This document shows positions 1-64,000 of a stretch of 64,000 bases of DNA, piece after piece. The translations under genes were made by a program, and so were the position numbers. Position 1 is the stretch's first letter; every line of letters begins with the position of its first letter. Where the stretch lies: assembly GCF_022899355.1 (NCBI RefSeq), contig NZ_JALJCK010000007.1, forward strand, positions 1 to 64,000, written 5' to 3'. This DNA comes from Shinella yambaruensis. GTDB lineage: Bacteria > Pseudomonadota > Alphaproteobacteria > Rhizobiales > Rhizobiaceae. The notes beneath the pieces were generated by a model, which was not told the origin of the DNA, made no database searches, and saw only the letters and a list, made by a program, of their open reading frames with translations.

Positions 1-16
1 GACGAACTTGTCCCAT
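1..16 (-). CDS. Start of a transposase, IS481-like (partial, runs off the left edge)
   Basis: Only the first five codons, M-G-Q-V-R, are inside the window. They are preceded by a GGAAGGA purine run suitable as a ribosome binding site. From memory, this N-terminus is the start of a DDE transposase very common in Rhizobiales and annotated as IS481 family. Five residues cannot prove this. The adjoining 70 or so bases would then be the end of the insertion sequence, which would place an IS boundary just left of the first AraC gene. Confidence 0.35.
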
Positions 17-281
17 AGTGCTTCCTTCCATTCTGCAGAAAGGATCACACCATCAAACCGTGGGATCAAACACCTAGAGCTTGCCACAGCCACCGTCCGG
101 TTGATGATCCGCTTTCGAAGATTGTTCTTCGAAAGCTGCCTTTCGGCTTTCCGCCCCCGACGAGCCGTTCAAGATCTCAGATCAATGATCCGACGCGAAC
201 TGGCCCACTCCTGCCATTCCCATATTGGCCTGACAGAGCGATCCTTCGGTGCCATTTGGCGATTACGTCCGTCATCGCTTC
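17..281. other. Intergenic stretch with an 11-bp perfect inverted repeat
   Basis: No convincing gene. Positions 111-121 (GCTTTCGAAGA) and 126-136 (TCTTCGAAAGC) form a perfect 11-bp stem around the loop TTGT. No T-run follows in either direction, so it is at best a weak terminator for the minus-strand AraC gene that ends at 282. The first 80 or so bases are probably the end of the IS element entering from the left. Confidence 0.45.
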
Positions 282-1184
282 TTAGCCTGCCGTGCGCGCA
301 TATCGAGCCGGCGGCATTCCGGCATGCCGCGCAAATGCAACGCTAAAGGTGCTTGCCGACCCATAGCCCACGCGTTCCGCCACCTGATCGATTGCGAGGT
401 TCCTGTTCCGCAACAGCTGCTTTGCGAGCGCCATGCGCCAAGCCAGCAGATACTCCATCGGGGGGAGGCCGACGATGCGGTTGAAACGCGCAAAGAAAGC
501 CGAACGGGACAGTGCTGCTTCGTTCGCAAGATCGGTGCCAGTCCAGGAATGTTCTGGGCGAGCATGCATCGCATGAAGGGCGGCCGCCAGGCGTTCGTCA
601 CCCAAGCCGTGGCTCAGGCCGGGCGCGGATGTGGTTTCCGTTCCGGATCGTAGTGCCTCGATCAACAACACCTCGAGAAGCCGTTCCAGCACGATCTCGC
701 GTGCCGCGCGCTGCTCACGCGTTTCCTCATCAACCAACTGCATCAGAGTGGCAAGCCGGGGCCGATCGCGAACGAGAACCACATCCGGCAACAGTGAGAC
801 AAGCAGGGCTGAATCCGGTGCGCCGAAGCTGCAATGGCCGATCCGCATGCGCAGATCGGCAGGACCGTTACGCCGTCCGACCCGGAAATGCCCTTCGCCG
901 ACCTGTGTCGGGATCATGGCGGACAGATCGGCCGGCGCATCGATGCTCTCGTTGACCAGGTTCCGCATCGCCGGCGCAAGGACAAAGTCGCCTGCCCGGA
1001 GGATGAATGACTGATGGCCGCCGAACGTAACGCGGCAACTCCCCTCCAGAATCGCGCAATAGAAAGGTTCGCCTGTCGCCTCACGATGAATTCGCCATGA
1101 GCCTACACATTCCACCAGCTTCGAGAAGCGGGCGGCAGGCTGTAGCAGAGTGACGATTTCGGCAAGAGGATCGACGGCCATCAT
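282..1184 (-). CDS. AraC-family transcriptional regulator with cupin-type sensor domain
   Basis: A 300-residue protein. Roughly residues 1-190 match the AraC-binding-like cupin (Cupin_6) sensor: an early LVECVGSWRIHRE segment, then GSCRVTFGG and LRAGDFVLAP. The last 100 residues hold the two helix-turn-helix units of AraC/XylS regulators, with AALSRSAFFARFNRIVG in the first and AERVGYGSASTFSVAF in the second. Cupin_6 regulators usually control a neighbouring oxidoreductase gene. Here the divergent neighbour is a short-chain dehydrogenase whose start is about 95 bp away, so the shared gap is the likely control region. The inducer is unknown. Confidence 0.9.
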   Translation of the reverse strand: MMAVDPLAEIVTLLQPAARFSKLVECVGSWRIHREATGEPFYCAILEGSCRVTFGGHQSFILRAGDFVLAPAMRNLVNESIDAPADLSAMIPTQVGEGHFRVGRRNGPADLRMRIGHCSFGAPDSALLVSLLPDVVLVRDRPRLATLMQLVDEETREQRAAREIVLERLLEVLLIEALRSGTETTSAPGLSHGLGDERLAAALHAMHARPEHSWTGTDLANEAALSRSAFFARFNRIVGLPPMEYLLAWRMALAKQLLRNRNLAIDQVAERVGYGSASTFSVAFARHAGMPPARYARTAG

Positions 1185-1278
1185 CAGGACTGACGCTAAA
1201 GAAATGCGGACTATAGCCTATATTATGTCCTTTGTCTGGTCATTACGATAGGATCGTTCCTTTTGTATGGAGATGTTG

Positions 1279-2031
1279 ATGCCTACGATATTGATCACCG
1301 GTTGCTCGTCCGGCTTCGGTCTGGAAACCGCAAAACTGTTCCTCGAAAGAGGCTGGGACGTGATCGCGACGATGCGAACACCCAACGAAGATTTGCTGCC
1401 GGCCTCCAAGCGCCTGCGTGTGCTTGCGCTCGATGTCACCGATTCGACAAGCATCACGCAGGCAGTAGAGGCGGCAGGCCACATCGACGTTCTGGTCAAC
1501 AATGCCGGCTTCGGCGCGCCTGCTCCGGTCGAATTGACAGCACCGGAAACGGTGCAGGCGCTGTTTCAGACCAATACGATCGGAACACTGGCGATGGTTC
1601 AGGCTGTCGTGCCGCAAATGCGGCGGCGCCGGGCCGGAGTCGTCATCAACGTCACTTCCACGGTAACGGTCAAGACATTGCCGGTCGTCGGGGTCTACCG
1701 CGCGAGCAAGGCGGCGGTGAACGCCTTCACCGAGTCATTGGCGGTTGAAATGGAGCCATTTGGTGTGCGCGTCCATATCGTTCTGCCGGGCCGTTCACCG
1801 GAAACGCGCTTTGGCGCCAATGCCCGTCCGCATCTGCGTGGCATGGACGACCCGGACTATGCGCCGCTTCTCCAGCAATTCGTAAAGAGTGTGCAGGAAG
1901 ATACAGGTCCCATGACCCATGCGCCTGACGTAGCAGAGGCGGTTTGGCGAGCCGCCAGCGATCCATCTGCCCCACTGCGTATTCCCGGTGGTGCGGACGC
2001 GGAGCTTTGGATGGCCGAGGCAGGTTTGTAA
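1279..2031 (+). CDS. Short-chain dehydrogenase/reductase (classical SDR)
   Basis: About 250 residues, a normal classical SDR length. The N-terminal cofactor motif is GCSSGFG, then NNAGFG near residue 78 and the catalytic Y-R-A-S-K near residue 145. ATG codons exist at 1267, 1273 and 1279. I prefer 1279 because GGAG at 1269-1272 lies six bases upstream and the Rossmann fold then starts at once with PTILITG. Substrate specificity cannot be read. It is probably the target of the divergent AraC regulator. It stands alone: the next gene is convergent and ends at 2190. Confidence 0.88.
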   Translation: MPTILITGCSSGFGLETAKLFLERGWDVIATMRTPNEDLLPASKRLRVLALDVTDSTSITQAVEAAGHIDVLVNNAGFGAPAPVELTAPETVQALFQTNTIGTLAMVQAVVPQMRRRRAGVVINVTSTVTVKTLPVVGVYRASKAAVNAFTESLAVEMEPFGVRVHIVLPGRSPETRFGANARPHLRGMDDPDYAPLLQQFVKSVQEDTGPMTHAPDVAEAVWRAASDPSAPLRIPGGADAELWMAEAGL

Positions 2032-2189
2032 CAGGACCTGCGATAGCCAAAGCGATGGCATAATTTCCGCTTCAACCAATAAATCAAGGAGAATATGCCG
2101 TCTTCTGGCGAAGGGTTGACGCTTTTTCGGTTACGACATCCGCAATTGGTGCAAAGCTGCAGTTCTCTGGTAACCACCCGACACAACCC

Positions 2190-3104
2190 TCAGACCGCTC
2201 CGACGTAGTCTTGAGCGGTCTGGAGCCGGGCGATGTCCTGGCGCGGCGGCGCGCCGAACAGGCGGCGATACTCGCGGCTGAATTGTGACGGGCTGTCATA
2301 GCCGACGGCAAATCCGGCCGACCCGGCGCTCACGCCGCTCGCCAGCATCAGGCGCCGCGCTTCCTGCAGGCGCAACTGCTTCTGATATTCCAGCGGGGTC
2401 ATCCGCGTGATCGCCTTGAAATGCTGGTGAAGCGACGAGGGGCTCATGCCCGCCGAGGCCGCGATCTCGTCGATCCTCAACTGGCCCTGAAACCCCTTGC
2501 GGATCGTGGCGATGGCGCGGTTGATCTGATTCAGTCGGCTGTCGGCGGACGCCATGTGGCGGAGCAGAGGCCCGTGCGGCCCGGTGAGCAGCCGATAGAG
2601 GATCTCGCGCTCGACCAGCGGCGCCAGCACGGCGATGTCATGGGGGCGATCGAGCAGCCCGACCAGCCGGCAGGCGGCATCGATCAGGTCAGGATCGCCC
2701 GGATAGACCGCCAAAACCGGAAGATCGTGCCGAGGTGCCGTGTTGCGTTCGTCGACCAAGAGATCGGCGAGCGCCGCCAGGTCGAGATCGATCTTGCAGC
2801 AGAGATACGGCATCTCCGGGCTTGCCTCAAGCACATGACCGACCAGCGGCAGGTCGACCGAGACGAGCAGATAGCGCGAGGCGTCGTAGACCACGCTGTG
2901 CTCGCCCAGCGACACACGTTTTGCCCCCTGGGCGATCAGACAAAGCGAGGCTTCGTAGACAGCCGGCACGGGCGCGCTCGGCTCATTGGTTCGTATCAGC
3001 GACAGCCGGCGCATGGGGGTGCCGCACATGCCCGTCTCCGGAGCATGGCGCATGATCAGCTGTGCGAGTTTGGCGATCATCTTCATGCGACATTGATCGA
3101 CCAT
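2190..3104 (-). CDS. AraC-family regulator (AraC_N sensor domain)
   Basis: 304 residues from the ATG at 3104. The frame stays open much further upstream, but that part is antisense to the neighbouring SDR gene and is not protein-like. The N-terminal 160 residues fit the AraC_N family found next to alcohol dehydrogenase and SDR genes (PVPAVYEASLCLIAQGAK, then YLLVSVDLP). The C-terminus has two HTH units (EIAASAGMSPSSLHQHFKAI and AVGYDSPSQFSREYRR). It is divergent from the SDR gene at 3235, with about 130 bp between them, and probably regulates it. An alternative ATG at 3086 would shorten it by six residues. Confidence 0.9.
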   Translation of the reverse strand: MVDQCRMKMIAKLAQLIMRHAPETGMCGTPMRRLSLIRTNEPSAPVPAVYEASLCLIAQGAKRVSLGEHSVVYDASRYLLVSVDLPLVGHVLEASPEMPYLCCKIDLDLAALADLLVDERNTAPRHDLPVLAVYPGDPDLIDAACRLVGLLDRPHDIAVLAPLVEREILYRLLTGPHGPLLRHMASADSRLNQINRAIATIRKGFQGQLRIDEIAASAGMSPSSLHQHFKAITRMTPLEYQKQLRLQEARRLMLASGVSAGSAGFAVGYDSPSQFSREYRRLFGAPPRQDIARLQTAQDYVGAV

Positions 3105-3234
3105 GACCGGCAAGACCGCAAGCCTCTTGTGCCATTGTTGGAGGATCGTGCAAGGAGTTCGGGCGATCGCGCTACCGCCATGTGCTCTGGCCGCACCAGA
3201 ATGATGCCCGTTATCCCAAGCGAAAGGAACGACA

Positions 3235-3960
3235 ATGACGGTAGTCAACGAAAAGATTGTGCTCATCACCGGCGCCTCCAGCGGCATAGGCGAAGCGACG
3301 GTGCGCGAACTGGCGGGAGCCGGGGCTAGGCTGTTCATCGGTGCACGCCGGGCCGAGCGGCTGAAGGCCCTTGCCAGAGAGCTCGGCGAGCGCGTCGCAT
3401 GGCGCGAGCTCGACGTCACCGACGCGGCGAGCTTCGAGGCGTTCGTCGACGCCGCCGAACAGCGGTTCGGAGGCATCGACGTGCTTGTCAACAATGCCGG
3501 CGTGATGCCGCTGTCGCCGCTTGCCGCGCTCAAGCGGGAAGAGTGGAAGCGGATGATTGACGTCAACATCCACGGCGTGCTCAACGGGATCGCCGCGGTG
3601 CTGCCGCGCTTCGTGGCGAAGGGGAACGGCCATGTGGTGAATGTCGCCTCGGTCGGCGCGCATCTCGTCCTGCCGACGGCAGCGGTCTACTGCGGAACGA
3701 AATATGCGGTGTGGGCGATCACCGAGGGGTTGCGGCAGGAGCATGATGACATCCGTTCCACAATCATCTCTCCGGGCGTGACCGCGACCGAACTCGGCGA
3801 CGACATCAGCGATCCGCAGGTCGCCGCAGCGCTCAAGGATTGGCGACAGAAGTCGCTCACTCCGGACGCGATCGCCCGCGCCATCCGCTATGCGCTTGAG
3901 CAGCCGGACGGCGTCGATGTGAACGAGGTCATCGTGCGGCCCACCTCCGCCAATATGTAG
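3235..3960 (+). CDS. Short-chain dehydrogenase/reductase
   Basis: 241 residues preceded by AAAGGAACGACA, a reasonable ribosome binding site. Visible motifs are GASSGIG in the cofactor fold, NNAGV near residue 85, and Y-C-G-T-K as the catalytic YxxxK near residue 155, with the catalytic serine probably in NVASVGAH. The family reduces or oxidises alcohols and carbonyls with NAD(P)H; the substrate is not readable. The gene is monocistronic: a strong hairpin begins 19 bases after the stop. The divergent AraC_N regulator is the obvious controller, as in many proteobacterial AraC/SDR pairs. Confidence 0.9.
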   Translation: MTVVNEKIVLITGASSGIGEATVRELAGAGARLFIGARRAERLKALARELGERVAWRELDVTDAASFEAFVDAAEQRFGGIDVLVNNAGVMPLSPLAALKREEWKRMIDVNIHGVLNGIAAVLPRFVAKGNGHVVNVASVGAHLVLPTAAVYCGTKYAVWAITEGLRQEHDDIRSTIISPGVTATELGDDISDPQVAAALKDWRQKSLTPDAIARAIRYALEQPDGVDVNEVIVRPTSANM

Positions 3961-3978
3961 GCCTGCGACAACCTGATC

Positions 3979-4022
3979 ATAGCGGCTTTCGGTGACTCGT
4001 GCGGTTCCCCGAAAGCCGCTAT
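3979..4022. terminator. 14-bp perfect stem hairpin downstream of the SDR gene
   Basis: ATAGCGGCTTTCGG at 3979-3992 pairs perfectly with CCGAAAGCCGCTAT at 4009-4022 around a 16-base loop. It lies between the plus-strand SDR gene and the end of the minus-strand operon, so it could end transcription from both sides. There is no clear T-run, so factor-independent activity is uncertain. Confidence 0.5.
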
Positions 4023-4177
4023 TGGGGCGCATTACTGTCCGGCGGCTTTCGACCGCATTTTCGCCGTTCGTAGTGCTTCCGTTGCCAATCGGAACCTGCC
4101 GTTCGGCCGGTGCCGTCAGAGCCGGAGTCCGGAAGCAGAATGGCAGCCACCGCCGACATGCGTGACCTCGCCGCTGC

Positions 4178-4534
4178 CTATGCGCGGATTTCGGCGATAG
4201 TCACCGCGTCGTAGCCGATGTCAGTGTGAAACCGGATCGGCAGGCCGCCCGGCAATGGCGTAACGCCGCCCTGGGATGCAACTCCGGCAGATGTGCCAAA
4301 TTCAAAGGCCATGGAGCCGGTGGGTCCGTTGATCGATGCCGTGGTTCAAGCCTTGGCGCACGCCGTATGCATACTCAAATATTTTGCGCCGTCCATTCGG
4401 ATGCTTGCAATCGTTTCACCGCTGCAATCGACGATGAAGATGCACTGGGGAACGGCCATGTCCTGTGCCGCCTTGTTCGCGGCCGCCAACGCCGCCAATG
4501 CGCCCGAATGGGAGAGGACCTTTTCATCGGTTGT
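4178..4534 (-). pseudogene. GlcG/HbpS (DUF336) heme-binding-like protein, broken
   Basis: Reading the minus strand straight on from the stop of the NIPSNAP gene gives a recognisable GlcG/HbpS-type protein: LSHSGALAALAAANKAAQ, then a VDCSGETIASIRMDGA segment, then SINGPTGSMAFEFG and PLPGGLPIRF. It cannot be expressed intact. There is no start codon where one is needed (ACA directly after the upstream TAA). An in-frame TGA at 4345-4347 sits where the family usually has arginine, a one-base change from CGA. The C-terminus looks frame-shifted after PIRF. Family members are small heme- or corrinoid-binding proteins often found in catabolic operons. It is the last gene of the LacI-controlled enzyme operon. 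Confidence 0.65.
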
Positions 4535-4891
4535 TTAGGACATGGGAGAAAAGGATGTCGGCGTCAAAATCCGGATCGTCTGGGTATCGATGAGCCCTTT
4601 GATGCTCGCCAGATACGGCGCCCAGCCGGGGTCAGCCAGCATGTGCGCCCTCTTGGACGTCCGTTCGGGAAGGTCCGTCCACCTCCACATGGAGACAAAA
4701 TGGTTGAGCTCGCCGATATCGGACGTGAAGAAACCAATAGGTTCACCGAGGTGAGCGCGCTGGATCGGCAGTCCAAGTTTCATATAATTTTCAACGAATT
4801 CGCCAAGGAACCCCGCGCGAATCCGATAGTCCCGTTCTTCAAGAAGCATGATCTGTTCCGTGAATGAGCTTGTGTCGTTGTTTCTACTCAC
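4535..4891 (-). CDS. NIPSNAP-family protein
   Basis: 118 residues with the NIPSNAP pattern: MLLEERDYRIRAG at the start of the domain, then GFFTSDIGELNHFVSMWRW and a C-terminal TPTSFSPM. The annotated start is a GTG overlapping the stop of the upstream SDR gene (GTGA). An internal ATG at MLLEE is an alternative that matches the usual family start. NIPSNAP proteins have a dimeric alpha+beta-barrel fold. Bacterial members sit in many catabolic operons and their activity is mostly unknown. The overlap makes it clearly part of the minus-strand operon. Confidence 0.8.
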   Translation of the reverse strand: MSRNNDTSSFTEQIMLLEERDYRIRAGFLGEFVENYMKLGLPIQRAHLGEPIGFFTSDIGELNHFVSMWRWTDLPERTSKRAHMLADPGWAPYLASIKGLIDTQTIRILTPTSFSPMS

Positions 4892-5640
4892 CAGGCCGAG
4901 GCGCCACCGTCGACGGTCATCATCGATCCGGTCGCGAATTTGGATTCGTCACTTGCGAGATACAGGATCGCCATTGCGATATCCTCGGGTTGGCCGAGTT
5001 CAGCCATCGGCGAGCGTGCCTTGAGGCCGTTCACGAATGCGTCCGGATCGGGGACTTCCTTCAGCATCTTGTCGTAATAGTTCGACCAGATGACGCCGGG
5101 GGCAACGGAGTTAACGCGGATCTTGTCGATAGCATGATCGAGTGCCATTGCGCGGGTAAGCGCGGCGACACCGCCCTTGGCCGCGACATAGGCGGCGCGA
5201 TCCTTGATGCCGAAGGTGACGATGTTGGAGGCTGTGTTGACGATGCTGCCGCCGCCGCGGGCTCGAAGGGCTGGCACCGCGTATTTTGAGCAGAGATAGA
5301 CGCCCTTGAGATTGACGGCAACGATGTCGTCCCAGTCGTCCTCAGCCGTCGTCTCGACGGTGCCGATCATGCCGCGCCCGGCATTGTTGACGATGATATC
5401 GAGACCGCCGAACGTCGAGACGGCGAGTTCCACCATCGCCTTCACTTCGTTGCTGTCACGGACATCGACTTTGATACTCACTGCGCTCTCACCGATCTTG
5501 TCAGCGATGGACTTCGCGGCATCGCCGTTGAAGTCGGCGACAACGACTTTCGCACCTTCACGGGCAAAGATTTCGGCGGTGGCCGCGCCGATACCAGCGC
5601 CCGCTCCGGTGACGATTGCGATTTTATTTTCAAGACGCAT
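4888..5640 (-). CDS. Short-chain dehydrogenase/reductase (3-oxoacyl-ACP-reductase/glucose-DH-like)
   Basis: 250 residues with textbook classical SDR motifs: GAGAGIG at residues 12-18, NNAGRG near 88, the NTASN strand, Y-V-A-A-K as YxxxK near 153, and the C-terminal TGSMMTVDGG that closes the family fold. It probably oxidises a hydroxyl group of a pathway intermediate using NAD(P). It starts nine bases after the stop of the aspartate-dehydrogenase-like gene and overlaps the NIPSNAP gene downstream, so the three are co-transcribed. Confidence 0.9.
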   Translation of the reverse strand: MRLENKIAIVTGAGAGIGAATAEIFAREGAKVVVADFNGDAAKSIADKIGESAVSIKVDVRDSNEVKAMVELAVSTFGGLDIIVNNAGRGMIGTVETTAEDDWDDIVAVNLKGVYLCSKYAVPALRARGGGSIVNTASNIVTFGIKDRAAYVAAKGGVAALTRAMALDHAIDKIRVNSVAPGVIWSNYYDKMLKEVPDPDAFVNGLKARSPMAELGQPEDIAMAILYLASDESKFATGSMMTVDGGASAW

Positions 5641-5649
5641 GATGTGACC

Positions 5650-6450
5650 TCACAGTTCTATTCTTTGAAAATGACGATGCAGGGCCTGCTCGACGCTCAG
5701 GGCCGCGAGCCAGGAGGTTTTGGGATTGTCGGGAAGCGGCTTGTTTTCGAGCGAGATCTCGAATTTGCCGAAGGCGCCGGCGGCATTGACCTTGTGGGTG
5801 TTGCCGCCGGCATGCGGATCGGCCACCAGCGTTACCCTGGTGTCGGCAAAGCCGATCCCGGCAAGAGCGACCGCAGCCGTGACATTGGCGTTCTTCGGAT
5901 ATTGCAACGAGGCTTCCGCCGCATTGCCCTCGAAAATGATGGTCCTCTCCTGGAGACTGGCAAGGTCGACGCTCCCCTCCGCCGGCGTTCCCCTCCAAGC
6001 GGCCGGCGGCTTGGTGCCCGTATAGACGACGCTTTCCAGGCCCGCGATCTTCGCCGAGCGCAGCACGTCGAGGCCGCCGATCGCGCCGGAGGCGACGGTC
6101 AGGCGGCTTCCGCCTTCCTCGGCAGCTTTCTCCAGCGAGAAAAGCAGCTCGGTATCGCCGAGGCTGCCGATCGAGACGACGATAACGTCGATGCCTGCGC
6201 GAAGGAGGGAAGGGACGGACGTCTTGACCGCCTGGTGACTGGCGCATTCCACGACCACCGAGGGGCCCCATTCAATGAGCGCGGCGACATCGTGAAAGAC
6301 CTCCACACCGTCGTGATCGACGGTCAGGTCGTGCGGTACGAGAGTGGCGGAAACTTCGATGCCGCTTCCGGAGGCGCGCAAGGAATGCTCGAGACTCCGC
6401 GCCATCGCGCCAAAGCCGATGACGGCGACTTTCTTGATGTCATTGTTCAT
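5650..6450 (-). CDS. L-aspartate dehydrogenase-like oxidoreductase (NadX/AspDH family)
   Basis: 266 residues from the ATG at 6450, the usual AspDH length; the frame is open upstream but that part overlaps the hydrolase gene. The NAD-binding motif is VAVIGFGAMARS. The C-terminal domain carries DPHAGGNTHKVNAAG, whose histidine corresponds to the catalytic histidine of the family. AspDH interconverts aspartate and iminosuccinate/oxaloacetate with NAD(P). Together with the aspartase encoded in the partner operon, this suggests that the pathway touches aspartate or a close analogue. It overlaps the hydrolase by 11 bases, consistent with translational coupling. Confidence 0.8.
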   Translation of the reverse strand: MNNDIKKVAVIGFGAMARSLEHSLRASGSGIEVSATLVPHDLTVDHDGVEVFHDVAALIEWGPSVVVECASHQAVKTSVPSLLRAGIDVIVVSIGSLGDTELLFSLEKAAEEGGSRLTVASGAIGGLDVLRSAKIAGLESVVYTGTKPPAAWRGTPAEGSVDLASLQERTIIFEGNAAEASLQYPKNANVTAAVALAGIGFADTRVTLVADPHAGGNTHKVNAAGAFGKFEISLENKPLPDNPKTSWLAALSVEQALHRHFQRIEL

Positions 6451-7240
6451 CTGTTTCCTCCAGAAATTCTCGAACGGTTTTGGCGTACCGCTCGGGATGA
6501 ACCCGAGGGAAGAAGTGCGCCCCATCGATCACGGCGAGCCGCGCGCCGGGAATCATGGCGGCGAGCGTTTGGCTGTGGGCAAAGGGAATGAGGGCGTCGT
6601 CGGTCGCGCCGATGATGAGCGTGCGAGCGGCGATCCGCTGAAGGTCGCCGCTACGTTCGTCTGCAAGAAGCATCTCGATCCGCGCGGCGGCGACTTCCGG
6701 GGGTGAAAGCGCGTCCGCAGCGTTTTCAATGGCTCGGTCGAGCAGGGCCGTGTTCGCTTCGAGGAAGCTTGAAGGAAAGCCGATCGCATGGGTCAGCTTC
6801 TGGTATTCGATCGGCCCCGCAGCCCTCAACACGGCCAGACGGGCTTCGAACATGGCGACGAAGCGTGCGTCCGGCTTCTCCCAACTGCCGCTGATGACCA
6901 GCGATCTCACCAGTGCCGGTGCGTCGAGAGCGATGAACTGCGCCACCAGGCCGCCCGTAGAGTGGCCGACGATATGGGCTGTGTCCACGTTTTCCGCGCG
7001 GAGAATTTCCACGGCGTCCTGGGCAATCCTCGATACCGAATACTTGCCAAGAGGCCTGTCGCTTCGCCCGGTTCCCCGATGATCAAATGAGATGACCTTG
7101 TAGCGATCGACAAGAAGCGGAACGATGTCGTTCCAGAAGCTTGCCGCTCCACCAAGACCGGGAATGAGCAGCAAAGCTTGGCCTTTGCCGGAGACGTCAT
7201 ACGTCACCCGGCATCCATCGGATGCCAATAATGTGGGCAT
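6440..7240 (-). CDS. Alpha/beta-fold hydrolase (enol-lactonase/PcaD-like)
   Basis: 266 residues. The oxyanion region is PGLGGAASFW, the strand-4 motif is FDHRGTGRSD, the nucleophile elbow is GHSTGG near residue 95, the acid is probably the aspartate in GATDDALIPF, and the histidine lies in DGAHFFPRVHPE. The pattern is typical of 3-oxoadipate-enol-lactonase-like hydrolases, which act on esters, lactones or C-C bonds. The true substrate is unknown. It lies between a cupin gene and the AspDH-like gene in the same operon. Confidence 0.85.
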   Translation of the reverse strand: MPTLLASDGCRVTYDVSGKGQALLLIPGLGGAASFWNDIVPLLVDRYKVISFDHRGTGRSDRPLGKYSVSRIAQDAVEILRAENVDTAHIVGHSTGGLVAQFIALDAPALVRSLVISGSWEKPDARFVAMFEARLAVLRAAGPIEYQKLTHAIGFPSSFLEANTALLDRAIENAADALSPPEVAAARIEMLLADERSGDLQRIAARTLIIGATDDALIPFAHSQTLAAMIPGARLAVIDGAHFFPRVHPERYAKTVREFLEETDEQ

Positions 7241-7255
7241 TTTCGTTCTCTAGGC

Positions 7256-7771
7256 TTAGAGCTTGTCGGCTGCGACGAACGCCGTGCGCTGCTCGATCTC
7301 GAGTACGTTTTCAGGCCGTGCGAACGGCTCCGGCGCTGCCTCGCTCGGCTGCATCGGGCGGCCGATCTCCTCGAAGAAGTGTTCGAGGCCGTTCGGCTGA
7401 ATGAACCAGAGCCAATGCAGGTCCTGGTCCTCAGACGTGTTGATGAACATGTGTTTCCGGTTGCGGCCGACGAAGATCGTCACGCCGGGTTCCGCAGGGT
7501 ATTCGACGCCCTCGACAACGGCCTTGCCACGGCCGGAGATGAAATGCAGAACTTCGTCATGTACCGGATGCGCGTGCTCGCGCACGTAACCCTGTGGCGG
7601 CAGGGTTTGCGTTCCAAGGCTGAACGGTGTCTCCACACCGACGAAGTCGGGAGAAATCCTGACGGAGATATGGCCGTTGGCGGGAACCGGCTGCCAGAAG
7701 TTCTTGCCCTCTTCGGGCTTGAGGATCAGCAAATCACCCTTGGCCGGGGTTTCTTCTGCTTTGTTTTCCAT
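7256..7771 (-). CDS. Cupin-domain protein
   Basis: 171 residues with a single cupin barrel. Motif 1 is visible as REHAHPVHDEVLHFISGRG, giving two histidines and a glutamate as metal ligands, and motif 2 as PAEPGVTIFVGRNRKHMF with the last histidine ligand. It could be a small isomerase, a dioxygenase or a non-catalytic sugar-binding cupin. Context (GMC oxidoreductase upstream, hydrolase downstream) favours a catabolic step. It ends 15 bases before the hydrolase start. Confidence 0.82.
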   Translation of the reverse strand: MENKAEETPAKGDLLILKPEEGKNFWQPVPANGHISVRISPDFVGVETPFSLGTQTLPPQGYVREHAHPVHDEVLHFISGRGKAVVEGVEYPAEPGVTIFVGRNRKHMFINTSEDQDLHWLWFIQPNGLEHFFEEIGRPMQPSEAAPEPFARPENVLEIEQRTAFVAADKL

Positions 7772-7782
7772 GGAATGTCTCC

Positions 7783-9528
7783 TTACGCGACTTCCGGCTG
7801 ATAATAATCGGCGACTTCCTGCGGCAGCTTTCTGCCGAGGATGTCGTCCGCGAGTTTTTCAGCCATCATAATGACGGGGGCGTTCAGATTGCCGCTGACG
7901 ATGGCGGGCATGATCGACGCGTCGATGACGCGGAGGTTCTCGAAACCGTGGACCTTGGCATGGGTGTCCACCACGGACATGTCGTCCGTGCCCATGCGGC
8001 AGCTGCAACAGGGATGGTAGTTGGTGCCCGCTTCCTTCTTGAGGAATTCGAGCAGTTCTTCATCCGACTGGACATGCTTGCCCGGCGTGACTTCTTCGCC
8101 GCGAATGTCGTCCCAGGCCGGCTGGGCGACGATGCGGCGGATTTCCTTGATGGCCGCGATCGCCTGCTTCCGGTCTTCCTCGTCCTGAAGGAAGTTGAAG
8201 ACGAATTTTGGTGCGACGTTCGGATCGGCGCTCGCAAGCCAGACGCGGCCTTCGCTTTTGGGGCGCATCAGGCTCAGGAAATATTGGAAGCCATTCTCCA
8301 GATTGACAGAACCATGCTGCATCTCGCCGATGAGCGGAACGAATTCCAGCTGCACGTTCGGAACCGTGAACTTCGGATCGGTGCGGAAGAAACCGCCGAC
8401 CTCGAAGAAGTTTGTGGCGCCCAGGCCCGTCTTGGCCAGAATCCACTGCAAGCCGAGCTTGAGCTTGCCGAAGGTGGTGAGCTGGCCGACGACCGAGACG
8501 GGCTTGGTCGCGCGGTACTGGACGGGGGCGGCGACGTGATCCTTCAGGCCGCGTCCGACACCCGGCAAATCCTTGATGACCGGAATGGACAGCTTGCGCA
8601 GCTCCTCGGCGTCGCCGATACCGCTCAGCATCAGGAGCTGCGGCGAGTTGAGCGCGCCAGCGGCGAGAAGAACTTCCCTGTCCACATTGATCGAGTACGC
8701 CTTGCCGGAAATGGTCGCCTTGACGGCGACGGCCCGGTTGCCCTTGAACTCGATCCTGGTGACTTTCGCGCTGACGACGACGTCGAGATTGTCCCGTTTC
8801 GGCTGCGCGTGAATGTAGGCCTGCGAGGTGCTCCAGCGGATACCGTGGCCGATATTGCGCTGGGTGATGTGGACACCTTCCTGGCGATGCGCATTATGGT
8901 CCTCGATATAGGGGTGTCCCGCCTGCTCGCCGGCTTTCAGGAACGCCCTGTACAAGGGGCTGTTGGCCTTGCAGGTCTCGATGATCATCGGGCCTTTGCC
9001 GCCGCGGTACTTGTTCGAGCCCTTGTCTGACGTTTCCGCTTTACGGAAGTAGGGAAGGACATCCTTGTAGCTCCAGCCCTTGAGGCCGAGTGCCTCCCAG
9101 TTGTCGTAGTCCCAGGGATTGCCGCGAACCCAGTTCATGCCGTTGATCGAGGACGAGCCACCGAGAACGCGGCCCCGCGCTTCAAGCACGGTCCTGCTGT
9201 TGAGATACGGCTCAGGCTCGGAAGTATAGAACCAGTTGAAGCGATCGTTGGCCAGCGGAAGCGGCAGCGCAGCGGGCATCCGGATGTGAATGTGCTGATC
9301 CGAGGGGCCTGCTTCGAGCAGAAGCACCCGGTGCTTGCCGTCTTCGGACAGACGGCCTGCCAGAACGCTGCCGGCGGAGCCGGAGCCGATGATGATATAG
9401 TCGTAGGTGCCTCTGGAGGGCGTTTTTGAAATCTTGCTCATGCCGAATGCCGTCGTGGTCTTGTGGTTGCCTGAGCGTATCTGTCGTAGTTCGACGGTCG
9501 CCCGCGTGAGTTCCTGCGAGAATGGCAT
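7783..9528 (-). CDS. GMC-family FAD-dependent oxidoreductase (choline-dehydrogenase-like)
   Basis: Up to 581 residues. The FAD-binding fold begins with YDYIIIGSGSAGSVLAGRLS, followed by LLLEAG, the GGSSSINGM signature, GALNSPQLLMLSGIG (the second GMC signature), and the C-terminal active-site region with YHPCCSCRMG and VSGNLNAPVIMMAEK. Here the canonical catalytic His-His/Asn pair appears as H and N. GMC enzymes oxidise primary or secondary alcohols. The start at 9528 has GAGG eight bases upstream. An ATG at 9441 would remove a 29-residue N-terminal extension and give the more usual length. It starts nine bases after the epimerase-like gene. Confidence 0.9.
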   Translation of the reverse strand: MPFSQELTRATVELRQIRSGNHKTTTAFGMSKISKTPSRGTYDYIIIGSGSAGSVLAGRLSEDGKHRVLLLEAGPSDQHIHIRMPAALPLPLANDRFNWFYTSEPEPYLNSRTVLEARGRVLGGSSSINGMNWVRGNPWDYDNWEALGLKGWSYKDVLPYFRKAETSDKGSNKYRGGKGPMIIETCKANSPLYRAFLKAGEQAGHPYIEDHNAHRQEGVHITQRNIGHGIRWSTSQAYIHAQPKRDNLDVVVSAKVTRIEFKGNRAVAVKATISGKAYSINVDREVLLAAGALNSPQLLMLSGIGDAEELRKLSIPVIKDLPGVGRGLKDHVAAPVQYRATKPVSVVGQLTTFGKLKLGLQWILAKTGLGATNFFEVGGFFRTDPKFTVPNVQLEFVPLIGEMQHGSVNLENGFQYFLSLMRPKSEGRVWLASADPNVAPKFVFNFLQDEEDRKQAIAAIKEIRRIVAQPAWDDIRGEEVTPGKHVQSDEELLEFLKKEAGTNYHPCCSCRMGTDDMSVVDTHAKVHGFENLRVIDASIMPAIVSGNLNAPVIMMAEKLADDILGRKLPQEVADYYQPEVA

Positions 9529-9537
9529 TTGCTATCC

Positions 9538-10572
9538 TCAGGTTGGCGTTTTCCAGGTGTCGCCCAGCTTGTAACCGGTCGGGAACGGGTCGCGCGGATC
9601 CAGGACGTATTGGTGGAAAGCGGTGATCCAGGCCGAGCCCGTGATCGCCGGCCGTACGGCGGTCTGCCCCGCCACGGTCGTCGTTCCGAGAATTTCGCCG
9701 ATGAACTCGGTGCCGATGATGGATTCGTGCACGAACTTCTCGCCGACGCCGATCTGCCCCTTGGCGTGCATCACGGCAAGCCGCGCGCTCGTGCCCGTTC
9801 CGCAGGGCGACCGGTCATGCCTGCCGGGGGATACGATCACTGTGTTCTTCGCCCGCTTCACGCCGTTCTCGTTGCGGAGCGGACCAGCGAACAGCGTCTG
9901 GTTGATGGTGTGGATTTCCGGGTTTTCCGGATGGACGGCCGGTATCTGCTCGGCAGCTGCCAGCTTGATCTTCTCGCCGACATCGACCAGTTCGGCGGCC
10001 TCGTCCTGCGTGATGCCGTAGCCCAACTTTTGGGCATCGACGAGGACGTAGATCATGCCGCCATAGGCGACATCGACGACCATCGAGCCCAGGCCGGGAA
10101 CCTCGATCGTCCTGTCGAGCGCCATGGTGAAGGCGGGTACGTTGTCGAACGTAATGCTTTCACATTTGCCGTCACGGCATTGCGCCGTGACACGCACCAG
10201 GCCTGCCGGCGCCTCGAGCGTGAGTGTCGTCACTGGCTCGATCATCGGCACCATGCCCGTTTCGAGAAGAACGGTAGCGGTGCAGATGGTGTTCGTGCCG
10301 GACATCGGGACGTAATATTCCGACTCCATGATGATGAAGCCTGCGTCGGCATCCGGATGGGTGGCCGGCAGCACAAGGTTCACGCACTGGGAGACCTTGC
10401 CGCGCGGTTCATGGAGGAGAAACTGACGAAGTTCATCGCCGTGCTTCTCAAGGTACTGCATCTTCTCGAAGATCGTCTTGCCGGGAACCGGAAGAATGCC
10501 GCCCGTTATGACTTCATTCAGCTCGCCCGCTGCGTGAGCGCCGACGACATTGACCATTTTGCTGAAGCGCAT
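9538..10572 (-). CDS. Proline racemase superfamily enzyme (hydroxyproline epimerase/dehydratase-like, Ser-Cys type)
   Basis: 344 residues from the ATG at 10572. A GTG at 10626 keeps the frame open, but the predicted promoter (-10 near 10635-10640) would make that start almost leaderless. The fold is clear from GILPVPGKTIFEKM near the N-terminus. The two catalytic positions read PMSGTNT, where proline racemase has MCGH, and DRSPCGTGTSARLA. The acid/base pair is therefore Ser and Cys rather than Cys and Cys. Members act on L-proline, 4-hydroxyproline or 3-hydroxyproline; a Ser-Cys subgroup is known, but its function cannot be fixed from motifs. It is the first gene of the LacI-controlled enzyme operon. 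Confidence 0.85.
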   Translation of the reverse strand: MRFSKMVNVVGAHAAGELNEVITGGILPVPGKTIFEKMQYLEKHGDELRQFLLHEPRGKVSQCVNLVLPATHPDADAGFIIMESEYYVPMSGTNTICTATVLLETGMVPMIEPVTTLTLEAPAGLVRVTAQCRDGKCESITFDNVPAFTMALDRTIEVPGLGSMVVDVAYGGMIYVLVDAQKLGYGITQDEAAELVDVGEKIKLAAAEQIPAVHPENPEIHTINQTLFAGPLRNENGVKRAKNTVIVSPGRHDRSPCGTGTSARLAVMHAKGQIGVGEKFVHESIIGTEFIGEILGTTTVAGQTAVRPAITGSAWITAFHQYVLDPRDPFPTGYKLGDTWKTPT

Positions 10573-10634
10573 CCCTCGCCATCCCCATGATGCATATCGA
10601 GCCGGGACAAGTTGGCTCATGTTCACGGGACTGG

Positions 10635-10676
10635 CTTGTAAACGTTTTCTCGCGAATGGTCAATAAACGTTTTCTC
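10635..10676 (-). promoter_or_regulatory. Promoter with two LacI-type operators for the minus-strand enzyme operon
   Basis: Read on the minus strand, TTGACC (10658-10663) and TACAAG (10635-10640) are 17 bases apart and fit -35 and -10 boxes. Two near-identical operators flank them: GAGAAAACGTTTACAA centred at 10643/10644 and GAGAAAACGTTTATTG centred at 10668/10669. The AACGTT core is the classic LacI/GalR-family half-site arrangement around a central CG. Their 25-bp spacing, the overlap with both promoter boxes and the adjacent LacI-family gene make repression in the absence of inducer the natural reading. Confidence 0.75.
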
Positions 10677-10680
10677 GGTA

Positions 10681-11727
10681 TCATGCCGCGCGGTCGGACG
10701 CCTTCGGTGGCACGGTGATGGAATCGCGTAGGATCAAGCTGGTCTCGAACTGCATGGAGGTCAGGCTTTCCCCTTGCTCAAGGCTTGCGATCATTGCGCG
10801 TGCAGCGTAGCGCCCCATGTCTCCAACAGGGACCGAGAGGGTCGTCAGCGGCTGGTAAAGAAGGGGCGCGAAGCTCATGTCTTCAAAGCCGCTCACGGAC
10901 AGCTGGCGAGGAACATCGATCCCGAGCTTTCGGCACTCGGAGAGAACCCCGCATGCCAAAAGGCCAGTGTTGCACATCACCGCCGTAACTTTTGGATTTT
11001 GCTCAATAATTCTGCGAAACGCCAGGCCGCCGTCATTGATGGTGTATCCGGGCTGAACGACCTGCACGACCGTATTCAGGTCGTGGTCGCGCATCATCTG
11101 CTCATATGCACTCAGTCGCGACTGCTGCCTGTCATTGCCTTGGGTTGGGCCGGAAATCAGCGCGATGTCCTTGTGTCCGAACCGGAGCATGAGTTCCGCG
11201 ATTTTCTGCGTGCATCTTGCATTATCGATTCCAACAGAGGGGAGGGGATGGCCCTCAAGGTATGAGTATACCTGAAGCACAGGAATCGGATTTTTCTCGA
11301 TGAATTCCAGCAAACGTTCATCATCAACCCGTCCGAAGACAAGTAGACCTTCAGCGCCGCGGTTGAACAATCTAAATGCGGCATCAAAAATCTTTCTATT
11401 GTCGTAGCCTGATGTCTGAAGAAATCCCGCATAATCTTGCGCGAAAAGCGTTTCTTGGATGCCGTGGGCCAATTCGGAAAAAATCGGATCGTCGAGCCGC
11501 GGCAAGAGAGTGCCGATCGTGCGCGTTCGGGCCAGGCGCAAGGCTTTCCCGGCGGAGTTGGTTGTGTACCCAAGCTGGGCCGCTGCTTTCAGTACCCGCT
11601 CAGACATTTCCTTATTCACATTGTCGGGCTTGTTGAGCACTCGAGAGACTGTGGCGATGGAAACGTTTGCCAGCTTCGCCACATCGTGAACCGTCACGCC
11701 ACGCCCGGTCTGACGCTTGTTTTTCAT
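10681..11727 (-). CDS. LacI/GalR-family transcriptional regulator
   Basis: 348 residues from the ATG at 11727; the frame is open to 11805 but that leader is not conserved-looking. The HTH and hinge are textbook: VTVHDVAKLANVSIATVSRV, then LNKPDNVN, then GYTTNSAGKALR. The remainder is a periplasmic-binding-protein-like sensor (RTRTIGTLLPRLDDPIFSEL and GFEDMSFAPLLYQPLTTL). It sits between the two operons it most likely controls. Its stop is within a few bases of the operators of the enzyme operon, and a matching palindrome lies in front of the transport operon. The sugar-type sensor and carbohydrate ABC partner suggest a polyol- or sugar-like inducer. Confidence 0.92.
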   Translation of the reverse strand: MKNKRQTGRGVTVHDVAKLANVSIATVSRVLNKPDNVNKEMSERVLKAAAQLGYTTNSAGKALRLARTRTIGTLLPRLDDPIFSELAHGIQETLFAQDYAGFLQTSGYDNRKIFDAAFRLFNRGAEGLLVFGRVDDERLLEFIEKNPIPVLQVYSYLEGHPLPSVGIDNARCTQKIAELMLRFGHKDIALISGPTQGNDRQQSRLSAYEQMMRDHDLNTVVQVVQPGYTINDGGLAFRRIIEQNPKVTAVMCNTGLLACGVLSECRKLGIDVPRQLSVSGFEDMSFAPLLYQPLTTLSVPVGDMGRYAARAMIASLEQGESLTSMQFETSLILRDSITVPPKASDRAA

Positions 11728-11825
11728 GGATTTTCTACTGCTCCTGGGTGACCGAAGTCCTTGTCCGCTACTCATGCATAATGGATATATTCTTTCAAAT
11801 TTCAATCACCCCACCAGAATCTGGA

Positions 11826-11868
11826 TTGACAACGAAATTGACAAATGCATTCTGGTAAACGTTTACTA
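11826..11868 (+). promoter_or_regulatory. Promoter and LacI-type operator of the ABC transport operon
   Basis: Two TTGACA boxes (11826-11831 and 11838-11843) precede the palindrome TGGTAAACGTTTACTA at 11853-11868, whose 12-bp core GTAAACGTTTAC is perfectly symmetric. The core matches the AAACGTTT-type operators in front of the enzyme operon at 10.64-10.68 kb. It lies 55 bases upstream of the binding-protein start and overlaps the -10 position expected for the second TTGACA, so bound repressor would block transcription. Confidence 0.75.
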
Positions 11869-11923
11869 AGCCGTATGAAAGCGGCCACGTCGCGCAATCG
11901 ATAAATTGGGGAGCCTAAAAACG

Positions 11924-13225
11924 ATGCACGGACCTTTCTCACCCGAACTCAAGCGCAGAACCCTGCTCAAGATGCTTGCCGTCGGTGCCGCGGCCACGGC
12001 GCTGTCTCCAGCGACCCGCGCATGGGCCGCGAGCACATTGAACATCCTGAACAGCAACACGGCCTGGGCCGGCGCTCTCACGGGCAGCGTCGCGAAGGCA
12101 TATGCCGATGCGCAGATCACGGGTGAGGGAAACCCGTATGAAGCGCATTACGAGAAGCTGCTTATCGAACTCAGCCAAGGCTCCAGCACGTTCGACATCT
12201 TCACAACTGACAACCTCTGGATCCGGCAGCCGCTGCGTAACGGCTGGGCGAGCGCATTCGACGATATCCGCGCCGAAGATGCACCGCTGCCGGAAATCGG
12301 CGTGGGCAAGCTTGCGCCCGCCTCGACGACCTACACGGAGTATGACGGCAAGCGGTGGGGCCTGCCGCTCGTCATGACGACCCCGGTCTTCGTCTATCGC
12401 AAGGACCTGTTCGAAAAGGCGGGCATCACCAAGGTGCCAACGAACTGGGACGAATACCGCGACGCGGCCGAGAAGCTGCATTCGGATGACGTCGCAGGCA
12501 ATGTCCTGCTCCTCGGCGGCCAGGACGCGCATATGAGCGGCGACTGGGGAAGCCGCCTGATGGGCATGACCAAGATCGCACCGCATGACGACGGCGTTCT
12601 CGACGAGAACAACAAGGTGGTGTTCAATTCCGAGGGCCAGGGCGCCCGAGCGATCGAGCGCCTCCGCGAAGTGCTGCCCTTCACGCCAAAGGGCGTCGAA
12701 GGCTTCGACTATGCCGAAGGCTCCTCCATCATGCAGCAGGGCAAGGCTGCGATGATGATCACCTGGTCGGACGTCATCGTGGGCATCGAAGACGGTCCGT
12801 TCAAGGGCAAGTTCGGCTATACCGTCTCGCCGACGGAGAAGTTCGAACAGCAGATGGTCGGCGGCTGGTCGATCCTCATCAATGCCGCATCGGAAAACAA
12901 GGCAGAGGCCTACAAGTTCCTCAAGTGGATGAGTGAAGGCCAGGCCTACGAGCTGTTCCGCGAGAATGGCGAATCGTCGCTCTGCCTCCAGGCGGATATC
13001 GACAACCCTGAAATCGTCGCGAAGGTACCGATGCTGCAGGCTTTCCGTGACTTCCCGGCACGCGGCACGACCCCGGTTTCGATCCCGCCGTACCGGCTGA
13101 CCAACGCGGTCGAAGTGCAGCGCGTGTTCTATGAAAACATCCTTGCGGGCGTGAACGGCCGCAAGACGCCACAGCAGGCGATGGAAGATGCCGAAGCTGC
13201 GCTGGCTTCCGTCATCCGCACCTGA
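11924..13225 (+). CDS. ABC transporter substrate-binding protein, carbohydrate type 1 (SBP_bac_1)
   Basis: 433 residues from the ATG at 11924, with GGGGAG ten bases upstream. The N-terminus [20 protein letters not shown] is a signal sequence with a twin-arginine character and ends near ATRAWAA, so export through Tat is possible. The mature part fits extracellular solute-binding proteins for sugars or polyols: a [12 protein letters not shown] strand, the ligand-region [14 protein letters not shown], and the final [14 protein letters not shown] segment. It delivers the substrate to the two permeases encoded next. A strong hairpin between it and the first permease probably stabilises the upstream transcript. 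Confidence 0.9.
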
Positions 13226-13239
13226 TCGAAAGCGTGTCA

Positions 13240-13264
13240 CGGGCATGGCTGCCGGCCATGCCCG
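13240..13264 (+). other. Intercistronic hairpin between binding protein and permease genes
   Basis: CGGGCATGGC (13240-13249) pairs perfectly with GCCATGCCCG (13255-13264) around a five-base loop. It lies 15 bases after the binding-protein stop and has no T-run. Such hairpins after the binding-protein gene commonly protect that part of the message and lower permease expression. Comparable hairpins occur at the same position in three other ABC operons of this window. Confidence 0.6.
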
Positions 13265-13285
13265 CCTCCACTGGGGAACTTGAAG

Positions 13286-14233
13286 ATGGCCAAAAGTGGC
13301 ATCATCGGCGCGCCGGCCTTGCAGCTGGGGGCGACGAAGGCAGTCCGCGCGGGCGAGAAGAGCGTTCCTACGCTTCTACTCGCGCCGACGATGATCATCA
13401 TGACGATCGTCGGTCTCTATCCGCTGCTGCATTCGCTCTACATATCGCTGACCAATTACAATCCGACATTCGGCACGTCCTACGCGTTTATCGGGTTCGC
13501 GAACTACGCCCGTGCCTTCGGCGATGGCCAGTTCTGGTACTCCGTCGGCCTGACCCTCGCCTTCACGGCGATCAGCGTTGCGCTATCCTTGACATTGGCT
13601 GTGTTCCTTGCGCTGCTGTTCAACCAGAACCGTCTCGGCTTCGTGGTCCTGCGCACCTTCCTGCTCATTCCAATGTTGATCACGCCGATCGCCGTTGGCA
13701 TCACGTGGCGCACGATGATGATGCCTGATCTTGGCGTTCTGAACTATCTGCTCTCGCTGATCGGTGTGGGCCATCTGTCCTGGGCCAGTTCACCCTCAAG
13801 CGCGCTCGCCTCGGTGGTTCTCGTCGACGTCTGGCAGTGGACGCCGTTCATGTTCATCATCATCTTCGCAGGTCTACGTTCTCTCCCCAAGAGCCCCTTC
13901 GAAGCCGCTGCGATCGATGGGGCAGGGCACCTCGCCACGTTCATGAACGTGACCCTCCCGATGCTGAAGCCGGTGATCGTCATTGCGACCCTTCTTCGCA
14001 TCGTGGACGCCTTCCGCACCTACGACACCGTCTACATCATCACGCGCGGCGGCCCGGACTTTGCGACCGATCTCCTCAGCGTCTATCTCCAGCGGGTGAA
14101 CTTCCGCATCTTCGATCTGGGTTACGGCTCGGCGCTCTCGTGGATCGCCCTTGTCATCGTGCTCGTCGTCGTCCTCGTCTTCGTGAACCTCACCGGATTC
14201 CTGAAGCTGGTCGCCGACAAAGAAAACCGCTGA
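13286..14233 (+). CDS. ABC transporter permease, MalF/UgpA-like
   Basis: 315 residues from the ATG at 13286, with GGGGAAC upstream; a TTG two codons earlier is also possible. Six hydrophobic segments are visible, from LLLAPTMIIMTIVGLYPLLH near residue 38 to a last helix ending in LVFVNLTGFLK. The permease EAA loop reads EAAAIDGAGHLATF near residue 212 and contacts the ATPase. The sequence belongs to the binding-protein-dependent permeases for sugars. It pairs with the following MalG-like permease to form the membrane channel. Confidence 0.9.
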   Translation: MAKSGIIGAPALQLGATKAVRAGEKSVPTLLLAPTMIIMTIVGLYPLLHSLYISLTNYNPTFGTSYAFIGFANYARAFGDGQFWYSVGLTLAFTAISVALSLTLAVFLALLFNQNRLGFVVLRTFLLIPMLITPIAVGITWRTMMMPDLGVLNYLLSLIGVGHLSWASSPSSALASVVLVDVWQWTPFMFIIIFAGLRSLPKSPFEAAAIDGAGHLATFMNVTLPMLKPVIVIATLLRIVDAFRTYDTVYIITRGGPDFATDLLSVYLQRVNFRIFDLGYGSALSWIALVIVLVVVLVFVNLTGFLKLVADKENR

Positions 14234-14244
14234 GGAGACCGCCC

Positions 14245-15084
14245 ATGTCGAACAGCCGAATTCTCAAGAGCAGCGCCAGCGCGCTGGCTGCCTATGCACT
14301 TGCGATCGCCGCCGCGCTTTTCTTCGCGTTTCCGATTTTCTGGATGGTGACTTCCTCCTTCAAGAGCGAGGTCGACATCTCGGCCTATCCTCCGGTCTGG
14401 AGCTTCACGCCAACGCTGGTGAACTATGCGCAGCTCTTCACCGAGCTGAACGCCTGGCAGGCGCTCATAAACAGCGCGCTGATCGTCGGCCTTGCCACCT
14501 GCATCGCGATGGCGGCGGGAACGATGGCGGCCTACGCGCTCGCCCGCTTCGACGTCAAGGGCAAGGAATTCCTGGCCTTCGAAATCCTGTCGATCCGCAT
14601 GCTGCCGCCGATCGTGAGCGTCATTCCGATGTTCATCATCGCCCGCCAACTGGGGATTTTCGACACGCCCTGGCTGCTGATCGCGGCTTACGCCCTCTCC
14701 GGCCTGCCCTTTGTCGTCTGGGTGATGCGCGTCTTTATCCAGGATATTCCGCAGTCCATCGAGGAGGCCGCGATGATCGACGGTTGCAGCCGCTTCGAGA
14801 CCTTCTGGCGTGTCACGCTTCCGCTTTTGCTGCCGGGCCTCGCCGCGACGATGGTCATCGTCTTCATGTTCGCCTGGAACGAGTTCCTGCTTGCCAGCAT
14901 GCTGACGTCGCAGGAAGCCAAGACGCTTCCCGTCATCGCCGCCAACGCGATCAAGCCCAAGGCCATCGCTTGGGGTCTCGCTTCGGCAGCCGGCGTGATG
15001 ATGTCGCTTCCCGTCGTCGTCCTCGTTCTTCTGATGCAACGCTACCTCGTCCGCGGCCTCACGCTCGGCGCGGTCAAAGGGTAA
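14245..15084 (+). CDS. ABC transporter permease, MalG/UgpE-like
   Basis: 279 residues starting at the ATG at 14245, with GAGGAGA as ribosome binding site; the longer open frame upstream overlaps the previous permease and is noise. It shows the MalG-like order: a first helix from AAYALAIAAALFFAFPIFWM, a PPIVSVIPMF segment, the EAA loop EEAAMIDGCSRFETF near residue 175, and a final helix before RYLVRGLTLGAVKG, the ending typical of MalG-type permeases. It starts 11 bases after its partner gene. Confidence 0.9.
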   Translation: MSNSRILKSSASALAAYALAIAAALFFAFPIFWMVTSSFKSEVDISAYPPVWSFTPTLVNYAQLFTELNAWQALINSALIVGLATCIAMAAGTMAAYALARFDVKGKEFLAFEILSIRMLPPIVSVIPMFIIARQLGIFDTPWLLIAAYALSGLPFVVWVMRVFIQDIPQSIEEAAMIDGCSRFETFWRVTLPLLLPGLAATMVIVFMFAWNEFLLASMLTSQEAKTLPVIAANAIKPKAIAWGLASAAGVMMSLPVVVLVLLMQRYLVRGLTLGAVKG

Positions 15085-15096
15085 GGAATTCTCGAA

Positions 15097-16182
15097 ATGG
15101 CAATCAATATCGATACCGTATACAAGCAGTTCGGTGCGCTGAAGGTCGTCAACGGCGTTTCCGTCGACATCAAGGACGGCGAGTTCTTCGTGATGCTCGG
15201 TCCTTCGGGTTGCGGAAAGACCACGACCCTGCGCATGGTCGCCGGCCTGGAGCTTCCTACAGCCGGTCGCATCAGCATCGATGGCGCCGACATGACCTAT
15301 GCCGAGCCCCGCCACCGCGATATCGCCATGGCGTTCCAGGACTATGGTCTCTACCCGAACATGACGGTCTTCAAGAACATCGAGTTTCCCCTGAAGATCC
15401 GCAAGCTCGACGTTCGCGAGCGTGCGCGCAAGGTGGAGGACACCGCTGAGAAGCTCGGGCTTGGCGAACTGCTCCAGCGCAAGCCGTCCCAGCTTTCGGG
15501 AGGCCAGCGTCAGCGCGTTTCGCTCGCGCGGGCGCTCGTTCGGAACCCCAAGGTATTTCTCATGGATGAGCCGTTGTCCAACCTCGACGCAAAGCTGCGC
15601 GCCGTGATGCGCACGGAAATCAAGAAGCTTGTCACGAACCTCGGCATCACCACGATCTACGTCACGCACGACCAGATCGAGGCGATGGCGATGGCGGACC
15701 GCATCGCGGTCATGAGCAAGGGCAACATGGTCCAGGTGGCGTCGCCGCTCGAAGTCTACGACCGTCCGAAGACACGCTTCGTCGCGGAATTCATCGGGTC
15801 GCCGCCGATGAACCTGTTCCCCGCGCAGATCAAGGCCGGTGGCACCGTTACCTGCATCCTTCCGAACTTTGCCCATTCGCTTTGCGAGGAAGAGCGTGCG
15901 TTCGCGGCGCAGATCGTTGACGGCAAGGGTGGTCTGCTCCTGGGTATCCGGCCGGAGCATCTGGTCGTCGCGAAAGCTGGCGCACAAGGCGCGACCGACG
16001 CGCTCGTCGAACTGGTCGAGCCGCTCGGGCAGACGACCAACATCTATGTCAGCGTAGGTGACGTCCGCTTCGTCATCGTCACCGACAGGACCACGGCGAA
16101 GGCGGGAGACACGATCGGGGTTGTCGCTCCCTCCGACTTGCTGCGTGTTGTGGCCAACGACGACGCCGTGGTGCGCCACTGA
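15097..16182 (+). CDS. ABC transporter ATP-binding protein, UgpC/MsmK type
   Basis: 361 residues. Walker A is GPSGCGKTT (residues about 36-44), the Q-loop lies in AMAFQDYGLYPNM, the signature is LSGGQRQRV, Walker B is VFLMDEPLSNLD and the switch histidine is in VTHDQ. The C-terminal 120 residues form the TOBE/OB regulatory domain of sugar-type importers (GIRPEHL). It energises the two permeases just upstream. It ends 35 bases before the aldehyde dehydrogenase gene, with which it is probably co-transcribed. Confidence 0.92.
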   Translation: MAINIDTVYKQFGALKVVNGVSVDIKDGEFFVMLGPSGCGKTTTLRMVAGLELPTAGRISIDGADMTYAEPRHRDIAMAFQDYGLYPNMTVFKNIEFPLKIRKLDVRERARKVEDTAEKLGLGELLQRKPSQLSGGQRQRVSLARALVRNPKVFLMDEPLSNLDAKLRAVMRTEIKKLVTNLGITTIYVTHDQIEAMAMADRIAVMSKGNMVQVASPLEVYDRPKTRFVAEFIGSPPMNLFPAQIKAGGTVTCILPNFAHSLCEEERAFAAQIVDGKGGLLLGIRPEHLVVAKAGAQGATDALVELVEPLGQTTNIYVSVGDVRFVIVTDRTTAKAGDTIGVVAPSDLLRVVANDDAVVRH

Positions 16183-16217
16183 CCGCCACCGCCGGACTGA
16201 ACTGAAAGGAAATACTG

Positions 16218-17699
16218 ATGACCGTTAGAGAATATGGATTGTGGATCAATGGCAGGTGGCTCAAGACAGCCAATATGGTCGAGCGGACGTCGCCTGCTCA
16301 CGGTGCGTCGCTCGCCCGTTTCGCGGAAGGTGGTAAAGAGGAGGTTGATGCGGCCGTCGCGGCAGCGCGCGCAGCCTTCGACAACCGGTCGGTCTGGTCC
16401 GGCATTCCCGGCTCGGAGCGTGCCAAGGCCATCACCCGCTGGCTTGAGCTGATCGTGCGCGACACCGACAGGCTGGCGACAATCGAGGCGGAGGAAGTCG
16501 GCAAGCCCATCCGCCTCGCGAAGGGCGAGACGGAATGGTCCATCGAGCTTGGGCGTTACGCCGCCGCTCTCGCCTACCAGATTCCGGGCGACCTCGTGAA
16601 CAATATCGGGGACGCGAACCTTGGTCTGGTGAGCCGTGAACCTCGCGGCGTCATCGGCATGATCACGCCGTGGAATTTCCCGCTCGTCACGCTCTTCCAG
16701 AAGCTTCCCTTCGCGCTGGCGGCCGGCTGCACGGTCGTCATCAAGCCGTCGGAGCTGACCGCGGGCACGACGCTTGAGGTCGCTGCGCTCGCCAAGGAGG
16801 CCGGCATTCCGGACGGCGTGATCAATGTCGTGACGGGCTCCGGCCGCACCGTTGGCGAGGCTCTCACGGGCCACCCCGGTGTCGACATGATTTCCTTCAC
16901 GGGTTCGACCGTGGTCGGCAAGCGCATCGCGCAGCGTTGCGCCGAGCAGATGAAACGCGTCGGCCTGGAGCTTGGTGGCAAGGCGGCGAACATCGTCTTC
17001 GCCGACGCCGACGTCGACTCGGCCATCGACGGCATCGCATTCGGTTACATTCTCAACCAGGGTGAAGAGTGCGTTCAGGGGACCCGCCTGCTGATCGAGG
17101 AGTCCATTGCCGACGATTTCATCAGGCAGCTTGTCGAGCGCTCGAGGAAAATCCGTATCGGCCTGCCGGACGACGAACAGGCGGATGTCGGTGCGCTCAT
17201 CCACGAGCAGCACATGGAAAAGGTACTCGGCTACATCAGGACGGGCGTCGAGCAAGGCGCGAAACTGGAGATCGGCGGCGAGCGCCTGACCGGCGACGGT
17301 CTCGGCAAGGGCTACTTCGTCGCTCCGACCATCTTCTCCGGCGTTACGCCGGAAATGACCATCTTCCGCGAAGAGATTTTCGGACCGGTTCTTGCCGTCA
17401 CCACTTTCAAGACCGCGGAGGAAGCGATCAAGCTTGCGAACGACACCAATTACGGACTCGGCAACGGCGTCTGGACGAAGGACATCGACAAGGCGATCCA
17501 GGTCTCGCGCGCACTCAAGAGCGGCACGGTCTACGTCAACACGTTCCTCGAAACCTCGGTTCAGATGCCGTTTGGCGGCTTCAAGGAAAGCGGCCTTGGC
17601 CGCGAGAACGGCATGGATGGCCTGCTTGAGTTCACCGAGGTGAAGTCGACATTCATCAAGCTGGGCAAACGCGGCTACGCATTGCCTCACACGGTCTGA
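16218..17699 (+). CDS. NAD(P)-dependent aldehyde dehydrogenase
   Basis: 493 residues, the usual ALDH length. Visible motifs are TPWNFPLV and KPSE in the cofactor site, FTGSTVVGKRI, the general-base glutamate in LELGGKAANIVFADAD, and the catalytic cysteine in NQGEECVQGTRLL near residue 284. The sequence is of the betaine-aldehyde/semialdehyde dehydrogenase type. In this operon it would oxidise the aldehyde made by the GMC alcohol oxidoreductase encoded in the partner operon; that coupling is inference from shared LacI operators. A strong terminator-like hairpin follows 50 bases after the stop. Confidence 0.92.
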   Translation: MTVREYGLWINGRWLKTANMVERTSPAHGASLARFAEGGKEEVDAAVAAARAAFDNRSVWSGIPGSERAKAITRWLELIVRDTDRLATIEAEEVGKPIRLAKGETEWSIELGRYAAALAYQIPGDLVNNIGDANLGLVSREPRGVIGMITPWNFPLVTLFQKLPFALAAGCTVVIKPSELTAGTTLEVAALAKEAGIPDGVINVVTGSGRTVGEALTGHPGVDMISFTGSTVVGKRIAQRCAEQMKRVGLELGGKAANIVFADADVDSAIDGIAFGYILNQGEECVQGTRLLIEESIADDFIRQLVERSRKIRIGLPDDEQADVGALIHEQHMEKVLGYIRTGVEQGAKLEIGGERLTGDGLGKGYFVAPTIFSGVTPEMTIFREEIFGPVLAVTTFKTAEEAIKLANDTNYGLGNGVWTKDIDKAIQVSRALKSGTVYVNTFLETSVQMPFGGFKESGLGRENGMDGLLEFTEVKSTFIKLGKRGYALPHTV

Positions 17700-17748
17700 C
17701 CATGCGGCGGACGGTCGTCTAAAGCGTTGCTCCTCCCAAGGCAGCCGT

Positions 17749-17790
17749 GGGCTGGTGGTGGCTTCGATCCACCGCCAGCCCATTTTTCTT
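17749..17790 (+). terminator. Rho-independent terminator between aldehyde dehydrogenase and aspartase genes
   Basis: GGGCTGGTGGTGG (17749-17761) pairs with CCACCGCCAGCCC (17769-17781), a 13-bp stem with one G-T pair and a seven-base loop, followed directly by ATTTTTCTT. This is the best intrinsic terminator in the window. It should end or strongly attenuate the transport operon before the aspartase gene that starts 38 bases further on. Confidence 0.8.
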
Positions 17791-17818
17791 CCAGCAAGCT
17801 TGTAGAAGGTTCTTGGAA

Positions 17819-19264
17819 ATGCCCGACATGCTGCCCCTTACTGTCGCCACGCGCCGTGAGCACGACTCCCTTGGCGAAATCGACGTCGATGCCGACGCCT
17901 ATTACGCCGCCCAAACGGCAAGGGCTTTCTCCAATTTCCAGATTTCGGGCATTCCGATCGGGCACTATGCGGTCTTCATCCGGGCGCTGGCCTTCGTGAA
18001 GAAGGCGGCAGCCTTGGCAAATCTGGAACTCGGCGACCTTGACAGGAAGAAGGCGGACGCGATCGTCGCCGCCTGTGACGACATCGCTGGCGGCAAGCTT
18101 GCGGACCAATTCGTCCTCGACGTTTTCCAGGGCGGGGCCGGGACATCGACGAACATGAACGTAAACGAGGTGGTGGCGAACCTCGCCCTGGAACATCTCG
18201 GGCTTCCCAAGGGAAGCTTCGACGTCATCCACCCGAACAACGACGTGAACCTCTCGCAGTCCACAAACGACGTCTATCCCACGGCGATCCGTCTGGCACT
18301 CCTCCTCAGCTACAACAGCCTGTCGAACGAGCTGGCCGGCATCGCGGACACTTTCGAAGCGAAAGCAGCGGAATTCGCCGACATCCTCAAGCTCGGGCGC
18401 ACGCAGCTGCAGGATGCCGTGCCGATGACGTTGGGACAGGAGTTCACGGCCTTCGCCGTGACGTTGAGAGAGGACATCCTTCGGCTCGAGGAGGCGGCCA
18501 GGCTTCTCAAGGAGATCAATCTGGGCGGTACGGCGATCGGAACGGGCATTACCGCCGATCCTTGCTACGCGGCTCTTGCCATAAAAAAACTCGCGGAAGT
18601 GTCGTCGGTCGATGTCGTTCCCGCATCGGACTTTGTCGAGGCTTGCTGGGATACAGGGGCCTTTGTTCTCTTTTCCGGCACCATCAAGCGGACGGCGGTG
18701 AAGCTTTCCAAGATTTCGAACGACCTCAGGCTGCTTTCGAGCGGGCCGCGCGGGGGCTTCGGCGAAATCAACCTGCCGCCGATGCAGCCCGGCTCGTCGA
18801 TCATGCCGGGCAAAGTCAACCCCGTCATTCCCGAAGTGGTCAATCAGGTTGCTTTCCAGGTGATTGGAGCCGACCTCGTCGTAACCCTGGCGGCAGAAGC
18901 AGGTCAGCTCCAGCTCAACGCCTTCGAACCCGTCATCGTCTTCAATCTGCTGCAGTCCATCACGTTGTTGACCAATGCGGTGAGAACCCTCAGGGAAAAG
19001 TGTGTTGTCGGAATCACGGCGAACGAGGCGCGGTGCAGGCAGCATCTCGATGCGGGCACGGCGCTCGCAACTGCGTTGACGTCGCTGATCGGGTACGAGA
19101 AGGTATCCGAGATGGCGAAGGAAATTCTCCGGAGCGGCCGCACCATGAGGGAATTGCTCGACGAGAGCAACACCTTGTCGGCAGACCTGCTCGAGCAGGT
19201 TCTCGATACGAAGGCGCTGACGCGCCCCTCGCGCTTCCGCAATCAGCCGACAAATGGAAAATAG
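17819..19264 (+). CDS. aspA: Aspartate ammonia-lyase (aspartase)
   Basis: 481 residues from the ATG at 17819; the open frame reaches back to 17747 but would run through the terminator stem. The fumarase/aspartase signature GSSIMPGKVNP is present near residue 322, with the aspartase-like continuation VIPEVVNQVAFQVIG and AAEAGQLQLN. The early GGAGTSTNMN and QSTNDVYPTA segments form the rest of the active site. The reaction is L-aspartate to fumarate plus ammonia, feeding the TCA cycle. The similarity to classical AspA is close enough to name, but a related C-N lyase acting on a substituted aspartate cannot be excluded. Confidence 0.85.
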   Translation: MPDMLPLTVATRREHDSLGEIDVDADAYYAAQTARAFSNFQISGIPIGHYAVFIRALAFVKKAAALANLELGDLDRKKADAIVAACDDIAGGKLADQFVLDVFQGGAGTSTNMNVNEVVANLALEHLGLPKGSFDVIHPNNDVNLSQSTNDVYPTAIRLALLLSYNSLSNELAGIADTFEAKAAEFADILKLGRTQLQDAVPMTLGQEFTAFAVTLREDILRLEEAARLLKEINLGGTAIGTGITADPCYAALAIKKLAEVSSVDVVPASDFVEACWDTGAFVLFSGTIKRTAVKLSKISNDLRLLSSGPRGGFGEINLPPMQPGSSIMPGKVNPVIPEVVNQVAFQVIGADLVVTLAAEAGQLQLNAFEPVIVFNLLQSITLLTNAVRTLREKCVVGITANEARCRQHLDAGTALATALTSLIGYEKVSEMAKEILRSGRTMRELLDESNTLSADLLEQVLDTKALTRPSRFRNQPTNGK

Positions 19265-19266
19265 GC

Positions 19267-19926
19267 ATGCTTTATCTCGACCGCTTCAAGACCATCATCT
19301 TCGACTTCGACGGCGTCATTCTTGATTCCGCACGCTTGAAGACCGCGGCGTTTGCGCAGGTGTACGGTTGCGAAGATCCGGAAAAGATCGCTGAAGTCAT
19401 CAAGTACCAGGAACAGCATGGCGGAATTGGCCGACGTCAAAAGTTCGAGTATTTCGAGCGCGAGGTGTTCGGCCGACCCGGCGATGAAGCGAGAGTTGAA
19501 AATCTCTGTGTCCGTTTCGCGGAGATCATCGACGAGGGCATGCTCAATTGCGCGTTTATCCCCGGCGCTGAGGCTCTTCTCGCCCGTCTTGAAAACGAAA
19601 TTCCGATGTACGTCGTCTCGGGAATGCCGGAGGATGATCTCAAGCTGGTAATCGAACGGCGTGGCTTGTCGCGGTATTTCCGAACCGTGTCGGGGTCGCC
19701 CAAGTCGAAGTACGCCGAGTTTCGGAACGTGATGCTGCTGGAGGGCGCCGAAGCCACGGAGTGCCTCGCTGTCGGGGATTCACCCACCGAGTTTCACGCG
19801 GCCCGTAAGATTGGCATCCCGTTTCTGGCGATCGTCGCACCCGATGTGGTTGACCTTTTCCCCGTCGATGTGCAGAAGGCCCCCGATCTCACCGGGTTCG
19901 AGTTCGCCGCCCGTCTGGCGCGGTGA
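19267..19926 (+). CDS. HAD-superfamily hydrolase (beta-phosphoglucomutase/phosphatase-like)
   Basis: 219 residues starting two bases after the aspartase stop. HAD motif I is FDFDGVILDS (residues 12-21), motif II is VVSGMPEDD, motif III the lysine around SPKSKYAEF, and motif IV GDSPTEFHAARKIG. A helical cap domain lies between motifs I and II. It probably removes or transfers a phosphate from a small metabolite. The tight linkage to aspartase suggests shared expression. A truncated MFS transporter gene follows. Confidence 0.87.
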   Translation: MLYLDRFKTIIFDFDGVILDSARLKTAAFAQVYGCEDPEKIAEVIKYQEQHGGIGRRQKFEYFEREVFGRPGDEARVENLCVRFAEIIDEGMLNCAFIPGAEALLARLENEIPMYVVSGMPEDDLKLVIERRGLSRYFRTVSGSPKSKYAEFRNVMLLEGAEATECLAVGDSPTEFHAARKIGIPFLAIVAPDVVDLFPVDVQKAPDLTGFEFAARLAR

Positions 19927-19953
19927 CGAGCTTCAGCAAAGAGTCCATCCCCC

Positions 19954-20127
19954 ATGATCGCAGCCCACCAAAGGCCATATCTGGCGTTTTTCCTGCTTGC
20001 AATCGCGACCGGTGCGTTCATGGCGCGAATTCCGGACCTCCAGATCGGACAGAGGGCGGCTACCCGCCTCCTGCCGCATCCTGACACTGAAGCACCATAT
20101 GACTCAAAGTCATGGACAAACGAGTAG
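19954..20127 (+). pseudogene. MFS transporter, N-terminal remnant
   Basis: A short frame starts with ATG at 19954 and reads RPYLAFFLLAIATGAFMARI followed by PDLQ, which matches the first transmembrane helix and the following loop of major-facilitator sugar/cyanate-type permeases. After about 30 codons the similarity stops and the frame ends at 20127. The rest of the gene is missing, so this is the left scar of a deletion that now abuts the GMC oxidoreductase promoter. Confidence 0.5.
20099..20113. promoter_or_regulatory. 15-bp palindrome, LysR-type operator (copy 1)
   Basis: ATGACTCAAAGTCAT is a dyad (6-bp arms, 3-bp centre), 83 bases upstream of the GMC oxidoreductase start. The same pattern occurs at 21953-21967 and at 26405-26419, the latter in front of the LysR gene. 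The T-N11-A form is that of LysR-type recognition sites. Confidence 0.65.
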
Positions 20128-20195
20128 GCGTGACTTGATGGGAGGCCTGGTTTCGGCAAGGTAGACAAAAAATCGGGAACGCGGAGTCAGTCGTC

Positions 20196-21803
20196 GTGAA
20201 CAGTGAGAATTTCGATTTCGTGGTCGTCGGCGGCGGGTCCGCCGGGAGCGTTCTGGCCAATCGGCTCAGCGCGCGGAGCGATCGTGTCCTGCTTCTCGAA
20301 GCGGGCGGCTCAGGTCGCGAAATCTCGTATGATCTTCCGTTTCTCGCTGCCAAGCTGTTCTCGTTCAAGCGCAACAACTGGGCGTACAACTGTGTACCAC
20401 AGAAGAACATGAATGGGCGGACCCAGTGCTTTCCGCGGGGGAAGATGCTCGGCGGCTCCTTCATCTTCAATGGCGCACAGTACATTCGGGGCAATCCCTC
20501 TGATTTCGACACCTGGCGGCAGCTCGGGAATCCGGGCTGGTCGTTCGAAGACGTTCTCCCTTACTTCAGGAAATCCGAGAAGTATTTCGGGGGCGACAAC
20601 GCCTTCCACAGCACGCGTGGCCCGATGCCGGTCTCCAAGCCGCCGATGGTCAGTGAATTGACCATGGCCTACCTGAAGGCTTGCCAGCAGGCCGGCTATC
20701 CGCTGAACAACGATTTCAACGGCGCTTCTCAGGAGGGATTCGGAGTTTACGACTTCAATATCGCCGACGGACGCCGCCAGACGACGGCGAAGACGTTCCT
20801 CCGCCCCGCCATGAGCCGGCCGAACCTCAAGGTCGAGGTGAACGCGAACGTCCACAAGGTGATCGTTGAGAACGGCGAGGCCGTGGCCGTCGAGTATGAA
20901 AAGGGCGGAACGACCCATCGCGTGCGGGCGAACCGCGAGATCGTCCTGGCCGCCGGGTCATTCAATTCCCCCAAGATCCTGATGCTTTCAGGGATCGGGG
21001 ATCAGGAGGCGCTGGGCAAGCTCGGCATCTCTCCGGCGAGGCATCTTCCGGGCGTCGGCGCCAACCTGCAGGACCATGTGAACGTGTCGGTGGCCCACAG
21101 CTCAACGAGGCCCGTTTCGATGGCATCCTCGCTACGCATCCACACGCTGACCCTGGCGATGGTGAACAGCCTGGTCTTCAGGAGGGGGCAGGTCTCGCAG
21201 AGTCCCTTGGAAGCGGGAGGCTTCTTCAGCATGCAACACGGCGTCGAGGCTCCCGAGTGCCAGGCTGTATTCATCCCGTACTATCCGGGGCAGGGCCTCA
21301 AGATCTGGATGCCCTGGGCGGATAAGCTGGAAGGGCACTCCTACGTCGTGCATGTGTGGCCGAACCGGCCCGAAAGCCGCGGGAAAATGTGGCTGGAGTC
21401 CGCCGACCCCAGGGACGCTCCGGTGTTCGATCCGAATTTCCTCTCGTCCGAGTACGACATGGCGATCACCCGCGAGGCCATCCGCGTAACCCGGAAGATT
21501 TTCGCGCAAGAAGCCTTCGAACCCTACCGTGGGCCGGAACTGACCCCCGGCGCGGATGTCAGGTCGGACGTCGAGCTCGACGCCTACATCCGCAGCACAT
21601 CGGGTATCGGTCACCATACGTGCGGCACCGCAAAGATGGGGCAGGACGCGATGGCTGTCGTCGACGAGAAGCTGCGCGTTCATGGCATCTCGAAACTGCG
21701 CGTTGCCGATGCGTCGATCATGCCGACGATGGTAAGCGGGAACACGAACGCCGCGACCATAATGATCGCCGAAAAGGCCGCAGACATGATGCTCGCTACA
21801 TAG
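20196..21803 (+). CDS. GMC-family FAD-dependent oxidoreductase
   Basis: 535 residues from a GTG start. FAD-binding DFVVVGGGSAGSVLANRLS lies at the N-terminus, then LLLEAGG, GGSFIFNGAQYIRGN (GMC signature 1), AAGSFNSPKILMLSGIG (signature 2), and the active-site histidine in GIGHHTCGTAKMG with the second catalytic position in VSGNTNAATIMIAEK. It oxidises an alcohol; substrate unknown. It is less than half identical in appearance to the GMC enzyme at 7.8 kb and belongs to a different regulon, judging by the upstream LysR-type palindrome. Confidence 0.9.
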   Translation: MNSENFDFVVVGGGSAGSVLANRLSARSDRVLLLEAGGSGREISYDLPFLAAKLFSFKRNNWAYNCVPQKNMNGRTQCFPRGKMLGGSFIFNGAQYIRGNPSDFDTWRQLGNPGWSFEDVLPYFRKSEKYFGGDNAFHSTRGPMPVSKPPMVSELTMAYLKACQQAGYPLNNDFNGASQEGFGVYDFNIADGRRQTTAKTFLRPAMSRPNLKVEVNANVHKVIVENGEAVAVEYEKGGTTHRVRANREIVLAAGSFNSPKILMLSGIGDQEALGKLGISPARHLPGVGANLQDHVNVSVAHSSTRPVSMASSLRIHTLTLAMVNSLVFRRGQVSQSPLEAGGFFSMQHGVEAPECQAVFIPYYPGQGLKIWMPWADKLEGHSYVVHVWPNRPESRGKMWLESADPRDAPVFDPNFLSSEYDMAITREAIRVTRKIFAQEAFEPYRGPELTPGADVRSDVELDAYIRSTSGIGHHTCGTAKMGQDAMAVVDEKLRVHGISKLRVADASIMPTMVSGNTNAATIMIAEKAADMMLAT

Positions 21804-22145
21804 TCACGCACCGCAGCGAAGATCGGAAGAAATGATCGGGTAGGCCGCGACGACGTTTCCGTTGTCGGGGCCGCCGCCGTTTGGCCGCCGACGCAAATTG
21901 AATGGGCATGAGAATTGCTGTGGTCTACAGGGAAATCGAGCGGCGGATTCATATGAGAAAAAGTCATGACGGAATGACCGCGGTTATCTTGAGCGGGCGT
22001 TGGAGCCGCAATAGCCTGCTCCCACCTGATGAAACGGAGGAAGCGATACGTCGCAAGACGTACCTCGCCAGGCAATAAGAACAATCACGAAATCCATGTC
22101 TTCCGCGGCCGAAGGTCGTATTGATTGTCAAAGGGGAATGAACCG
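21804..22145. other. Intergenic region with LysR-type palindrome (copy 2)
   Basis: No convincing gene in this 340-base gap. ATGAGAAAAAGTCAT at 21953-21967 repeats the operator pattern seen at 20099 and 26405. AAAGGGG at about 22132-22138 serves as ribosome binding site of the binding-protein gene. The distance from palindrome to start codon (about 180 bases) leaves room for a long leader. Confidence 0.55.
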
Positions 22146-23219
22146 ATGAAAAGAACTATCTCCGCCGCTCTGCTGTCGGCTGCCGCGCTCTTCAGCTCCG
22201 TCCCCGCGAAGGCCGCCGAGCCGTCCGGCACGGTCTACCTCCTGGTCCCGAACGTCACGACCAATCGCTGGGCGAAGTTCGACATTCCGAACATGACCGA
22301 AGCGATGAAAACCTATGCCCCCGGCGTGGAGCTCAAGGTTCTGAACGCGAACGACGACATGCAGCAGCAGGTGTCCCAGGCCGAATCCGCCCTGGCGAGC
22401 GGCGCGCTGGGCATCATCCTAGTGTCCGTCGACCCACCCCGTTCCGCAAGCATCCTGGCGAGGGCCGAAGCCGATGGCGTCCACGTCGTGACCTACGCGC
22501 ACGACCCGGGTCCGGGACCGGTCTCCTACCACGTCTCCGTCCCCTTCAGCGACATCGGTGAGGCTCAGGGTAAATACCTGGCCGAGAACCTGCCGGATCA
22601 TCGTCCTGTCCGGCTCGCCTACATGCTGGGTGACCCCAAGTTCGCCTTCTACCCGGAGCAGATGAAGGGCTTTGACAAATACCTCAAGCCACTCATCGAC
22701 AATGGCACTGTCGAAGTCGTCTGCCAAGCCGATGCGCTACTGTATCTGGCTGCGAACGCGCAGAAAAACATGGAGCAGTGCCTGACCAAGACCAACAACG
22801 AGGTGGACGGCGTGGTCGTCATGAACGACGACACCGGCGGTGGCGTTATCGCCGCATTGAGCGCGCAGGATCTCGTCGGCAAGGTCAAGGTTTACGGTGG
22901 ATACGATGCCACCCTCGAGGGTATTCAGCGCGTGCTTCTTGGCTGGCAGGCCGCCGACATGGCGCCGCCTTACAAGCAAATGGCCGATGCAGCCATCCAA
23001 CTGATCGTTTCCAAGGTCAAGGGCGAGGAAGCTCCGGCGGGCATCGTCAACGGGAACTGGCCCAACAACTTCACCGAGGGCGGCGTCCCCGCCCGGCTTG
23101 AACCGAATGTGTTCATCACCACGGATAATGTGCAGGAAACCGTGATCGACGCCGGACTTTTCACGAAGGAAGAGCTGTGTGGCGGCATCGGAAAAGATGC
23201 CGACTTCTGCAAGAACTGA
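22146..23219 (+). CDS. Sugar-type ABC transporter substrate-binding protein (type 1 periplasmic-binding fold)
   Basis: 357 residues from the ATG at 22146. A Sec signal peptide (KRTISAALLSAAALFSSVPA, cut near AKAAE) is followed by a Peripla_BP_4-type domain: QQVSQAESALASGALGIIL, then VDPPRSASILARAEADGVHV, then VVMNDDTGGGVIAALSAQDL. Relatives bind xylose, ribose or fructose, but also other small polar molecules. The mature protein has cysteine pairs near the C-terminus (EELCGGIG and ADFCKN). It is the first gene of a three-gene importer. Confidence 0.88.
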   Translation: MKRTISAALLSAAALFSSVPAKAAEPSGTVYLLVPNVTTNRWAKFDIPNMTEAMKTYAPGVELKVLNANDDMQQQVSQAESALASGALGIILVSVDPPRSASILARAEADGVHVVTYAHDPGPGPVSYHVSVPFSDIGEAQGKYLAENLPDHRPVRLAYMLGDPKFAFYPEQMKGFDKYLKPLIDNGTVEVVCQADALLYLAANAQKNMEQCLTKTNNEVDGVVVMNDDTGGGVIAALSAQDLVGKVKVYGGYDATLEGIQRVLLGWQAADMAPPYKQMADAAIQLIVSKVKGEEAPAGIVNGNWPNNFTEGGVPARLEPNVFITTDNVQETVIDAGLFTKEELCGGIGKDADFCKN

Positions 23220-23231
23220 ACCGGACAGACT

Positions 23232-23256
23232 AGGAGCTGTCGATAAGGCGGCTCCT
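23232..23256 (+). other. Intercistronic hairpin after the binding-protein gene
   Basis: AGGAGC (23232-23237) pairs with GCTCCT (23251-23256) in the 63-base gap between the binding-protein and ATPase genes. The stem is short, but its placement is the same as in the other ABC operons of this window. Confidence 0.4.
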
Positions 23257-23282
23257 CAAAAACGCATAATGGGGTCCTAGTC

Positions 23283-24083
23283 ATGAACAAGAACGAACCT
23301 CCGATCTTGGAGGTCCGAAACGTCTCGATACGTTTCGGAGGGGTCGCTGCCCTCACCAGGGTATCGCTCAGCATATGGCCGGGTGAAGTCGTCGCTCTGG
23401 TCGGCGACAACGGCGCGGGCAAGAGTACGCTGGTCAAGACGATCTCCGGCATCCAGTCCCCCGACGAGGGCGAAATCCTTGTGTCAGGAGCGGCGCTCTC
23501 ACTGAAAAGCCCACATGACGCGAACGCGGCGGGTATCCAGACGGTCTACCAAGACCTCGCCATCTGCGACAATCTCGACACGGTACAGAACCTCTTCCTC
23601 GGCCGCGAATACTATCACCCGTGGTACAAAGGGCGGCGGCTTGACCGTGCAGGCATGGAAGCGCGCGCGAAAGAGGTGCTGGCCAACCTCGACGTAAAGA
23701 TCCGCGACATCAACGTGCCGGCGAACTCGCTGTCGGGAGGGCAGCGTCAATCAGTGGCGATCTGCCGTTCGATCCTGACCGACCCCCGTGTCGTGCTCCT
23801 CGACGAGCCCACGGCCGCGCTCGGCGTTGCGCAGCGCAAGCAGGTTCTGAACCTGATCGAGCGACTTCGCGCTCAGGGACGGGCGGTCATCGTGATCAGC
23901 CATGATCTGGGCGATGTCCAGCAGGTCGCCGATCGGGTCGTGGTCTTGCGACTTGGCAACAAGGTGGCGGAAGTCAGCCGCGGGAGCTACACCCGTGAAG
24001 AGTTGGTCGGCGCCATCACCGGGATGATCAGCAACGAGGAAATGGCTGCACTTTCGCGTCGTGAGGGGGTGTCCCATGTCTAA
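23283..24083 (+). CDS. ABC transporter ATP-binding protein, single-domain sugar type (FrcA/XylG-like)
   Basis: 266 residues with one nucleotide-binding domain only, like FrcA of the rhizobial fructose importer and unlike the double-domain RbsA. Walker A is GDNGAGKST (about residue 43), the signature LSGGQRQ, Walker B VVLLDEPTAAL and the switch histidine is in VISHD. It energises the permease encoded next, whose start overlaps its last eight bases. Confidence 0.92.
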   Translation: MNKNEPPILEVRNVSIRFGGVAALTRVSLSIWPGEVVALVGDNGAGKSTLVKTISGIQSPDEGEILVSGAALSLKSPHDANAAGIQTVYQDLAICDNLDTVQNLFLGREYYHPWYKGRRLDRAGMEARAKEVLANLDVKIRDINVPANSLSGGQRQSVAICRSILTDPRVVLLDEPTAALGVAQRKQVLNLIERLRAQGRAVIVISHDLGDVQQVADRVVVLRLGNKVAEVSRGSYTREELVGAITGMISNEEMAALSRREGVSHV

Positions 24084-25299
24084 GCAGTTATCCGCCTTTA
24101 CCACGTTCGCCAATCCCGCCCCTCAGGAAACACCGAAAATGAAGCTTGACGCTGTCTTGGGAGCACTGGCGACGCGGTATCGTATGCTGCCCGTTCTTCT
24201 CGCGCTCGTCCTCATCTGGGCCTACTTCGCGTGGGCGAACCCCCTATTCCTCAGCCCAAGGAACTTGTCGAACCTTTCGCTGCAGATCGTGACGACCGGC
24301 ATCGTGGCGCTTGGCCTCATGTTCGTGCTGGTCATCGGTGAGATCGACCTGTCCGTCGCCGCGACCGGCGCGGTATCGGCCGCGATTACGGCTGGAATGG
24401 CGGTCAACCAAGGGTTCGACACCGTGACGGCCGTCGCCGTCGGTCTCTTGATCGGTGCGGCGATTGGCTGTGTACAAGGGCTGGTGATCACCTATTTTCG
24501 AGCGCCTGCTTTCATCGTGACGCTCGGCACGTCTCTTATCCTCCAGGGCATCCTCCTCGATCTCCTGCCCGCCAGCTCGAACCTGATTTCACTGGTCGGT
24601 CAGCCTCTCGGGAAGGTCGCGACGATTTATCTTCCGGGTCTCGTCAGCGTGGCTCTGCTCGCCGTCGTCATAGCGCTTGGCCTCGTCTTCAGTCTGCAGT
24701 CTTACGCCGCCAAGAAGCGCAACGCGCTTCCCGCGTCGTTCCTGTGGTCCGTCGTCGCTCCGGCCGTCTCGCTCGCAATCGTCGGTACCGTTGTCATTGC
24801 CGTCTTCAGTTCATACAGAGGCGTTCCGCTTCTCGTCGCGTTCCTGCTCGGATTGCTCGGTTTCTTCGCCTACGTGACGACCCAGACCCGCTTTGGCGTC
24901 TACCTGTACGCCATCGGCGCGAATGCGGAAGCCGCCCGCCGCGCGGGTATCTCGGTCAAGTTTCTGCGGGTGACGGCGTTTACGCTGACAGGAATTTTCG
25001 CGGCGCTCGGCGGCATGATTGCGGCGGGGCGGGTTCTCGGCGTATCACCCGATTCCGCCGACACGACACTCCTTCTCGAGGCGATCGCCGCCGCGGTCAT
25101 CGGCGGCGTCAGCCTCTTCGGGGGCAGGGGATCGGTCTGGGCCGCTCTGACCGGCGCGCTGGTGATCGGCAGCGTCTCGAACGGCATGCTCCTCATCAAC
25201 GCCTCGACCCAGACACGCCTTGAGGTGCAGGGCGCGATCCTGACTCTGGCCGTCATCCTTGACGCCTATTTGTCCCGTAAAGCCAACAGGGGGCGTTGA
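24076..25299 (+). CDS. Sugar-type ABC transporter permease (XylH/RbsC-like)
   Basis: 407 residues from the ATG at 24076, overlapping the ATPase gene. About ten or more hydrophobic segments are visible. The BPD_transp_2 family marks are GEIDLSVAATGAVSAAITAG, YAIGANAEAARRAGI (ATPase-coupling loop) and AAAVIGGVSLFGGRGS. The length and the extra hydrophobic block in the middle resemble XylH rather than RbsC. It probably works as a homodimer. A terminator-like hairpin follows at 25.36 kb. Confidence 0.92.
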   Translation: MSKQLSAFTTFANPAPQETPKMKLDAVLGALATRYRMLPVLLALVLIWAYFAWANPLFLSPRNLSNLSLQIVTTGIVALGLMFVLVIGEIDLSVAATGAVSAAITAGMAVNQGFDTVTAVAVGLLIGAAIGCVQGLVITYFRAPAFIVTLGTSLILQGILLDLLPASSNLISLVGQPLGKVATIYLPGLVSVALLAVVIALGLVFSLQSYAAKKRNALPASFLWSVVAPAVSLAIVGTVVIAVFSSYRGVPLLVAFLLGLLGFFAYVTTQTRFGVYLYAIGANAEAARRAGISVKFLRVTAFTLTGIFAALGGMIAAGRVLGVSPDSADTTLLLEAIAAAVIGGVSLFGGRGSVWAALTGALVIGSVSNGMLLINASTQTRLEVQGAILTLAVILDAYLSRKANRGR

Positions 25300-25362
25300 C
25301 TTTCATGGATGCGGCGTGCTCCCCAAGCCGCATCTTGACGCTGGGGTCGCCACACGCCCGAA

Positions 25363-25390
25363 AAAGGGGTGCAAAAGGCGGCCCCTTTCT
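25363..25390. terminator. Bidirectional terminator between ABC operon and LysR gene
   Basis: AAAGGGG (25363-25369) pairs with CCCCTTT (25382-25388). Read on the minus strand the stem is followed by a run of five T, and on the plus strand by TTTCTT. It sits between the convergent permease and LysR genes, where a two-way terminator is expected. Confidence 0.6.
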
Positions 25391-25424
25391 TGTCGGCGAA
25401 GCGGTGTCCAGGCGCGCCGCCCTC

Positions 25425-26390
25425 CTAACGCATCAACTGTAAGGTTTGCTCGGCTGTTCGCTTGGCTTCGGCTCTGAGGAACGTGCGGAACTTTTGCACA
25501 CCGGGCTTACTGCGCTTTCCCTTTGGATAGACCAGGTAGTAGCGCCAGGGCGTGGGCACCGGGACGCTGTGAAGCAGGACCAAGCGCCCGGACGTGAGCT
25601 CGTCGATGACCATGAAAGGCGGCATCAGGATTGCACCGAGGCCTGAGATCGCTGCCTCGATCCCCATCTGGTATTGCTCGAAACGCGGCCCCTGGTTCGG
25701 TTGGGGATGATCGATCCCGACATCCTTGAACCACTCGCGCCAAGCGGTCGGCCTGTGCGTGTGCTGGATCAGCGTGAGTTCGAACAGGAGTCGGGCATTT
25801 GGCACCACGCCCTTTCTGATCAGAACGGGCGTGCACATCGGCACGAGGACCTCGTCCATGATCAGTTCCGACAGGCTGCCCGGCCAGGCTTCGCTGCCGT
25901 AGTGGATCGCCGCGTCGATGTTGCTTCCCTCGAATTCGAAATGACCGATTCTGCCCGTCACCGAGATGTCGATCGTCGGGTTCTGCCTGAGGAACCTTAT
26001 CAGGCGGGGGGCCAGCCAGCGGCTCCCGAGGCTAGGGAGCGTTGCGATGTTCAGGGATTCGTGAGCGCTCTTGTAGGTCGCCAGCCTTAGCGTTGCGGCG
26101 CCGAGCTCGCTGAGAAGAGTGGAAACCTCCTCGAAATACGCCGCGCCGGATTCGGTAAGCACGAGCCCGTGACCGGTACGCTCGAACAGCGGTGTATCGG
26201 TGATCTCTTCGATGGAACGCACCGCGCGGCTCACACCGCTTTGCGTAATGCCGAGCTCTTCCGCCGCCCGGGAAAAGCTTTTGTATTGTGCCGCTAGGAT
26301 GAATGCCCTGAGCCCTGTCAGCGACGGCAGGTTACCCTCGCGCTCGATGGCATCGATCGGTGTGGAACTATCCGTTCCTGCACGCTTCAT
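25425..26390 (-). CDS. LysR-family transcriptional regulator (GcvA-like)
   Basis: 321 residues. The HTH is in LRAFILAAQYKSFSRAAEEL followed by GITQSGVSRAVRSIEE; the ligand domain has NIATLPSLGSRWLAPRLIRF and VTGRIGHFEFEGSNIDAAIHYG, a pattern of GcvA-type regulators. It is divergent from the two amidohydrolase genes, with the 15-bp palindrome of this regulon at 26405-26419 in the shared promoter. The same palindrome stands before the GMC gene and near the ABC operon, so it is the likely common regulator. The inducer is unknown. Confidence 0.92.
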   Translation of the reverse strand: MKRAGTDSSTPIDAIEREGNLPSLTGLRAFILAAQYKSFSRAAEELGITQSGVSRAVRSIEEITDTPLFERTGHGLVLTESGAAYFEEVSTLLSELGAATLRLATYKSAHESLNIATLPSLGSRWLAPRLIRFLRQNPTIDISVTGRIGHFEFEGSNIDAAIHYGSEAWPGSLSELIMDEVLVPMCTPVLIRKGVVPNARLLFELTLIQHTHRPTAWREWFKDVGIDHPQPNQGPRFEQYQMGIEAAISGLGAILMPPFMVIDELTSGRLVLLHSVPVPTPWRYYLVYPKGKRSKPGVQKFRTFLRAEAKRTAEQTLQLMR

Positions 26391-26404
26391 CGTCTTTCCG
26401 CCTT

Positions 26405-26419
26405 ATGACTTTTCGTCAT
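26405..26419. promoter_or_regulatory. 15-bp palindrome, LysR-type operator (copy 3)
   Basis: ATGACTTTTCGTCAT has perfect 5-bp arms around TTTTC, only 15 bases before the LysR start on the minus strand and 48 before the amidohydrolase start on the plus strand. The position is typical for autoregulation plus divergent activation. Confidence 0.65.
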
Positions 26420-26466
26420 GGAGACACGACTTCGTTCGTATTGTCAATCAAGCCCGGCAACGCAAA

Positions 26467-27492
26467 ATGGCTCACGAACGGACAGTTCGTGGTTGGACGA
26501 GTGCGATGGATATGAGAAGCGAAAAGGCGGGGGTGCACGGCCTTCCAGCAGGAAACGTGGATGAGGCGAAGTCATATCGGCTCAGAATTTTCGATCCGCA
26601 TCATCATCTCTGGGACCTGAAACAGCACCGATATCCGTGGATGGACCCGGGCACTGCATCAATCGTCGGCGACCCGGCGCCCATCCGGAAAAACTATCTG
26701 GCGAAGGACTACCTCGCAGACACCTGGGATTTCGACTTGATCGGCACGGTGCATCTCGATGGTGGATTTGATCCGTGGAATCCGGTCGGCGAAACGCGGT
26801 TCGTCCAGGAAATTCACGAGAAGAGCGGCTTCCCCAACGCCATCGTCGGCCAGGTCGCGCTCGACAACCCGAAGGCCGTCGAACTTATAGAGGCCCACAT
26901 GGCGGCATCGCCCCTGTTGAGGGGCATCCGTCACATCGTGGCGTGGCATCCGGACCGCCGGCTGAGTTACGTCGATAGAAGTAACTACCTTAGAGATGAA
27001 AGGTGGCTGCGCAATTTCGGCAAGCTCGCCGACTACGCCCTTTCCTTCGACGCCCAGGTCTATCCGCATCAGATGGAAGACCTCGCGTCGATCGCGAGAA
27101 CCCATACCGGAACCCCGATCATCGTCAACCAGGCGGGTATGCCGGATGGATTGATAACCGGCGATTTTTCAGGCTGGAAGGCGGGAATGCGAACTCTTTC
27201 AGCCTGTCACAACGTTTCCGTCAAGATTTCCGGCTTCGGCATGTTGAAGCCGAAATGGACAGTGAAGGATGTCAGACCTTTGATCGCCGAGCTCGTCGAT
27301 CTTTTCGGTCCGCCCCGCCTGATGTTCGCGAGCAACTTTCCCGTCGATAAGCTTTTCCGTTCTTTCAAGGACATTTACCACGACTACGCGGAATGCGTGC
27401 ATTTGCTTTCCGAACCGGAGCGAGAGGCAATGTTCAGCCGCACGGCCATCAAATCCTACCGACCAGTTTTGCCAGATGTCATCAGAAAGTGA
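26467..27492 (+). CDS. Amidohydrolase family 2 protein (fuconolactonase/TIM-barrel metal hydrolase)
   Basis: 341 residues from the ATG at 26467. Methionines at 26506 and 26512 are alternatives nearer the domain, and the upstream reach to 26200 is antisense to the LysR gene. The metal-binding start of the barrel is FDPHHHLWDL, followed by RGIRHIVAWH, VKISGFGM and the last-strand FASNFPVDKL with the catalytic aspartate region. Members hydrolyse lactones or decarboxylate/hydrolyse ring compounds. It is the first gene of a two-gene plus-strand unit under the LysR regulator. Confidence 0.85.
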   Translation: MAHERTVRGWTSAMDMRSEKAGVHGLPAGNVDEAKSYRLRIFDPHHHLWDLKQHRYPWMDPGTASIVGDPAPIRKNYLAKDYLADTWDFDLIGTVHLDGGFDPWNPVGETRFVQEIHEKSGFPNAIVGQVALDNPKAVELIEAHMAASPLLRGIRHIVAWHPDRRLSYVDRSNYLRDERWLRNFGKLADYALSFDAQVYPHQMEDLASIARTHTGTPIIVNQAGMPDGLITGDFSGWKAGMRTLSACHNVSVKISGFGMLKPKWTVKDVRPLIAELVDLFGPPRLMFASNFPVDKLFRSFKDIYHDYAECVHLLSEPEREAMFSRTAIKSYRPVLPDVIRK

Positions 27493-27500
27493 ATGCGACA

Positions 27501-28724
27501 ATGAGCCGGACTCTTTTCAAGAACGCGTCGATCCTTGATGTGGACGCAGGAACGCTGCAGGAAGAGCGCGACGTCCTTGTCGATGAAGGGAGAATTTCCG
27601 AAATCGGCGAATCCAGGTTGACCGTCTCGGATGCTAACGTGATCGACGTAAGAGGAAAGGTCCTGATGCCGGGCCTTTGCGACGCCCACGTTCATGTGAT
27701 CGTTCCGATCAACAGCTTTCTGCAACTTACCAAATGGTCCCCATTCTACACCGCGCTGAGAGCTATGCCCATTCTGGAGGGCATGTTGATGCGAGGCTTC
27801 ACAACGGTCCGCGACGCAGGCGGCGCGGATTTCGGCCTTGCCCGCGCGGTCGAGGAAAAACTCATTCCGAGCCCGCGTATCCTCTACAGCGGCAAGGCGA
27901 TCTCGCAGACCGGCGGTCACGGCGATATGCGGGGTGCCGGCGAAACGGAATTCGACAGCCATTATTATGTCCCGAGCCTTGGTCGGGTTGCCGACGGCGT
28001 GGATGCGGTGCGCCTTGCCGCTCGCGACGAAATTCGCCGGGGCGCCAGTCAGGTGAAGCTGATGGTGGGCGGAGGAATCGCCTCCTATACCGACCCGATT
28101 CACTTTGTTCAGTTTTCGGGTGAGGAGATCCGCGCCGCCGTGGAGGAAGCGGAGAATGCGGGCAAATACGTCATGGCCCACGCCTATACAGCGCGCTGTA
28201 TCCAGCACGCCGTCAGGAACGGCGTACGCTCGATCGAGCACGGCAACTTCCTCGACGACGAGACGGCCATATTGATGAAGGAGCGGAACGCCATCCTAGT
28301 GCCGACGCTCGTCGCATATACGACGATGTGGGAGGAGGGCCTGGAAATCGGGATGCCGCCCGAACTCCACGCGAAAATCAAGTATGTTCTGGATATCGGG
28401 TCGAACCAGTTGGAGGTCGCCCGGCGCCACGGCGTAAAGATGGTCTACGGCACCGACCTTATCGGCCCGATCCATCGTCACCAATCCATGGAGTTCAAGA
28501 TTCGCGGCGAGGTGCTCCCGGCGATCGAGGTCATCCGGTCGGCGACCAGTTACGCGGCGGAACTCTTCAAGATGGAAGATCAGATCGGGAGGGTTCGCGC
28601 TGGTCTACGCGCGGACCTTCTTGTCGTCGACGGCAATCCTGTGGAGGACCTCGGTCTTCTTCAAGATTCCTCCAAGCTTTCATTGATCATGAAGGATGGA
28701 GATATCTACCGAAACATCCTGTAA
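27501..28724 (+). CDS. Metal-dependent amidohydrolase (imidazolonepropionase/prolidase-like subgroup)
   Basis: 407 residues starting eight bases after the previous gene. The signature residues of the binuclear amidohydrolases are present: DAHVHV on strand 1, the carbamylatable lysine in ASQVKLMVGGG, a histidine in VMAHAYTARC, another in SIEHGNF, and the aspartate in VYGTDLIGP. The C-terminal LRADLLVVDGNPVEDL closes the family's beta-sandwich. The nearest known functions are peptidase- or carboxypeptidase-like hydrolysis of N-acyl amino acids and related cyclic amides. The similarity to functional relatives is complete to the end; the recombination scar begins 14 bases later. Confidence 0.88.
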   Translation: MSRTLFKNASILDVDAGTLQEERDVLVDEGRISEIGESRLTVSDANVIDVRGKVLMPGLCDAHVHVIVPINSFLQLTKWSPFYTALRAMPILEGMLMRGFTTVRDAGGADFGLARAVEEKLIPSPRILYSGKAISQTGGHGDMRGAGETEFDSHYYVPSLGRVADGVDAVRLAARDEIRRGASQVKLMVGGGIASYTDPIHFVQFSGEEIRAAVEEAENAGKYVMAHAYTARCIQHAVRNGVRSIEHGNFLDDETAILMKERNAILVPTLVAYTTMWEEGLEIGMPPELHAKIKYVLDIGSNQLEVARRHGVKMVYGTDLIGPIHRHQSMEFKIRGEVLPAIEVIRSATSYAAELFKMEDQIGRVRAGLRADLLVVDGNPVEDLGLLQDSSKLSLIMKDGDIYRNIL

Positions 28725-28737
28725 GGTGTCCGGGGTT

Positions 28738-28901
28738 AGCCGACGGACCTCGGATGCGAGCAGGCGACTATAGGAAACCTCGCGCAGGGAACCGTAGAGG
28801 ATGAGGATGGGCGACTTGTGTGCCGAGAACGCGGGGCGCAGGGCATCGAGATCGGTCGAGCGTAGATTCTCATTCTGTAATGCGGGGAACGTATCAGGCA
28901 A
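28738..28901 (-). pseudogene. arsH: arsH, 5' fragment
   Basis: From a TTG at 28901 the minus strand reads an ArsH-like N-terminus: DTFPALQNENL, then HKSPILILYGSLREVSYSRL and LASEVRRL. At about 28738 the similarity ends, and the frame continues as antisense of the amidohydrolase 3' end. About 80 percent of arsH is missing. ArsH is an NADPH-dependent flavoprotein of arsenic operons. The cut marks the junction where the catabolic segment joined an ars operon. Confidence 0.7.
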
Positions 28902-29224
28902 CGCGCTTTCCTTCCTGGTCGATAACCTGTTCGCCATCCTCCTTGAAGAATTGATGAGGGCCGGCGTCGCGATGATCGCGTCGAGCAACTGGCTGTCGGT
29001 CAGGTCCGGGTTGTCCTGACCGAGCTCGGCATAGGGTGTACCCTTCTCGCGGATGGCCTCACGAACCGTCAGGCCGGCATCCGCGATCATCGTTGCAAGC
29101 TGCTCGCGCTTCGGCGGATGCTGCAGGTACTCGATAACGATAGGTTCGATCCCGGCGGCGCGGATCAGCACCGCGTGTTGCGGGACGTCCCGCAGGCGGG
29201 GTTGTGGTAGATGGTGACGTCCAT
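28894..29224 (-). pseudogene. arsC: arsC (glutaredoxin-type arsenate reductase), frameshifted and internally deleted
   Basis: The ATG at 29224 starts MDVTIYHNPACGTSRNT, with the catalytic cysteine in ACGTSRN. A one-base loss near 29172 then closes the frame, and the protein continues one frame over as LIRAAGIEPIVIEYLQHPPK. After PALIN the gene jumps to KEDGEQVIDQEGKRVA in another frame. About 30 codons (the usual RPxVVTPLGTRLCRPSE region with the essential arginines) are deleted. Two independent lesions show it is dead. It sits next to arsH and acr3 remnants in operon order. Confidence 0.85.
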
Positions 29225-29226
29225 GG

Positions 29227-29842
29227 TCAGTGCCTTTCGGTAACGGCGGTTCGGGAAACGGCGGGGGCCTCGTACCAGTTCTTGGAGCAGTTCACGGTCC
29301 AGACGACCGAGAGCATCACCGGTACCTCGATCAGCACGCCCACCACGGTCGCGAGCGCGGCGCCCGACTGGAAGCCGAACAGGCTGATGGCGGCGGCGAC
29401 AGCGAGTTCGAAGAAGTTGCTGGCGCCGATCAGCGCCGAGGGGCCGGCAACGCAGTGCCGTTCGCCGGTCATCCGATTGAGAAGATAGGCGAGCCCGGAG
29501 TTCAGGTAGACCTGAACCAGGATCGGCACGGCGAGCAAGCCGATGACGGCGGGCTGGGCGATAATCTCCTCAGCTGGAAGGCGAAGAGCAGAACCAGCGT
29601 CGCAAGGAGCGCTAACAACGAAATGGGCTGGAGCTTTGCGAGAATGCCATCGAGTGCGCGCGTCGTTCCGGCGGCGGATGAGCTACGCAATGATGACGGG
29701 TACGACGATATAGAGGGCAACCGAGAGGACAAGCGTGTCCTACGGCACGGTGATGGCGGAGAGTCCGAGCAGCAAGCCGGCGATCGACGCGAAGGCGATG
29801 ACCATGATCGCATCGTTCAGCGCCACCTGCGACAGCGTGAAC
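29227..29842 (-). pseudogene. acr3: acr3 arsenite efflux permease, C-terminal half with nonsense mutations and frameshifts
   Basis: The minus strand from 29842 reads FTLSQVALNDAIMVIAFASI, then hydrophobic ACR3-family sequence with in-frame TAG codons at 29740-29742 (after SAITVP) and 29683-29685 (after VVPVIIA). It shifts frame near the ALDGILAKLQPISLLALL helix and again after LLFAFQ, and ends with GPSALIGASNFFELAVAAAI and the normal C-terminus at 29227. The first half of the protein is missing. Acr3 exports arsenite from the cytoplasm. With arsC and arsH this is a dead ars operon. Confidence 0.85.
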
Positions 29843-30297
29843 ATCCCAGCCCTCTTCGCCGTCAATGCGCTCATCCTTCTCGACTACGCGACGAAAAGCT
29901 ACAATCCGGGCATGCCTGCGACCTTCTAAAGCGCGCTGCAGTAGGCGAAACTCACATCGGAAACGATCATAGCGAACGATCGAAATGTGCTTCTCGTGCT
30001 TGTTAAGGGCATGGGGCCCTCTGTCGATCCGGGTGAGTGGGCACTTCTGGAGGACAAGTTGCGCGCCGCTGCCGGCCGCCGTTTCAAGCTGACACATAGG
30101 GTCAACAACCATTATGGCTCGACATCCGGCGCCATGTCGCGGGAACTGTGCGGCAAATGGGGCGCCTTCAATCTGGATGGGCGTGTTCGATACTGTGGCG
30201 TCAATCGCCGCTGATCCGGAAATGCCGCCTTTGGACATCATGGTGGTGGGCGATCACAACACCCCGATGTGGTCGCGTGCTGCCGTTCGGCATTTTC
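29843..30297 (+). pseudogene. Sulfatase/LTA-synthase-like membrane enzyme, decayed fragment
   Basis: One plus-strand frame reads ALILLDYATKSYNPGMPATF, then TAA (29927-29929), SALQ, TAG (29942-29944), then AKLTSETIIANDRNVLLVLV and KGMGPSVDPGEW. After NNHYGSTSGAMSREL the frame shifts near 30180 to VASIAADPEMPPLDIMVVGD and HNTPMWSRAA. NVLLVLVxxMG and a late VGDH are marks of membrane-anchored sulfatase-fold enzymes. The two stops replace what look like tyrosine codons. It lies head to head with the acr3 remnant, and the junction is near 29843. The family assignment is from memory of motifs only. Confidence 0.45.
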
Positions 30298-30465
30298 GAC
30301 CTGGCCTCACCTTAGGTGTCGTGTTGCGGGTGCAGAACCGGTCCTTGCCCTTGAGGCTGGCCTTGAGCGTGTAAACGCGACGACGGAGACCTTGCCGTTC
30401 TTCGGCTTGCTGGTGAAGGTGACGTTCGTCGCCGGAACGCGGGTCTTCCTCACATCGTCCACGAA
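30298..30465 (-). other. Unassigned scrap between two pseudogenes
   Basis: The minus strand contains protein-like stretches in two frames (DDVRKTRVPATNVTFTSKPK and KASLKGKDRFCTRN), which would need one frameshift to join. I do not recognise the family. It may be a remnant of a further gene caught between the sulfatase-like and mannitol-dehydrogenase-like fragments. Confidence 0.25.
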
Positions 30466-31055
30466 GCCCGGCAGCCTTTCGATGCTGGCCTATAGCGGGT
30501 TCCTGTCTGGTCATCGTATGTCCGCGACGTTATGAACGCCTCTTGCTCGCTGCCCTCGTCGTTCGCCATCTTAAGGCGGCTGCCGCAGTTTTACCGCCCT
30601 TGCCGGGGCTCGATGTCGATGACTATGCGGCGGCGCTGACGGAATGCTTCCGCAATCCCACCATTGCCCATGAGACTTTCCAGATCGCAATGGATGGCAC
30701 ACAGACGCTGCCGCAGCGCATCTTCCAACCCGTGCTGGCCACCCTGCAGGCAGGATATGACGTCAGGCCCTTCGCCTTCGCGACTGCCATGTGGATGCGC
30801 TATTGCCTGGTAGAAAAGGACAACGGCGAGACCTATGCGCTGCGGGACCCACGTGAGGCCGAAATCCGTGCGGCATTGGCCGAGATACCAAAAACCGCTT
30901 CCGGTATTTCCGGGGCATTGAATGGCCTGCCGGGCTTCGTTCGGCATGAACTTGCGCAGACACCGGCTTGGCGTGCCTCTGTCGATCAGATACTCGCGGC
31001 CATTCTTGCCGAAGGAGTGGATGCCGCCATTGCACACGAGGCGGCAATGAACTGA
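30466..31055 (+). pseudogene. Mannitol-dehydrogenase-family oxidoreductase (fructuronate/mannonate type), C-terminal fragment
   Basis: The plus strand reads SLSMLAYSGFLSGHR, then, after a frameshift near 30510, VVRHLKAAAAVLPPLPGLDV, YAAALTECFRNPTIAHETFQ and the long helical remainder to the stop at 31055. This is the C-terminal helical domain of UxuB/MtlD-type polyol dehydrogenases. The whole N-terminal Rossmann domain is missing. The next genes are gluconate transporter and kinase remnants, so this was probably a hexuronate/hexonate catabolic locus. Confidence 0.6.
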
Positions 31056-31075
31056 CTGGGTTGTCTGTACGGTCG

Positions 31076-32136
31076 ACATCAGCCGGCGCGATGGAGCTTG
31101 CCGACCGGCTGATCGGGCAGTTCGGCCATGATCGCGCGCCTTTCGCATTCGACGCCGGTCTCGTGGTGATGCTGCCGATCATCTTCAGCGTCGCCCATCG
31201 TTTCGGCGGCTCAGTGCTGCTTTATGCACTGCCGGCGGCGGGTGCCTCCGCGATTATGCACGCTTTCCTGCCACCCCATCTGCTGGGGGCTGATATCGGC
31301 CTTCTGGTGCTGGTCGGCCTCGCCGTCGCTCTGCCGATCTGGTATCTGGGCAGCTACCTCTTCGGTCTGTGGGCCGGCAAGCGCTTCGAACTGCCAATCC
31401 CGGAACTTCTCGGATCGCTCAGCGAGGCGGCGCATGACCGCCGCGAACCGCCGTCCTTCGGCACGGTGATGCTTGTGCTGTTGCTGCCGCTCGTGTGATC
31501 TTCCTCAACACCGGCCTTGGCACGCTGGCGACCGCCAAGGCGATCGACGGCGACGCTCTGTGGGTGAACATTCTGCGCATGGCCGGGCAGACGCCGGTCG
31601 CATTGCTCATCACCGTCCTCGTCGGCATGTGGACGCTCGGCGGCCAGCGCACGCTCAAGGACATGGAAAAGCTGATGGACGGGGCTCTCGGCCCGGTCTG
31701 CGGCATCATCCTCGTGACCGGGGCCGGTGGCATGTTCGGCGGCGTGCTGCGTGCAAGCGGCATCGGCCAGGCACTCGCCGGCAGCCTGGAGGCGGCCTGC
31801 ATGCCGCTGATCGTCGCCGCCTTCCTCATTTCCACGGCGCTGCGCGTGGCGCAAGGCTCGGCCACCGTGGCGTTGACCACGACGGCGGGCCTTCTCGCAC
31901 GCATCGTCACCGCGACGACGGGGCTGAGCTCCTTCGACCTGTGTTTCCTCATCATCGCCATCGCCTGCGGCGCGACGGTGCTGAGCCACTTGAACGATTC
32001 CGGCTTCTGGCTGGTCGGTCGCTTCCTCCAGATGGACGAACGAACCACGCTCCAGACCTGGACCGTGATGGAAACCCTGCTCGGCGTCATCGGCTTCGCC
32101 TTTGCCCTTGTCGGATGCTGCATCATATCGTGGTGA
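31076..32136 (+). pseudogene. gntP: gntP-family gluconate permease, deleted and frameshifted
   Basis: The reading frame from about 31076 gives MELADRLIGQFGHDRAPFAF, then LPIIFSVAHRFGGSVLLYAL, PAAGASAIMHAFLPPHLLGA, and runs to a premature stop at about 31497. The protein resumes one frame over with IFLNTGLGTLATAKAI and runs to the natural end at 32136 with LSHLNDSGFWLV. The N-terminal 90 or so residues are absent. Two short in-frame gaps are visible relative to GntP: the conserved part before GLVVMLPI and the GPVAAAG part after PPH. GntP imports gluconate with protons. Confidence 0.75.
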
Positions 32137-32345
32137 TGGGCGTTTCCGGCAGCGGCAAGACCACTGTCGGGGAAACGCTTGCCGAAAGGCTCGGCTGGCG
32201 TTTCATCGAGGGCGACAGCTTCCATCCTCCGGAGAACGTGGCCAAGATGTCGGCCGTCATTCCGCTCGACGCCAACGATCGTACTCCATGGCTGAAGGCG
32301 CTGGCGGCGGAGATCGCCAGGGATGAGGCGGCCGGCCGGGTTGTG
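32115..32345 (+). pseudogene. gntK: gntK gluconate kinase, 5' fragment
   Basis: Starts with ATG at 32115, overlapping the gntP end by 22 bases as in intact gntP-gntK operons. It reads HHIVVMGVSGSGKTTVGETL (P-loop), then RFIEGDSFHPPENVAKMSA and PLDANDRTPWLKAL. After about 77 codons (RVV, near 32345) the kinase sequence stops and unrelated codons follow. More than half of the enzyme is missing. Confidence 0.8.
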
Positions 32346-32406
32346 CCGGGTCGGCGGTGCGTTGGAATCGCAATCCTCAAATTTGCCGCGGGATCATTTC
32401 TCGGGT

Positions 32407-33708
32407 TTATGCTTTTACCGATAGTCCCGTGCTTGGCATCGTGGTCGCCACCTTCAGGATCGCTTCGGCCGCGCGCTTCACGCCGGCTGCCTTCTGCATG
32501 CTGATCGCATTGTCCTTTAGCCTCGCCCGCATCGCCGCATCATCCATCAGGCTGGTGATGGCGCTTGCCAGCTCGTTCTCGCTCCAGCCATAGCGGTCGA
32601 GGTGCAGGCCGACGCCGGTTTCTTCGGCGCGGCGGGCATTGTCGTGACCATCCCAGCAATAGGGCATGATGATCGATGGCGTGCCGAAATAAAGCGCCTC
32701 GCAGAAGGAGTTGTTGCCGCCGTGGTGGATGAACAGGCTTGCCTGTTCGACCACGGAAGGCTGCGGAAACCAGTCGTCGATGAAGACATTGTCCGGCACG
32801 TCGCGATAATCGTCGCGCCAGTGGCCGGCGTTGATGAGAAAACGGTAGGGCAGTTTCGAGAAGGTCTCGATCATCCGCTTGATCATTGCCACGTCCATGG
32901 CGCCGAGCGAGCCGAAGCTGATGAGCGCCAGCGGCGCTTCATTATGGCTGGCGAAGCGGGGCGAGACATAGGGCGCCTCATGCCGCACGCAACCGTCGAG
33001 GAAGACGAAAAGCTCCTCATCCAGCACGTTACGGCGCTTGCGGCGAATGATTTTCGGCGCTAGCAGCAGGTTGAGATAGGGCGACGGCTCGAGAAAAACT
33101 GACGTTGGCGGTGGACGCAAGCCCGACTGGCCGAGAAAAGCGGAAAACCGTCGGTGGGCAGAAGCCGTCACCTCGCGGTATCGCGCGGAAAACCGCTCCC
33201 ATTCCTCGCCCGGCGTTTCGCTGCAGCCGGAGAGATAGGGCGGCATGAGCGGATCGGGAATTTCGGTTTCGGCGCAGGAGACGACGCGGACCCAAGGTAC
33301 GCCGGCATTGGCGATCGCCGGAAACATCACGACATTATCGAGCACGATCACATCCGGCTTCAGCCGGGCCACAAGTTGCCTGAGCGGCTCTTCCACCCGG
33401 ATCGCCGTATCGACGATCGCATCCCAGGTCGGGCCGACATAGCTTTGCAGTTGGTCGAACGGACTCTGGCGAAAGGCGTCCTGATGGCGCTCGATGAAAT
33501 CGTTCCAGTCGGTCGCAGGTGCGGACGTATCGTCGCCGAGCTGGTATTCGCCAAAGCCGTATTCAGTAAAGACGCCGCTGAAACCGGGATGACAAATGAA
33601 AACGGGGCGGTGGCCCATGCGCCTCAGTTCCTGGGCGATACCCACACAATTCAGCGCTGCGCCGTAGCTTGCTTCCGGAAAGAGGGCGATGGTCTTTGCT
33701 GGCGCCAT
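32407..33708 (-). CDS. UGT/MGT-like family 1 glycosyltransferase (paralogue A)
   Basis: 433 residues in a GT-B arrangement. The N-terminal acceptor half starts KTIALFPEASYGAALNCVGI. The C-terminal donor half has ISFGSLGA, LPYRFLINAGHW, WFPQPSVVEQ, then HHGGNNSFCEALYFG and IIMPYCWDGHDNARRAEETG, equivalent to the UGT donor-binding signature; DN replaces the usual DQ. It shares many blocks with the second glycosyltransferase at 38.7 kb, and the two are clearly paralogues. It starts six bases after the GntR-type regulator gene stops. The expected reaction is transfer of a sugar from a nucleotide sugar to a small acceptor, an odd function for an importer cluster. Confidence 0.85.
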   Translation of the reverse strand: MAPAKTIALFPEASYGAALNCVGIAQELRRMGHRPVFICHPGFSGVFTEYGFGEYQLGDDTSAPATDWNDFIERHQDAFRQSPFDQLQSYVGPTWDAIVDTAIRVEEPLRQLVARLKPDVIVLDNVVMFPAIANAGVPWVRVVSCAETEIPDPLMPPYLSGCSETPGEEWERFSARYREVTASAHRRFSAFLGQSGLRPPPTSVFLEPSPYLNLLLAPKIIRRKRRNVLDEELFVFLDGCVRHEAPYVSPRFASHNEAPLALISFGSLGAMDVAMIKRMIETFSKLPYRFLINAGHWRDDYRDVPDNVFIDDWFPQPSVVEQASLFIHHGGNNSFCEALYFGTPSIIMPYCWDGHDNARRAEETGVGLHLDRYGWSENELASAITSLMDDAAMRARLKDNAISMQKAAGVKRAAEAILKVATTMPSTGLSVKA

Positions 33709-33714
33709 GGAGGA

Positions 33715-34647
33715 TCAACGCACGACGAGCTTGAAGGCGGGAGGAACGCCACGGCCGGCCAGCCGTGGGCGCTGCGATTGGGAGAGCTGTATATGCACAC
33801 GCATGAGATCGGCCGCAAGCTCCATCTGGCCGCGTTCGATCTGCTCGAGAATCTGGATATGCTCTAGGTTGGACTGCATCAGCCGGAAGGCGTTGACATG
33901 GCCGGCCGGCGGGCTGGCGCGGCGGCGGCGGTGATGGTTGGTAAGCGTCTCTGCCATGAAGGGATTGCCGCAGGAGCGCGCGATCAACAGGTGGAAATCG
34001 TAGTCCGTGCGGTCGAAAAGTTTGCGGTCGAAATTCGTCTCGTTCATCCCGCGCAGGATCAGCATGGACTGGCGCAGCGCCGTCATCGCCGGAATATCGC
34101 GCTTGAACTCCGGCAGGGTCAGCGCGAGCGGTTCGGTCGCAAGGCGGAACTCGTAGCTTTTCGCCGCCGCATCGCCACTGATGGCGAAGTGCTTCAGCAG
34201 CCATTGCTGGCCGGAACCGCGTTCGGCCAGATTTTCCTCTGCCAGTTTCACAAACGCATTTTGTACCGTCTGGCGTGAGACCTCATAGCGGCGCTGCAGC
34301 GCGGCGACGGTCTGGCTTTCGGCAATGCGTCCGGCGGCGAGGTCGCGCAGGATCGCGGCATAGATTTCACTCTCGCCATCGCCTTCCGCCGTGTCTTCGA
34401 GGCGGGCAATGGCGGCAGGATCGACGGCGAGCAGATAGCCGCCCTCAGCATCCGCCGTCACAAGCTCTCGCTCGGCAAGAATCTGCAAAGCCTTGCGGAT
34501 CGGGGTTCTCGAGACGTTGCAGAGCGAGGCGAGCGCCTGTTCGGCCAGCCGCTCGCCGGGCGCCATGCCACGCTCGCCGGCGACATCCAGTATTTTTTGC
34601 GCCAGTTCGACATGGCGGAAATTGGTCCGTTTCGGCTCCGGTGTCAT
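33715..34647 (-). CDS. GntR-family regulator with two winged-helix domains and FCD-like effector domain
   Basis: 310 residues from the ATG at 34647; a TTG at 34704 is less likely. Residues about 5-65 form a GntR winged helix (LAEQALASLCNVSRTPIRKA, LQILAERELVTAD). A second, unusual one follows at about 88-150 (EIYAAILRDLAAGRIAESQT, VAALQRRYEVSRQTVQNAFV, KLAEENLAERGSG). The C-terminal 150 residues look like the helical FCD domain (FDRTDYDFHLLIARSCGNPF). A standard GntR/FCD protein has only one DNA-binding domain. It is divergent from the polyamine-type ABC operon and upstream of paralogue A, so it probably controls both. Confidence 0.82.
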   Translation of the reverse strand: MTPEPKRTNFRHVELAQKILDVAGERGMAPGERLAEQALASLCNVSRTPIRKALQILAERELVTADAEGGYLLAVDPAAIARLEDTAEGDGESEIYAAILRDLAAGRIAESQTVAALQRRYEVSRQTVQNAFVKLAEENLAERGSGQQWLLKHFAISGDAAAKSYEFRLATEPLALTLPEFKRDIPAMTALRQSMLILRGMNETNFDRKLFDRTDYDFHLLIARSCGNPFMAETLTNHHRRRRASPPAGHVNAFRLMQSNLEHIQILEQIERGQMELAADLMRVHIQLSQSQRPRLAGRGVPPAFKLVVR

Positions 34648-34743
34648 GGCTCGCCTCTGCCCTCCATCGCCGTGCATGCTGCCCTTTGAGCTTTCGTCGC
34701 GCAAGCCCGGAAATGGGCGGACCGCAAAAATGCATCGACCCTA

Positions 34744-34770
34744 TTGACGTATTTTTTTTATAAATAATAC
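34744..34770 (+). promoter_or_regulatory. AT-rich promoter/operator region between GntR-type regulator and ABC operon
   Basis: The divergent gap of 204 bases contains TTGACG at 34744-34749, a T8 tract, TATAAA, and the small inverted repeat GTATT (34749-34753) / AATAC (34766-34770). It is the only AT-rich stretch here and lies about 85-110 bases upstream of the binding-protein start. The exact -10 box is ambiguous. Confidence 0.4.
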
Positions 34771-34851
34771 TTCCATTCGACAGGGAATGAGACCGGAGAA
34801 CCGGCGCGCCCGTCGAAGAGGTTGGAACAACGTAAAACAAGGGAGTCTTCC

Positions 34852-35910
34852 GTGACCGTGAAGAACCGACTGACTGCGACCTGCGCGGCCGCGGCGCTTG
34901 TCGCCGCATGCCTTGCGACGGGCGCGGCTTCCGCCGCCGATCTCGTCATCTCGAACTGGGATGGCTACATGGCCCCTGACATCGCCGAACAATTCAAGGC
35001 CGCGACCGGGCTGGAGATCGAGGTGGTCAACCACGCCACCAACGAAGAGGTGATGGGCAAGTTGATGGCGAGCGGCGGCAAGGGCTACGACGTCGTTTTC
35101 GTCTCCTCGCCCTTCGCCGAAATCCTCAACGGGCAAGCCCTTGCCGAGCCGATCGACAAGGCCGCCGTGCCGAACCTCGCCAATCTCTATCCGGAAGCCA
35201 CGACACTCGCCTATGATCCGGGCAACACGTTTTCCGTGCCCTATACCTGGGGCTCGACGGGCCTCTGTTACCGCTCCGACCTCGTGGAGGGTACGCCAGA
35301 CAGCTGGCTGAACCTGCTCCAGCCGGTGGATGCGCTGAAGGGCAAGACGACGATGCTCGCCACCGACCGCTGGCTGATGGCGGCGGGCGAGCTCGCCAAG
35401 GGGTTTTCCGTCAACGAGAAGGATCCGGCCAGGCTCGAAGAGGTGAAGGCCCTGCTCATCGAGGCGAAGAAGACGCTGCTCGCCTATGACGACACGACCT
35501 TCTATTCCAAGCTCGTTTCCGGCGAGGCCTCGCTGGTGCATGCCTGGGACGGCTGGTGCAACTACGGCATCGGCGAAAACAAGGACATCAAGTTCGTCGT
35601 GCCGAAGGAAGGCTCCGACCTCTGGATCGACACGATCGTCGTCCTGAAAAGCTCGGAGAAGAAGGATGCGGCGATGAAGTTCATCAACTTCATCCTCGAC
35701 GCCAGGAACCACGCCTGGGCCGCGCAGAACATCCTCTACAAGGTGCCGAACAAGGCCGCGATGGAAAGCCTCGACAAGGCGCTGTCCGAGCAATACCCGA
35801 ATATGGCCATGGCGCCTGCGGACCTCATCAAATACGAGCTGCTGCGCGACCTCGGGACGGCGCAGAAGGACTATTCGCGCATCGTGAGCGAGATCAAGGC
35901 CGCGAACTGA
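34852..35910 (+). CDS. ABC transporter substrate-binding protein, spermidine/putrescine type (PotD/PotF-like)
   Basis: 352 residues from a GTG with GGGAG upstream. The signal peptide runs through LTATCAAAALVAACLATGAA, cut near ASAAD, and the mature protein begins ISNWDGYMAPDIAEQF. Other PotD-like blocks are FVSSPFAEILNG, PYTWGSTGLCYRSD and VHAWDGWCNYGIGENK, the last part of the ligand pocket. Relatives bind polyamines and also opine-like or other cationic small molecules, so the true ligand is open. It starts the operon that contains the second glycosyltransferase. Confidence 0.88.
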   Translation: MTVKNRLTATCAAAALVAACLATGAASAADLVISNWDGYMAPDIAEQFKAATGLEIEVVNHATNEEVMGKLMASGGKGYDVVFVSSPFAEILNGQALAEPIDKAAVPNLANLYPEATTLAYDPGNTFSVPYTWGSTGLCYRSDLVEGTPDSWLNLLQPVDALKGKTTMLATDRWLMAAGELAKGFSVNEKDPARLEEVKALLIEAKKTLLAYDDTTFYSKLVSGEASLVHAWDGWCNYGIGENKDIKFVVPKEGSDLWIDTIVVLKSSEKKDAAMKFINFILDARNHAWAAQNILYKVPNKAAMESLDKALSEQYPNMAMAPADLIKYELLRDLGTAQKDYSRIVSEIKAAN

Positions 35911-35922
35911 ACGCGGCCCCTT

Positions 35923-35969
35923 CCCGTGGCGACTGGAAGGCGGCCCGCCGCCACGGGCAATTTTCTTCC
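35923..35969 (+). other. Intercistronic hairpin/attenuator after the PotD-like gene
   Basis: CCCGTGGCG (35923-35931) pairs with CGCCACGGG (35949-35957), followed by CAATTTTCTTCC. The stem and the T-rich tail just behind the binding-protein gene suggest partial termination, which would give more binding protein than permease. Confidence 0.6.
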
Positions 35970-36018
35970 TGCAATCCTTTATGCGCGATGCTGTGACGGC
36001 CCCCGCGGGAGTAAAGCC

Positions 36019-36885
36019 TTGTCCTTCAATGCCACCAGACCGACCCTGCTCGCGGCGCCCGGCGTCGCCTGGCTCGTCGCCTTCATGGTGGTGCCGTGCC
36101 TGCTGGTGCTGAGCTATGCCTTCTTCGAGCGCGGCGTCTGGGGCGGGGTCGAATACACGTTTACACTGGAAAATTTCGCCCGCGTCGCCGATCCGCTCTA
36201 TGCGAAGATCTTTCTCAATTCCGCGCGCATCGCCCTGACGGCGACAGTAGCGGCGATCCTCATCGCCTATCCGGCGGCTTACGCGATTTCGCGGGCGCCA
36301 AGGATGTCGCAGCCGATCCTGCTGTTCTTCGCCGTGCTGCCCTTCTGGAGCAACTACCTGATCCGCACCTATGCGTGGATCGTGCTGCTGAACCGCGAGG
36401 GCCTGACCAACAACCTGCTGCGCTCGCTTGGCTACACAGGCGAGCCACTGTCGATGCTCTATACCGAGAGCGCCGTCATCACCGGTCTCGTCTACAATTA
36501 CCTGCCCTTCGTCATCCTCGCGATCTACTCCACGCTGTCGCGGCTGAACCCGGAGCTGATGGAGGCGTCGCGCGATCTCGGCGCCGGCCCCGTCCGCACC
36601 TTCCTGCGCGTCACGCTGCCGCTGACCCTGCCGGGTGTGGCGGCCGGCGGGGTCTTTGTCTTCGTGCTCTCCATCGGCAATTTCGTGACGCCCGCGCTGC
36701 TCGGCGGCGGGCGGTTCCAGATGGTCGGCAACCTCGTTTACGACCAGTTCCTGACGGCGAACGACTGGCCCTTCGGTGCAGCCCTCGGCGCGGCGCTGAT
36801 CCTTACCATGATCGTGCTGCTCCTGTTGCAGGCCCGCGCCACGGCCCATGCCAGCGGCGAGCGCAAAGGGGAGGCGGCGCAATGA
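36019..36885 (+). CDS. ABC transporter permease, PotB-like
   Basis: 288 residues from a TTG at 36019 with GGGAG seven bases upstream; the open frame reaches back to 35926, into the hairpin. Six hydrophobic segments are visible (first VAWLVAFMVVPCLLVLSYAF). PotB-type blocks include FFAVLPFWSNYLIRTYAWIV, and the EAA loop is MEASRDLGAGPVRTF near residue 200. The last codons overlap the start of the PotC-like gene (ATGA). With PotC and PotA homologues it forms the importer. Confidence 0.88.
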   Translation: MSFNATRPTLLAAPGVAWLVAFMVVPCLLVLSYAFFERGVWGGVEYTFTLENFARVADPLYAKIFLNSARIALTATVAAILIAYPAAYAISRAPRMSQPILLFFAVLPFWSNYLIRTYAWIVLLNREGLTNNLLRSLGYTGEPLSMLYTESAVITGLVYNYLPFVILAIYSTLSRLNPELMEASRDLGAGPVRTFLRVTLPLTLPGVAAGGVFVFVLSIGNFVTPALLGGGRFQMVGNLVYDQFLTANDWPFGAALGAALILTMIVLLLLQARATAHASGERKGEAAQ

Positions 36886-37673
36886 ACGCGACGCTTTCCA
36901 GCAAGTTGCCGGGGCGCATCGTGCTGCTCTTGGTCTTCGGCTTCCTCTATCTGCCGATCGCCGTGCTGGTGCTGCTGTCCTTCAACGACAGCGGCCTGCC
37001 GACCTCGTGGTCCGGCTTTTCCACCCGCTGGTATGGCGCGCTGCTTTCCAATACGGACATCCTGCGCGCCGCCGGCAACACGTTCATCGTCGCCGTCTTC
37101 GCGACCGTCATCTCCACCGTACTCGGTACGCTTTTAGCACTCGGCATGGAGACGCGCCGCCGCAAGAGCAGCGGTCTCGAAGCGCTCGCCTTCGCGCCGA
37201 TGGTCATCCCCGATATCGTGCTCGCCGTGGCGCTGCTCACCTTCTTCTCGCGTCTCGGCCTGACGATGGGCTTGCACACCATCGTCATCAGCCATGTCAT
37301 CTTCGACCTTGCCTTCGTCTGCTCGGTCGTGCGCGCCCGGCTGAAGCATTTCGATTTTTCCATCGTCGAGGCCTCGCGCGATCTCGGGGCGTCGGGCTGG
37401 ACGACCTTCTGGCGCGTCACCTTCCCGGTGCTGCTGCCGTCCATCGTCGCCGGTGCGCTGCTCGCCTTCACGCTTTCTGTCGACGAGTTCATCATCGCCT
37501 TCTTCACGGCCGGCGCCGGGCGCTCGTCCATCACCCTCCCCATGCAGATCTATTCGATGATCCGCTTCGGCATCACGCCCGAGGTCAATGCACTCGCCAC
37601 CATCGTCATGGGCGTCAGCGCGACGGCGCTCCTGATCTCGCAATGGCTTAACAGACAGCAGCAGGTCCCATGA
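36882..37673 (+). CDS. ABC transporter permease, PotC-like
   Basis: 263 residues, ATGA overlap with both neighbours. The first helix is in IVLLLVFGFLYLPIAVLVLL, the PotC-like block LSFNDSGLPTSWSGFSTRWY follows, and the EAA loop is VEASRDLGASGWTTF near residue 170. FTLSVDEFIIAFFTAG is the conserved late segment of polyamine permeases. It completes the membrane channel. Confidence 0.9.
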   Translation: MNATLSSKLPGRIVLLLVFGFLYLPIAVLVLLSFNDSGLPTSWSGFSTRWYGALLSNTDILRAAGNTFIVAVFATVISTVLGTLLALGMETRRRKSSGLEALAFAPMVIPDIVLAVALLTFFSRLGLTMGLHTIVISHVIFDLAFVCSVVRARLKHFDFSIVEASRDLGASGWTTFWRVTFPVLLPSIVAGALLAFTLSVDEFIIAFFTAGAGRSSITLPMQIYSMIRFGITPEVNALATIVMGVSATALLISQWLNRQQQVP

Positions 37674-38716
37674 ACGCATCCAGCAATCCGATCCTGCGCA
37701 TCGAGGGTGTCGGCAAGGCGTTCGGGCCGGTGACGGCCGTCGACGATGTGACGCTCGATATCCGCGAGAACGAATTCTTCGCGCTGCTCGGCCCCTCCGG
37801 CTGCGGCAAGACCACGCTGCTGCGCATGCTCGCCGGCTTCGAGAGCCCGAATGCCGGCCGCATCCTGCTTGAGGGCAAGGATATTTCCCCGTTGCCGCCG
37901 GAAAAGCGGCCGCTCAACCTGATGTTCCAGTCCTATGCACTCTTTCCGCATATGACGGTCAGGCAGAACCTCTCCTACGGTCTCGAAATGGAGCGGCTCG
38001 CCAGGACGGAAATCCGCCGCCGCGTCGACGAGACCATGGCGACGACGGACCTCACGCAATTTGCCGACCGCAAGCCCGAACAGCTTTCCGGCGGCCAGAA
38101 GCAGCGTGTTGCGCTCGCCCGCGCACTGGTGAAGCGCCCGAAAGTGCTGTTGCTCGACGAACCGCTCGGCGCGCTCGACAAGAAGCTGCGCGAGAAGATG
38201 CAGCTTGAACTCAAGCGCATGCAGAACGAGGTGGGCATCACCTTCATCATCGTCACGCACGACCAGGAGGAAGCGCTCGTCATGGCCGACCGCATGGCGA
38301 TCCTCAAGGACGGCCGCCTCTTGCAGGTCGGCGCGCCGGAGGACGTCTATGAGCGCCCTGCCGACCGCTTCGTCGCCAACTTCATCGGCGTCATGAATTT
38401 CATCGATGGCAAGGTCGGGGTCGACGGTCTCTTCGTCGCGGAAGGTCTGCAGGTGAAAGCATCGGGCAATGCCGGCTCCGCGACGCTCGCCGTGCGACCG
38501 GAAAACATCGCCATCGGCCCGCCCGGCGACCTGCCGGTGTCCGGCGCCGTCGTCGATATCGCCTATCACGGCCTCGACCGCGTGCTGCACGTCAAGACGA
38601 CCGCGAGTGCAACGCCGCTTCAGGTCCGCATTCCCGCGAGCGGGGCGGGCAACTGGAAGATCGGCGATGCGCTGAGCCTCAAGATCGATCCGGCGAGATG
38701 CCGGCTCTTCCAATGA
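37670..38716 (+). CDS. ABC transporter ATP-binding protein, PotA-like
   Basis: 348 residues. Walker A is GPSGCGKTT (about 42-50), the signature LSGGQKQRV, Walker B VLLLDEPLGALD, the switch histidine in VTHDQEEAL. The C-terminal TOBE domain includes AVRPENIAIGPPGDL. It starts by ATGA overlap with the PotC-like gene and is followed 17 bases later by the glycosyltransferase gene, which is therefore in the same operon. Confidence 0.92.
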   Translation: MNASSNPILRIEGVGKAFGPVTAVDDVTLDIRENEFFALLGPSGCGKTTLLRMLAGFESPNAGRILLEGKDISPLPPEKRPLNLMFQSYALFPHMTVRQNLSYGLEMERLARTEIRRRVDETMATTDLTQFADRKPEQLSGGQKQRVALARALVKRPKVLLLDEPLGALDKKLREKMQLELKRMQNEVGITFIIVTHDQEEALVMADRMAILKDGRLLQVGAPEDVYERPADRFVANFIGVMNFIDGKVGVDGLFVAEGLQVKASGNAGSATLAVRPENIAIGPPGDLPVSGAVVDIAYHGLDRVLHVKTTASATPLQVRIPASGAGNWKIGDALSLKIDPARCRLFQ

Positions 38717-38733
38717 ATAAAGAGGGGAATACC

Positions 38734-40026
38734 ATGTCCAAGACCATCGCATTCTTCCCGGAAGCGGCCTTTGGCCCGGCGCTGAACTCGGTCGGCATCG
38801 CGCAGGCCGTCGAAGCGCTCGGCCACAAGGCCGTCTTCCTCTCCGACCCCGGCTTCGTATCGGTCTATGAGGGCTACGGTTTCGAGGCACATGCCGTGAA
38901 CCTTTCCGAGCCAATGCCGCCGGAGCAGATGGCAAAGTTCTGGGAGGATTTCATCAACGGCCACATCCCGAATTTTCGTAGATCTCCCTACGACCAGGTC
39001 GACAACTACGTGAAGGATTGCTGGACGGCGATCGTCGACAGCGCAAAATGGGCGCAGAAAGACCTGCCGGGCGTGCTGGCGAAGATCAAGCCGGACCTCA
39101 TCTGCGTCGACAACGTCATCCTCTTCCCGGCGATCAAGCAATACGGCACGCCCTGGGTGCGCATCATCTCCTGCTCGGAAAACGAGATCGAGGATCCGAA
39201 AATCCCGCCGCATCTTTCCGGCTGCGGTGAGAAGGATTTCGCCTGCCACGCCGCCTATCGCGACCATTTCAACGACGTCATCAAGCCGATCCATGACGAT
39301 TTCAACGGTTTCCTTGCCGAGAATAACGAGGCGTCCTATCCGATCGGCCAGTTTTTCGAAGCCTCGCCCTTCATGAACCTGCTGCTCTATCCGGAGCCGG
39401 TGAAGTTCGAGCGCGAGCATCCGCTCGATCCGAAACAGTTCCAGTATCTCGAGGGCTGCGTTCGCAAGGAGAAGCCCTACGAGGTGCCGGCCTTTGCCGA
39501 GAACAACGACAAGCCGCTGATCTACATTTCCTTCGGCTCGCTGGGGGCAGGGGATACGGACCTCCTGAAGCGCCTGATCACGACCATCGGCAAGCTGCCC
39601 TATCGCGCGCTCGTCAATGTCGGCGACTACAAGGATCAGTACGAGAACCTGCCCGGCAACGTCATCGTCGACAGTTGGTTCCCGCAGCCTTCGGTCATCC
39701 CACAGGTCGATGCGGTCATCCATCACGGCGGCAACAATTCGTTCACGGAGTGCCTCTATTTCGGCAAGCCGGCGATCATCATGCCCTATGTCTGGGATGG
39801 TCACGACAATGCGACGCGCGTCGATGAGACCGGTCACGGCTTCAAGATGCCGCGTTACGACTGGACGGATGCCGACCTTGCGGCAAAACTCGACGCCTGC
39901 CTCAACAATTCGACCATGAAGACGCGCCTTGCCGCCACCAGCGCCCATATGCAGGCCCGCAATGGCCCGAAGAAGGCCGCGGGCATTCTCGACGACCTCG
40001 TGAAGACGGGCGCCTATAATGGTTGA
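38734..40026 (+). CDS. UGT/MGT-like family 1 glycosyltransferase (paralogue B)
   Basis: 430 residues from the ATG at 38734 with AGAGGGG upstream. It is organised like paralogue A: KTIAFFPEAAFGPALNSVGI at the start, IYISFGSLGAGDTDLLKRL, LPYRALVNVGDYKD, WFPQPSVIPQVDAVI, HHGGNNSFTECLYFG, then IIMPYVWDGHDNATRVDETG. The donor signature with HHGGNNS and DN is shared with paralogue A. No signal peptide or membrane helix is visible, so it acts in the cytoplasm on a nucleotide sugar and a small acceptor, perhaps the imported compound. It overlaps the next cupin gene by eight bases. Confidence 0.87.
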   Translation: MSKTIAFFPEAAFGPALNSVGIAQAVEALGHKAVFLSDPGFVSVYEGYGFEAHAVNLSEPMPPEQMAKFWEDFINGHIPNFRRSPYDQVDNYVKDCWTAIVDSAKWAQKDLPGVLAKIKPDLICVDNVILFPAIKQYGTPWVRIISCSENEIEDPKIPPHLSGCGEKDFACHAAYRDHFNDVIKPIHDDFNGFLAENNEASYPIGQFFEASPFMNLLLYPEPVKFEREHPLDPKQFQYLEGCVRKEKPYEVPAFAENNDKPLIYISFGSLGAGDTDLLKRLITTIGKLPYRALVNVGDYKDQYENLPGNVIVDSWFPQPSVIPQVDAVIHHGGNNSFTECLYFGKPAIIMPYVWDGHDNATRVDETGHGFKMPRYDWTDADLAAKLDACLNNSTMKTRLAATSAHMQARNGPKKAAGILDDLVKTGAYNG

Positions 40027-40381
40027 GACGACGAAAGCATCCGCCCCGCACATCCATAACGCGACGACCTTTTCCGACCTCGTCGACTGGGGCGACCAGC
40101 CGGACAGCCTGGAGGGCCAGTCTCACTCCTCGGGCCGTCTCGTCTTCAAAGGGCCGAACAACCAGCCGGAATCCGGCATCTGGGTCTGCACGCCCGGCCG
40201 CTGGCGGCTGTCCATCCCACGGGACGAATTCTGCCATTTCGTGGCCGGCCGGGCTGTGTATCGCTCGGACGAAGGCGAGGTGATCGTGGTCGAACCGGGC
40301 ACGGTCGTTATGTTCCCCGGCGGCTGGACCGGCGAATGCACCGTCACCGAGACCATGCGCAACATCTACATGCTGGTCTGA
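40019..40381 (+). CDS. Small cupin (Cupin_3/DUF861-like), copy 1
   Basis: 120 residues with a single small cupin barrel: GIWVCTPGRWRLSIPRDEFC, then HFVAGRAVYRSDEGEVIVVE and PGTVVMFPGGWTGECTVTET. This is the EutQ/DUF861 type, in which one or two of the usual histidine ligands are lacking. It overlaps the glycosyltransferase gene, indicating coupled expression. Copy 2 follows 29 bases downstream. Function in this class is mostly unknown; binding or isomerisation of a small metabolite is possible. Confidence 0.85.
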   Translation: MVETTKASAPHIHNATTFSDLVDWGDQPDSLEGQSHSSGRLVFKGPNNQPESGIWVCTPGRWRLSIPRDEFCHFVAGRAVYRSDEGEVIVVEPGTVVMFPGGWTGECTVTETMRNIYMLV

Positions 40382-40410
40382 CGTAAAGAGAAAATGAAAG
40401 GAAATATCCC

Positions 40411-40758
40411 ATGACCGCGACACCCCTGATGCGCAAGCCGCTGGAAGAGACCGACCTCAAGGACTGGGGCGTGATTCCCACCATGATCGAGGGCGAGAGC
40501 CGCACCTCCGGCAAGGTCATCTACAAGGGCCCGAACGGCGAATCCGAAAGCGGCCTCTGGATCTGCACGCCGGGAAAGTGGTTCTGCCACGTCACCAGCG
40601 ACGAGTTCTGCCACTTCCTCGAAGGCCGCTGCACCTATGTCCATGAAAGCGGTGAGGTGATCGAGATCACGCCGGATACCGCCGCCTTTTTCCCGAAGGA
40701 CTGGAAGGGTGAATGCACGGTCCATGAGACCGTGAAGAAGGTCTACATGATCCGCTGA
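40411..40758 (+). CDS. Small cupin (Cupin_3/DUF861-like), copy 2
   Basis: 115 residues, clearly a paralogue of the preceding gene: LWICTPGKWFCHVTSDEFCH, then FLEGRCTYVHESGEVIEITP and AAFFPKDWKGECTVHET. Both end in a Y-M-(L/I) motif. AAAGGAAAT precedes the ATG. The two copies may form a heteromer or act on different sugar/amine adducts; that is speculation. It ends just before a RIME-like repeat. Confidence 0.85.
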   Translation: MTATPLMRKPLEETDLKDWGVIPTMIEGESRTSGKVIYKGPNGESESGLWICTPGKWFCHVTSDEFCHFLEGRCTYVHESGEVIEITPDTAAFFPKDWKGECTVHETVKKVYMIR

Positions 40759-40768
40759 GGGCATATTT

Positions 40769-40876
40769 TCCCCTCACCCCGAAAGCGGGGAGAGCGAGAC
40801 GAAACGCTGCGGCTTGCCCCGTCTCCCCGCCTGCGGGGAGACGGGGCCGGCAGGCGGATGAGGGACCGTCGCCCGG
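40769..40876. repeat. RIME-like rhizobial intergenic repeat with a 14-bp perfect hairpin
   Basis: The gap between the cupin and aldehyde dehydrogenase genes contains CCCCTCACCCCGAAAGCGGG, then the perfect palindrome CCCCGTCTCCCCGC / GCGGGGAGACGGGG at 40817-40846 with a two-base loop, then GCCGGCAGGCGGATGAGGGA. This order and wording correspond to the Rhizobium-specific intergenic mosaic element RIME1. It supports a rhizobial host. It may also act as a processing site inside the operon. Confidence 0.75.
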
Positions 40877-40904
40877 TTCTCCAGAACACCAAGGAAGTAT
40901 TGCC

Positions 40905-42410
40905 ATGTTCAACCCCGCCGAACCCGTGTTCTACCGGCACCCGGCCTATGTCCCGAGCAAGGGCGCCCGCCATGCCGTGATCGATCCCGCAACGCTCGCC
41001 ACCGTCGGCACCATCGCCGACACCGCGCTCGACGACATGGAGGCCGTGCTCGATGCCGCCACCATGGCGCAGCGGGACTGGAAACGGCTCGACGCGAAGA
41101 CACGCGCGACCACCCTTCACCGCATCGCCAACCGCATCGAGGCAACAGACATGCGCCGCTGCGCTGAACTGATGTCGCGCGAGATGGGCAAGCCCTATCC
41201 GGAGGCGATCGGCGAGGTGGCGAACTGCGCGGGCGCCTTCCGCTATTTCGCGGAAATGGCGCGCGACGAGGGCGGCAAGGTGGCGGGCACCACGCAGGCC
41301 GGCTCCTTCCAACATGCGCGCTACGAGGCGCTCGGCGTGAGCGTGCATATCATGCCGTTCAATTTCCCGATCCTCCTGATGTGCTGGACGGTCGCCGCGT
41401 CGCTCGCCGCGGGCAATGCGTGCATCATCAAGCCGGCGCCCGCGACGACGCTCTCCACGCTGGAATTCATGCGGGTCTTCAAGGCCTTGCCGGATGGCCT
41501 GATCGCTTGCCTGCCGGGCGGTGTCGGGCTGAGCAGCGCGCTCATCGCCTCGCCGAAGACTCACGCCGTCGCGTTCACTGGCTCAGTTGCCGCCGGCAAG
41601 GCGGTGGCGATGGCCGCCGCGGCGCAGATGAAGCCGGCTGTCATCGAGGCGGGCGGTTCGGACCCGATGATCGTCACGGCCCACGCGCCGCTCGATGTAG
41701 CCGCGGCCGGTGCCGTCACCGCCGCCTTTCACATGTCCGGCCAGGTCTGCACCTCGGCCGAGCGGTTTTTCGTCGTCGATGCGGTGCATGACGCGTTCGT
41801 CGCAAAGTTCGCTACCGAGACGAAGCGTCTGCGCATCGGCAACGGTCTCACGCGCGCTGAGATAGGTCCGCTTGTCAGCGAGGCGGCGCGCGCAAAGGTC
41901 ATCCGGCTGGTCGAGGATGCCAAGGCCGCGGGAGCGACGGTGGTGCTAGGCGGGAAGATCCCGGACACTGAGCCGACCGGCTGGTTCTACGAGCCGACCA
42001 TCCTTGTCAATTGCACACCCGACATGGCGATCATGAACGAAGAGTGTTTCGGTCCTGTCGCCGCTATCATGCGCGTCAAGGATTTCAACGAGGCGATCGA
42101 ACGGGCCAACGACAGCGAATTCGGCCTCGGCGCGTCCGTCTTTACCACCTCACTCGAAGAAGCGATGGAGGCGGCGGATCGGCTTGAGGCCGGCATGGTC
42201 TGGGTCAACAACCCGCTGATCGACAACGACGCGTTGCCCTTCGGGGGCTGGAAGAAATCCGGCCTCGGACGGGAGCTTTCAAAGCTCGGCCTCGATGCCT
42301 TCCGCCGCTCGAAAATGGTCATCATCGACCATAAACCGGTGATCCAGGGCTGGTGGTATCCCTATCCGGACGACTGGTTCTTCGACGCGGAGGGGCGCAA
42401 GCATGTGTGA
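40905..42410 (+). CDS. NAD(P)-dependent aldehyde dehydrogenase (succinate-semialdehyde type)
   Basis: 501 residues. MPFNFPILLMCWTVA and KPAP in the cofactor fold, FTGSVAAGKAVAMAA, the base glutamate in PAVIEAGGSDPMIV, and the catalytic cysteine in MSGQVCTSAERFF near residue 285. The C-terminus runs to a conserved end (WWYPYPDDWFFDAEGRK), so it is complete. Polyamine and related amine catabolism commonly ends with an aldehyde dehydrogenase, which fits the polyamine-type transporter upstream. It is immediately followed by an IS3 scar. Confidence 0.92.
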   Translation: MFNPAEPVFYRHPAYVPSKGARHAVIDPATLATVGTIADTALDDMEAVLDAATMAQRDWKRLDAKTRATTLHRIANRIEATDMRRCAELMSREMGKPYPEAIGEVANCAGAFRYFAEMARDEGGKVAGTTQAGSFQHARYEALGVSVHIMPFNFPILLMCWTVAASLAAGNACIIKPAPATTLSTLEFMRVFKALPDGLIACLPGGVGLSSALIASPKTHAVAFTGSVAAGKAVAMAAAAQMKPAVIEAGGSDPMIVTAHAPLDVAAAGAVTAAFHMSGQVCTSAERFFVVDAVHDAFVAKFATETKRLRIGNGLTRAEIGPLVSEAARAKVIRLVEDAKAAGATVVLGGKIPDTEPTGWFYEPTILVNCTPDMAIMNEECFGPVAAIMRVKDFNEAIERANDSEFGLGASVFTTSLEEAMEAADRLEAGMVWVNNPLIDNDALPFGGWKKSGLGRELSKLGLDAFRRSKMVIIDHKPVIQGWWYPYPDDWFFDAEGRKHV

Positions 42411-42525
42411 GGTTCATTCCTCGCTCGCCGGCATCCTTCGGCACATCGCCGAGGGCACTGCATCACCGGCGACCGCACCGGCCAGTCCAACAGCCGTGGC
42501 GGGAGTTCGTCCATGCCTCGATCGA

Positions 42526-42846
42526 CGACGCAAGCCAAAAAAACAGGTGCTGGTCCATTCGGACCAGGGCTCCCAGTTCACCAGCATGGACTGGGCATCC
42601 TTCCTCAAACACCACTATCTGGTTCATTCCATGAGCCGACGCGGCAACTGCCATGACAACGCAGTCGCAGAGAGCTTCTTCAACCTTCTGAAGCGTGAAC
42701 GGATAGGCCGCAGGATCTATCGCTCTCGTGATGAGGCGCGTCAGGATGTGTTCGATTACATCGAGATGTTCTGCAACCCGAAACGAAAGCATGTCAGGAA
42801 CGGGATGCTGTCGCCCGTCGAGTTCGAAAAGCAGCAGAAGATCTAA
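42526..42846 (+). mobile_element. IS3-family transposase OrfB, 3' fragment
   Basis: A reading frame joins RRKPKKQVLVHSDQGSQFTS, then SMSRRGNCHDNAVAESFFNL and LKRERIGRRIYRSRDEARQD to the stop at 42846. This is the end of the DDE catalytic domain of IS3-group OrfB, including the second D (HSDQGSQ) and final E (NAVAESFF). The first two thirds of OrfB and all of OrfA are missing. The frame opens upstream into codons that are not transposase-like, at the junction with the aldehyde dehydrogenase gene. Confidence 0.85.
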
Positions 42847-42932
42847 CCCAGGGTGTCTACGAAACTCGGGGCTATTCAGTCAGGTGCGGAAGGGTCGGCA
42901 TGGACGTTCCGATCTTCGAGACGGGGCGGTGC

Positions 42933-43382
42933 TTACGCTGCGGCCTCCCGGCCGTGCTGGTGCGGCAGGTCGGTGCCGAACTGCATCTGCCAGAACAGGG
43001 TGAGGATGTGGTTGCGCGTGAGCGGGGCGAGCGGCAGCGTCGGCGTGTCCTGGATCGGCATCCACCGCGCCTCGTCGATCTCGCTCGTCGGCGCGATGAC
43101 CTCGTCTTCGAGCTGGACCCTGAAGACATAGGCGACGAGCAGGTGGTCCGTCTCGTCGGCCGCCTCGGCCTCGAAGCAGCCGAAGGGCGCCATGCGCGAG
43201 GGCGGAATGAGGATGCCCAGTTCCTCGTGCAGCCGGCGGGCAAGTGTCGCCTTCGGCACTTCGCCGTCCCTGATCCTGCCGCCGGCCTGCATGAACTGCG
43301 GCCCGCCGCGCTTGCGCACGAGCAGCGTGTCGCCGTTCTCCCGGGTGACGAGCGCGACCGCGATGCGGATTTCTTCCTGCAT
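42933..43382 (-). CDS. Nudix hydrolase with altered Nudix box
   Basis: 149 residues from the ATG at 43382 with GGAAGAGGAA upstream; a TTG at 43406 is a longer option. The Nudix box reads GGRIRDGEVPKATLARRLHE then ELGI, so the canonical R-E-U has R-R-L: the first glutamate of the REU motif is replaced, while E-E of xxEExGU is largely kept as HEELG. Such proteins hydrolyse nucleoside diphosphate derivatives; the substitution could lower or change activity. It is divergent from a truncated LysR gene. Confidence 0.8.
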   Translation of the reverse strand: MQEEIRIAVALVTRENGDTLLVRKRGGPQFMQAGGRIRDGEVPKATLARRLHEELGILIPPSRMAPFGCFEAEAADETDHLLVAYVFRVQLEDEVIAPTSEIDEARWMPIQDTPTLPLAPLTRNHILTLFWQMQFGTDLPHQHGREAAA

Positions 43383-43462
43383 GATGACCCGATATTCCTC
43401 TTCCAACGATGGCGCGCCGCCGCCCGAAGGCGCTTTCGCTCCGGCCGCAAATCCTCTAATCG

Positions 43463-43482
43463 TTATATTTCACAAAATATAA
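43463..43482. promoter_or_regulatory. AT-rich palindrome between Nudix and LysR remnant
   Basis: TTATATTT (43463-43470) and AAATATAA (43475-43482) are a perfect inverted repeat around four bases. It lies between the divergent Nudix gene and the truncated LysR gene, where a LysR-type operator would be expected. Confidence 0.5.
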
Positions 43483-43544
43483 TGTATTGGGAAGAGCCAT
43501 GTCGATGCCGACCGGCTTCCCGGAGATCGAGACAGGATGAGGGC

Positions 43545-43868
43545 ATGCTGATCAGGCATCTGAAGTTTTTCGTGACGCTCGCCGAAGAACAGCATTTCGG
43601 GCGCGCCGCAGAACAGTGCAGCGTCACGCAACCCACGCTCTCGCAAGCGATCCGCAAGCTCGAGGAAGATCTGAACCTCTCCCTGATCGTTCGGGGGCAC
43701 CGCTTCCTGTCGCTGACCGCCGAAGGCGAGAAGGTCCTGCGCTGGGGGCGGCAGATCCTCGCTGACTACGAGAGCCTGCACGATGACCTGAGAGGCAGGA
43801 AGAAGGGCGGCTTGACCGGGACGCTGCGGCTCGGCGTGATCCCGGGAGCGCTCGCGATCTCATTGCTC
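43545..43868 (+). pseudogene. LysR-family regulator, 5' fragment
   Basis: Starts MLIRHLKFFVTLAEEQHFGR with the HTH in AAEQCSVTQPTLSQAIRKLE, then GTLRLGVIPGALAISLL, about 108 codons. After that the sequence changes to that of an HPP-family protein. The ligand-binding domain is missing, so it is not a functional regulator. The open frame itself continues to 43904 through the junction. Confidence 0.8.
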
Positions 43869-44257
43869 GCCGCGCTGACGGAAACCTCGGCCAGCTCCTC
43901 CTGATCGCCCCCTTCGGGGCAAGCTGCGTCCTTCTCTTCGCCCTGCCGCAAAGTCCGCTCGCTAGGCCGCGGAACGTGATCGGCGGGCACCTGATCTCCG
44001 CGCTGGTCGGCCTGCTGGTCCTGACCGTCCTTGGCGACGGCGTTGTCGCCATGGGGTTCGGCGTCGGCCTTGCCATCGCGCTTATGCAGTTCAGCGGCAC
44101 GCTTCATCCGCCGGCCGGCGGCGACCCCTTGGTCGTCATCCTCGCCGGTGCGGGATGGCCCTTCCTGCTCCTGCCGATCGCCACGGGGACCGCAAGCCTT
44201 GTCATTCTCGCCTGGCTCTACCACCGGTTTGTTTCAAAGCGCGCCTATCCGGCGTGA
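43868..44257 (+). pseudogene. HPP-family membrane protein, 5'-truncated
   Basis: From about 43890 the frame reads GQLLLIAPFGASCVLLFALP, then RPRNVIGGHLISALVGLLVL, LAIALMQFSGTLHPPAGGDP and a last helix to the stop at 44257. HPP proteins are small four-helix membrane proteins named after the His-Pro-Pro motif seen here; some are linked to nitrite transport. The natural start and first helix are missing, replaced by the LysR fragment. A GTG at 43976 could in principle start a shorter product. Confidence 0.65.
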
Positions 44258-44341
44258 AAGGTGCCGGGAAGCGGTCTGATCCGTCGATCGGTCCAAGACC
44301 GCCGCGCCCCCTGTTATGGGTTCCCGCTATGCTGCGGCGTA

Positions 44342-44638
44342 TCACTTCAGCGCAAGAACAACCGGACCGGCGACCGGATCGGTGATGCCGAGGCCGCTGC
44401 CGAGGTCTTCGAGGGTATCGCGAAAGCCGTCGAGCGTAGCGATCATCTGAGGCCGGCTGGCGGCAAGAGCATCCATGCTCTCCCATTCCGCAACGATGCA
44501 ATAACGCCCTTCGCCCGTCTAAACGATACTGGCATGGCGCAGGCCTGCCCACTCGGTCGCGACATTGCGGTGCGCATCGAGAAAGGCGTTCTCCATGCCG
44601 GACTTGACTTTGAAACGCACGACATTGAATGCGATCAT
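44342..44638 (-). pseudogene. Antibiotic-biosynthesis-monooxygenase (ABM) domain protein with in-frame stop
   Basis: The minus strand from the ATG at 44638 reads MIAFNVVRFKVKSGMENAFL, then DAHRNVATEWAGLRHASIV, a TAG at 44519-44521, then TGEGRYCIVAEWESMDALAA and on to the stop at 44342. Both halves are in the same frame, so a single base change (for example from CAG or TGG) would restore a full 98-residue ABM protein. ABM domains are small ferredoxin-like monooxygenase or binding folds. Sequence error is an alternative to true loss. Confidence 0.7.
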
Positions 44639-45008
44639 GGCTGCCTCCCGTCAGAAATAGCTGCGATTGCTACAGGACGCCGGCGTCCGGGGACGGACCG
44701 GCCACGGAAGTCCGTGCCGGATGCATCCTTGCCTCCAAGCTAGCACGCACGAAAAATAAGGGAAATCTAAAATAGACATGCGAAATGCAATACTGCCTCA
44801 GCACCGGCTGGCGGCATGCCGTTCGCGCGTAAATGCCGAAGCCAGGCCCCTTCTTCAAGGCGAGGCTCGCGGCATGACCGGCAAGGCAGGCAGTCGGTGC
44901 CGTTCCCATCGATGTTGAATATATAACATTGATATTGACATTTGTGTATAATCTAACATAGCCTCCGCGATGTGTCCGATGGGATGTTGGATTTCGGGAG
45001 GAGAGAGA
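44639..45008. promoter_or_regulatory. Intergenic region with AT-rich promoter of the peptide-type ABC operon
   Basis: No gene seen in this 370-base gap. The stretch 44911-44960 is AT-rich, with the inverted repeat ATGTT (44912-44916) / AACAT (44925-44929), TTGAAT, TTGATA, TTGACA and a perfect TATAAT at 44947-44952. The box spacing is not ideal, so the real -35 is unclear. GGGAGGAGAGAGA directly precedes the start codon. An operator for the RpiR regulator encoded in the same operon may lie here. Confidence 0.5.
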
Positions 45009-46556
45009 ATGAGTTTTTGGCGCAAGCCCTCCATGCGGGGCAAGGGTCTGGCATTGGGCGGCATGACGATCCTGGCGGCGGGCCTCGCCGGCTTTGCGCC
45101 GGCCCTGGCGGCTGACGTCATCCGCGTCGCCTCGCCCTACCAGACGACGACGCTGGACCCGATGCGGTCGGCGGCGGCGGGCAATATCGAAACCTATGGC
45201 CAGCTTTATTCGCGCCTCCTGCGGCGCAATCCGGAGACCGGCGCGCTGGAACCGGGGCTGGCCGAGACCTGGGATATTTCCGACGACGGCAGGACATATA
45301 CGTTCCATCTTCGCGGCGCCCGGTTCTCGGACGGCTCGCCCATCACGGCCGATGACGTGGCCTTCAGCCTCGAGCGCATCCGCACCGACAAGCGCTCGGC
45401 CTATCCGGCCCCGCTCAGCGCGGTGGAAGCGGTGACGGCGGCCGATCCGAAGACCGTGGTGGTCACGCTGAAGTCGGCCTTCGCGCCGTTCCTCGGCAAT
45501 GCGGAAATCTGGAACATGGGCATCGTGTCCAAGGCCGACGTGGAGAAACGGGGCGAGGAGGAGGCCTTCGGCACGGTTCCGGTCACGTCCGGTCCCTACG
45601 GCGTCAAGCAGTGGAAGCCGAACGAGAGGCTCGTGCTCGAACCCAATCCGCACTACTGGCGCAAGGGCTATCCGAAATCGGACGCCACCGTCGAATTGAT
45701 CGAGATCGCCTCGCCCGAGACCCGCATCGCCATGCTGAAGGCCGGCGAGATCGATGCAGTCCGCGCCGTGCCGTGGGCGCAGGTCGACGACCTGAAGACG
45801 GCCGAGACGATCGACATGCGGCTCGAGCCCTCGACCACCATCTACATGACCCTGCTGAACCACAAGCGCGAGCCCTTCTCCAGCCTGGAGGCGCGGCAGG
45901 CGGCCGGCATGGCGATCGACAACAAGGCCATGGCCGCGGCCATCACGCGCGGCTATGCCGAACCGGCGAACACCACGCTGCCGGGCAGCGTCGATTTCCA
46001 CGACAAGGACTATCCGGGCATTCCCCACGATCCCGCCAAGGCGAAGGAACTGCTGGCCGCCTCCGGCATGGCGGGGCGCGAGGTGAAGATCCTGGCGACC
46101 GCCGATGCGCCCTCGCAGCAGACGGCGCTGCTGATCCAGGCCCAGTGGCAGGCCATCGGCCTGAAGCCTGTGATCGTCAATGTCGACGGCGGCGCCTGGT
46201 GGGATGCCACCGGCAAGGGCGACTACGACGCGGCGGCCAACTGGTGGTACAACGAGACCCCCGATCCCGACCTTGCCGTCCGCTGGGCGGTGTGCGGCAC
46301 CTGCGGCTCGAATTCCTACAACACCTTCTACACCAACCCGAAGGTGGATGAACTCGTGGAGGAGGGCACCCGCGAGGCCGATCCGGCCAGGCGCGCGGAA
46401 GTCTACAAGGAGATCCAGAGGATCACCACCGAGGAGGTGGCGCAGATCCCGCTCTACTACGCGCCGAACGCGGTCGCCTATTCCAGGCGTATCGAAGGGC
46501 TCAAGCTGACCCCTTCGCTGCAGTGGACGCTCGAAGAGACGTCCATCGGCCAGTAA
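45009..46556 (+). CDS. Peptide/opine-type ABC transporter substrate-binding protein (SBP_bac_5)
   Basis: 515 residues from the ATG at 45009. A long signal peptide (GKGLALGGMTILAAGLAGFA, cut near ALAAD) precedes the family-5 binding fold: VASPYQTTTLDPMRSAAAGN, LAETWDISDDGRTYTFHLR, GVKQWKPNERLVLEPNPHYW and IALYYAP-like late sequence. Relatives bind di- and oligopeptides, glutathione, nickel, or opines. With an amidase and a NylB-like hydrolase in the operon, the ligand may be a small amide or oligoamide; that is inference. Confidence 0.9.
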   Translation: MSFWRKPSMRGKGLALGGMTILAAGLAGFAPALAADVIRVASPYQTTTLDPMRSAAAGNIETYGQLYSRLLRRNPETGALEPGLAETWDISDDGRTYTFHLRGARFSDGSPITADDVAFSLERIRTDKRSAYPAPLSAVEAVTAADPKTVVVTLKSAFAPFLGNAEIWNMGIVSKADVEKRGEEEAFGTVPVTSGPYGVKQWKPNERLVLEPNPHYWRKGYPKSDATVELIEIASPETRIAMLKAGEIDAVRAVPWAQVDDLKTAETIDMRLEPSTTIYMTLLNHKREPFSSLEARQAAGMAIDNKAMAAAITRGYAEPANTTLPGSVDFHDKDYPGIPHDPAKAKELLAASGMAGREVKILATADAPSQQTALLIQAQWQAIGLKPVIVNVDGGAWWDATGKGDYDAAANWWYNETPDPDLAVRWAVCGTCGSNSYNTFYTNPKVDELVEEGTREADPARRAEVYKEIQRITTEEVAQIPLYYAPNAVAYSRRIEGLKLTPSLQWTLEETSIGQ

Positions 46557-46566
46557 GCCGTCTCAA

Positions 46567-46590
46567 GCGCGCCCTACAAGCGGGGCGCGC
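46567..46590 (+). other. Intercistronic hairpin after the binding-protein gene
   Basis: GCGCGCCC (46567-46574) pairs with GGGCGCGC (46583-46590) around an eight-base loop, ten bases after the binding-protein stop. No T-run. Same position as the hairpins in the other ABC operons. Confidence 0.6.
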
Positions 46591-46617
46591 CCTTCACGCC
46601 CGAAGCGGAGAACCGGA

Positions 46618-47556
46618 TTGCCCCTTCTGCAGCTCCTTGTGCGGCGCCTGCTGCAACTTATCGGCGTGCTCGCCGGCATCAGCCTCGTGACCTTCCTTCT
46701 CGTGCACATGGCCCCCGGCGATCCCGCGCGGCTTCTCGCCGGGGAAAGGGCGAGCGCCGAGACCGTGGCGGCGATCCGCTCGCAATACGGGCTCGACCTG
46801 CCGCTCTGGCGCCAGTTCCTGACCTATCTCGCCAATCTCCTCTCGGGGGATATCGGCCTGTCGCTGCGCTTCCAGCGGCCGGTCATCCAGCTCATCGAAC
46901 AGTTCATGTGGCCGACGCTGTTCCTGACCGCCTATGTCCTTTGCCTCGCCATCCCGCCGACGGTCGCGCTCGCCATCCTCGGCGCCCGCCGGCCGGGCGG
47001 CATCGCCGACCAGATCATCCGCCTCGTCGGCATTGCCGGCCTCACCATCCCGGTGTTCTGGCTGGGCATCATGATGTCGCGTTTCTTCGGCGTCAGCCTC
47101 GGCTGGTTTCCCGTTTCGGGCTACGGCGTCGGCTTCACCGGGCATCTCCACCACCTCTTCCTGCCGGCGGTCTCCACCGCCATCTGGCTGGTGCCGGTGC
47201 TGACGCAGAGCCTGCGCGCCGCCCTGATCGAGAAGACCGCCGCCGACTTCGTCACGGCCGCACGGGCGCAGGGCGCGACGGAGCGGCAGATCTTCTGGCA
47301 GACCATGCTGCCCAATGCTGTGCTGCCGACGCTCAACCTGCTCGGGGTGATGGTCGCCTTCATGATCGGCGGCGCCGTTATCGTCGAGACCGTCTATGCG
47401 GTGCCTGGCCTCGGCACGCTGATGGTCAACGCGCTGCTCGGCCGCGACTACTACGTCGTGCAGGGCCTGACGCTGGTCTTCGCGGTCTCGACCGTCCTGA
47501 TCACGCTGACGGTGGACCTGTTGACCGCCTTCATCGATCCGCGCGTCCGGCTTTGA
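46618..47556 (+). CDS. ABC transporter permease, DppB-like
   Basis: 312 residues from a TTG start with GCGGAG upstream. The DppB/OppB opening LVRRLLQLIGVLAGISLVTF and HMAPGDPARLL is present, then RSQYGLDLPLWRQFLTYLAN and the late ALPGLG-like region as YAVPGLGTLMVNALLGRDYY. Six membrane helices fit. It forms the channel with the DppC-like protein encoded next. Confidence 0.9.
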   Translation: MPLLQLLVRRLLQLIGVLAGISLVTFLLVHMAPGDPARLLAGERASAETVAAIRSQYGLDLPLWRQFLTYLANLLSGDIGLSLRFQRPVIQLIEQFMWPTLFLTAYVLCLAIPPTVALAILGARRPGGIADQIIRLVGIAGLTIPVFWLGIMMSRFFGVSLGWFPVSGYGVGFTGHLHHLFLPAVSTAIWLVPVLTQSLRAALIEKTAADFVTAARAQGATERQIFWQTMLPNAVLPTLNLLGVMVAFMIGGAVIVETVYAVPGLGTLMVNALLGRDYYVVQGLTLVFAVSTVLITLTVDLLTAFIDPRVRL

Positions 47557-47567
47557 GGAGACCGCCC

Positions 47568-48419
47568 ATGGCTGACACACCCGCTCCGGCAATCGCCGCC
47601 CCGTCCGTCCGGACGGTCACCCCCGTCATGCTGGTCGCGCTCTCCATCCTCGGCGGATGGCTGGTGCTGGCGCTGGCGGCCCCGGTGATCGCGCCCTACG
47701 ATCCCGACGCCATCGACATCCTGAACATGCTTTCGCCACCGAGCGCCGCCCATTGGTTCGGCACGGACCAGGTCGGCCGCGACGTCTTCTCGCGGGTTCT
47801 CTTCGCAAGCCGCGTCGACCTGCTGCTGTGCGTGGCGGGGGTGCTGCCGCCGCTTGTCATCGGCACGACCATCGGTCTTCTGAGCGGCTATTTCGGCGGG
47901 CTGGTCGATACCGTGTTCATGCGCATCTACGACCTGACCGTCGCCTTCCCCTTCTTTGTGCTGGTGCTGGCCATCGTCGGCGTGCTCGGGCCTGGCCTTC
48001 TGAACTTCATCCTGGCGCTGACGCTCGTCGGCTGGGTCAGCTATGCGCGGCTGGTGCGCGCGCAGGTGCTGACGATCCGCGAAAGCGAATATATCCAGGC
48101 CGCCAGATGCCTCGGTTATCCGCCGGCCGCCATCCTCGCCCATCATGTGCTGCCCAATGCGATCGGCCCGGTCATCGCCTATGCGGTGAGCGATGCGGTG
48201 CTGGTCATGCTCGCCGGCGCCAGCTTCGGCTTCCTCGGCATGGGCGCACAGCCGCCGCTTGCCGAATGGGGCGTGATGATCGCCGACGGGCAGGCCTTCG
48301 TGCAGCAGGCCTGGTGGATCTGCCTCTTCCCAGGCCTTGCCGCGATTTCCCTCGGCCTCGGCTTCGCCCTGCTCGGCGACGGGCTGGGACAGCTCCAGCG
48401 CAGGGGGGTGACGGCATGA
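47568..48419 (+). CDS. ABC transporter permease, DppC-like
   Basis: 283 residues from the ATG at 47568, GAGGAG upstream. DppC marks: IAPYDPDAIDILNMLSPPSA, HWFGTDQVGRDVFSRVLFAS, the coupling loop EYIQAARCLGYPPAAILAHH, and GFLGMGAQPPLAEWGVMIAD. The last four bases overlap the ATPase start. Confidence 0.92.
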   Translation: MADTPAPAIAAPSVRTVTPVMLVALSILGGWLVLALAAPVIAPYDPDAIDILNMLSPPSAAHWFGTDQVGRDVFSRVLFASRVDLLLCVAGVLPPLVIGTTIGLLSGYFGGLVDTVFMRIYDLTVAFPFFVLVLAIVGVLGPGLLNFILALTLVGWVSYARLVRAQVLTIRESEYIQAARCLGYPPAAILAHHVLPNAIGPVIAYAVSDAVLVMLAGASFGFLGMGAQPPLAEWGVMIADGQAFVQQAWWICLFPGLAAISLGLGFALLGDGLGQLQRRGVTA

Positions 48420-50062
48420 GCGGGCTCAGGAACGGCATGCCGCCGCTGCTGGAGGTAAAGGACCTCTCCGTCAGCTTCGGCGAATTTGCGGCGGTGAAGA
48501 ACGTCTCGTTCGCGCTCCGGCCGGGCGAAATCCTCGGCATCGTCGGGGAAAGCGGCTCGGGCAAATCCGTGACCTGCCGCGCGGTGATGCGCCTGCTGGC
48601 CGCCGCCGCCCGCGCCGAAGGCAGCGTGACACTCGAGGGGCGAGACCTGCTGGCGCTCGGCGAGGACGAGCTGTGCGCCATTCGCGGCCGCGACATCGGC
48701 ATGATCTTCCAGAACCCGGCGTCCCATCTCGACCCGCTGCGTCGCATCGGCGAGCAGGTGGCGGCGCCGATGATCCGGCATCTCGGCATCACCCGGCGCG
48801 AAGGCCTCAAGCGCGCCGTCGCGCTGCTCGACGATGTCGGTATCCGCGAGCCGGAAAAGCGCGCGCGCTCCTATCCGCATGAATTTTCCGGCGGCATGAA
48901 GCAGCGGGCGATGATCGCCGCGGCGATCGGCTGCCGGCCGAAGCTGCTGATCGCGGACGAGCCGACCACCGCGCTCGACGTCACGGTGCAGGCCCGCATC
49001 CTGCACCTGCTCAGGGACCTCAACCGCAGGACCGGGCTGGCGATGATCCTGATCTCGCACGATCTCGGCGTGGTCGCGGACATCTGCTCCCAGGTGGTGG
49101 TGATGCGCAACGGCGAGGTGGTGGAGCAGGGGCCTATCGACGACGTCATCAACCGGCCGCGCCATCCCTATACGAAGCTGCTGATCGAATCCCAGCCGGG
49201 CCGCAAGACCTACGGCACGGCGGACGGGCCGGACGGCGGCAAGCCGCTGCTCAGCGTGGAGAAGCTCTCGGTGTCCTTCTCCACGGGCGGGGGCCTGCTC
49301 GGCGGGCTCGGCGGTGGCGGTGCCTTCAAGGCGCTCGACGGGATCGACCTTGAGATCGGCGCCGGCGAGACGGTCGGCATCGTCGGCGAAAGCGGCTCCG
49401 GCAAGAGCACGCTCGCCCGCTCGATCATCCGCCTGAACACACCGGGCGGCGGGGCGATCCGCCTCGACGGGCAGGATATCGGCGCGCTCTCCGGCGATGC
49501 GCTGACGGCGTTCCGCCGCCGTGTGCAGATGGTGTTCCAGAACCCGTACGATTCCCTCAATCCGCGCCTGACGATCGGCGAGGCGGTTGCCGAGCCGATC
49601 TGGCGGCATGGCCTTGCCGACCGGAAAACGGCGCAGAAGGAGGCCGAGGCGCTGCTGGAGATGGTGGAGCTGCCGGCGAGCCTCTACGACCGCAAGCCGC
49701 GCCAGCTCTCGGGCGGGCAATGCCAGCGTGTCGGCCTTGCCCGCGCGCTCTCGCTGAAGCCGCAGCTGCTCATCGCCGACGAGATCACCTCCGCGCTCGA
49801 TGTCACGACGCAGGCGCAAATCCTGGAGCTTCTGGTGCGGCTGCAGCGCGAGCGGTCGCTGACGCTCATCTACATCTCGCACGACCTCTCCGTCGTCAGC
49901 AGCCTTTGCCAGCGCGTCTATGTCTTCAAGGCCGGGCGCGTCGTGGAACAGGGGGTGGCGCAGCAGGTGCTGTCGAGGCCACAGCATCCCTATACGCAGG
50001 CGCTAGTCGGCTCGCTTGCCCGGCTGCCCGCCCATACAGGCACGATCTCACAACCGGTATAG
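48416..50062 (+). CDS. Fused ABC transporter ATP-binding protein (DppD-DppF in one chain)
   Basis: 548 residues carrying two complete nucleotide-binding domains. The first has Walker A GESGSGKS (about 45), signature FSGGMKQRA and Walker B LLIADEPTTALD. The second begins near residue 280 with Walker A GESGSGKSTLARS, signature LSGGQCQRV and LLIADEITSALD, in which the usual DEPTSALD has isoleucine for proline. HPYT-type C-terminal linkers follow each. Between the domains is a glycine-rich stretch (GGGLLGGLGGGGAF). Fusion of DppD and DppF is common in Rhizobiales. It ends four bases before the amidase start. Confidence 0.92.
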   Translation: MSGLRNGMPPLLEVKDLSVSFGEFAAVKNVSFALRPGEILGIVGESGSGKSVTCRAVMRLLAAAARAEGSVTLEGRDLLALGEDELCAIRGRDIGMIFQNPASHLDPLRRIGEQVAAPMIRHLGITRREGLKRAVALLDDVGIREPEKRARSYPHEFSGGMKQRAMIAAAIGCRPKLLIADEPTTALDVTVQARILHLLRDLNRRTGLAMILISHDLGVVADICSQVVVMRNGEVVEQGPIDDVINRPRHPYTKLLIESQPGRKTYGTADGPDGGKPLLSVEKLSVSFSTGGGLLGGLGGGGAFKALDGIDLEIGAGETVGIVGESGSGKSTLARSIIRLNTPGGGAIRLDGQDIGALSGDALTAFRRRVQMVFQNPYDSLNPRLTIGEAVAEPIWRHGLADRKTAQKEAEALLEMVELPASLYDRKPRQLSGGQCQRVGLARALSLKPQLLIADEITSALDVTTQAQILELLVRLQRERSLTLIYISHDLSVVSSLCQRVYVFKAGRVVEQGVAQQVLSRPQHPYTQALVGSLARLPAHTGTISQPV

Positions 50063-50066
50063 ACCC

Positions 50067-51518
50067 ATGCGACTTGACGAATACGTATCCCACGACGGCA
50101 CCAGCCTCGCCCGCCTGCTGGCCAGGGGTGAGATCACGCCGCGGCAGCTCGGCCGATGCGTCGAGGCGGCCGTCGCGGCCGTCAATCCCGCGCTGAACGC
50201 CGTCATCGAGCTTTATCCGGACGCGCTGGAAAGCCTGCCGGAGGCGGCGTCCGCTACGCCCTTCGGCGGCATTCCCACCCTCACCAAGGACTTTCCGGTC
50301 GAGGCGGGGCGGCCGGCGGAATTCGGCAGCCGCCTTGCGCAGGGGTTCCGCGCCGCCCATGACGCGGTTTACTGGACGCGCCTGCGCAACGGCGGACTGG
50401 TGAATGCCGGGCGCACGACGAGTTCGGAGTTCGGCGTGCCGGCGGCGACGGAATCGCCGCTCTACGGGGCGACGCGCAATCCCTGGAACCTGCAGCGCGG
50501 CGTCGCCGGGTCGAGCGGCGGGGCGGCCGCCGCCGTCGCGGCCGGCATCGTGCCCTTCGCGCAGGGCAGCGACGGCGGCGGATCGATCCGCAATCCCGCC
50601 GCCTTCTGCGGCCTGATCGGCCTGAAACCCTCGCGCGGCCGGGTCACCGGCTCCCCGAACGCCAATGCCCCGCTTCTCGGGCTGGCGACGGCCTTCATGC
50701 TGACCCGCTCCGTGCGCGATACCGCCGCGCTGCTCGACCTCTGCCACGGCCCCGATGCCGGCGACGGCTACGAGATCGTCGCGCCCGCGCAAACCTATCT
50801 GGACGCCATGCAGCGCACGCCGAGCGCGCTGCGGATCGCGCTGTGCACGACAGCCTGGTCCGGCGTCCGGCTCGATCCGGAGGTCGCCGCGGCGACGCGA
50901 TCGGTGGCTGAGCGGTTCGCGTCTTTCGGCCATCATGTCGAGGAGGCATCGCCCGACTTCGACTATCCCGCCTTCCTCCACGCCCAGAAGGTCATCTGGG
51001 CCGCGGATGCCGCCGCGCACATGCCGGCCATGGCCCGCCACAGGGGCCGGAGGCTGGAAGACGCGCTCGGCCCGAGCGTCCATGCCCTCTATCGCTGGGG
51101 CTGCGGCATCGGCGGCGCGGAACTCATCGAGGCCCTTGCCGTCTATGACCGCGTGACGCGGCAGGTCGGCCGCTTCCTTGCCGGCTATGACCTGCTCCTG
51201 ACCCCGACCAGCGCCATCGCGCCGGAGCCGATCGGCACCTTCGACCCCAACCGGGCCGGCATCGACGCGGACGGTGTCTTCGACGACCTCGCGCCCAAGG
51301 AGACGTTCACGGCGCTCTTCAACGCGACGGGGCAGCCCGCGATCTCCCTGCCGCTCGGGCGCAGCGGCGACGGCCTGCCGATCGGCATCCAGCTCGTGGC
51401 GCGCTTCGGCCGGGAAGACCTGCTGCTTGCGGCGGCGCGGCAAATCGAGGAAGACATAGGCGAGGCGCCCGGCATCTGGGGGCAGGGGCATCCGGCGACG
51501 CATGCCGGCAATTTCTAG
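50067..51518 (+). CDS. Amidase (amidase signature family)
   Basis: 483 residues from the ATG at 50067. The Ser-cisSer-Lys triad is visible: lysine in GIPTLTKDFP, the cis-serine region in VAGSSGGAAAAVAAGI, and the nucleophile in QGSDGGGSIRNPAAFCG. Amidase-signature enzymes hydrolyse linear or cyclic amides. NylA, the 6-aminohexanoate cyclic-dimer hydrolase, belongs to this family and has a similar length. Linked to a peptide-type importer and a NylB-like hydrolase, this one probably opens or trims the imported amide in the cytoplasm (no signal peptide seen). Confidence 0.9.
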   Translation: MRLDEYVSHDGTSLARLLARGEITPRQLGRCVEAAVAAVNPALNAVIELYPDALESLPEAASATPFGGIPTLTKDFPVEAGRPAEFGSRLAQGFRAAHDAVYWTRLRNGGLVNAGRTTSSEFGVPAATESPLYGATRNPWNLQRGVAGSSGGAAAAVAAGIVPFAQGSDGGGSIRNPAAFCGLIGLKPSRGRVTGSPNANAPLLGLATAFMLTRSVRDTAALLDLCHGPDAGDGYEIVAPAQTYLDAMQRTPSALRIALCTTAWSGVRLDPEVAAATRSVAERFASFGHHVEEASPDFDYPAFLHAQKVIWAADAAAHMPAMARHRGRRLEDALGPSVHALYRWGCGIGGAELIEALAVYDRVTRQVGRFLAGYDLLLTPTSAIAPEPIGTFDPNRAGIDADGVFDDLAPKETFTALFNATGQPAISLPLGRSGDGLPIGIQLVARFGREDLLLAAARQIEEDIGEAPGIWGQGHPATHAGNF

Positions 51519-51524
51519 GGGACT

Positions 51525-52460
51525 GTGACCGTGGCGAAGGCACGAGGCGGCAAGCATGCCGCAGGATCGAACGGCGTTGAGGAGAAGATCGACATCGAGG
51601 CGATCCTGCGCGACCGCATGGCCGGCTTCTCGCCCTCCGAACAGAGCCTTGCCGCCTATATCCTCGACAATATCCAGATCCTGCCGTTCGAGACCGGCAG
51701 CAGTATCGCCCGGGCCGTCGGCGTCAGCGAGATGACCGTCACGCGCTTCGTGCGCGGCCTCGGCTTCGAGAACCTGCGCGACCTCAAGAAGCGGCTGCGC
51801 GTCGCCGTCGCCGAGAAGGACAGCGAGATCGACGACTACATGGCGCGCTTCCAGATGCGCGAGGGCCGCCAGCAGATGCTGCAGGAGAGCCTGCGGCTGG
51901 AGCTCGACGCCATCGTCAAGGCCTATGCGCTGACCACCACCGAGGTCTGGGAGGAGGCGGCGAACCTGCTCGTCAAGGCCCGCACCGTCTATGTCGTCGG
52001 CTTCCAGGCCTCGAAGGGGCTGGCGATGGACTTCGCCAGCCGCCTGCTGTGGGCCCGTTCCAACGTCATCTTCATCGACAATGCCTCAGGCACGTTCGGC
52101 GAGATCCTCAATGCGGATCCAAGGCACAGCGCCGTCGTCTTCGTCGATACGGCCTCCTATGCCACGCGCGGCATCAAGCTGGCGGAAAAGCTGAAGGCGA
52201 TGGAGATGCCACTCGTCGTCGTCACCGACAAGTTCAGCCACTGGGCCTTCGCCTATACGCGCTTCGCCTTCGAGGCCCATACGCATGTGAAGACCTTCTG
52301 GGATTCCACGGCAAGCCTCAGCGTCGTGCTCAACCTGATGATCGACGCCGTCGCCACCAGGCTCGGCCCGAAGGCAAAGGCCAACTTCGCCATGATGAGC
52401 GACATGGGCAGCCTGTTCGGGGAGTTCGTCGGCGGCAGCTACCTGCGCCGCACCGATTGA
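51525..52460 (+). CDS. RpiR-family transcriptional regulator (HTH_6 plus SIS domain)
   Basis: 311 residues from a GTG with AGGGGA upstream. The N-terminal HTH_6 region reads FSPSEQSLAAYILDNIQILP, then GSSIARAVGVSEMTVTRFVR. The SIS sugar-phosphate-isomerase fold follows from about residue 140 (VYVVGFQASKGLAMDFASRL, VVFVDTASYATRGIKLAEKL). RpiR regulators usually sense phosphosugars. Its position inside an amide-type uptake operon, six bases after the amidase gene, suggests autoregulation of the operon. Confidence 0.92.
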   Translation: MTVAKARGGKHAAGSNGVEEKIDIEAILRDRMAGFSPSEQSLAAYILDNIQILPFETGSSIARAVGVSEMTVTRFVRGLGFENLRDLKKRLRVAVAEKDSEIDDYMARFQMREGRQQMLQESLRLELDAIVKAYALTTTEVWEEAANLLVKARTVYVVGFQASKGLAMDFASRLLWARSNVIFIDNASGTFGEILNADPRHSAVVFVDTASYATRGIKLAEKLKAMEMPLVVVTDKFSHWAFAYTRFAFEAHTHVKTFWDSTASLSVVLNLMIDAVATRLGPKAKANFAMMSDMGSLFGEFVGGSYLRRTD

Positions 52461-52496
52461 ACGCGCGCCCGTTCCCAACCGAAAGCGAGATCCGTC

Positions 52497-53687
52497 ATGA
52501 CCGTCACGCCGCCGTTCCGCGATCCCCTCGCACCGGGCAAGCCCCTCATTCCCCGGCAGGACTGGGACCGTGCGCCCTGGAACCGCTGGACATTCCAGCA
52601 CATCCGCGAGATGCTGCCGACCGCAAGGGTGTGGCGCGGCGCGGGGCCGGCGAGTGTGCTGCCGGCCGATCCGCAGGATATCGACGCCATTGCCTTCGAG
52701 GCGGACGGGCGGCAGGGCACCATCGCCGGCTTCCTCGCCGAGAGCTTTACCGACGGCCTCCTCGTTCTCCACGGCGGGAAGGTCGTCGCCGAGCGCTACC
52801 TGAACGGCATGGCGCCGCACACCCTGCACCTGTCGCAATCGGTCGCCAAGTCGGTCGTCGGCACGGTGGCGGGCATCCTGATCGGCCGGGGCCTTATCGA
52901 TCCCGCCGCGCCGCTGACGCACTACCTGCCGGAGCTGGAGGCGACGGCCTATCGCGGCGCGACCGTCCAGCATGTGCTGGACATGACCAGCGGCGTGGTC
53001 TTCGACGAGACCTATACCGCGCTCGATTCCCACATGGCGCTGCTGGATGCCGCTAGCGGCTGGAAGGACCGCCAGAGCCCGGACTGGCCGCTGCACGTCT
53101 GGGATCTGATCCTCTCGCTGAAAGACCTGGAGTGCCCGCACGGCGCCTCCTTCCGCTACCGCTCGATCGAGACGGACGTCCTTTCCTTCGTGCTGCAGCG
53201 TGCGGCCGCCACGCCGCTGGCCGAGCTCGTCAGCCGTGAATTGTGGGCGCCGATGGGGGCGGAGGAGGACGCCTGCTTCACCGTGGACGCTGCCGGCTAC
53301 GCCCTCGGCGACGGCGGCTTCAACGCCACGCTGCGCGACTATGCGCGCTTCGCCCTGCTGCATCTGCGTGGCGGGGAGATCGACGGCAGGCGCATCGTGC
53401 CGGCTGACTGGATCGCGGGAACACGCTTCAAGGCCGATCCCGCGCTCTTCGACGGCATCTATCAAGACGTCCTTCCCGCCGGCGCCTATCACAACCAGTT
53501 CTGGATCGAGGACACCGCCCGCGGCGCCTATATGGCCCGCGGCGTCTTCGGGCAGCTGATCTATATCGACCCGGCAGCGGATTTCGCGGCGGTCATCCTG
53601 TCGAGCTGGCCGGAATTCGTCAGCACGGCACGGACCCGAACAGCCCTTGCCGCCGTCAGGGCCATTCGCCGGCAGCTGGCAGGCTAA
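52497..53687 (+). CDS. Serine hydrolase of the class C beta-lactamase fold (NylB/6-aminohexanoate-dimer-hydrolase-like)
   Basis: 396 residues. The S-x-x-K motif is S-V-A-K in HLSQSVAKSVVGTVAG near residue 114, the Y-x-S/N motif is Y-R-S in FRYRSIETDVLSFVL near residue 222, and a glycine-rich block YALGDGGFNATLRDYARFAL follows. Length and motif spacing resemble NylB (about 390 residues, catalytic serine near 112), which cleaves linear 6-aminohexanoate dimers. EstB-type esterases have the same motifs and are the main alternative. No signal peptide is seen, so the substrate is taken up first. Confidence 0.87.
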   Translation: MTVTPPFRDPLAPGKPLIPRQDWDRAPWNRWTFQHIREMLPTARVWRGAGPASVLPADPQDIDAIAFEADGRQGTIAGFLAESFTDGLLVLHGGKVVAERYLNGMAPHTLHLSQSVAKSVVGTVAGILIGRGLIDPAAPLTHYLPELEATAYRGATVQHVLDMTSGVVFDETYTALDSHMALLDAASGWKDRQSPDWPLHVWDLILSLKDLECPHGASFRYRSIETDVLSFVLQRAAATPLAELVSRELWAPMGAEEDACFTVDAAGYALGDGGFNATLRDYARFALLHLRGGEIDGRRIVPADWIAGTRFKADPALFDGIYQDVLPAGAYHNQFWIEDTARGAYMARGVFGQLIYIDPAADFAAVILSSWPEFVSTARTRTALAAVRAIRRQLAG

Positions 53688-53919
53688 TCCAAGGGGAGGT
53701 CACGTTCTCCATCGCGCTGCGGAGGGCGCATTCAGCAGCCCATGCGCCGCATGGGTTCCATAAGACTTGAGCGCTCGGTCCGCAGCATCGTTGGGGTGAC
53801 CAACCGGCAGATTGACGATGGCGCTCGCCATGCTCGCCATTCCGGCCGTGGAGCGCGCCGGTGGCTTGGTCCGCTCACGCTGGCCGGCATCACCCGACCC
53901 CGCGGGCATAGGAGACGCA

Positions 53920-53947
53920 AGGCCTGCCGGAATGTCTTGGCAGGCCT
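53920..53947. terminator. Hairpin between hydrolase gene and ureohydrolase gene
   Basis: AGGCCTGCC (53920-53928) pairs perfectly with GGCAGGCCT (53939-53947). It sits ten bases after the end of the minus-strand ureohydrolase gene (53958) and could end both convergent units. The remaining gap 53688-53919 holds nothing I can name. Confidence 0.55.
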
Positions 53948-53957
53948 CGCAGCGGGA

Positions 53958-54920
53958 TTAAGCCGCCTGGCGGACGAGGACGCCGAGCGCCGTGGTGATC
54001 AGGCGGGCGAAGGTGAGCGCGCCGATCCCGTCGACGTCCCGCTCGGGCATGAACTCCACGAAATCCATGGCGGCGATGCGGCCGCGCTTTGCCGCCCCCT
54101 TGATGAGGTCGACGGCCTGATAATAGCTGAGGCCGCCCGGCGCGCGGCCGATGACGCCCGGAACGAGCGCGGGGTCGAGCGCGTCGGCATCGATGCAGAT
54201 GATGATGTCGCTGCCTTCGGGGATGAGATCGAGCACAGCGTCGACGCCGTTGCGGTGCAGGTCGTAGGCAGTCACGAAGCTGACGCCCCAGGCGAGCGCA
54301 TCCTCGTAGTCGCCGGTCGCCGCCGAGCCGATGCCGCGTGCGCCGACCTGGACGATGCGCTCGACATGCGGCATTTCGGAAGCCCGCCGCATGGTGGAGG
54401 ACAGGCCCAGCCGCTCGCCCATGTGCACCTCGCGCCAGTCGATATGGGCGTCGATCTGCAGGATCGTGAACTTCCGCCCGCCGGCGGCAGTGCCGATCGC
54501 CTCGATCATCGGGATCGGGATGGAATCGTCGCCACCCAGCAGCACCGGCACGGCGCCACGGGCCAGCACCTTCGACACAGCCTCGGCGATGCGCGCGCGA
54601 TTGCCGGCGGTGTCGGCCTCGCCGAAGGGCAGGTTGCCGCAATCGACCGGCCGCAGGTCCGGCACGGGGAAGACGGGGCCGCCGTGATCGAAATCGTGGC
54701 GGTCGACATTGGCCGTCAGCGATCCGGTGGCCCGGCGCAGCGCATCCGGCGCGTTGCGGCAATAGGCGCCCACCGAGGCATAGGGCGTGGCACAGGGCGC
54801 GCCGATCAGCGCCACCGGCGCCGAGAGTACGTCGAGGTCCGGGCAGGCCGCAAGGCCGAGGAAGGTCGTGGTCTCGGCCGCCGCGCCGAAGAGCGCGCCG
54901 AGGTCGGGCTTTTCATTCAT
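53958..54920 (-). CDS. Ureohydrolase (agmatinase/arginase family) with GGDDS metal motif
   Basis: 320 residues. The metal-binding motifs are LLGGDDSIPIPMIEAIG, where the family norm is GGDHS, then LQIDAHIDWREVH (DAHxD kept) and ICIDADALDPALVPG (the DxDxxDP motif kept). The altered position is normally a manganese ligand; aspartate could still bind metal. Family members hydrolyse agmatine, guanidinobutyrate, guanidinopropionate, formiminoglutamate or proclavaminate, so the substrate is a guanidino or amidino compound. It is the last gene of the amino-acid ABC operon, 76 bases after the HisM-like permease. Confidence 0.87.
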   Translation of the reverse strand: MNEKPDLGALFGAAAETTTFLGLAACPDLDVLSAPVALIGAPCATPYASVGAYCRNAPDALRRATGSLTANVDRHDFDHGGPVFPVPDLRPVDCGNLPFGEADTAGNRARIAEAVSKVLARGAVPVLLGGDDSIPIPMIEAIGTAAGGRKFTILQIDAHIDWREVHMGERLGLSSTMRRASEMPHVERIVQVGARGIGSAATGDYEDALAWGVSFVTAYDLHRNGVDAVLDLIPEGSDIIICIDADALDPALVPGVIGRAPGGLSYYQAVDLIKGAAKRGRIAAMDFVEFMPERDVDGIGALTFARLITTALGVLVRQAA

Positions 54921-54995
54921 GGATGGTCCTCCTGTGTTGCGGCCTTCGGCCGGGAAGCGGGCTGGATGAGAGGACGGGCCGGCGTCGTGTGGCGC

Positions 54996-55688
54996 TCAGC
55001 CGATCCGGTTTTCGAGATAGCCGGCCCAGCGGCGCTGGACGACCTGGAAGCCCGAGACCAGCACGAAGGTCAGGGCGAGATAGATCGCCGCGGCGGTCAC
55101 GTAGGGCTCGAACTGGATGTAGTCGGTGAGGGTGATCATGCGCGCGACGCCGGTGGTCTCCAGCAGCGTCACGGTGCTGGCGAGCGAGGTTGCGTGCAGC
55201 ATCATGATCATCTCGTTGCCATAGAGCGGCAGGGAGCGGGTGAGCATGGCGGGGATGAGGATGCGCAAGGCCTGCGTGCGGCGCGACATGCCGTAGGCTC
55301 GCGCCGCCTCGATCTCGCCGACGGGGATGTGGCGCAGTCCCCCTGCGAAGATTTCCGTCGTGTAGGCGGTCGTGTTGAGCACGAAGGTGAGGAGCACGCA
55401 GACCATCGGGCTCGAAAGCCACGGCCAGAGGATGCTCGTGCGGATCAGCTCGAACTGGGCGAGGCCGAAATAGACGAGGAACAACTGTACCAGAAGCGGC
55501 GTGCCGCGGAAGACCAGCGTATAGAAGAGGACCGTATAGCGTACCGCCGTAACCCGGCTGTTGCGCAGGAAGGCGAGCGGCACGGCGAGCATGAAGGAGA
55601 TCGCAAGCGACGCGAAGGCGAGGAACAGCGTCAGCTTCGCCCCTTCGGCATAGAGGGGAAGGTTTTCGGCGATGACGGTCCAGTTCAC
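54996..55688 (-). CDS. Polar amino-acid ABC transporter permease (HisM/ArtM-like)
   Basis: 230 residues with five hydrophobic segments. Family features are KLTLFLAFASLAISFMLAVP, YTLVFRGTPLLVQLFLVYFG, and the coupling loop EIEAARAYGMSRRTQALRIL. Its start overlaps the HisQ-like gene by four bases. The two permeases form a heterodimer that imports a basic amino acid or guanidino compound. Confidence 0.92.
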   Translation of the reverse strand: MNWTVIAENLPLYAEGAKLTLFLAFASLAISFMLAVPLAFLRNSRVTAVRYTVLFYTLVFRGTPLLVQLFLVYFGLAQFELIRTSILWPWLSSPMVCVLLTFVLNTTAYTTEIFAGGLRHIPVGEIEAARAYGMSRRTQALRILIPAMLTRSLPLYGNEMIMMLHATSLASTVTLLETTGVARMITLTDYIQFEPYVTAAAIYLALTFVLVSGFQVVQRRWAGYLENRIG

Positions 55689-56383
55689 GGCGCGAGCTCC
55701 CGAAGGCCGATCTCGAAGCGGCGGGCGGCGAGCCCGAGAAGCAGGAGGGAGAGGATGGTGACGAGAAGGTAGAAACCGGCGGCGACCAGATAGAAGGTGA
55801 AGGGCATGCCGGTCGCTTCCGCCGCGCCCTTCGCGCGGAACATGACGTCCTGGAGGCCGATCAGCGACACCAGTGCCGTCGCCTTGGCAAGCACCAGCCA
55901 GTTGTTGGTGAAGCCGGGCAGGGCGAGGCGCACGAGCTGCGGCAGGATGATGCAGGCGAACATGCGGCGGCGCGTGAGGCCATAGGCGATCGCGGCCTCG
56001 ATCTGGCCTCTTGGAATGTTCTGCAGGGCCGTCTTGAAGGTCTCGGTCATGTAGGCGCCGAAGATCAGCCCGAGCGTCGCGATACCGGCGACAATCGGCG
56101 GAAACTCGATGCGCGCATCGATGCCCATCGCGTCAATCCACTGGTTGAGAAGCGCGGGCAGGCTGTAGTAGATCAGCAGCATGACCACGAGATCGGGAAT
56201 TCCGCGCACGACGAAGGTATAGAGCGAGGCAGCGCTCCGCAGCAGCCGGTTGCCGGAAAGCTTGGCGAAGGCCGCGGCCATGCCGAGAACCGTCGCCACG
56301 ACGAGAGAGGCGACGGCCAGCAGCAGGGTCGTCCACCCTGCCGCCAGTATCGTTGCGGTGAATGCACCGACCATGCCGGTCAT
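55685..56383 (-). CDS. Polar amino-acid ABC transporter permease (HisQ-like)
   Basis: 232 residues. The first helix covers WTTLLLAVASLVVATVLGMA, then YTFVVRGIPDLVVMLLIYYS, and the coupling loop QIEAAIAYGLTRRRMFACII. It overlaps both neighbouring genes by four bases (ATGA type), so the operon is tightly coupled. Confidence 0.92.
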   Translation of the reverse strand: MTGMVGAFTATILAAGWTTLLLAVASLVVATVLGMAAAFAKLSGNRLLRSAASLYTFVVRGIPDLVVMLLIYYSLPALLNQWIDAMGIDARIEFPPIVAGIATLGLIFGAYMTETFKTALQNIPRGQIEAAIAYGLTRRRMFACIILPQLVRLALPGFTNNWLVLAKATALVSLIGLQDVMFRAKGAAEATGMPFTFYLVAAGFYLLVTILSLLLLGLAARRFEIGLRELAP

Positions 56384-57144
56384 TCGCCGAAATATTTGGC
56401 GTTGATGGCGTCGAGCTTGCCGTTCTCGCGGATGGCGGCGAGCCCCTTGTTCACCTTTTCGACGAGCTCGGCGTTCTTCTTGTTGATAGCAATCGCCACG
56501 CCCTCGCCGAATTCCTCCGCGTCCGCGCCGGTGAGCTGCGGCCCGACGAGTTCGAAGTCCTTGCCGGCGTCGTTCTTCAGGAAGCCGTGGATGATCTGGG
56601 CCTGGTAGCTGATGTGCAGGTCGGCGCGGCCGGCCGTCAGCTCAAGATAGGGTGCGCTGCCCGTGTCGTAGCGCTTGATGCTGGCCGTCGGAAAATGGCT
56701 GGTGACGTAGGCGTCCATCGGCGTGCCGGTCTGCACGGCGATCGTCTTGCCGGCGAGCCCCTCGGGCGTGAAGTCGAAGGCGGCGCCCTTCTTCGCCACG
56801 AAGCGGAAGATGGGGCGATCGTAGATGTCGCTGAAGGCGATGACCTGGCGGCGCTTCTCCGTGACGGTGAGCTGCGAGATCAGCGCGTCGTACTTGCCGT
56901 CGATCAGGCCGGGAATCATGCCGTCCCAAGCGGCGTTGAAGATGTTGCAGTCGAGTGCGGCCGCCTCGCAGATCGCTTCCATCAGCTCGATGTCGTAGCC
57001 GACGAGCTTGCCTTCGGAATCGATGTATTCGAAGGGCGGGAAGGTGGCGTCGGTGGCAATGTCGATCTGTTCGGCCGCCTGTGCCGCCGTGAGCGCGGCA
57101 GCCATGATCGCGGTGGCAAAAAGGGTCTTGAGCGTAGCCTTCAT
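56380..57144 (-). CDS. Polar amino-acid ABC transporter substrate-binding protein (lysine/arginine/ornithine type)
   Basis: 254 residues. Signal peptide TLFATAIMAAALTAAQAAEQ, then the family-3 binding fold: IDIATDATFPPFEYIDSEGK, VGYDIELMEAICEAAALDC, NAAWDGMIPGLIDGKYDAL, and LAGKTIAVQTGTPMDAYV. Relatives bind arginine, ornithine, octopine or nopaline. With a ureohydrolase in the operon, a guanidino compound such as agmatine, arginine derivative or guanidinobutyrate is the most sensible ligand. Confidence 0.92.
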   Translation of the reverse strand: MKATLKTLFATAIMAAALTAAQAAEQIDIATDATFPPFEYIDSEGKLVGYDIELMEAICEAAALDCNIFNAAWDGMIPGLIDGKYDALISQLTVTEKRRQVIAFSDIYDRPIFRFVAKKGAAFDFTPEGLAGKTIAVQTGTPMDAYVTSHFPTASIKRYDTGSAPYLELTAGRADLHISYQAQIIHGFLKNDAGKDFELVGPQLTGADAEEFGEGVAIAINKKNAELVEKVNKGLAAIRENGKLDAINAKYFGE

Positions 57145-57226
57145 TCTTCTGTCCTCTGGGGTTGATCGTTCTTGTTGGTTCGGCAGGGTTTGCGGCCCCG
57201 GCCCGGCCGTCGGGACCGGCGCCTGA

Positions 57227-57997
57227 TCAGTGCTTCAGCCGGCCGGCCAGGAACTGCTGCAGCCGCGGGCTGCTCGCCCGGGTGAAGATCGCGTCCGGCG
57301 CGCCCTCCTCCTCCACCCGTCCGAGGTGGAGGAAGACGACGCGGCTCGACGCGTGACGGGCGAAGCCCATCTCGTGGGTGACGACGATCATCGTGCGTCC
57401 TTCCTCGGCGAGCGCCTGCATGACGCGCAGCACCTCGCTCACGAGTTCGGGGTCGAGCGCGGAGGTCGGCTCGTCGAACAGCATAACGTCCGGATCCATG
57501 CTGAGGGCGCGGGCGATTGCCACGCGCTGCTGCTGGCCGCCGGAAAGATGCGAGGGGTATCTTTCCAGAACCTCGTAGTTGAGGCCCACCTTGGAAAGGT
57601 TGGCCTTCGCCCGCTCGATCGCTTCCTTCCGCGAGAGCCCGAGGACGCTGACCGGAGCCTCGACCACGTTCGAAAGCACGGACATGTGCGACCAGAGGCA
57701 GAAGTTCTGGAAGACCATGGCGAGCTTGCTGCGGATGTGGCGCAACTGGTGCCGGTCGCTGGCCCGCAGCATGCCGTCGCGGTCCCGGACGGTCGCCAGC
57801 ACCTCGCCGTCGATGGCGACGGTGCCGGCACTCGGGCGCTCCAGGAAGTTGATGCAGCGCAGGAACGTGCTCTTGCCGGAGCCGCTGGCACCGATAACGC
57901 TGATCACGTCGCCGGCCTCGGCCTGGAGCGAGACGCCCTTCAGCACCTCGTGCGCCCCGTAGGACTTGTGGATGTCTGTCGCGCTGAGTTTCAGCAT
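57227..57997 (-). CDS. Polar amino-acid ABC transporter ATP-binding protein (HisP-like)
   Basis: 256 residues from the ATG at 57997, with AAGGGA upstream; the longer open frame to 58141 runs through the predicted operator and is rejected. Walker A is GASGSGKST (about 37), signature LSGGQQQRV, Walker [13 protein letters not shown], switch histidine in VTHEMGFAR. The length matches HisP-type ATPases. It is the first gene of the operon, with a LysR-type palindrome 100 bases upstream. Confidence 0.93.
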
Positions 57998-58098
57998 CGG
58001 TTCCCTTTCGGCAAGGCGGCTCGGACCGCTCTTCTGCTCATTTCTTTTGCCATCTAGGGACATGGCGCCGTTTTGCGCAAATGACGATTCTTCACCCG

Positions 58099-58121
58099 AT
58101 ACATGACGTAGAATCATGTAT
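58099..58121. promoter_or_regulatory. 23-bp perfect palindrome upstream of the HisP-like gene
   Basis: ATACATGA (58099-58106) and TCATGTAT (58114-58121) are perfect arms around seven bases, in the gap between the LysR gene stop and the ATPase start on the same strand. It has the T-N11-A shape of LysR operators and shares ATGA-N7-TCAT geometry with, but is not identical to, the 20-26 kb operators. The LysR gene 80 bases away is the likely binder. Confidence 0.65.
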
Positions 58122-58198
58122 TGCGAATTCGTCCGGGGCATGGGCCGAAGACGATGGAATGATTTGTGAATCTCCGTCAGCTTTCCCGGAAACCCCTG

Positions 58199-59170
58199 TC
58201 AGGGCAGGGTTTCCCATGCGGCGTCGCGGCCGAAACGGGCAAGCAGCCAGCGCAGGAAGAGGCGGGTCGCCGAGCGGCGAAGGCTCGCATTGTTGCAGAC
58301 GACGTGCCAGCCGCCGAAGGCGTCGATGGAAAACGAGAAGGGCTTGATCAGGACGCCCCGCTTGAGATCGGAGGCCGAGAGCGTATCGCTCACCAGCGCC
58401 ACCCCGGTGCCGTGGATCGCGAGATCGATCGCCATGCCGAGGTCGCTGCAATAGAGGTGCCGGGCCTGCTGGTCGAAGTCGGTTTCGCCGGCCTCGGAGA
58501 ACCACCGCCGCCATTCCGAGCCGTCGTCCCAGTGAAGCAGGAGGCAATGACGCAGGTCGGCGGGTCGGGTGATCGTCCCGCCGATGCGCTCGAACAGCAG
58601 CGGGCTGCACACCGGCGTGACATTGACATGGGCGAGGAGGGCGGACCAGCGATCCGCCCAGCCGCCCGGGCCGAAGGAAATGCCGACGTCGATATCGCCG
58701 AGCTCGTGCACCCGCTGGTTCTCGACCAGGCGGATGTGGCATTCGATCGACGGATGGTCCTGGCAGAAGTCGCTGATGTGCCGGGCGAGCCAGGTATTGG
58801 CGAACATCGGCGGACAGGCGACATCGAGCCGGCCGCCGACCTGGCTTGCGTCGGCAAGGCGCATCGTGGCGGCAAGAATCTCCTGGAGCGCGGCGGACAC
58901 CGTCTTGGCGAGGATCCTGCCCGCATCCGTCAGCACCACGCCGCGTCCGGCCTTGACGAAGAGCTCGCAGCCGAGCGCCTCTTCCAGCCGGCGGATCTGA
59001 TGGCTCACCGCGCTGTCCGTCAGGTGCAGCTCTGCCGCAGCCTTCGCGAGGCTCTGGTGGCGTGCCGCCACCTCGAAGGTGCGCAGTGTCGGCAAGGGAA
59101 GGTTGTGTAGGTCGGCCAATTTGAGAACGATGATGGTGGAGGAGAAATAAACGTCGAAAACATGTCCCAA
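58199..59170 (-). CDS. LysR-family transcriptional regulator (GcvA-like)
   Basis: 323 residues; the core family start is near residue 20 (LPLPTLRTFEVAARHQSLAK). The HTH continues AAAELHLTDSAVSHQIRRLE. The sensor domain has LDVACPPMFANTWLARHISD and DIDVGISFGPGGWADRW, and the WDDGSEWRRWF segment common to GcvA types. It lies upstream of, and in the same direction as, the guanidino-type ABC operon and probably regulates it through the palindrome at 58.1 kb. A methionine further in is possible as true start. Confidence 0.9.
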   Translation of the reverse strand: MGHVFDVYFSSTIIVLKLADLHNLPLPTLRTFEVAARHQSLAKAAAELHLTDSAVSHQIRRLEEALGCELFVKAGRGVVLTDAGRILAKTVSAALQEILAATMRLADASQVGGRLDVACPPMFANTWLARHISDFCQDHPSIECHIRLVENQRVHELGDIDVGISFGPGGWADRWSALLAHVNVTPVCSPLLFERIGGTITRPADLRHCLLLHWDDGSEWRRWFSEAGETDFDQQARHLYCSDLGMAIDLAIHGTGVALVSDTLSASDLKRGVLIKPFSFSIDAFGGWHVVCNNASLRRSATRLFLRWLLARFGRDAAWETLP

Positions 59171-59752
59171 CGGCCGGTGTGCGGCCCGAACCTCTTCACG
59201 ATAACATGATAAGGAGGCAAGTCATGTGGGGTGGATAAGGCATTTTTGCTAAGTCCGCTGACATGTGCGGCCATCGCGGACGCGCTCGCCCTCATGGGGA
59301 GACGGCGCCTTGTGGACGGGCGCTCCAACCCCATTCACGCGCCCGGGCGCTACCACGCTGTTTCGGGCGGCGCCGGCGTATCTGCTGCATCCGTTATCTC
59401 GTCGACAGGCTCGACTACTGTTCCACCTGTCCGCTCCCGCAGGCGAGCAAGTCGTCGCCCGACGAGGCGGCTTCCTGCCCCTGGTCGGCGTGTTCTTCCG
59501 GCCGATCGACAAGATCAACGCGATCATCGAGACCTATCTCAAGGCCATTGCCGGCTTCACGCGCTACACCCAGTTCCTCGACACCGATATGCTAGCGCAG
59601 GCCGCCAATCCCACATGGCGCGAATGGCAGGCGTTCGCGGCTCGGGAACTCCAGCCTTCTCGGTTCGGCCTATATGGCAGCTACTGGAAGTTCACATAGA
59701 GAGAACCTGCGGACTGCCAAGCAGCGCGAATGGCTGACAACGGAGCCGGCGG
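59171..59752. other. Intergenic scar region
   Basis: No intact gene in 580 bases. Near 59213-59227 ACATGA and TCATGT form a loose inverted repeat in the LysR promoter. A plus-strand stretch at 59265-59330 looks slightly protein-like (PLTCAAIADALALMGRRRLV) but I cannot assign it. An ABC exporter scrap lies at 59455-59600, described separately. Confidence 0.4.
59455..59600 (+). pseudogene. ABC exporter transmembrane domain, internal fragment
   Basis: One plus-strand frame reads GGFLPLVGVFFRPIDKINAI then IETYLKAIAGFTRYTQFLDT, matching the segment just before the nucleotide-binding domain in fused ABC multidrug/lipid exporters (the usual form is RPVDRIxAxIExYPKGIAGFRR). About 45 codons survive; neither end of the gene is present. 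Confidence 0.55.
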
Positions 59753-60163
59753 CTATTCTGTCTTCAGAAGCTTCGCTGACAGTGTTTCCTCGAAGCCGTG
59801 GTCCTTGAGCGCGGCGGCCAGCGTCGCCTCGTAGTCGGGCTGAGCGCTTTCGAAGCGTGAACGCCCTTTTTCGGTCAGGACCGTGTAGACCCCGCGCTTG
59901 TCGTCCGGGCAAAGATCGCGAATGGTGAGCGCGCCGCGCTCCAGACGCTCGACCATTCGCGAAACCGAACTCTGGTTCAGATGCAGATGCGTGGCCAACT
60001 CCTGCATTCGAAGTTCGGATTTGGCCGATCGTGACAATATCTGGAGCGCACGATATTCCGACAGGCCAAGCCCGTGCTGTTCTTGCAAAACCTTGCCCAG
60101 CTCCGCTTCGACGTTGGCTACGACATGAATCAGCTTGAGCCATGAATCGCTTCTCTTGGACAT
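59753..60163 (-). CDS. MarR-family transcriptional regulator
   Basis: 136 residues from the ATG at 60163. The frame is open to 60220, but that start lies inside a predicted operator, so the downstream ATG is preferred. The winged helix reads ELRMQELATHLHLNQSSVSR then MVERLERGALTIRDLCPDDK with the wing arginine in KRGVYTVLTEKGR. MarR proteins are ligand-responsive dimeric repressors. Matching operators upstream of this gene and in front of the paired SMR genes indicate that it controls both. Confidence 0.9.
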   Translation of the reverse strand: MSKRSDSWLKLIHVVANVEAELGKVLQEQHGLGLSEYRALQILSRSAKSELRMQELATHLHLNQSSVSRMVERLERGALTIRDLCPDDKRGVYTVLTEKGRSRFESAQPDYEATLAAALKDHGFEETLSAKLLKTE

Positions 60164-60565
60164 GACCGGCGTAGACTCCTTTCGAGCAATCAGTGGGGCA
60201 TTCTTCATATGTATGTCCATGCAACCGCCGACTCAATGGAACGTGCGCCGCCATGACACGCGCAGCCCTAAGCGAAATGCCGGGGCGTGGGAGCAAGCCC
60301 TTCGAGATGGCGAGCTTGCTCATGGCAGGCGACCGTCGGGTTTGCGGATTGTCGGCAAAGAAGAGATACATTCCGCGATCGCCAAACCAGTGCGCGGGTA
60401 TGATTGAAATGCTTCCGGTCGCAACTGGCGCCTCACCTAAAAATCACGCCATCCTGGTCAACTGCGAAGGCGGTGAATGGAATGCCACCATCGTGGACAG
60501 ATTCACGGAGAAGGCGATTGCCTCCTCCATGAGCTGCTTGTCGCGGATCGAACGATCGGCTGCCA
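60164..60565. other. Intergenic region with MarR-type operator
   Basis: No gene I can support in 400 bases. ATGTATGTCCATGCAA at 60209-60224 matches 13 of 16 positions of the operators in front of the SMR genes. A plus-strand open frame from 60193 is about 140 codons long but has no recognisable domain and runs antisense into the SMR gene, so it is left out. Confidence 0.5.
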
Positions 60566-60940
60566 TTAGGCTCGACCCTGGAGCTTTGCGCTGTCGGCGA
60601 GCTTCAGCCAGACGATACCGGCGATGATGACTGCCAGCCAGAATGCCTGGCCCAGCGTGAGCGGCTGGTCGAGCAGGATGCTCCCGAAGACAGCCGCGCC
60701 CACGGAGCCGATGCCTGCCCATACCGCATAGCCGATCCCCACGTCGATGGTTCGCAAGGCGGCGCTGAGGAAGTAAAGCGTGAGCAGGAAGAACACCAAA
60801 GCGGCCGCCGACCAGCTCAGGACGGTAAACGCCTGGCTGCCCCCGACGCTGAGCGCATATCCGATTTCAAAGGCGCTTGCGAGCATCAACATGATCCATG
60901 CGCGCCCGCTGCTTTGGTGGTTTTCATCCGTAGTCGTCAT
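60566..60940 (-). CDS. Small multidrug resistance (SMR) transporter, subunit 2 (Gdx/SugE-like)
   Basis: 124 residues with four membrane helices. The conserved glutamate is in LASAFEIGYALS, then LYFLSAALRTIDVGIGYAVW and GIGSVGAAVFGSILLDQPLT, which resembles the guanidinium exporter Gdx/SugE. The extended N-terminus of about 14 polar residues is unusual for a single SMR and typical of paired systems. It follows the other SMR gene by 49 bases and is probably expressed with it as a heterodimer. Confidence 0.88.
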   Translation of the reverse strand: MTTTDENHQSSGRAWIMLMLASAFEIGYALSVGGSQAFTVLSWSAAALVFFLLTLYFLSAALRTIDVGIGYAVWAGIGSVGAAVFGSILLDQPLTLGQAFWLAVIIAGIVWLKLADSAKLQGRA

Positions 60941-60989
60941 GTCAGGTTCCTTTCAGGTCGGATGGGAATTGCACAAGGGCGGCGGTTCT

Positions 60990-61310
60990 CTACGCTGCGC
61001 CGCTGAGGCGCAGGCCAACGACGCCTCCGATGACGAGGGCGATCCCGAGTATCTTTTTCAGGTTGAGTTGCTGGCCGAAGAACAGCGCACCCAGGACGAC
61101 GATTCCGACGCCCGCAACGGAGGTCCAGATGGCGTAACCAACGCCAACGTCGAAGGTAAGAAGTGCAAGACTGAGGAAGAAAGTGGCGATTGCGCCGCTG
61201 ACAAGGGTGACGATGGTCCACCCAAGCCGCGTGAATCCCTTCGCATTGCCTGCGCTGATTGCGACCGCGATCTCAAAGATCACGGCTACTCCAAGATATA
61301 GCCAGCTCAT
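60990..61310 (-). CDS. Small multidrug resistance (SMR) transporter, subunit 1
   Basis: 106 residues, four helices, with the essential glutamate in VAVIFEIAVAISAG and the family sequence GFTRLGWTIVTLVSGAIATF, then FDVGVGYAIWTSVAGVGIVV. Length is typical (105-110). Paired SMR systems such as EbrAB, YkkCD and NepAB export quaternary ammonium compounds, guanidinium or amines. It is the first gene of the pair, and its promoter carries two MarR-type operators. Confidence 0.9.
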   Translation of the reverse strand: MSWLYLGVAVIFEIAVAISAGNAKGFTRLGWTIVTLVSGAIATFFLSLALLTFDVGVGYAIWTSVAGVGIVVLGALFFGQQLNLKKILGIALVIGGVVGLRLSGAA

Positions 61311-61387
61311 CGTGTTTTCCTTTCATCACTGGTTGGGCTTGATGGCCTGCGCCTGGTGGGCAGAGCTTCGCGCACCGGTTTATTCGT

Positions 61388-61448
61388 TTGCATGTGCATG
61401 CATATTAAAGCTGACGGCATAAGTCAATATCTATGCATGCGCATGCAA
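61388..61448 (-). promoter_or_regulatory. SMR promoter flanked by two MarR-type operators
   Basis: On the minus strand ATGCATGCACATGCAA (61388-61403) and ATGCATGCGCATGCAA (61433-61448, written here as on the plus strand) are nearly perfect palindromes, inverted relative to each other, 45 bp centre to centre. Between them a TTGACT -35 (61422-61427 on the minus strand) is 17 bases from TATGCA at the edge of the first operator. A third site precedes the MarR gene at 60209-60224. Confidence 0.7.
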
Positions 61449-61794
61449 ATTAATGGATGTTCAGCTGCTGCGAGATAGGTCCGGGAATTATCCGGCGTGC
61501 CGCTGACTAGCGCCTATCTCGACGAGAATTTCCTCGAATATGCGGAATATGGCCCACAAGCCGATGCTCGCAGATGCCGGCCGCAAAGGGGGAGGTACTC
61601 AAGCTATAGTCATACCCGTTATTAGGCCTGCATGCAGGAGGTCGGCACGCAGGCGGATGTCACGATCGCCTGGCACGCCTGCCGCGGGCCGCCTCCAGAT
61701 CTTCCGGCTGTCGAGCACCCTGAGTTCTCAGGTTTTGGTAAGAATCCCGTCAACGCCAAACCCGCGGGAATTTTCTATCGCCGCCGCTGGGGCT
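61449..61794. other. Intergenic region, no gene recognised
   Basis: Between the SMR promoter and the end of the LysR gene I find only short open frames without recognisable domains. CCTGCATGCAGG at about 61627-61638 is a perfect 12-bp palindrome of unknown meaning. Confidence 0.35.
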
Positions 61795-62685
61795 TCAAGC
61801 TGTCGTCGCTTCCTCGATCAGCCAGTTGATGAAATAGCTAACCTCGGCAGTTTCCCGCTTTGCTTCCGGGCAGATGCAATAATAATTGTGAAGAGCCGGT
61901 ACGCTGAGTTGCAGCGGCTGTACCAGCCGGCCTTCGTCGAGATCGCGGGCGGAAACGACTTCGTCGCTGAGCGCGACGCCGAAACCATCCCGTGCAGCCT
62001 GAAGGACGATGCCGAAGTCGTCGAAATAGACGTCCGCTTCGCCGGCATAGGCAATGCCCGCCTCTGCCTGCCAGCGACGCCATTGCGATCCGTCATCCTC
62101 GTGAAGCAGCCGGTGATAGGCGAGGTCGGAGGGCTGGCGGATGGCGTTCGGCCCGCGCAGGAGCTGCGGGCTGCAGACGGGCGTCATGCGGATGCCGTGC
62201 AGCAGGCGCCACCAGAAACCTGGCCACGGCGGCGCCCCATAGACGATCGCGACATCCGTCTTGCGCCAGTCGACGCCGGGAAAGTGGCTGGATGTGACGA
62301 CCTTCAACTGGAAGTTCGGGCTGTCGGCCATGAAGGTGAAAAGCCGGGTGGCGAGCCAGGCGACGCCATGAACCTGCGGGATGGAGATGGTCAGGGTTCG
62401 CCTGCCGGCGTCGCCATATCTTTGCACCGAAAGCTGGCGCACGCCGGTCTGGATCGCGTCCATCGCGCTCGCCACGGAGCGCTGGAGCTGGCTTCCGCTG
62501 CGGGTCAGGGCCAGTTGGCGTCCGCGCTTTTGAAACAGGTCGACACCGAGCGCCGTCTGCAACGCGCGAATCTGCTGGCTGACGGCGCCCGGCGTCACAT
62601 GCAGCTCCGCCGCCGCCGCGCTGACATTGCCGAGCCGCGCGACGCTCTCGAAGACGCGAAATGCATGAAGGGGAGGCAGCACCAT
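61795..62685 (-). CDS. LysR-family transcriptional regulator (GcvA-like)
   Basis: 296 residues. HTH region: LPPLHAFRVFESVARLGNVS then AAAAELHVTPGAVSQQIRAL. The sensor has LTISIPQVHGVAWLATRLFT and TDVAIVYGAPPWPGFWWRLL, plus HEDDGSQWRRWQAEAGI, the W-R-W pattern also seen in the LysR at 58 kb. It lies 31 bases after another LysR gene in the same direction, so the two may be co-transcribed. The target is not clear. Confidence 0.9.
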   Translation of the reverse strand: MVLPPLHAFRVFESVARLGNVSAAAAELHVTPGAVSQQIRALQTALGVDLFQKRGRQLALTRSGSQLQRSVASAMDAIQTGVRQLSVQRYGDAGRRTLTISIPQVHGVAWLATRLFTFMADSPNFQLKVVTSSHFPGVDWRKTDVAIVYGAPPWPGFWWRLLHGIRMTPVCSPQLLRGPNAIRQPSDLAYHRLLHEDDGSQWRRWQAEAGIAYAGEADVYFDDFGIVLQAARDGFGVALSDEVVSARDLDEGRLVQPLQLSVPALHNYYCICPEAKRETAEVSYFINWLIEEATTA

Positions 62686-62716
62686 CGGTTTCGTTCCTCA
62701 ATCGGGGACTTGATGA

Positions 62717-63625
62717 TCAGGCATTCTGGTCGCGTCCGGGGCGCAACTGCTCGATCACGCGATCGGCAAGCGCGCGCAGGACCGGATCGCCCGCCCGATC
62801 CACGGGACAGACGATGTAATATTCCCGCGCCGCGTTGATGGTCGTCGAAAACGGCTGAATGAGCCGGCCCTCGCTCAGATAGTTCCGCGTCAGGACGTCC
62901 GAGACCAGCGCCACGCCGCGGCCTTGAACGGCAGATGCGATCGCCTGCGCCACTGAATTCACCCGCACCCGAATGTTGCCCTCAAGGCCGATCCGCGCGG
63001 CGACGGACCACTTCGCCCATTCGCCGCCGTCGTCCTCATGCAGCAGGACGACCGAACTCAGCTTCCTGTCGCGGTTGCGCAGGTCGAGCCGGGGGAACAG
63101 CGTCGGCGAGCAGACGGCGCAGAGCCTGACTTCGCTGAGCGACCGCCAGTACTTTCCGGTAAACGGCGGGTTGTCGTAGACGATGGCGAGGTCGTTCTTG
63201 TCCCAGTCAACGTCCGCGGCAGTAACGGCCTCGTTGATCGTCAGGCTGACTATGCCGTTCGACTGGGCGAAGTCGACGATGGCCGCTGTCAGCCAGGCAA
63301 TGCCGAGTGCGGTCGGCACGGAGACCGACAGCGCGGCGGGCTGGTCGCCGGTGGTGATTTTCCGCGAGGCGCGCGTCGCCGTGTCGAGTTGACTGAGCGA
63401 TATGGCAACGGCCTGCGAAAAGTCCTTGCCCGCCTGGGTCAGCGCGACATTCCGGCCCGCTTTCTGAAACAGCACGATCCCCGTGGCTTCGCTGAGCTTC
63501 TTCAGTTGCAGGGAAACCGCGCTGGGGCTGAGGTTCAGTTCCTCGGCCGCATGCCGGACCCCGCCGAGGCGCGCCGTTGCCTCGAAGGCCGGCAGATATT
63601 GCAAATACGGGGGCAGGCGACTCAT
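62717..63625 (-). CDS. LysR-family transcriptional regulator (GcvA-like)
   Basis: 302 residues. HTH: LPPYLQYLPAFEATARLGGV then RHAAEELNLSPSAVSLQLKK. Sensor: LSVSVPTALGIAWLTAAIVD and NDLAIVYDNPPFTGKYWRSL, HEDDGGEWAKWSVAARIG. It is a diverged relative of the following LysR gene. It is divergent from the isochorismatase-family gene at 63731, which is its probable target. Confidence 0.9.
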   Translation of the reverse strand: MSRLPPYLQYLPAFEATARLGGVRHAAEELNLSPSAVSLQLKKLSEATGIVLFQKAGRNVALTQAGKDFSQAVAISLSQLDTATRASRKITTGDQPAALSVSVPTALGIAWLTAAIVDFAQSNGIVSLTINEAVTAADVDWDKNDLAIVYDNPPFTGKYWRSLSEVRLCAVCSPTLFPRLDLRNRDRKLSSVVLLHEDDGGEWAKWSVAARIGLEGNIRVRVNSVAQAIASAVQGRGVALVSDVLTRNYLSEGRLIQPFSTTINAAREYYIVCPVDRAGDPVLRALADRVIEQLRPGRDQNA

Positions 63626-63730
63626 CGAAGGTCCGGCTGATTGTTTATAATAACAGAACGATACCGGTGATTATAAATTGATTTTTCCAAACTGTTAAGA
63701 GTGCTATCCAACGACAAAGAGGAGAACGTT
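63626..63730. promoter_or_regulatory. Divergent promoter region LysR / isochorismatase-like gene
   Basis: The gap is AT-rich compared with its surroundings, with TGTTTATAATAACA (63642-63655), a near-palindrome, and GATTATAAATTGA 20 bases on. One of these is probably the LysR binding site; -10-like TATAAT lies within the first. AAAGAGGAG precedes the start codon. Confidence 0.45.
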
Positions 63731-64000
63731 CATGATTTCGGCAAAGCCATTCGATTTTCCCTATGACGGCAATCTGGAGGTGGAAAAGACCGCGCTCATC
63801 GTCATCGACCTGCAGGAGGATTTCCTCTCGACGACCGGCTATTTCGCCCGGCAGGGCTATGACCCGGCGCCGCTCCGCGCAATCCTTCCCGCGGTCAACC
63901 GGCTGATTGCCGCCTGCCGGGGTGCGGGGGTTCGGATCATCCACACGCGGCAGGGCTATCGCGAAGATCTCGCGGACATGACCCCTTATGAGAAATGGCG
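63731..64000 (+). CDS. Isochorismatase-family cysteine hydrolase (partial, runs off the right edge)
   Basis: The first 90 residues are present. KTALIVIDLQEDFLSTTGYF contains the catalytic aspartate of the isochorismatase-like hydrolases. The YDGNLEVEKTALIVIDLQ-type opening and the following long first helix (LPAVNRLIAACRGAGVRIIH) resemble biuret and ureidoacrylate amidohydrolases, so an amide- or urea-type substrate is likely. The lysine and cysteine of the catalytic triad lie beyond the window. AGAGGAG precedes the ATG. Divergent from a LysR gene. Confidence 0.88.

Follow-up and report, generated by a model that had tools for sequence, protein, structure and literature searches.

In the general LysR scheme described in PMC8407307 and PMC4834489, a LysR-type regulator has a recognition site near -65 and an activation site at -35 and represses its own gene. 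We investigated a LysR protein encoded in a 64,000-nucleotide stretch of the Shinella yambaruensis genome (the window), and the GcvA-type regulators (PRK11139) were its best family match, with a score of 267.6 bits that lies below the curated cut-off of 288 bits. The protein aligned along its length with the GcvA-type structure PDB 8y6u; however, its recognition helix reads TQSGVSR, whereas that of 8y6u reads TQAAVSH, and the gene targets of GcvA-type regulators are not those of the locus described here. Its LysR helix-turn-helix (PF00126, 71.6 bits) and substrate-binding domain (PF03466, 104.1 bits) both scored above their cut-offs. Among the enzymes of the locus, the amidohydrolase AH1 could be aligned nearly end to end (395 bits) with the prolidases Sgx9260b and Sgx9260c (PDB 3mkv and 3feq/3n2c), and relatives of AH1 are placed in PMC10699109. 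No publication on the motif spellings or on this gene combination was found among open-licence PMC papers. The genes of the cluster are as follows.

20196..21803, forward strand: GMC oxidoreductase with a GTG start (Pfam GMC_oxred_N and GMC_oxred_C)
22152..23219, forward strand: substrate-binding protein (Peripla_BP_4), distantly XylF-like
23283..24083, forward strand: ABC ATPase, single domain, 266 aa
24076..25299, forward strand: ABC permease (BPD_transp_2)
25425..26390, reverse strand: LysR-type regulator, GcvA-like, helix TQSGVSR
26506..27492 (about), forward strand: AH2, Amidohydro_2 protein (PF04909), presumed start codon
27501..28724, forward strand: AH1, Amidohydro_1 protein, prolidase-like

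The reading frame of AH2 also permits a start at 26467, but this position precedes the predicted transcription start. Several of the proteins resembled characterized families without reaching their cut-offs. The GMC protein scored 592.7 bits against PRK02106 (cut-off, 605) and 529.8 bits against betA (cut-off, 732.1), both of which represent choline dehydrogenase, and the binding protein scored 148.6 bits against XylF (cut-off, 389.55).

The first-pass annotation had assigned three copies of a palindrome, ATGA-N6-GTCAT, to sites preceding the GMC gene, the ABC operon, and the LysR/amidohydrolase pair, whose divergent genes enclose the third copy. All three copies were present at these positions, and a fourth match was located within AH2.

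20099..20113, forward strand: LysR box ATGACTCAAAGTCAT, GMC promoter
21953..21967, forward strand: LysR box ATGAGAAAAAGTCAT, ABC promoter
26405..26419, forward strand: LysR box ATGACTTTTCGTCAT, lysR/AH2 gap, 14 bases from the lysR start codon
26561..26575, forward strand: extra box match within AH2, no TTG at +21, probably no operator

The accompanying statement that no copy was seen in the inspected coding parts failed because the frame matches at 26561-26575 inside the AH2 gene and at 58103-58117 on the reverse strand, the fifth place in the window. The match at 26561 was considered as a fourth operator and rejected as unsupported; in addition to the missing TTG, it has no counterpart in the Paracoccus loci. 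In the window, ATGA-N6-GTCAT yielded 7 strand matches at 5 places, compared with a mean of 0.37 and a maximum of 3 in 100 dinucleotide shuffles. Throughout the 6.87-Mb genome it yielded 19 strand matches; these correspond to 17 places, and as 12 places lie outside the window, the frame alone is unspecific. It is also too narrow, being broken on both strands by the Rhizobium and Paracoccus sites ATGAGTGAAACTCAT and ATGAGCCTGGCTCAT, and it was abandoned as the motif. The strict palindrome ATGAC-N5-GTCAT occurs at just two places in the genome, 20099 and 26405. The relatives' sites indicate that a better motif is the predicted composite of ATGA-N7-TCAT (a T-N11-A LysR box with a core wider than ATGA-N6-GTCAT), 21 bases, and TTG. 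Between 10001 and 40000, the box was found at the three promoter sites and at 26561 only. The refuting condition named in the first-pass annotation, frequent occurrence of the motif elsewhere, holds for the bare frame (the 12 further places) but not for the composite, which occurred at one further place in the genome.

The promoter elements identified around the three boxes, all given on the forward strand, were the following.

20120..20124, forward strand: putative third half-site ACGAG, 21 bp from the first, GMC promoter; weak at this promoter in relatives
20135..20140, forward strand: -35-like TTGATG, 21 bases past the GMC box
21974..21978, forward strand: putative third half-site ATGAC, 21 bp from the first, ABC promoter
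21989..21994, forward strand: -35-like TTGAGC, 21 bases past the ABC box
22012..22017, forward strand: -10-like TAGCCT, ABC promoter; also present in the relatives shown
26426..26430, forward strand: putative third half-site ACGAC, 21 bp from the first, lysR/AH2 gap
26441..26446, forward strand: -35-like TTGTCA toward AH2; TTGACA on the opposite strand toward lysR

At all three promoters of the window, exactly 21 bases separate the box from the TTG of the -35-like hexamer. Because the box ends 21 bases before this TTG, its centre is predicted, from the -35-like and -10-like sequences, to lie near -64. This predicted position, the T-N11-A dyad present at all three promoters, the divergent lysR gene, and the box beside the lysR start resemble the standard divergent LysR promoter. 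The locus differs from that standard in that three promoters with an identical 21-base gap lie in one 9-kb cluster and in that the half-site of the predicted operator is ATGA. In the divergent gap, ATTGTCAAT is usable as a -35 element in both directions.

We compared the promoters of the window with those of nine relatives (30 promoters at 10 loci) and counted 18 promoters from six loci (the window, L032, L033, L039, L034, and L035), omitting 12 near duplicates. In every one of these 18 promoters, the TTG occupied position +36 relative to the first base of the box. All had been chosen by the box alone except for the ABC promoter of Rhizobium, where two boxes are present and the one carrying the TTG was taken. 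The relatives' sites were selected with ATGA-N7-TCAT, so the invariant arms of the box arise by construction, and the informative point is the existence of a box match at each promoter rather than the identity of its arms. Over the 60 bases preceding the boxes, the Rhizobium promoters agreed with the window at 18-50% and those of Paracoccus at 22%, compared with 67-100% for the -35 hexamer. The ABC promoter retained TTGAGC, 17 bases, and TAGCCT in the relatives (18 bases in Paracoccus), whereas the -10 element was poorly kept at the GMC and lysR/AH2 promoters. A putative third element resembling ATGAC begins 21 bp past the box start; of the 18 promoters, 17 have A at +21 and 16 have A at +24. 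Its mean score of 3.44 out of 5 was the highest outside the box, but two other offsets came near it: offset 13 (3.22), which shares bases with the end of the box, and offset 36 (3.0), which shares bases with the TTG. In Rhizobium and Paracoccus, this putative half-site was weak at the GMC promoter.

The relatives were collected by means of LysR orthologs. Six of eight loci obtained were used (68-98% identical), and two were excluded as non-orthologs (35% and 25%); another search yielded orthologs on three plasmids, from Shinella zoogloeoides, Rhizobium sp. 11515TR, and Paracoccus versutus. Two more genomes of the genus carried an ortholog at 98% identity, and the remaining matches there were at most 42% identical. 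A draw of 394 family genomes (E 1e-85) added one further ortholog, 95% identical and at the position of the Metarhizobium locus, and a draw of 385 class genomes at the same threshold added none. Within these draws, orthologs were rare. The ten ortholog-carrying genomes or records searched for the composite (LysR 98-68% identical; Shinella, Metarhizobium, Rhizobium, and Paracoccus) are not independent, as two are Paracoccus versutus strains and several are close relatives.

All nine long orthologous loci had ATGA-N7-TCAT at the three corresponding promoters. The composite rule was spotted first in the cluster sequences of the window and its relatives, and whole genomes were searched with it afterwards. 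This search located the composite at these three promoters in every one of the ten ortholog carriers; 30 of their 37 composite matches were these cluster sites and 7 were scattered, and the reversed pattern gave 0 matches. Among 21 genomes of the genus, the three with the ortholog had 4, 3, and 3 composite matches, compared with 13 in total (0-3 each, 0.72 on average) in the 18 without it; the reversed composite gave 1 match, in one of the 18. In sequence slices of six loci, three composites were found in each, compared with shuffle means of 0.003-0.013 and a maximum of 1, and the box alone occurred three to five times on one strand, compared with 0.15-0.26 and a maximum of 3. The stray matches of the bare frame, 12 outside the window and one within a coding region of the cluster (26561), would fit palindromes that arose by chance and have no function. 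Against this explanation stand the recurrence of the composite in the relatives, the genus control, the shuffles, and the Paracoccus composites, which lie at the same three genes despite only 22% agreement in the 60 bases upstream. Because of these counts, we rejected a chance origin of the three sites, which appears very unlikely. A single regulon of three promoters is supported by these computations, with the composite in all ten ortholog carriers against 0.72 per genus genome without the ortholog, and its sites are predicted ones. The proposal of one LysR box for three promoters is well supported by both the relatives and the genus control. The exact sites make the regulon testable, and the rule of a box, 21 bases, and TTG serves to recognize this cluster elsewhere.

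These findings strongly suggest a switch in which the GcvA-like LysR protein (25425-26390, reverse strand) binds ATGA-N7-TCAT at three promoters, namely that of its own gap with AH2-AH1, that of the ABC importer operon, and that of the GMC gene; we regard this reading as highly probable. The lysR gene lies inside the cluster in 9 of 9 loci compared. With bound inducer, a LysR tetramer may reach from the box over the degenerate putative third half-site, which lies 21 bp from the first, toward the -35 element and thus activate transcription. The regulator would also repress its own gene, as suggested by the proximity of the box to the lysR start (14 bases) and by the overlapping -35-like hexamers on both strands. 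The inducer may be the imported compound or a product thereof. Whereas the boxes, their distances to the TTG, and their reappearance beside the same genes in the relatives are observed, binding by the adjacent LysR, activation, autorepression, and the nature of the inducer are predictions from sequence. The switch is well supported yet of an ordinary bacterial type. The regulon narrows the genes expected to respond to one inducer, which may aid in finding the substrate of the importer.

The assignment of the sites to the adjacent LysR is not unique because a second LysR in the same genome has the same box.

C22:268403-269329: second TQSG LysR, GcvA-like, helix TQSGISR

Directly upstream of this gene, at C22:269332, lies ATGAGTTTTAGTCAT, and the idea of a box private to the adjacent LysR was dropped for this reason. 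The second protein, alone or together with the adjacent LysR through cross-talk, might bind the three sites; the TQSG helix common to both proteins, the box beside its gene, and the box found with its 48% homolog are consistent with such binding. The second protein is only 35% identical to the cluster LysR, and its neighbour is a different substrate-binding protein. Against such binding, its boxes have no TTG at +21, and a search of 151 relatives (E 1e-90) detected it in 3 and not in the three-box genomes G003 and G020, whereas the adjacent LysR accompanies the three boxes in all ten records. We therefore consider binding by the second LysR improbable and favor the adjacent LysR.

The two proteins raise the question of a link between helix and box. 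Among 23 GcvA-type matches in the genome, the two with TQSG both had the box within 400 bp upstream, and it was absent upstream of the other 21 (400 bp scanned for 20 genes and 250 bp for L070); one of the genes without a box, L052, had the near miss ATGACTTGAGGTTAT. At 27 distant GcvA-like loci (L004-L030), many of which are mutual orthologs, a single locus, L009, had a box inside the 400-bp range, at -238; its helix is TQGAVSK. A 67% homolog of the second LysR (G038) had no box upstream of its own gene; a box was located about 200 bp ahead of a gene for a binding protein, at a distance of 7-8 kb, and one more match in that stretch was in coding DNA. Because the numbers are small, the association of the TQSG helix with the box is only a lead. 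If true, it would aid operator prediction for other uncharacterized LysR proteins, with the box predictable from the recognition helix.

The first-pass annotation had also proposed that two different amidohydrolases cut amide or lactone bonds in two steps. The enzymes indeed belong to different families, Amidohydro_1 (AH1) and Amidohydro_2 (AH2). Only AH1 points to amide cleavage, which is plausible for this enzyme because it is clearly related to the Sgx9260 prolidases. Those prolidases prefer N-acyl and Xaa-Pro substrates, and AH1 has the metal-ligand motifs of such enzymes. AH1 scored 254.5 bits against the Xaa-Pro dipeptidase family NF051886 (cut-off, 500) and reached no cut-off among the best 25 of 62 families. 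AH2 is a distant relative of L-fucono-1,5-lactonase (79.7 bits; cut-off, 400), the one family compared. Hydrolysis of one cyclic or N-acylated compound by AH1 and AH2 in succession would agree with these resemblances and with the position of both genes behind the same box. However, neither enzyme reached a family cut-off in these comparisons, and AH2 was present in 7 of 9 loci compared, being absent from both Rhizobium clusters, whereas LysR, the importer, the GMC gene, and AH1 occurred together in 9 of 9. Both Rhizobium records carry 40-43% homologs of AH2 elsewhere, outside the cluster. Obligatory two-step hydrolysis is unsupported because AH2 is distantly lactonase-like and missing from both Rhizobium clusters, and we consider the two-step pathway speculative and unlikely.

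An aspartate dehydrogenase or an aspartase-like lyase near the cluster, together with AH1, is a hint that the substrate may be a conjugate yielding aspartate or an imino acid. A broader proposal, which we advance tentatively and regard as rather doubtful, is that ATGA-N7-TCAT is the operator code of a GcvA-like TQSG[VI]SR clade and that the cluster, carried on large replicons of Rhizobiales and Paracoccus, encodes an undescribed catabolic pathway for a conjugate with an amide-bound amino or imino acid, controlled by one LysR at three identically phased promoters. The genes at 7783-19926 encode a GMC paralog, a proline-racemase-like protein, a LacI regulator, a CUT1-type importer, an aldehyde dehydrogenase, the aspartase-like lyase, and a HAD hydrolase; no box was found among those between 10001 and 19926. 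The same gene set adjoins the LysR cluster in Rhizobium and, minus the lyase and the HAD protein (E 1e-20), in Paracoccus. In the place where the others have the lyase, Paracoccus versutus has the aspartate dehydrogenase, which scored above two cut-offs.

Two boxes beyond those of the cluster are present in each of the Rhizobium loci carrying an orthologous cluster (L033:14258 and L033:9832; L039:22260 and L039:17833). One lies 73 bp 3' of the ABC box and the other approximately 137 bp off the lysR box, and the spacer letters of these additional boxes differ between both strains. In the Shinella genome, a box identical in pattern was found on contig C22 (L043:1533; C22:269332), immediately 5' of a second GcvA-like LysR gene whose recognition helix reads TQSGISR. 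A further 15-mer, ATGAGCCTCTCTCAT, read directly or as its complement, is present in five identical copies in the Shinella genome and in two in another genome (G014). These copies probably belong to a dispersed repeat whose agreement with the box is accidental.

Copies of ATGAGCCTCTCTCAT or its complement in the Shinella genome
C5:33757
C13:2306
C21:17312
C29:243108
C34:73454

Besides the cluster LysR gene, the window carries three further GcvA-type LysR genes.

58199-59170, minus strand, GcvA-type LysR gene
61795-62685, minus strand, GcvA-type LysR gene, adjoining the next
62717-63625, minus strand, GcvA-type LysR gene, adjoining the preceding one

The annotated start of AH2 (26467-27492), at 26467, lies 5' of the predicted transcription start. 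AH2 and its relatives carry SNFPVD, whereas known lactonases of this family have Asp at that position (SDWP). The Paracoccus versutus cluster encodes an aspartate dehydrogenase (L040:12974-13768), in whose place Shinella (window 17819-19264) and Rhizobium have an aspartase-like lyase.

The window also contains a second GMC oxidoreductase with an adjoining proline-racemase-superfamily protein (7783-10590, minus strand); the latter has MSG and PCGTG at its two catalytic positions, and the two GMC oxidoreductases are approximately 41% identical to each other. Downstream of the LysR cluster lies an arsenic-resistance region (about 28683-29843), one ORF of which gave a weak ArsC match, and positions 28950-29843 are similar to arsB/arsC on many plasmids.
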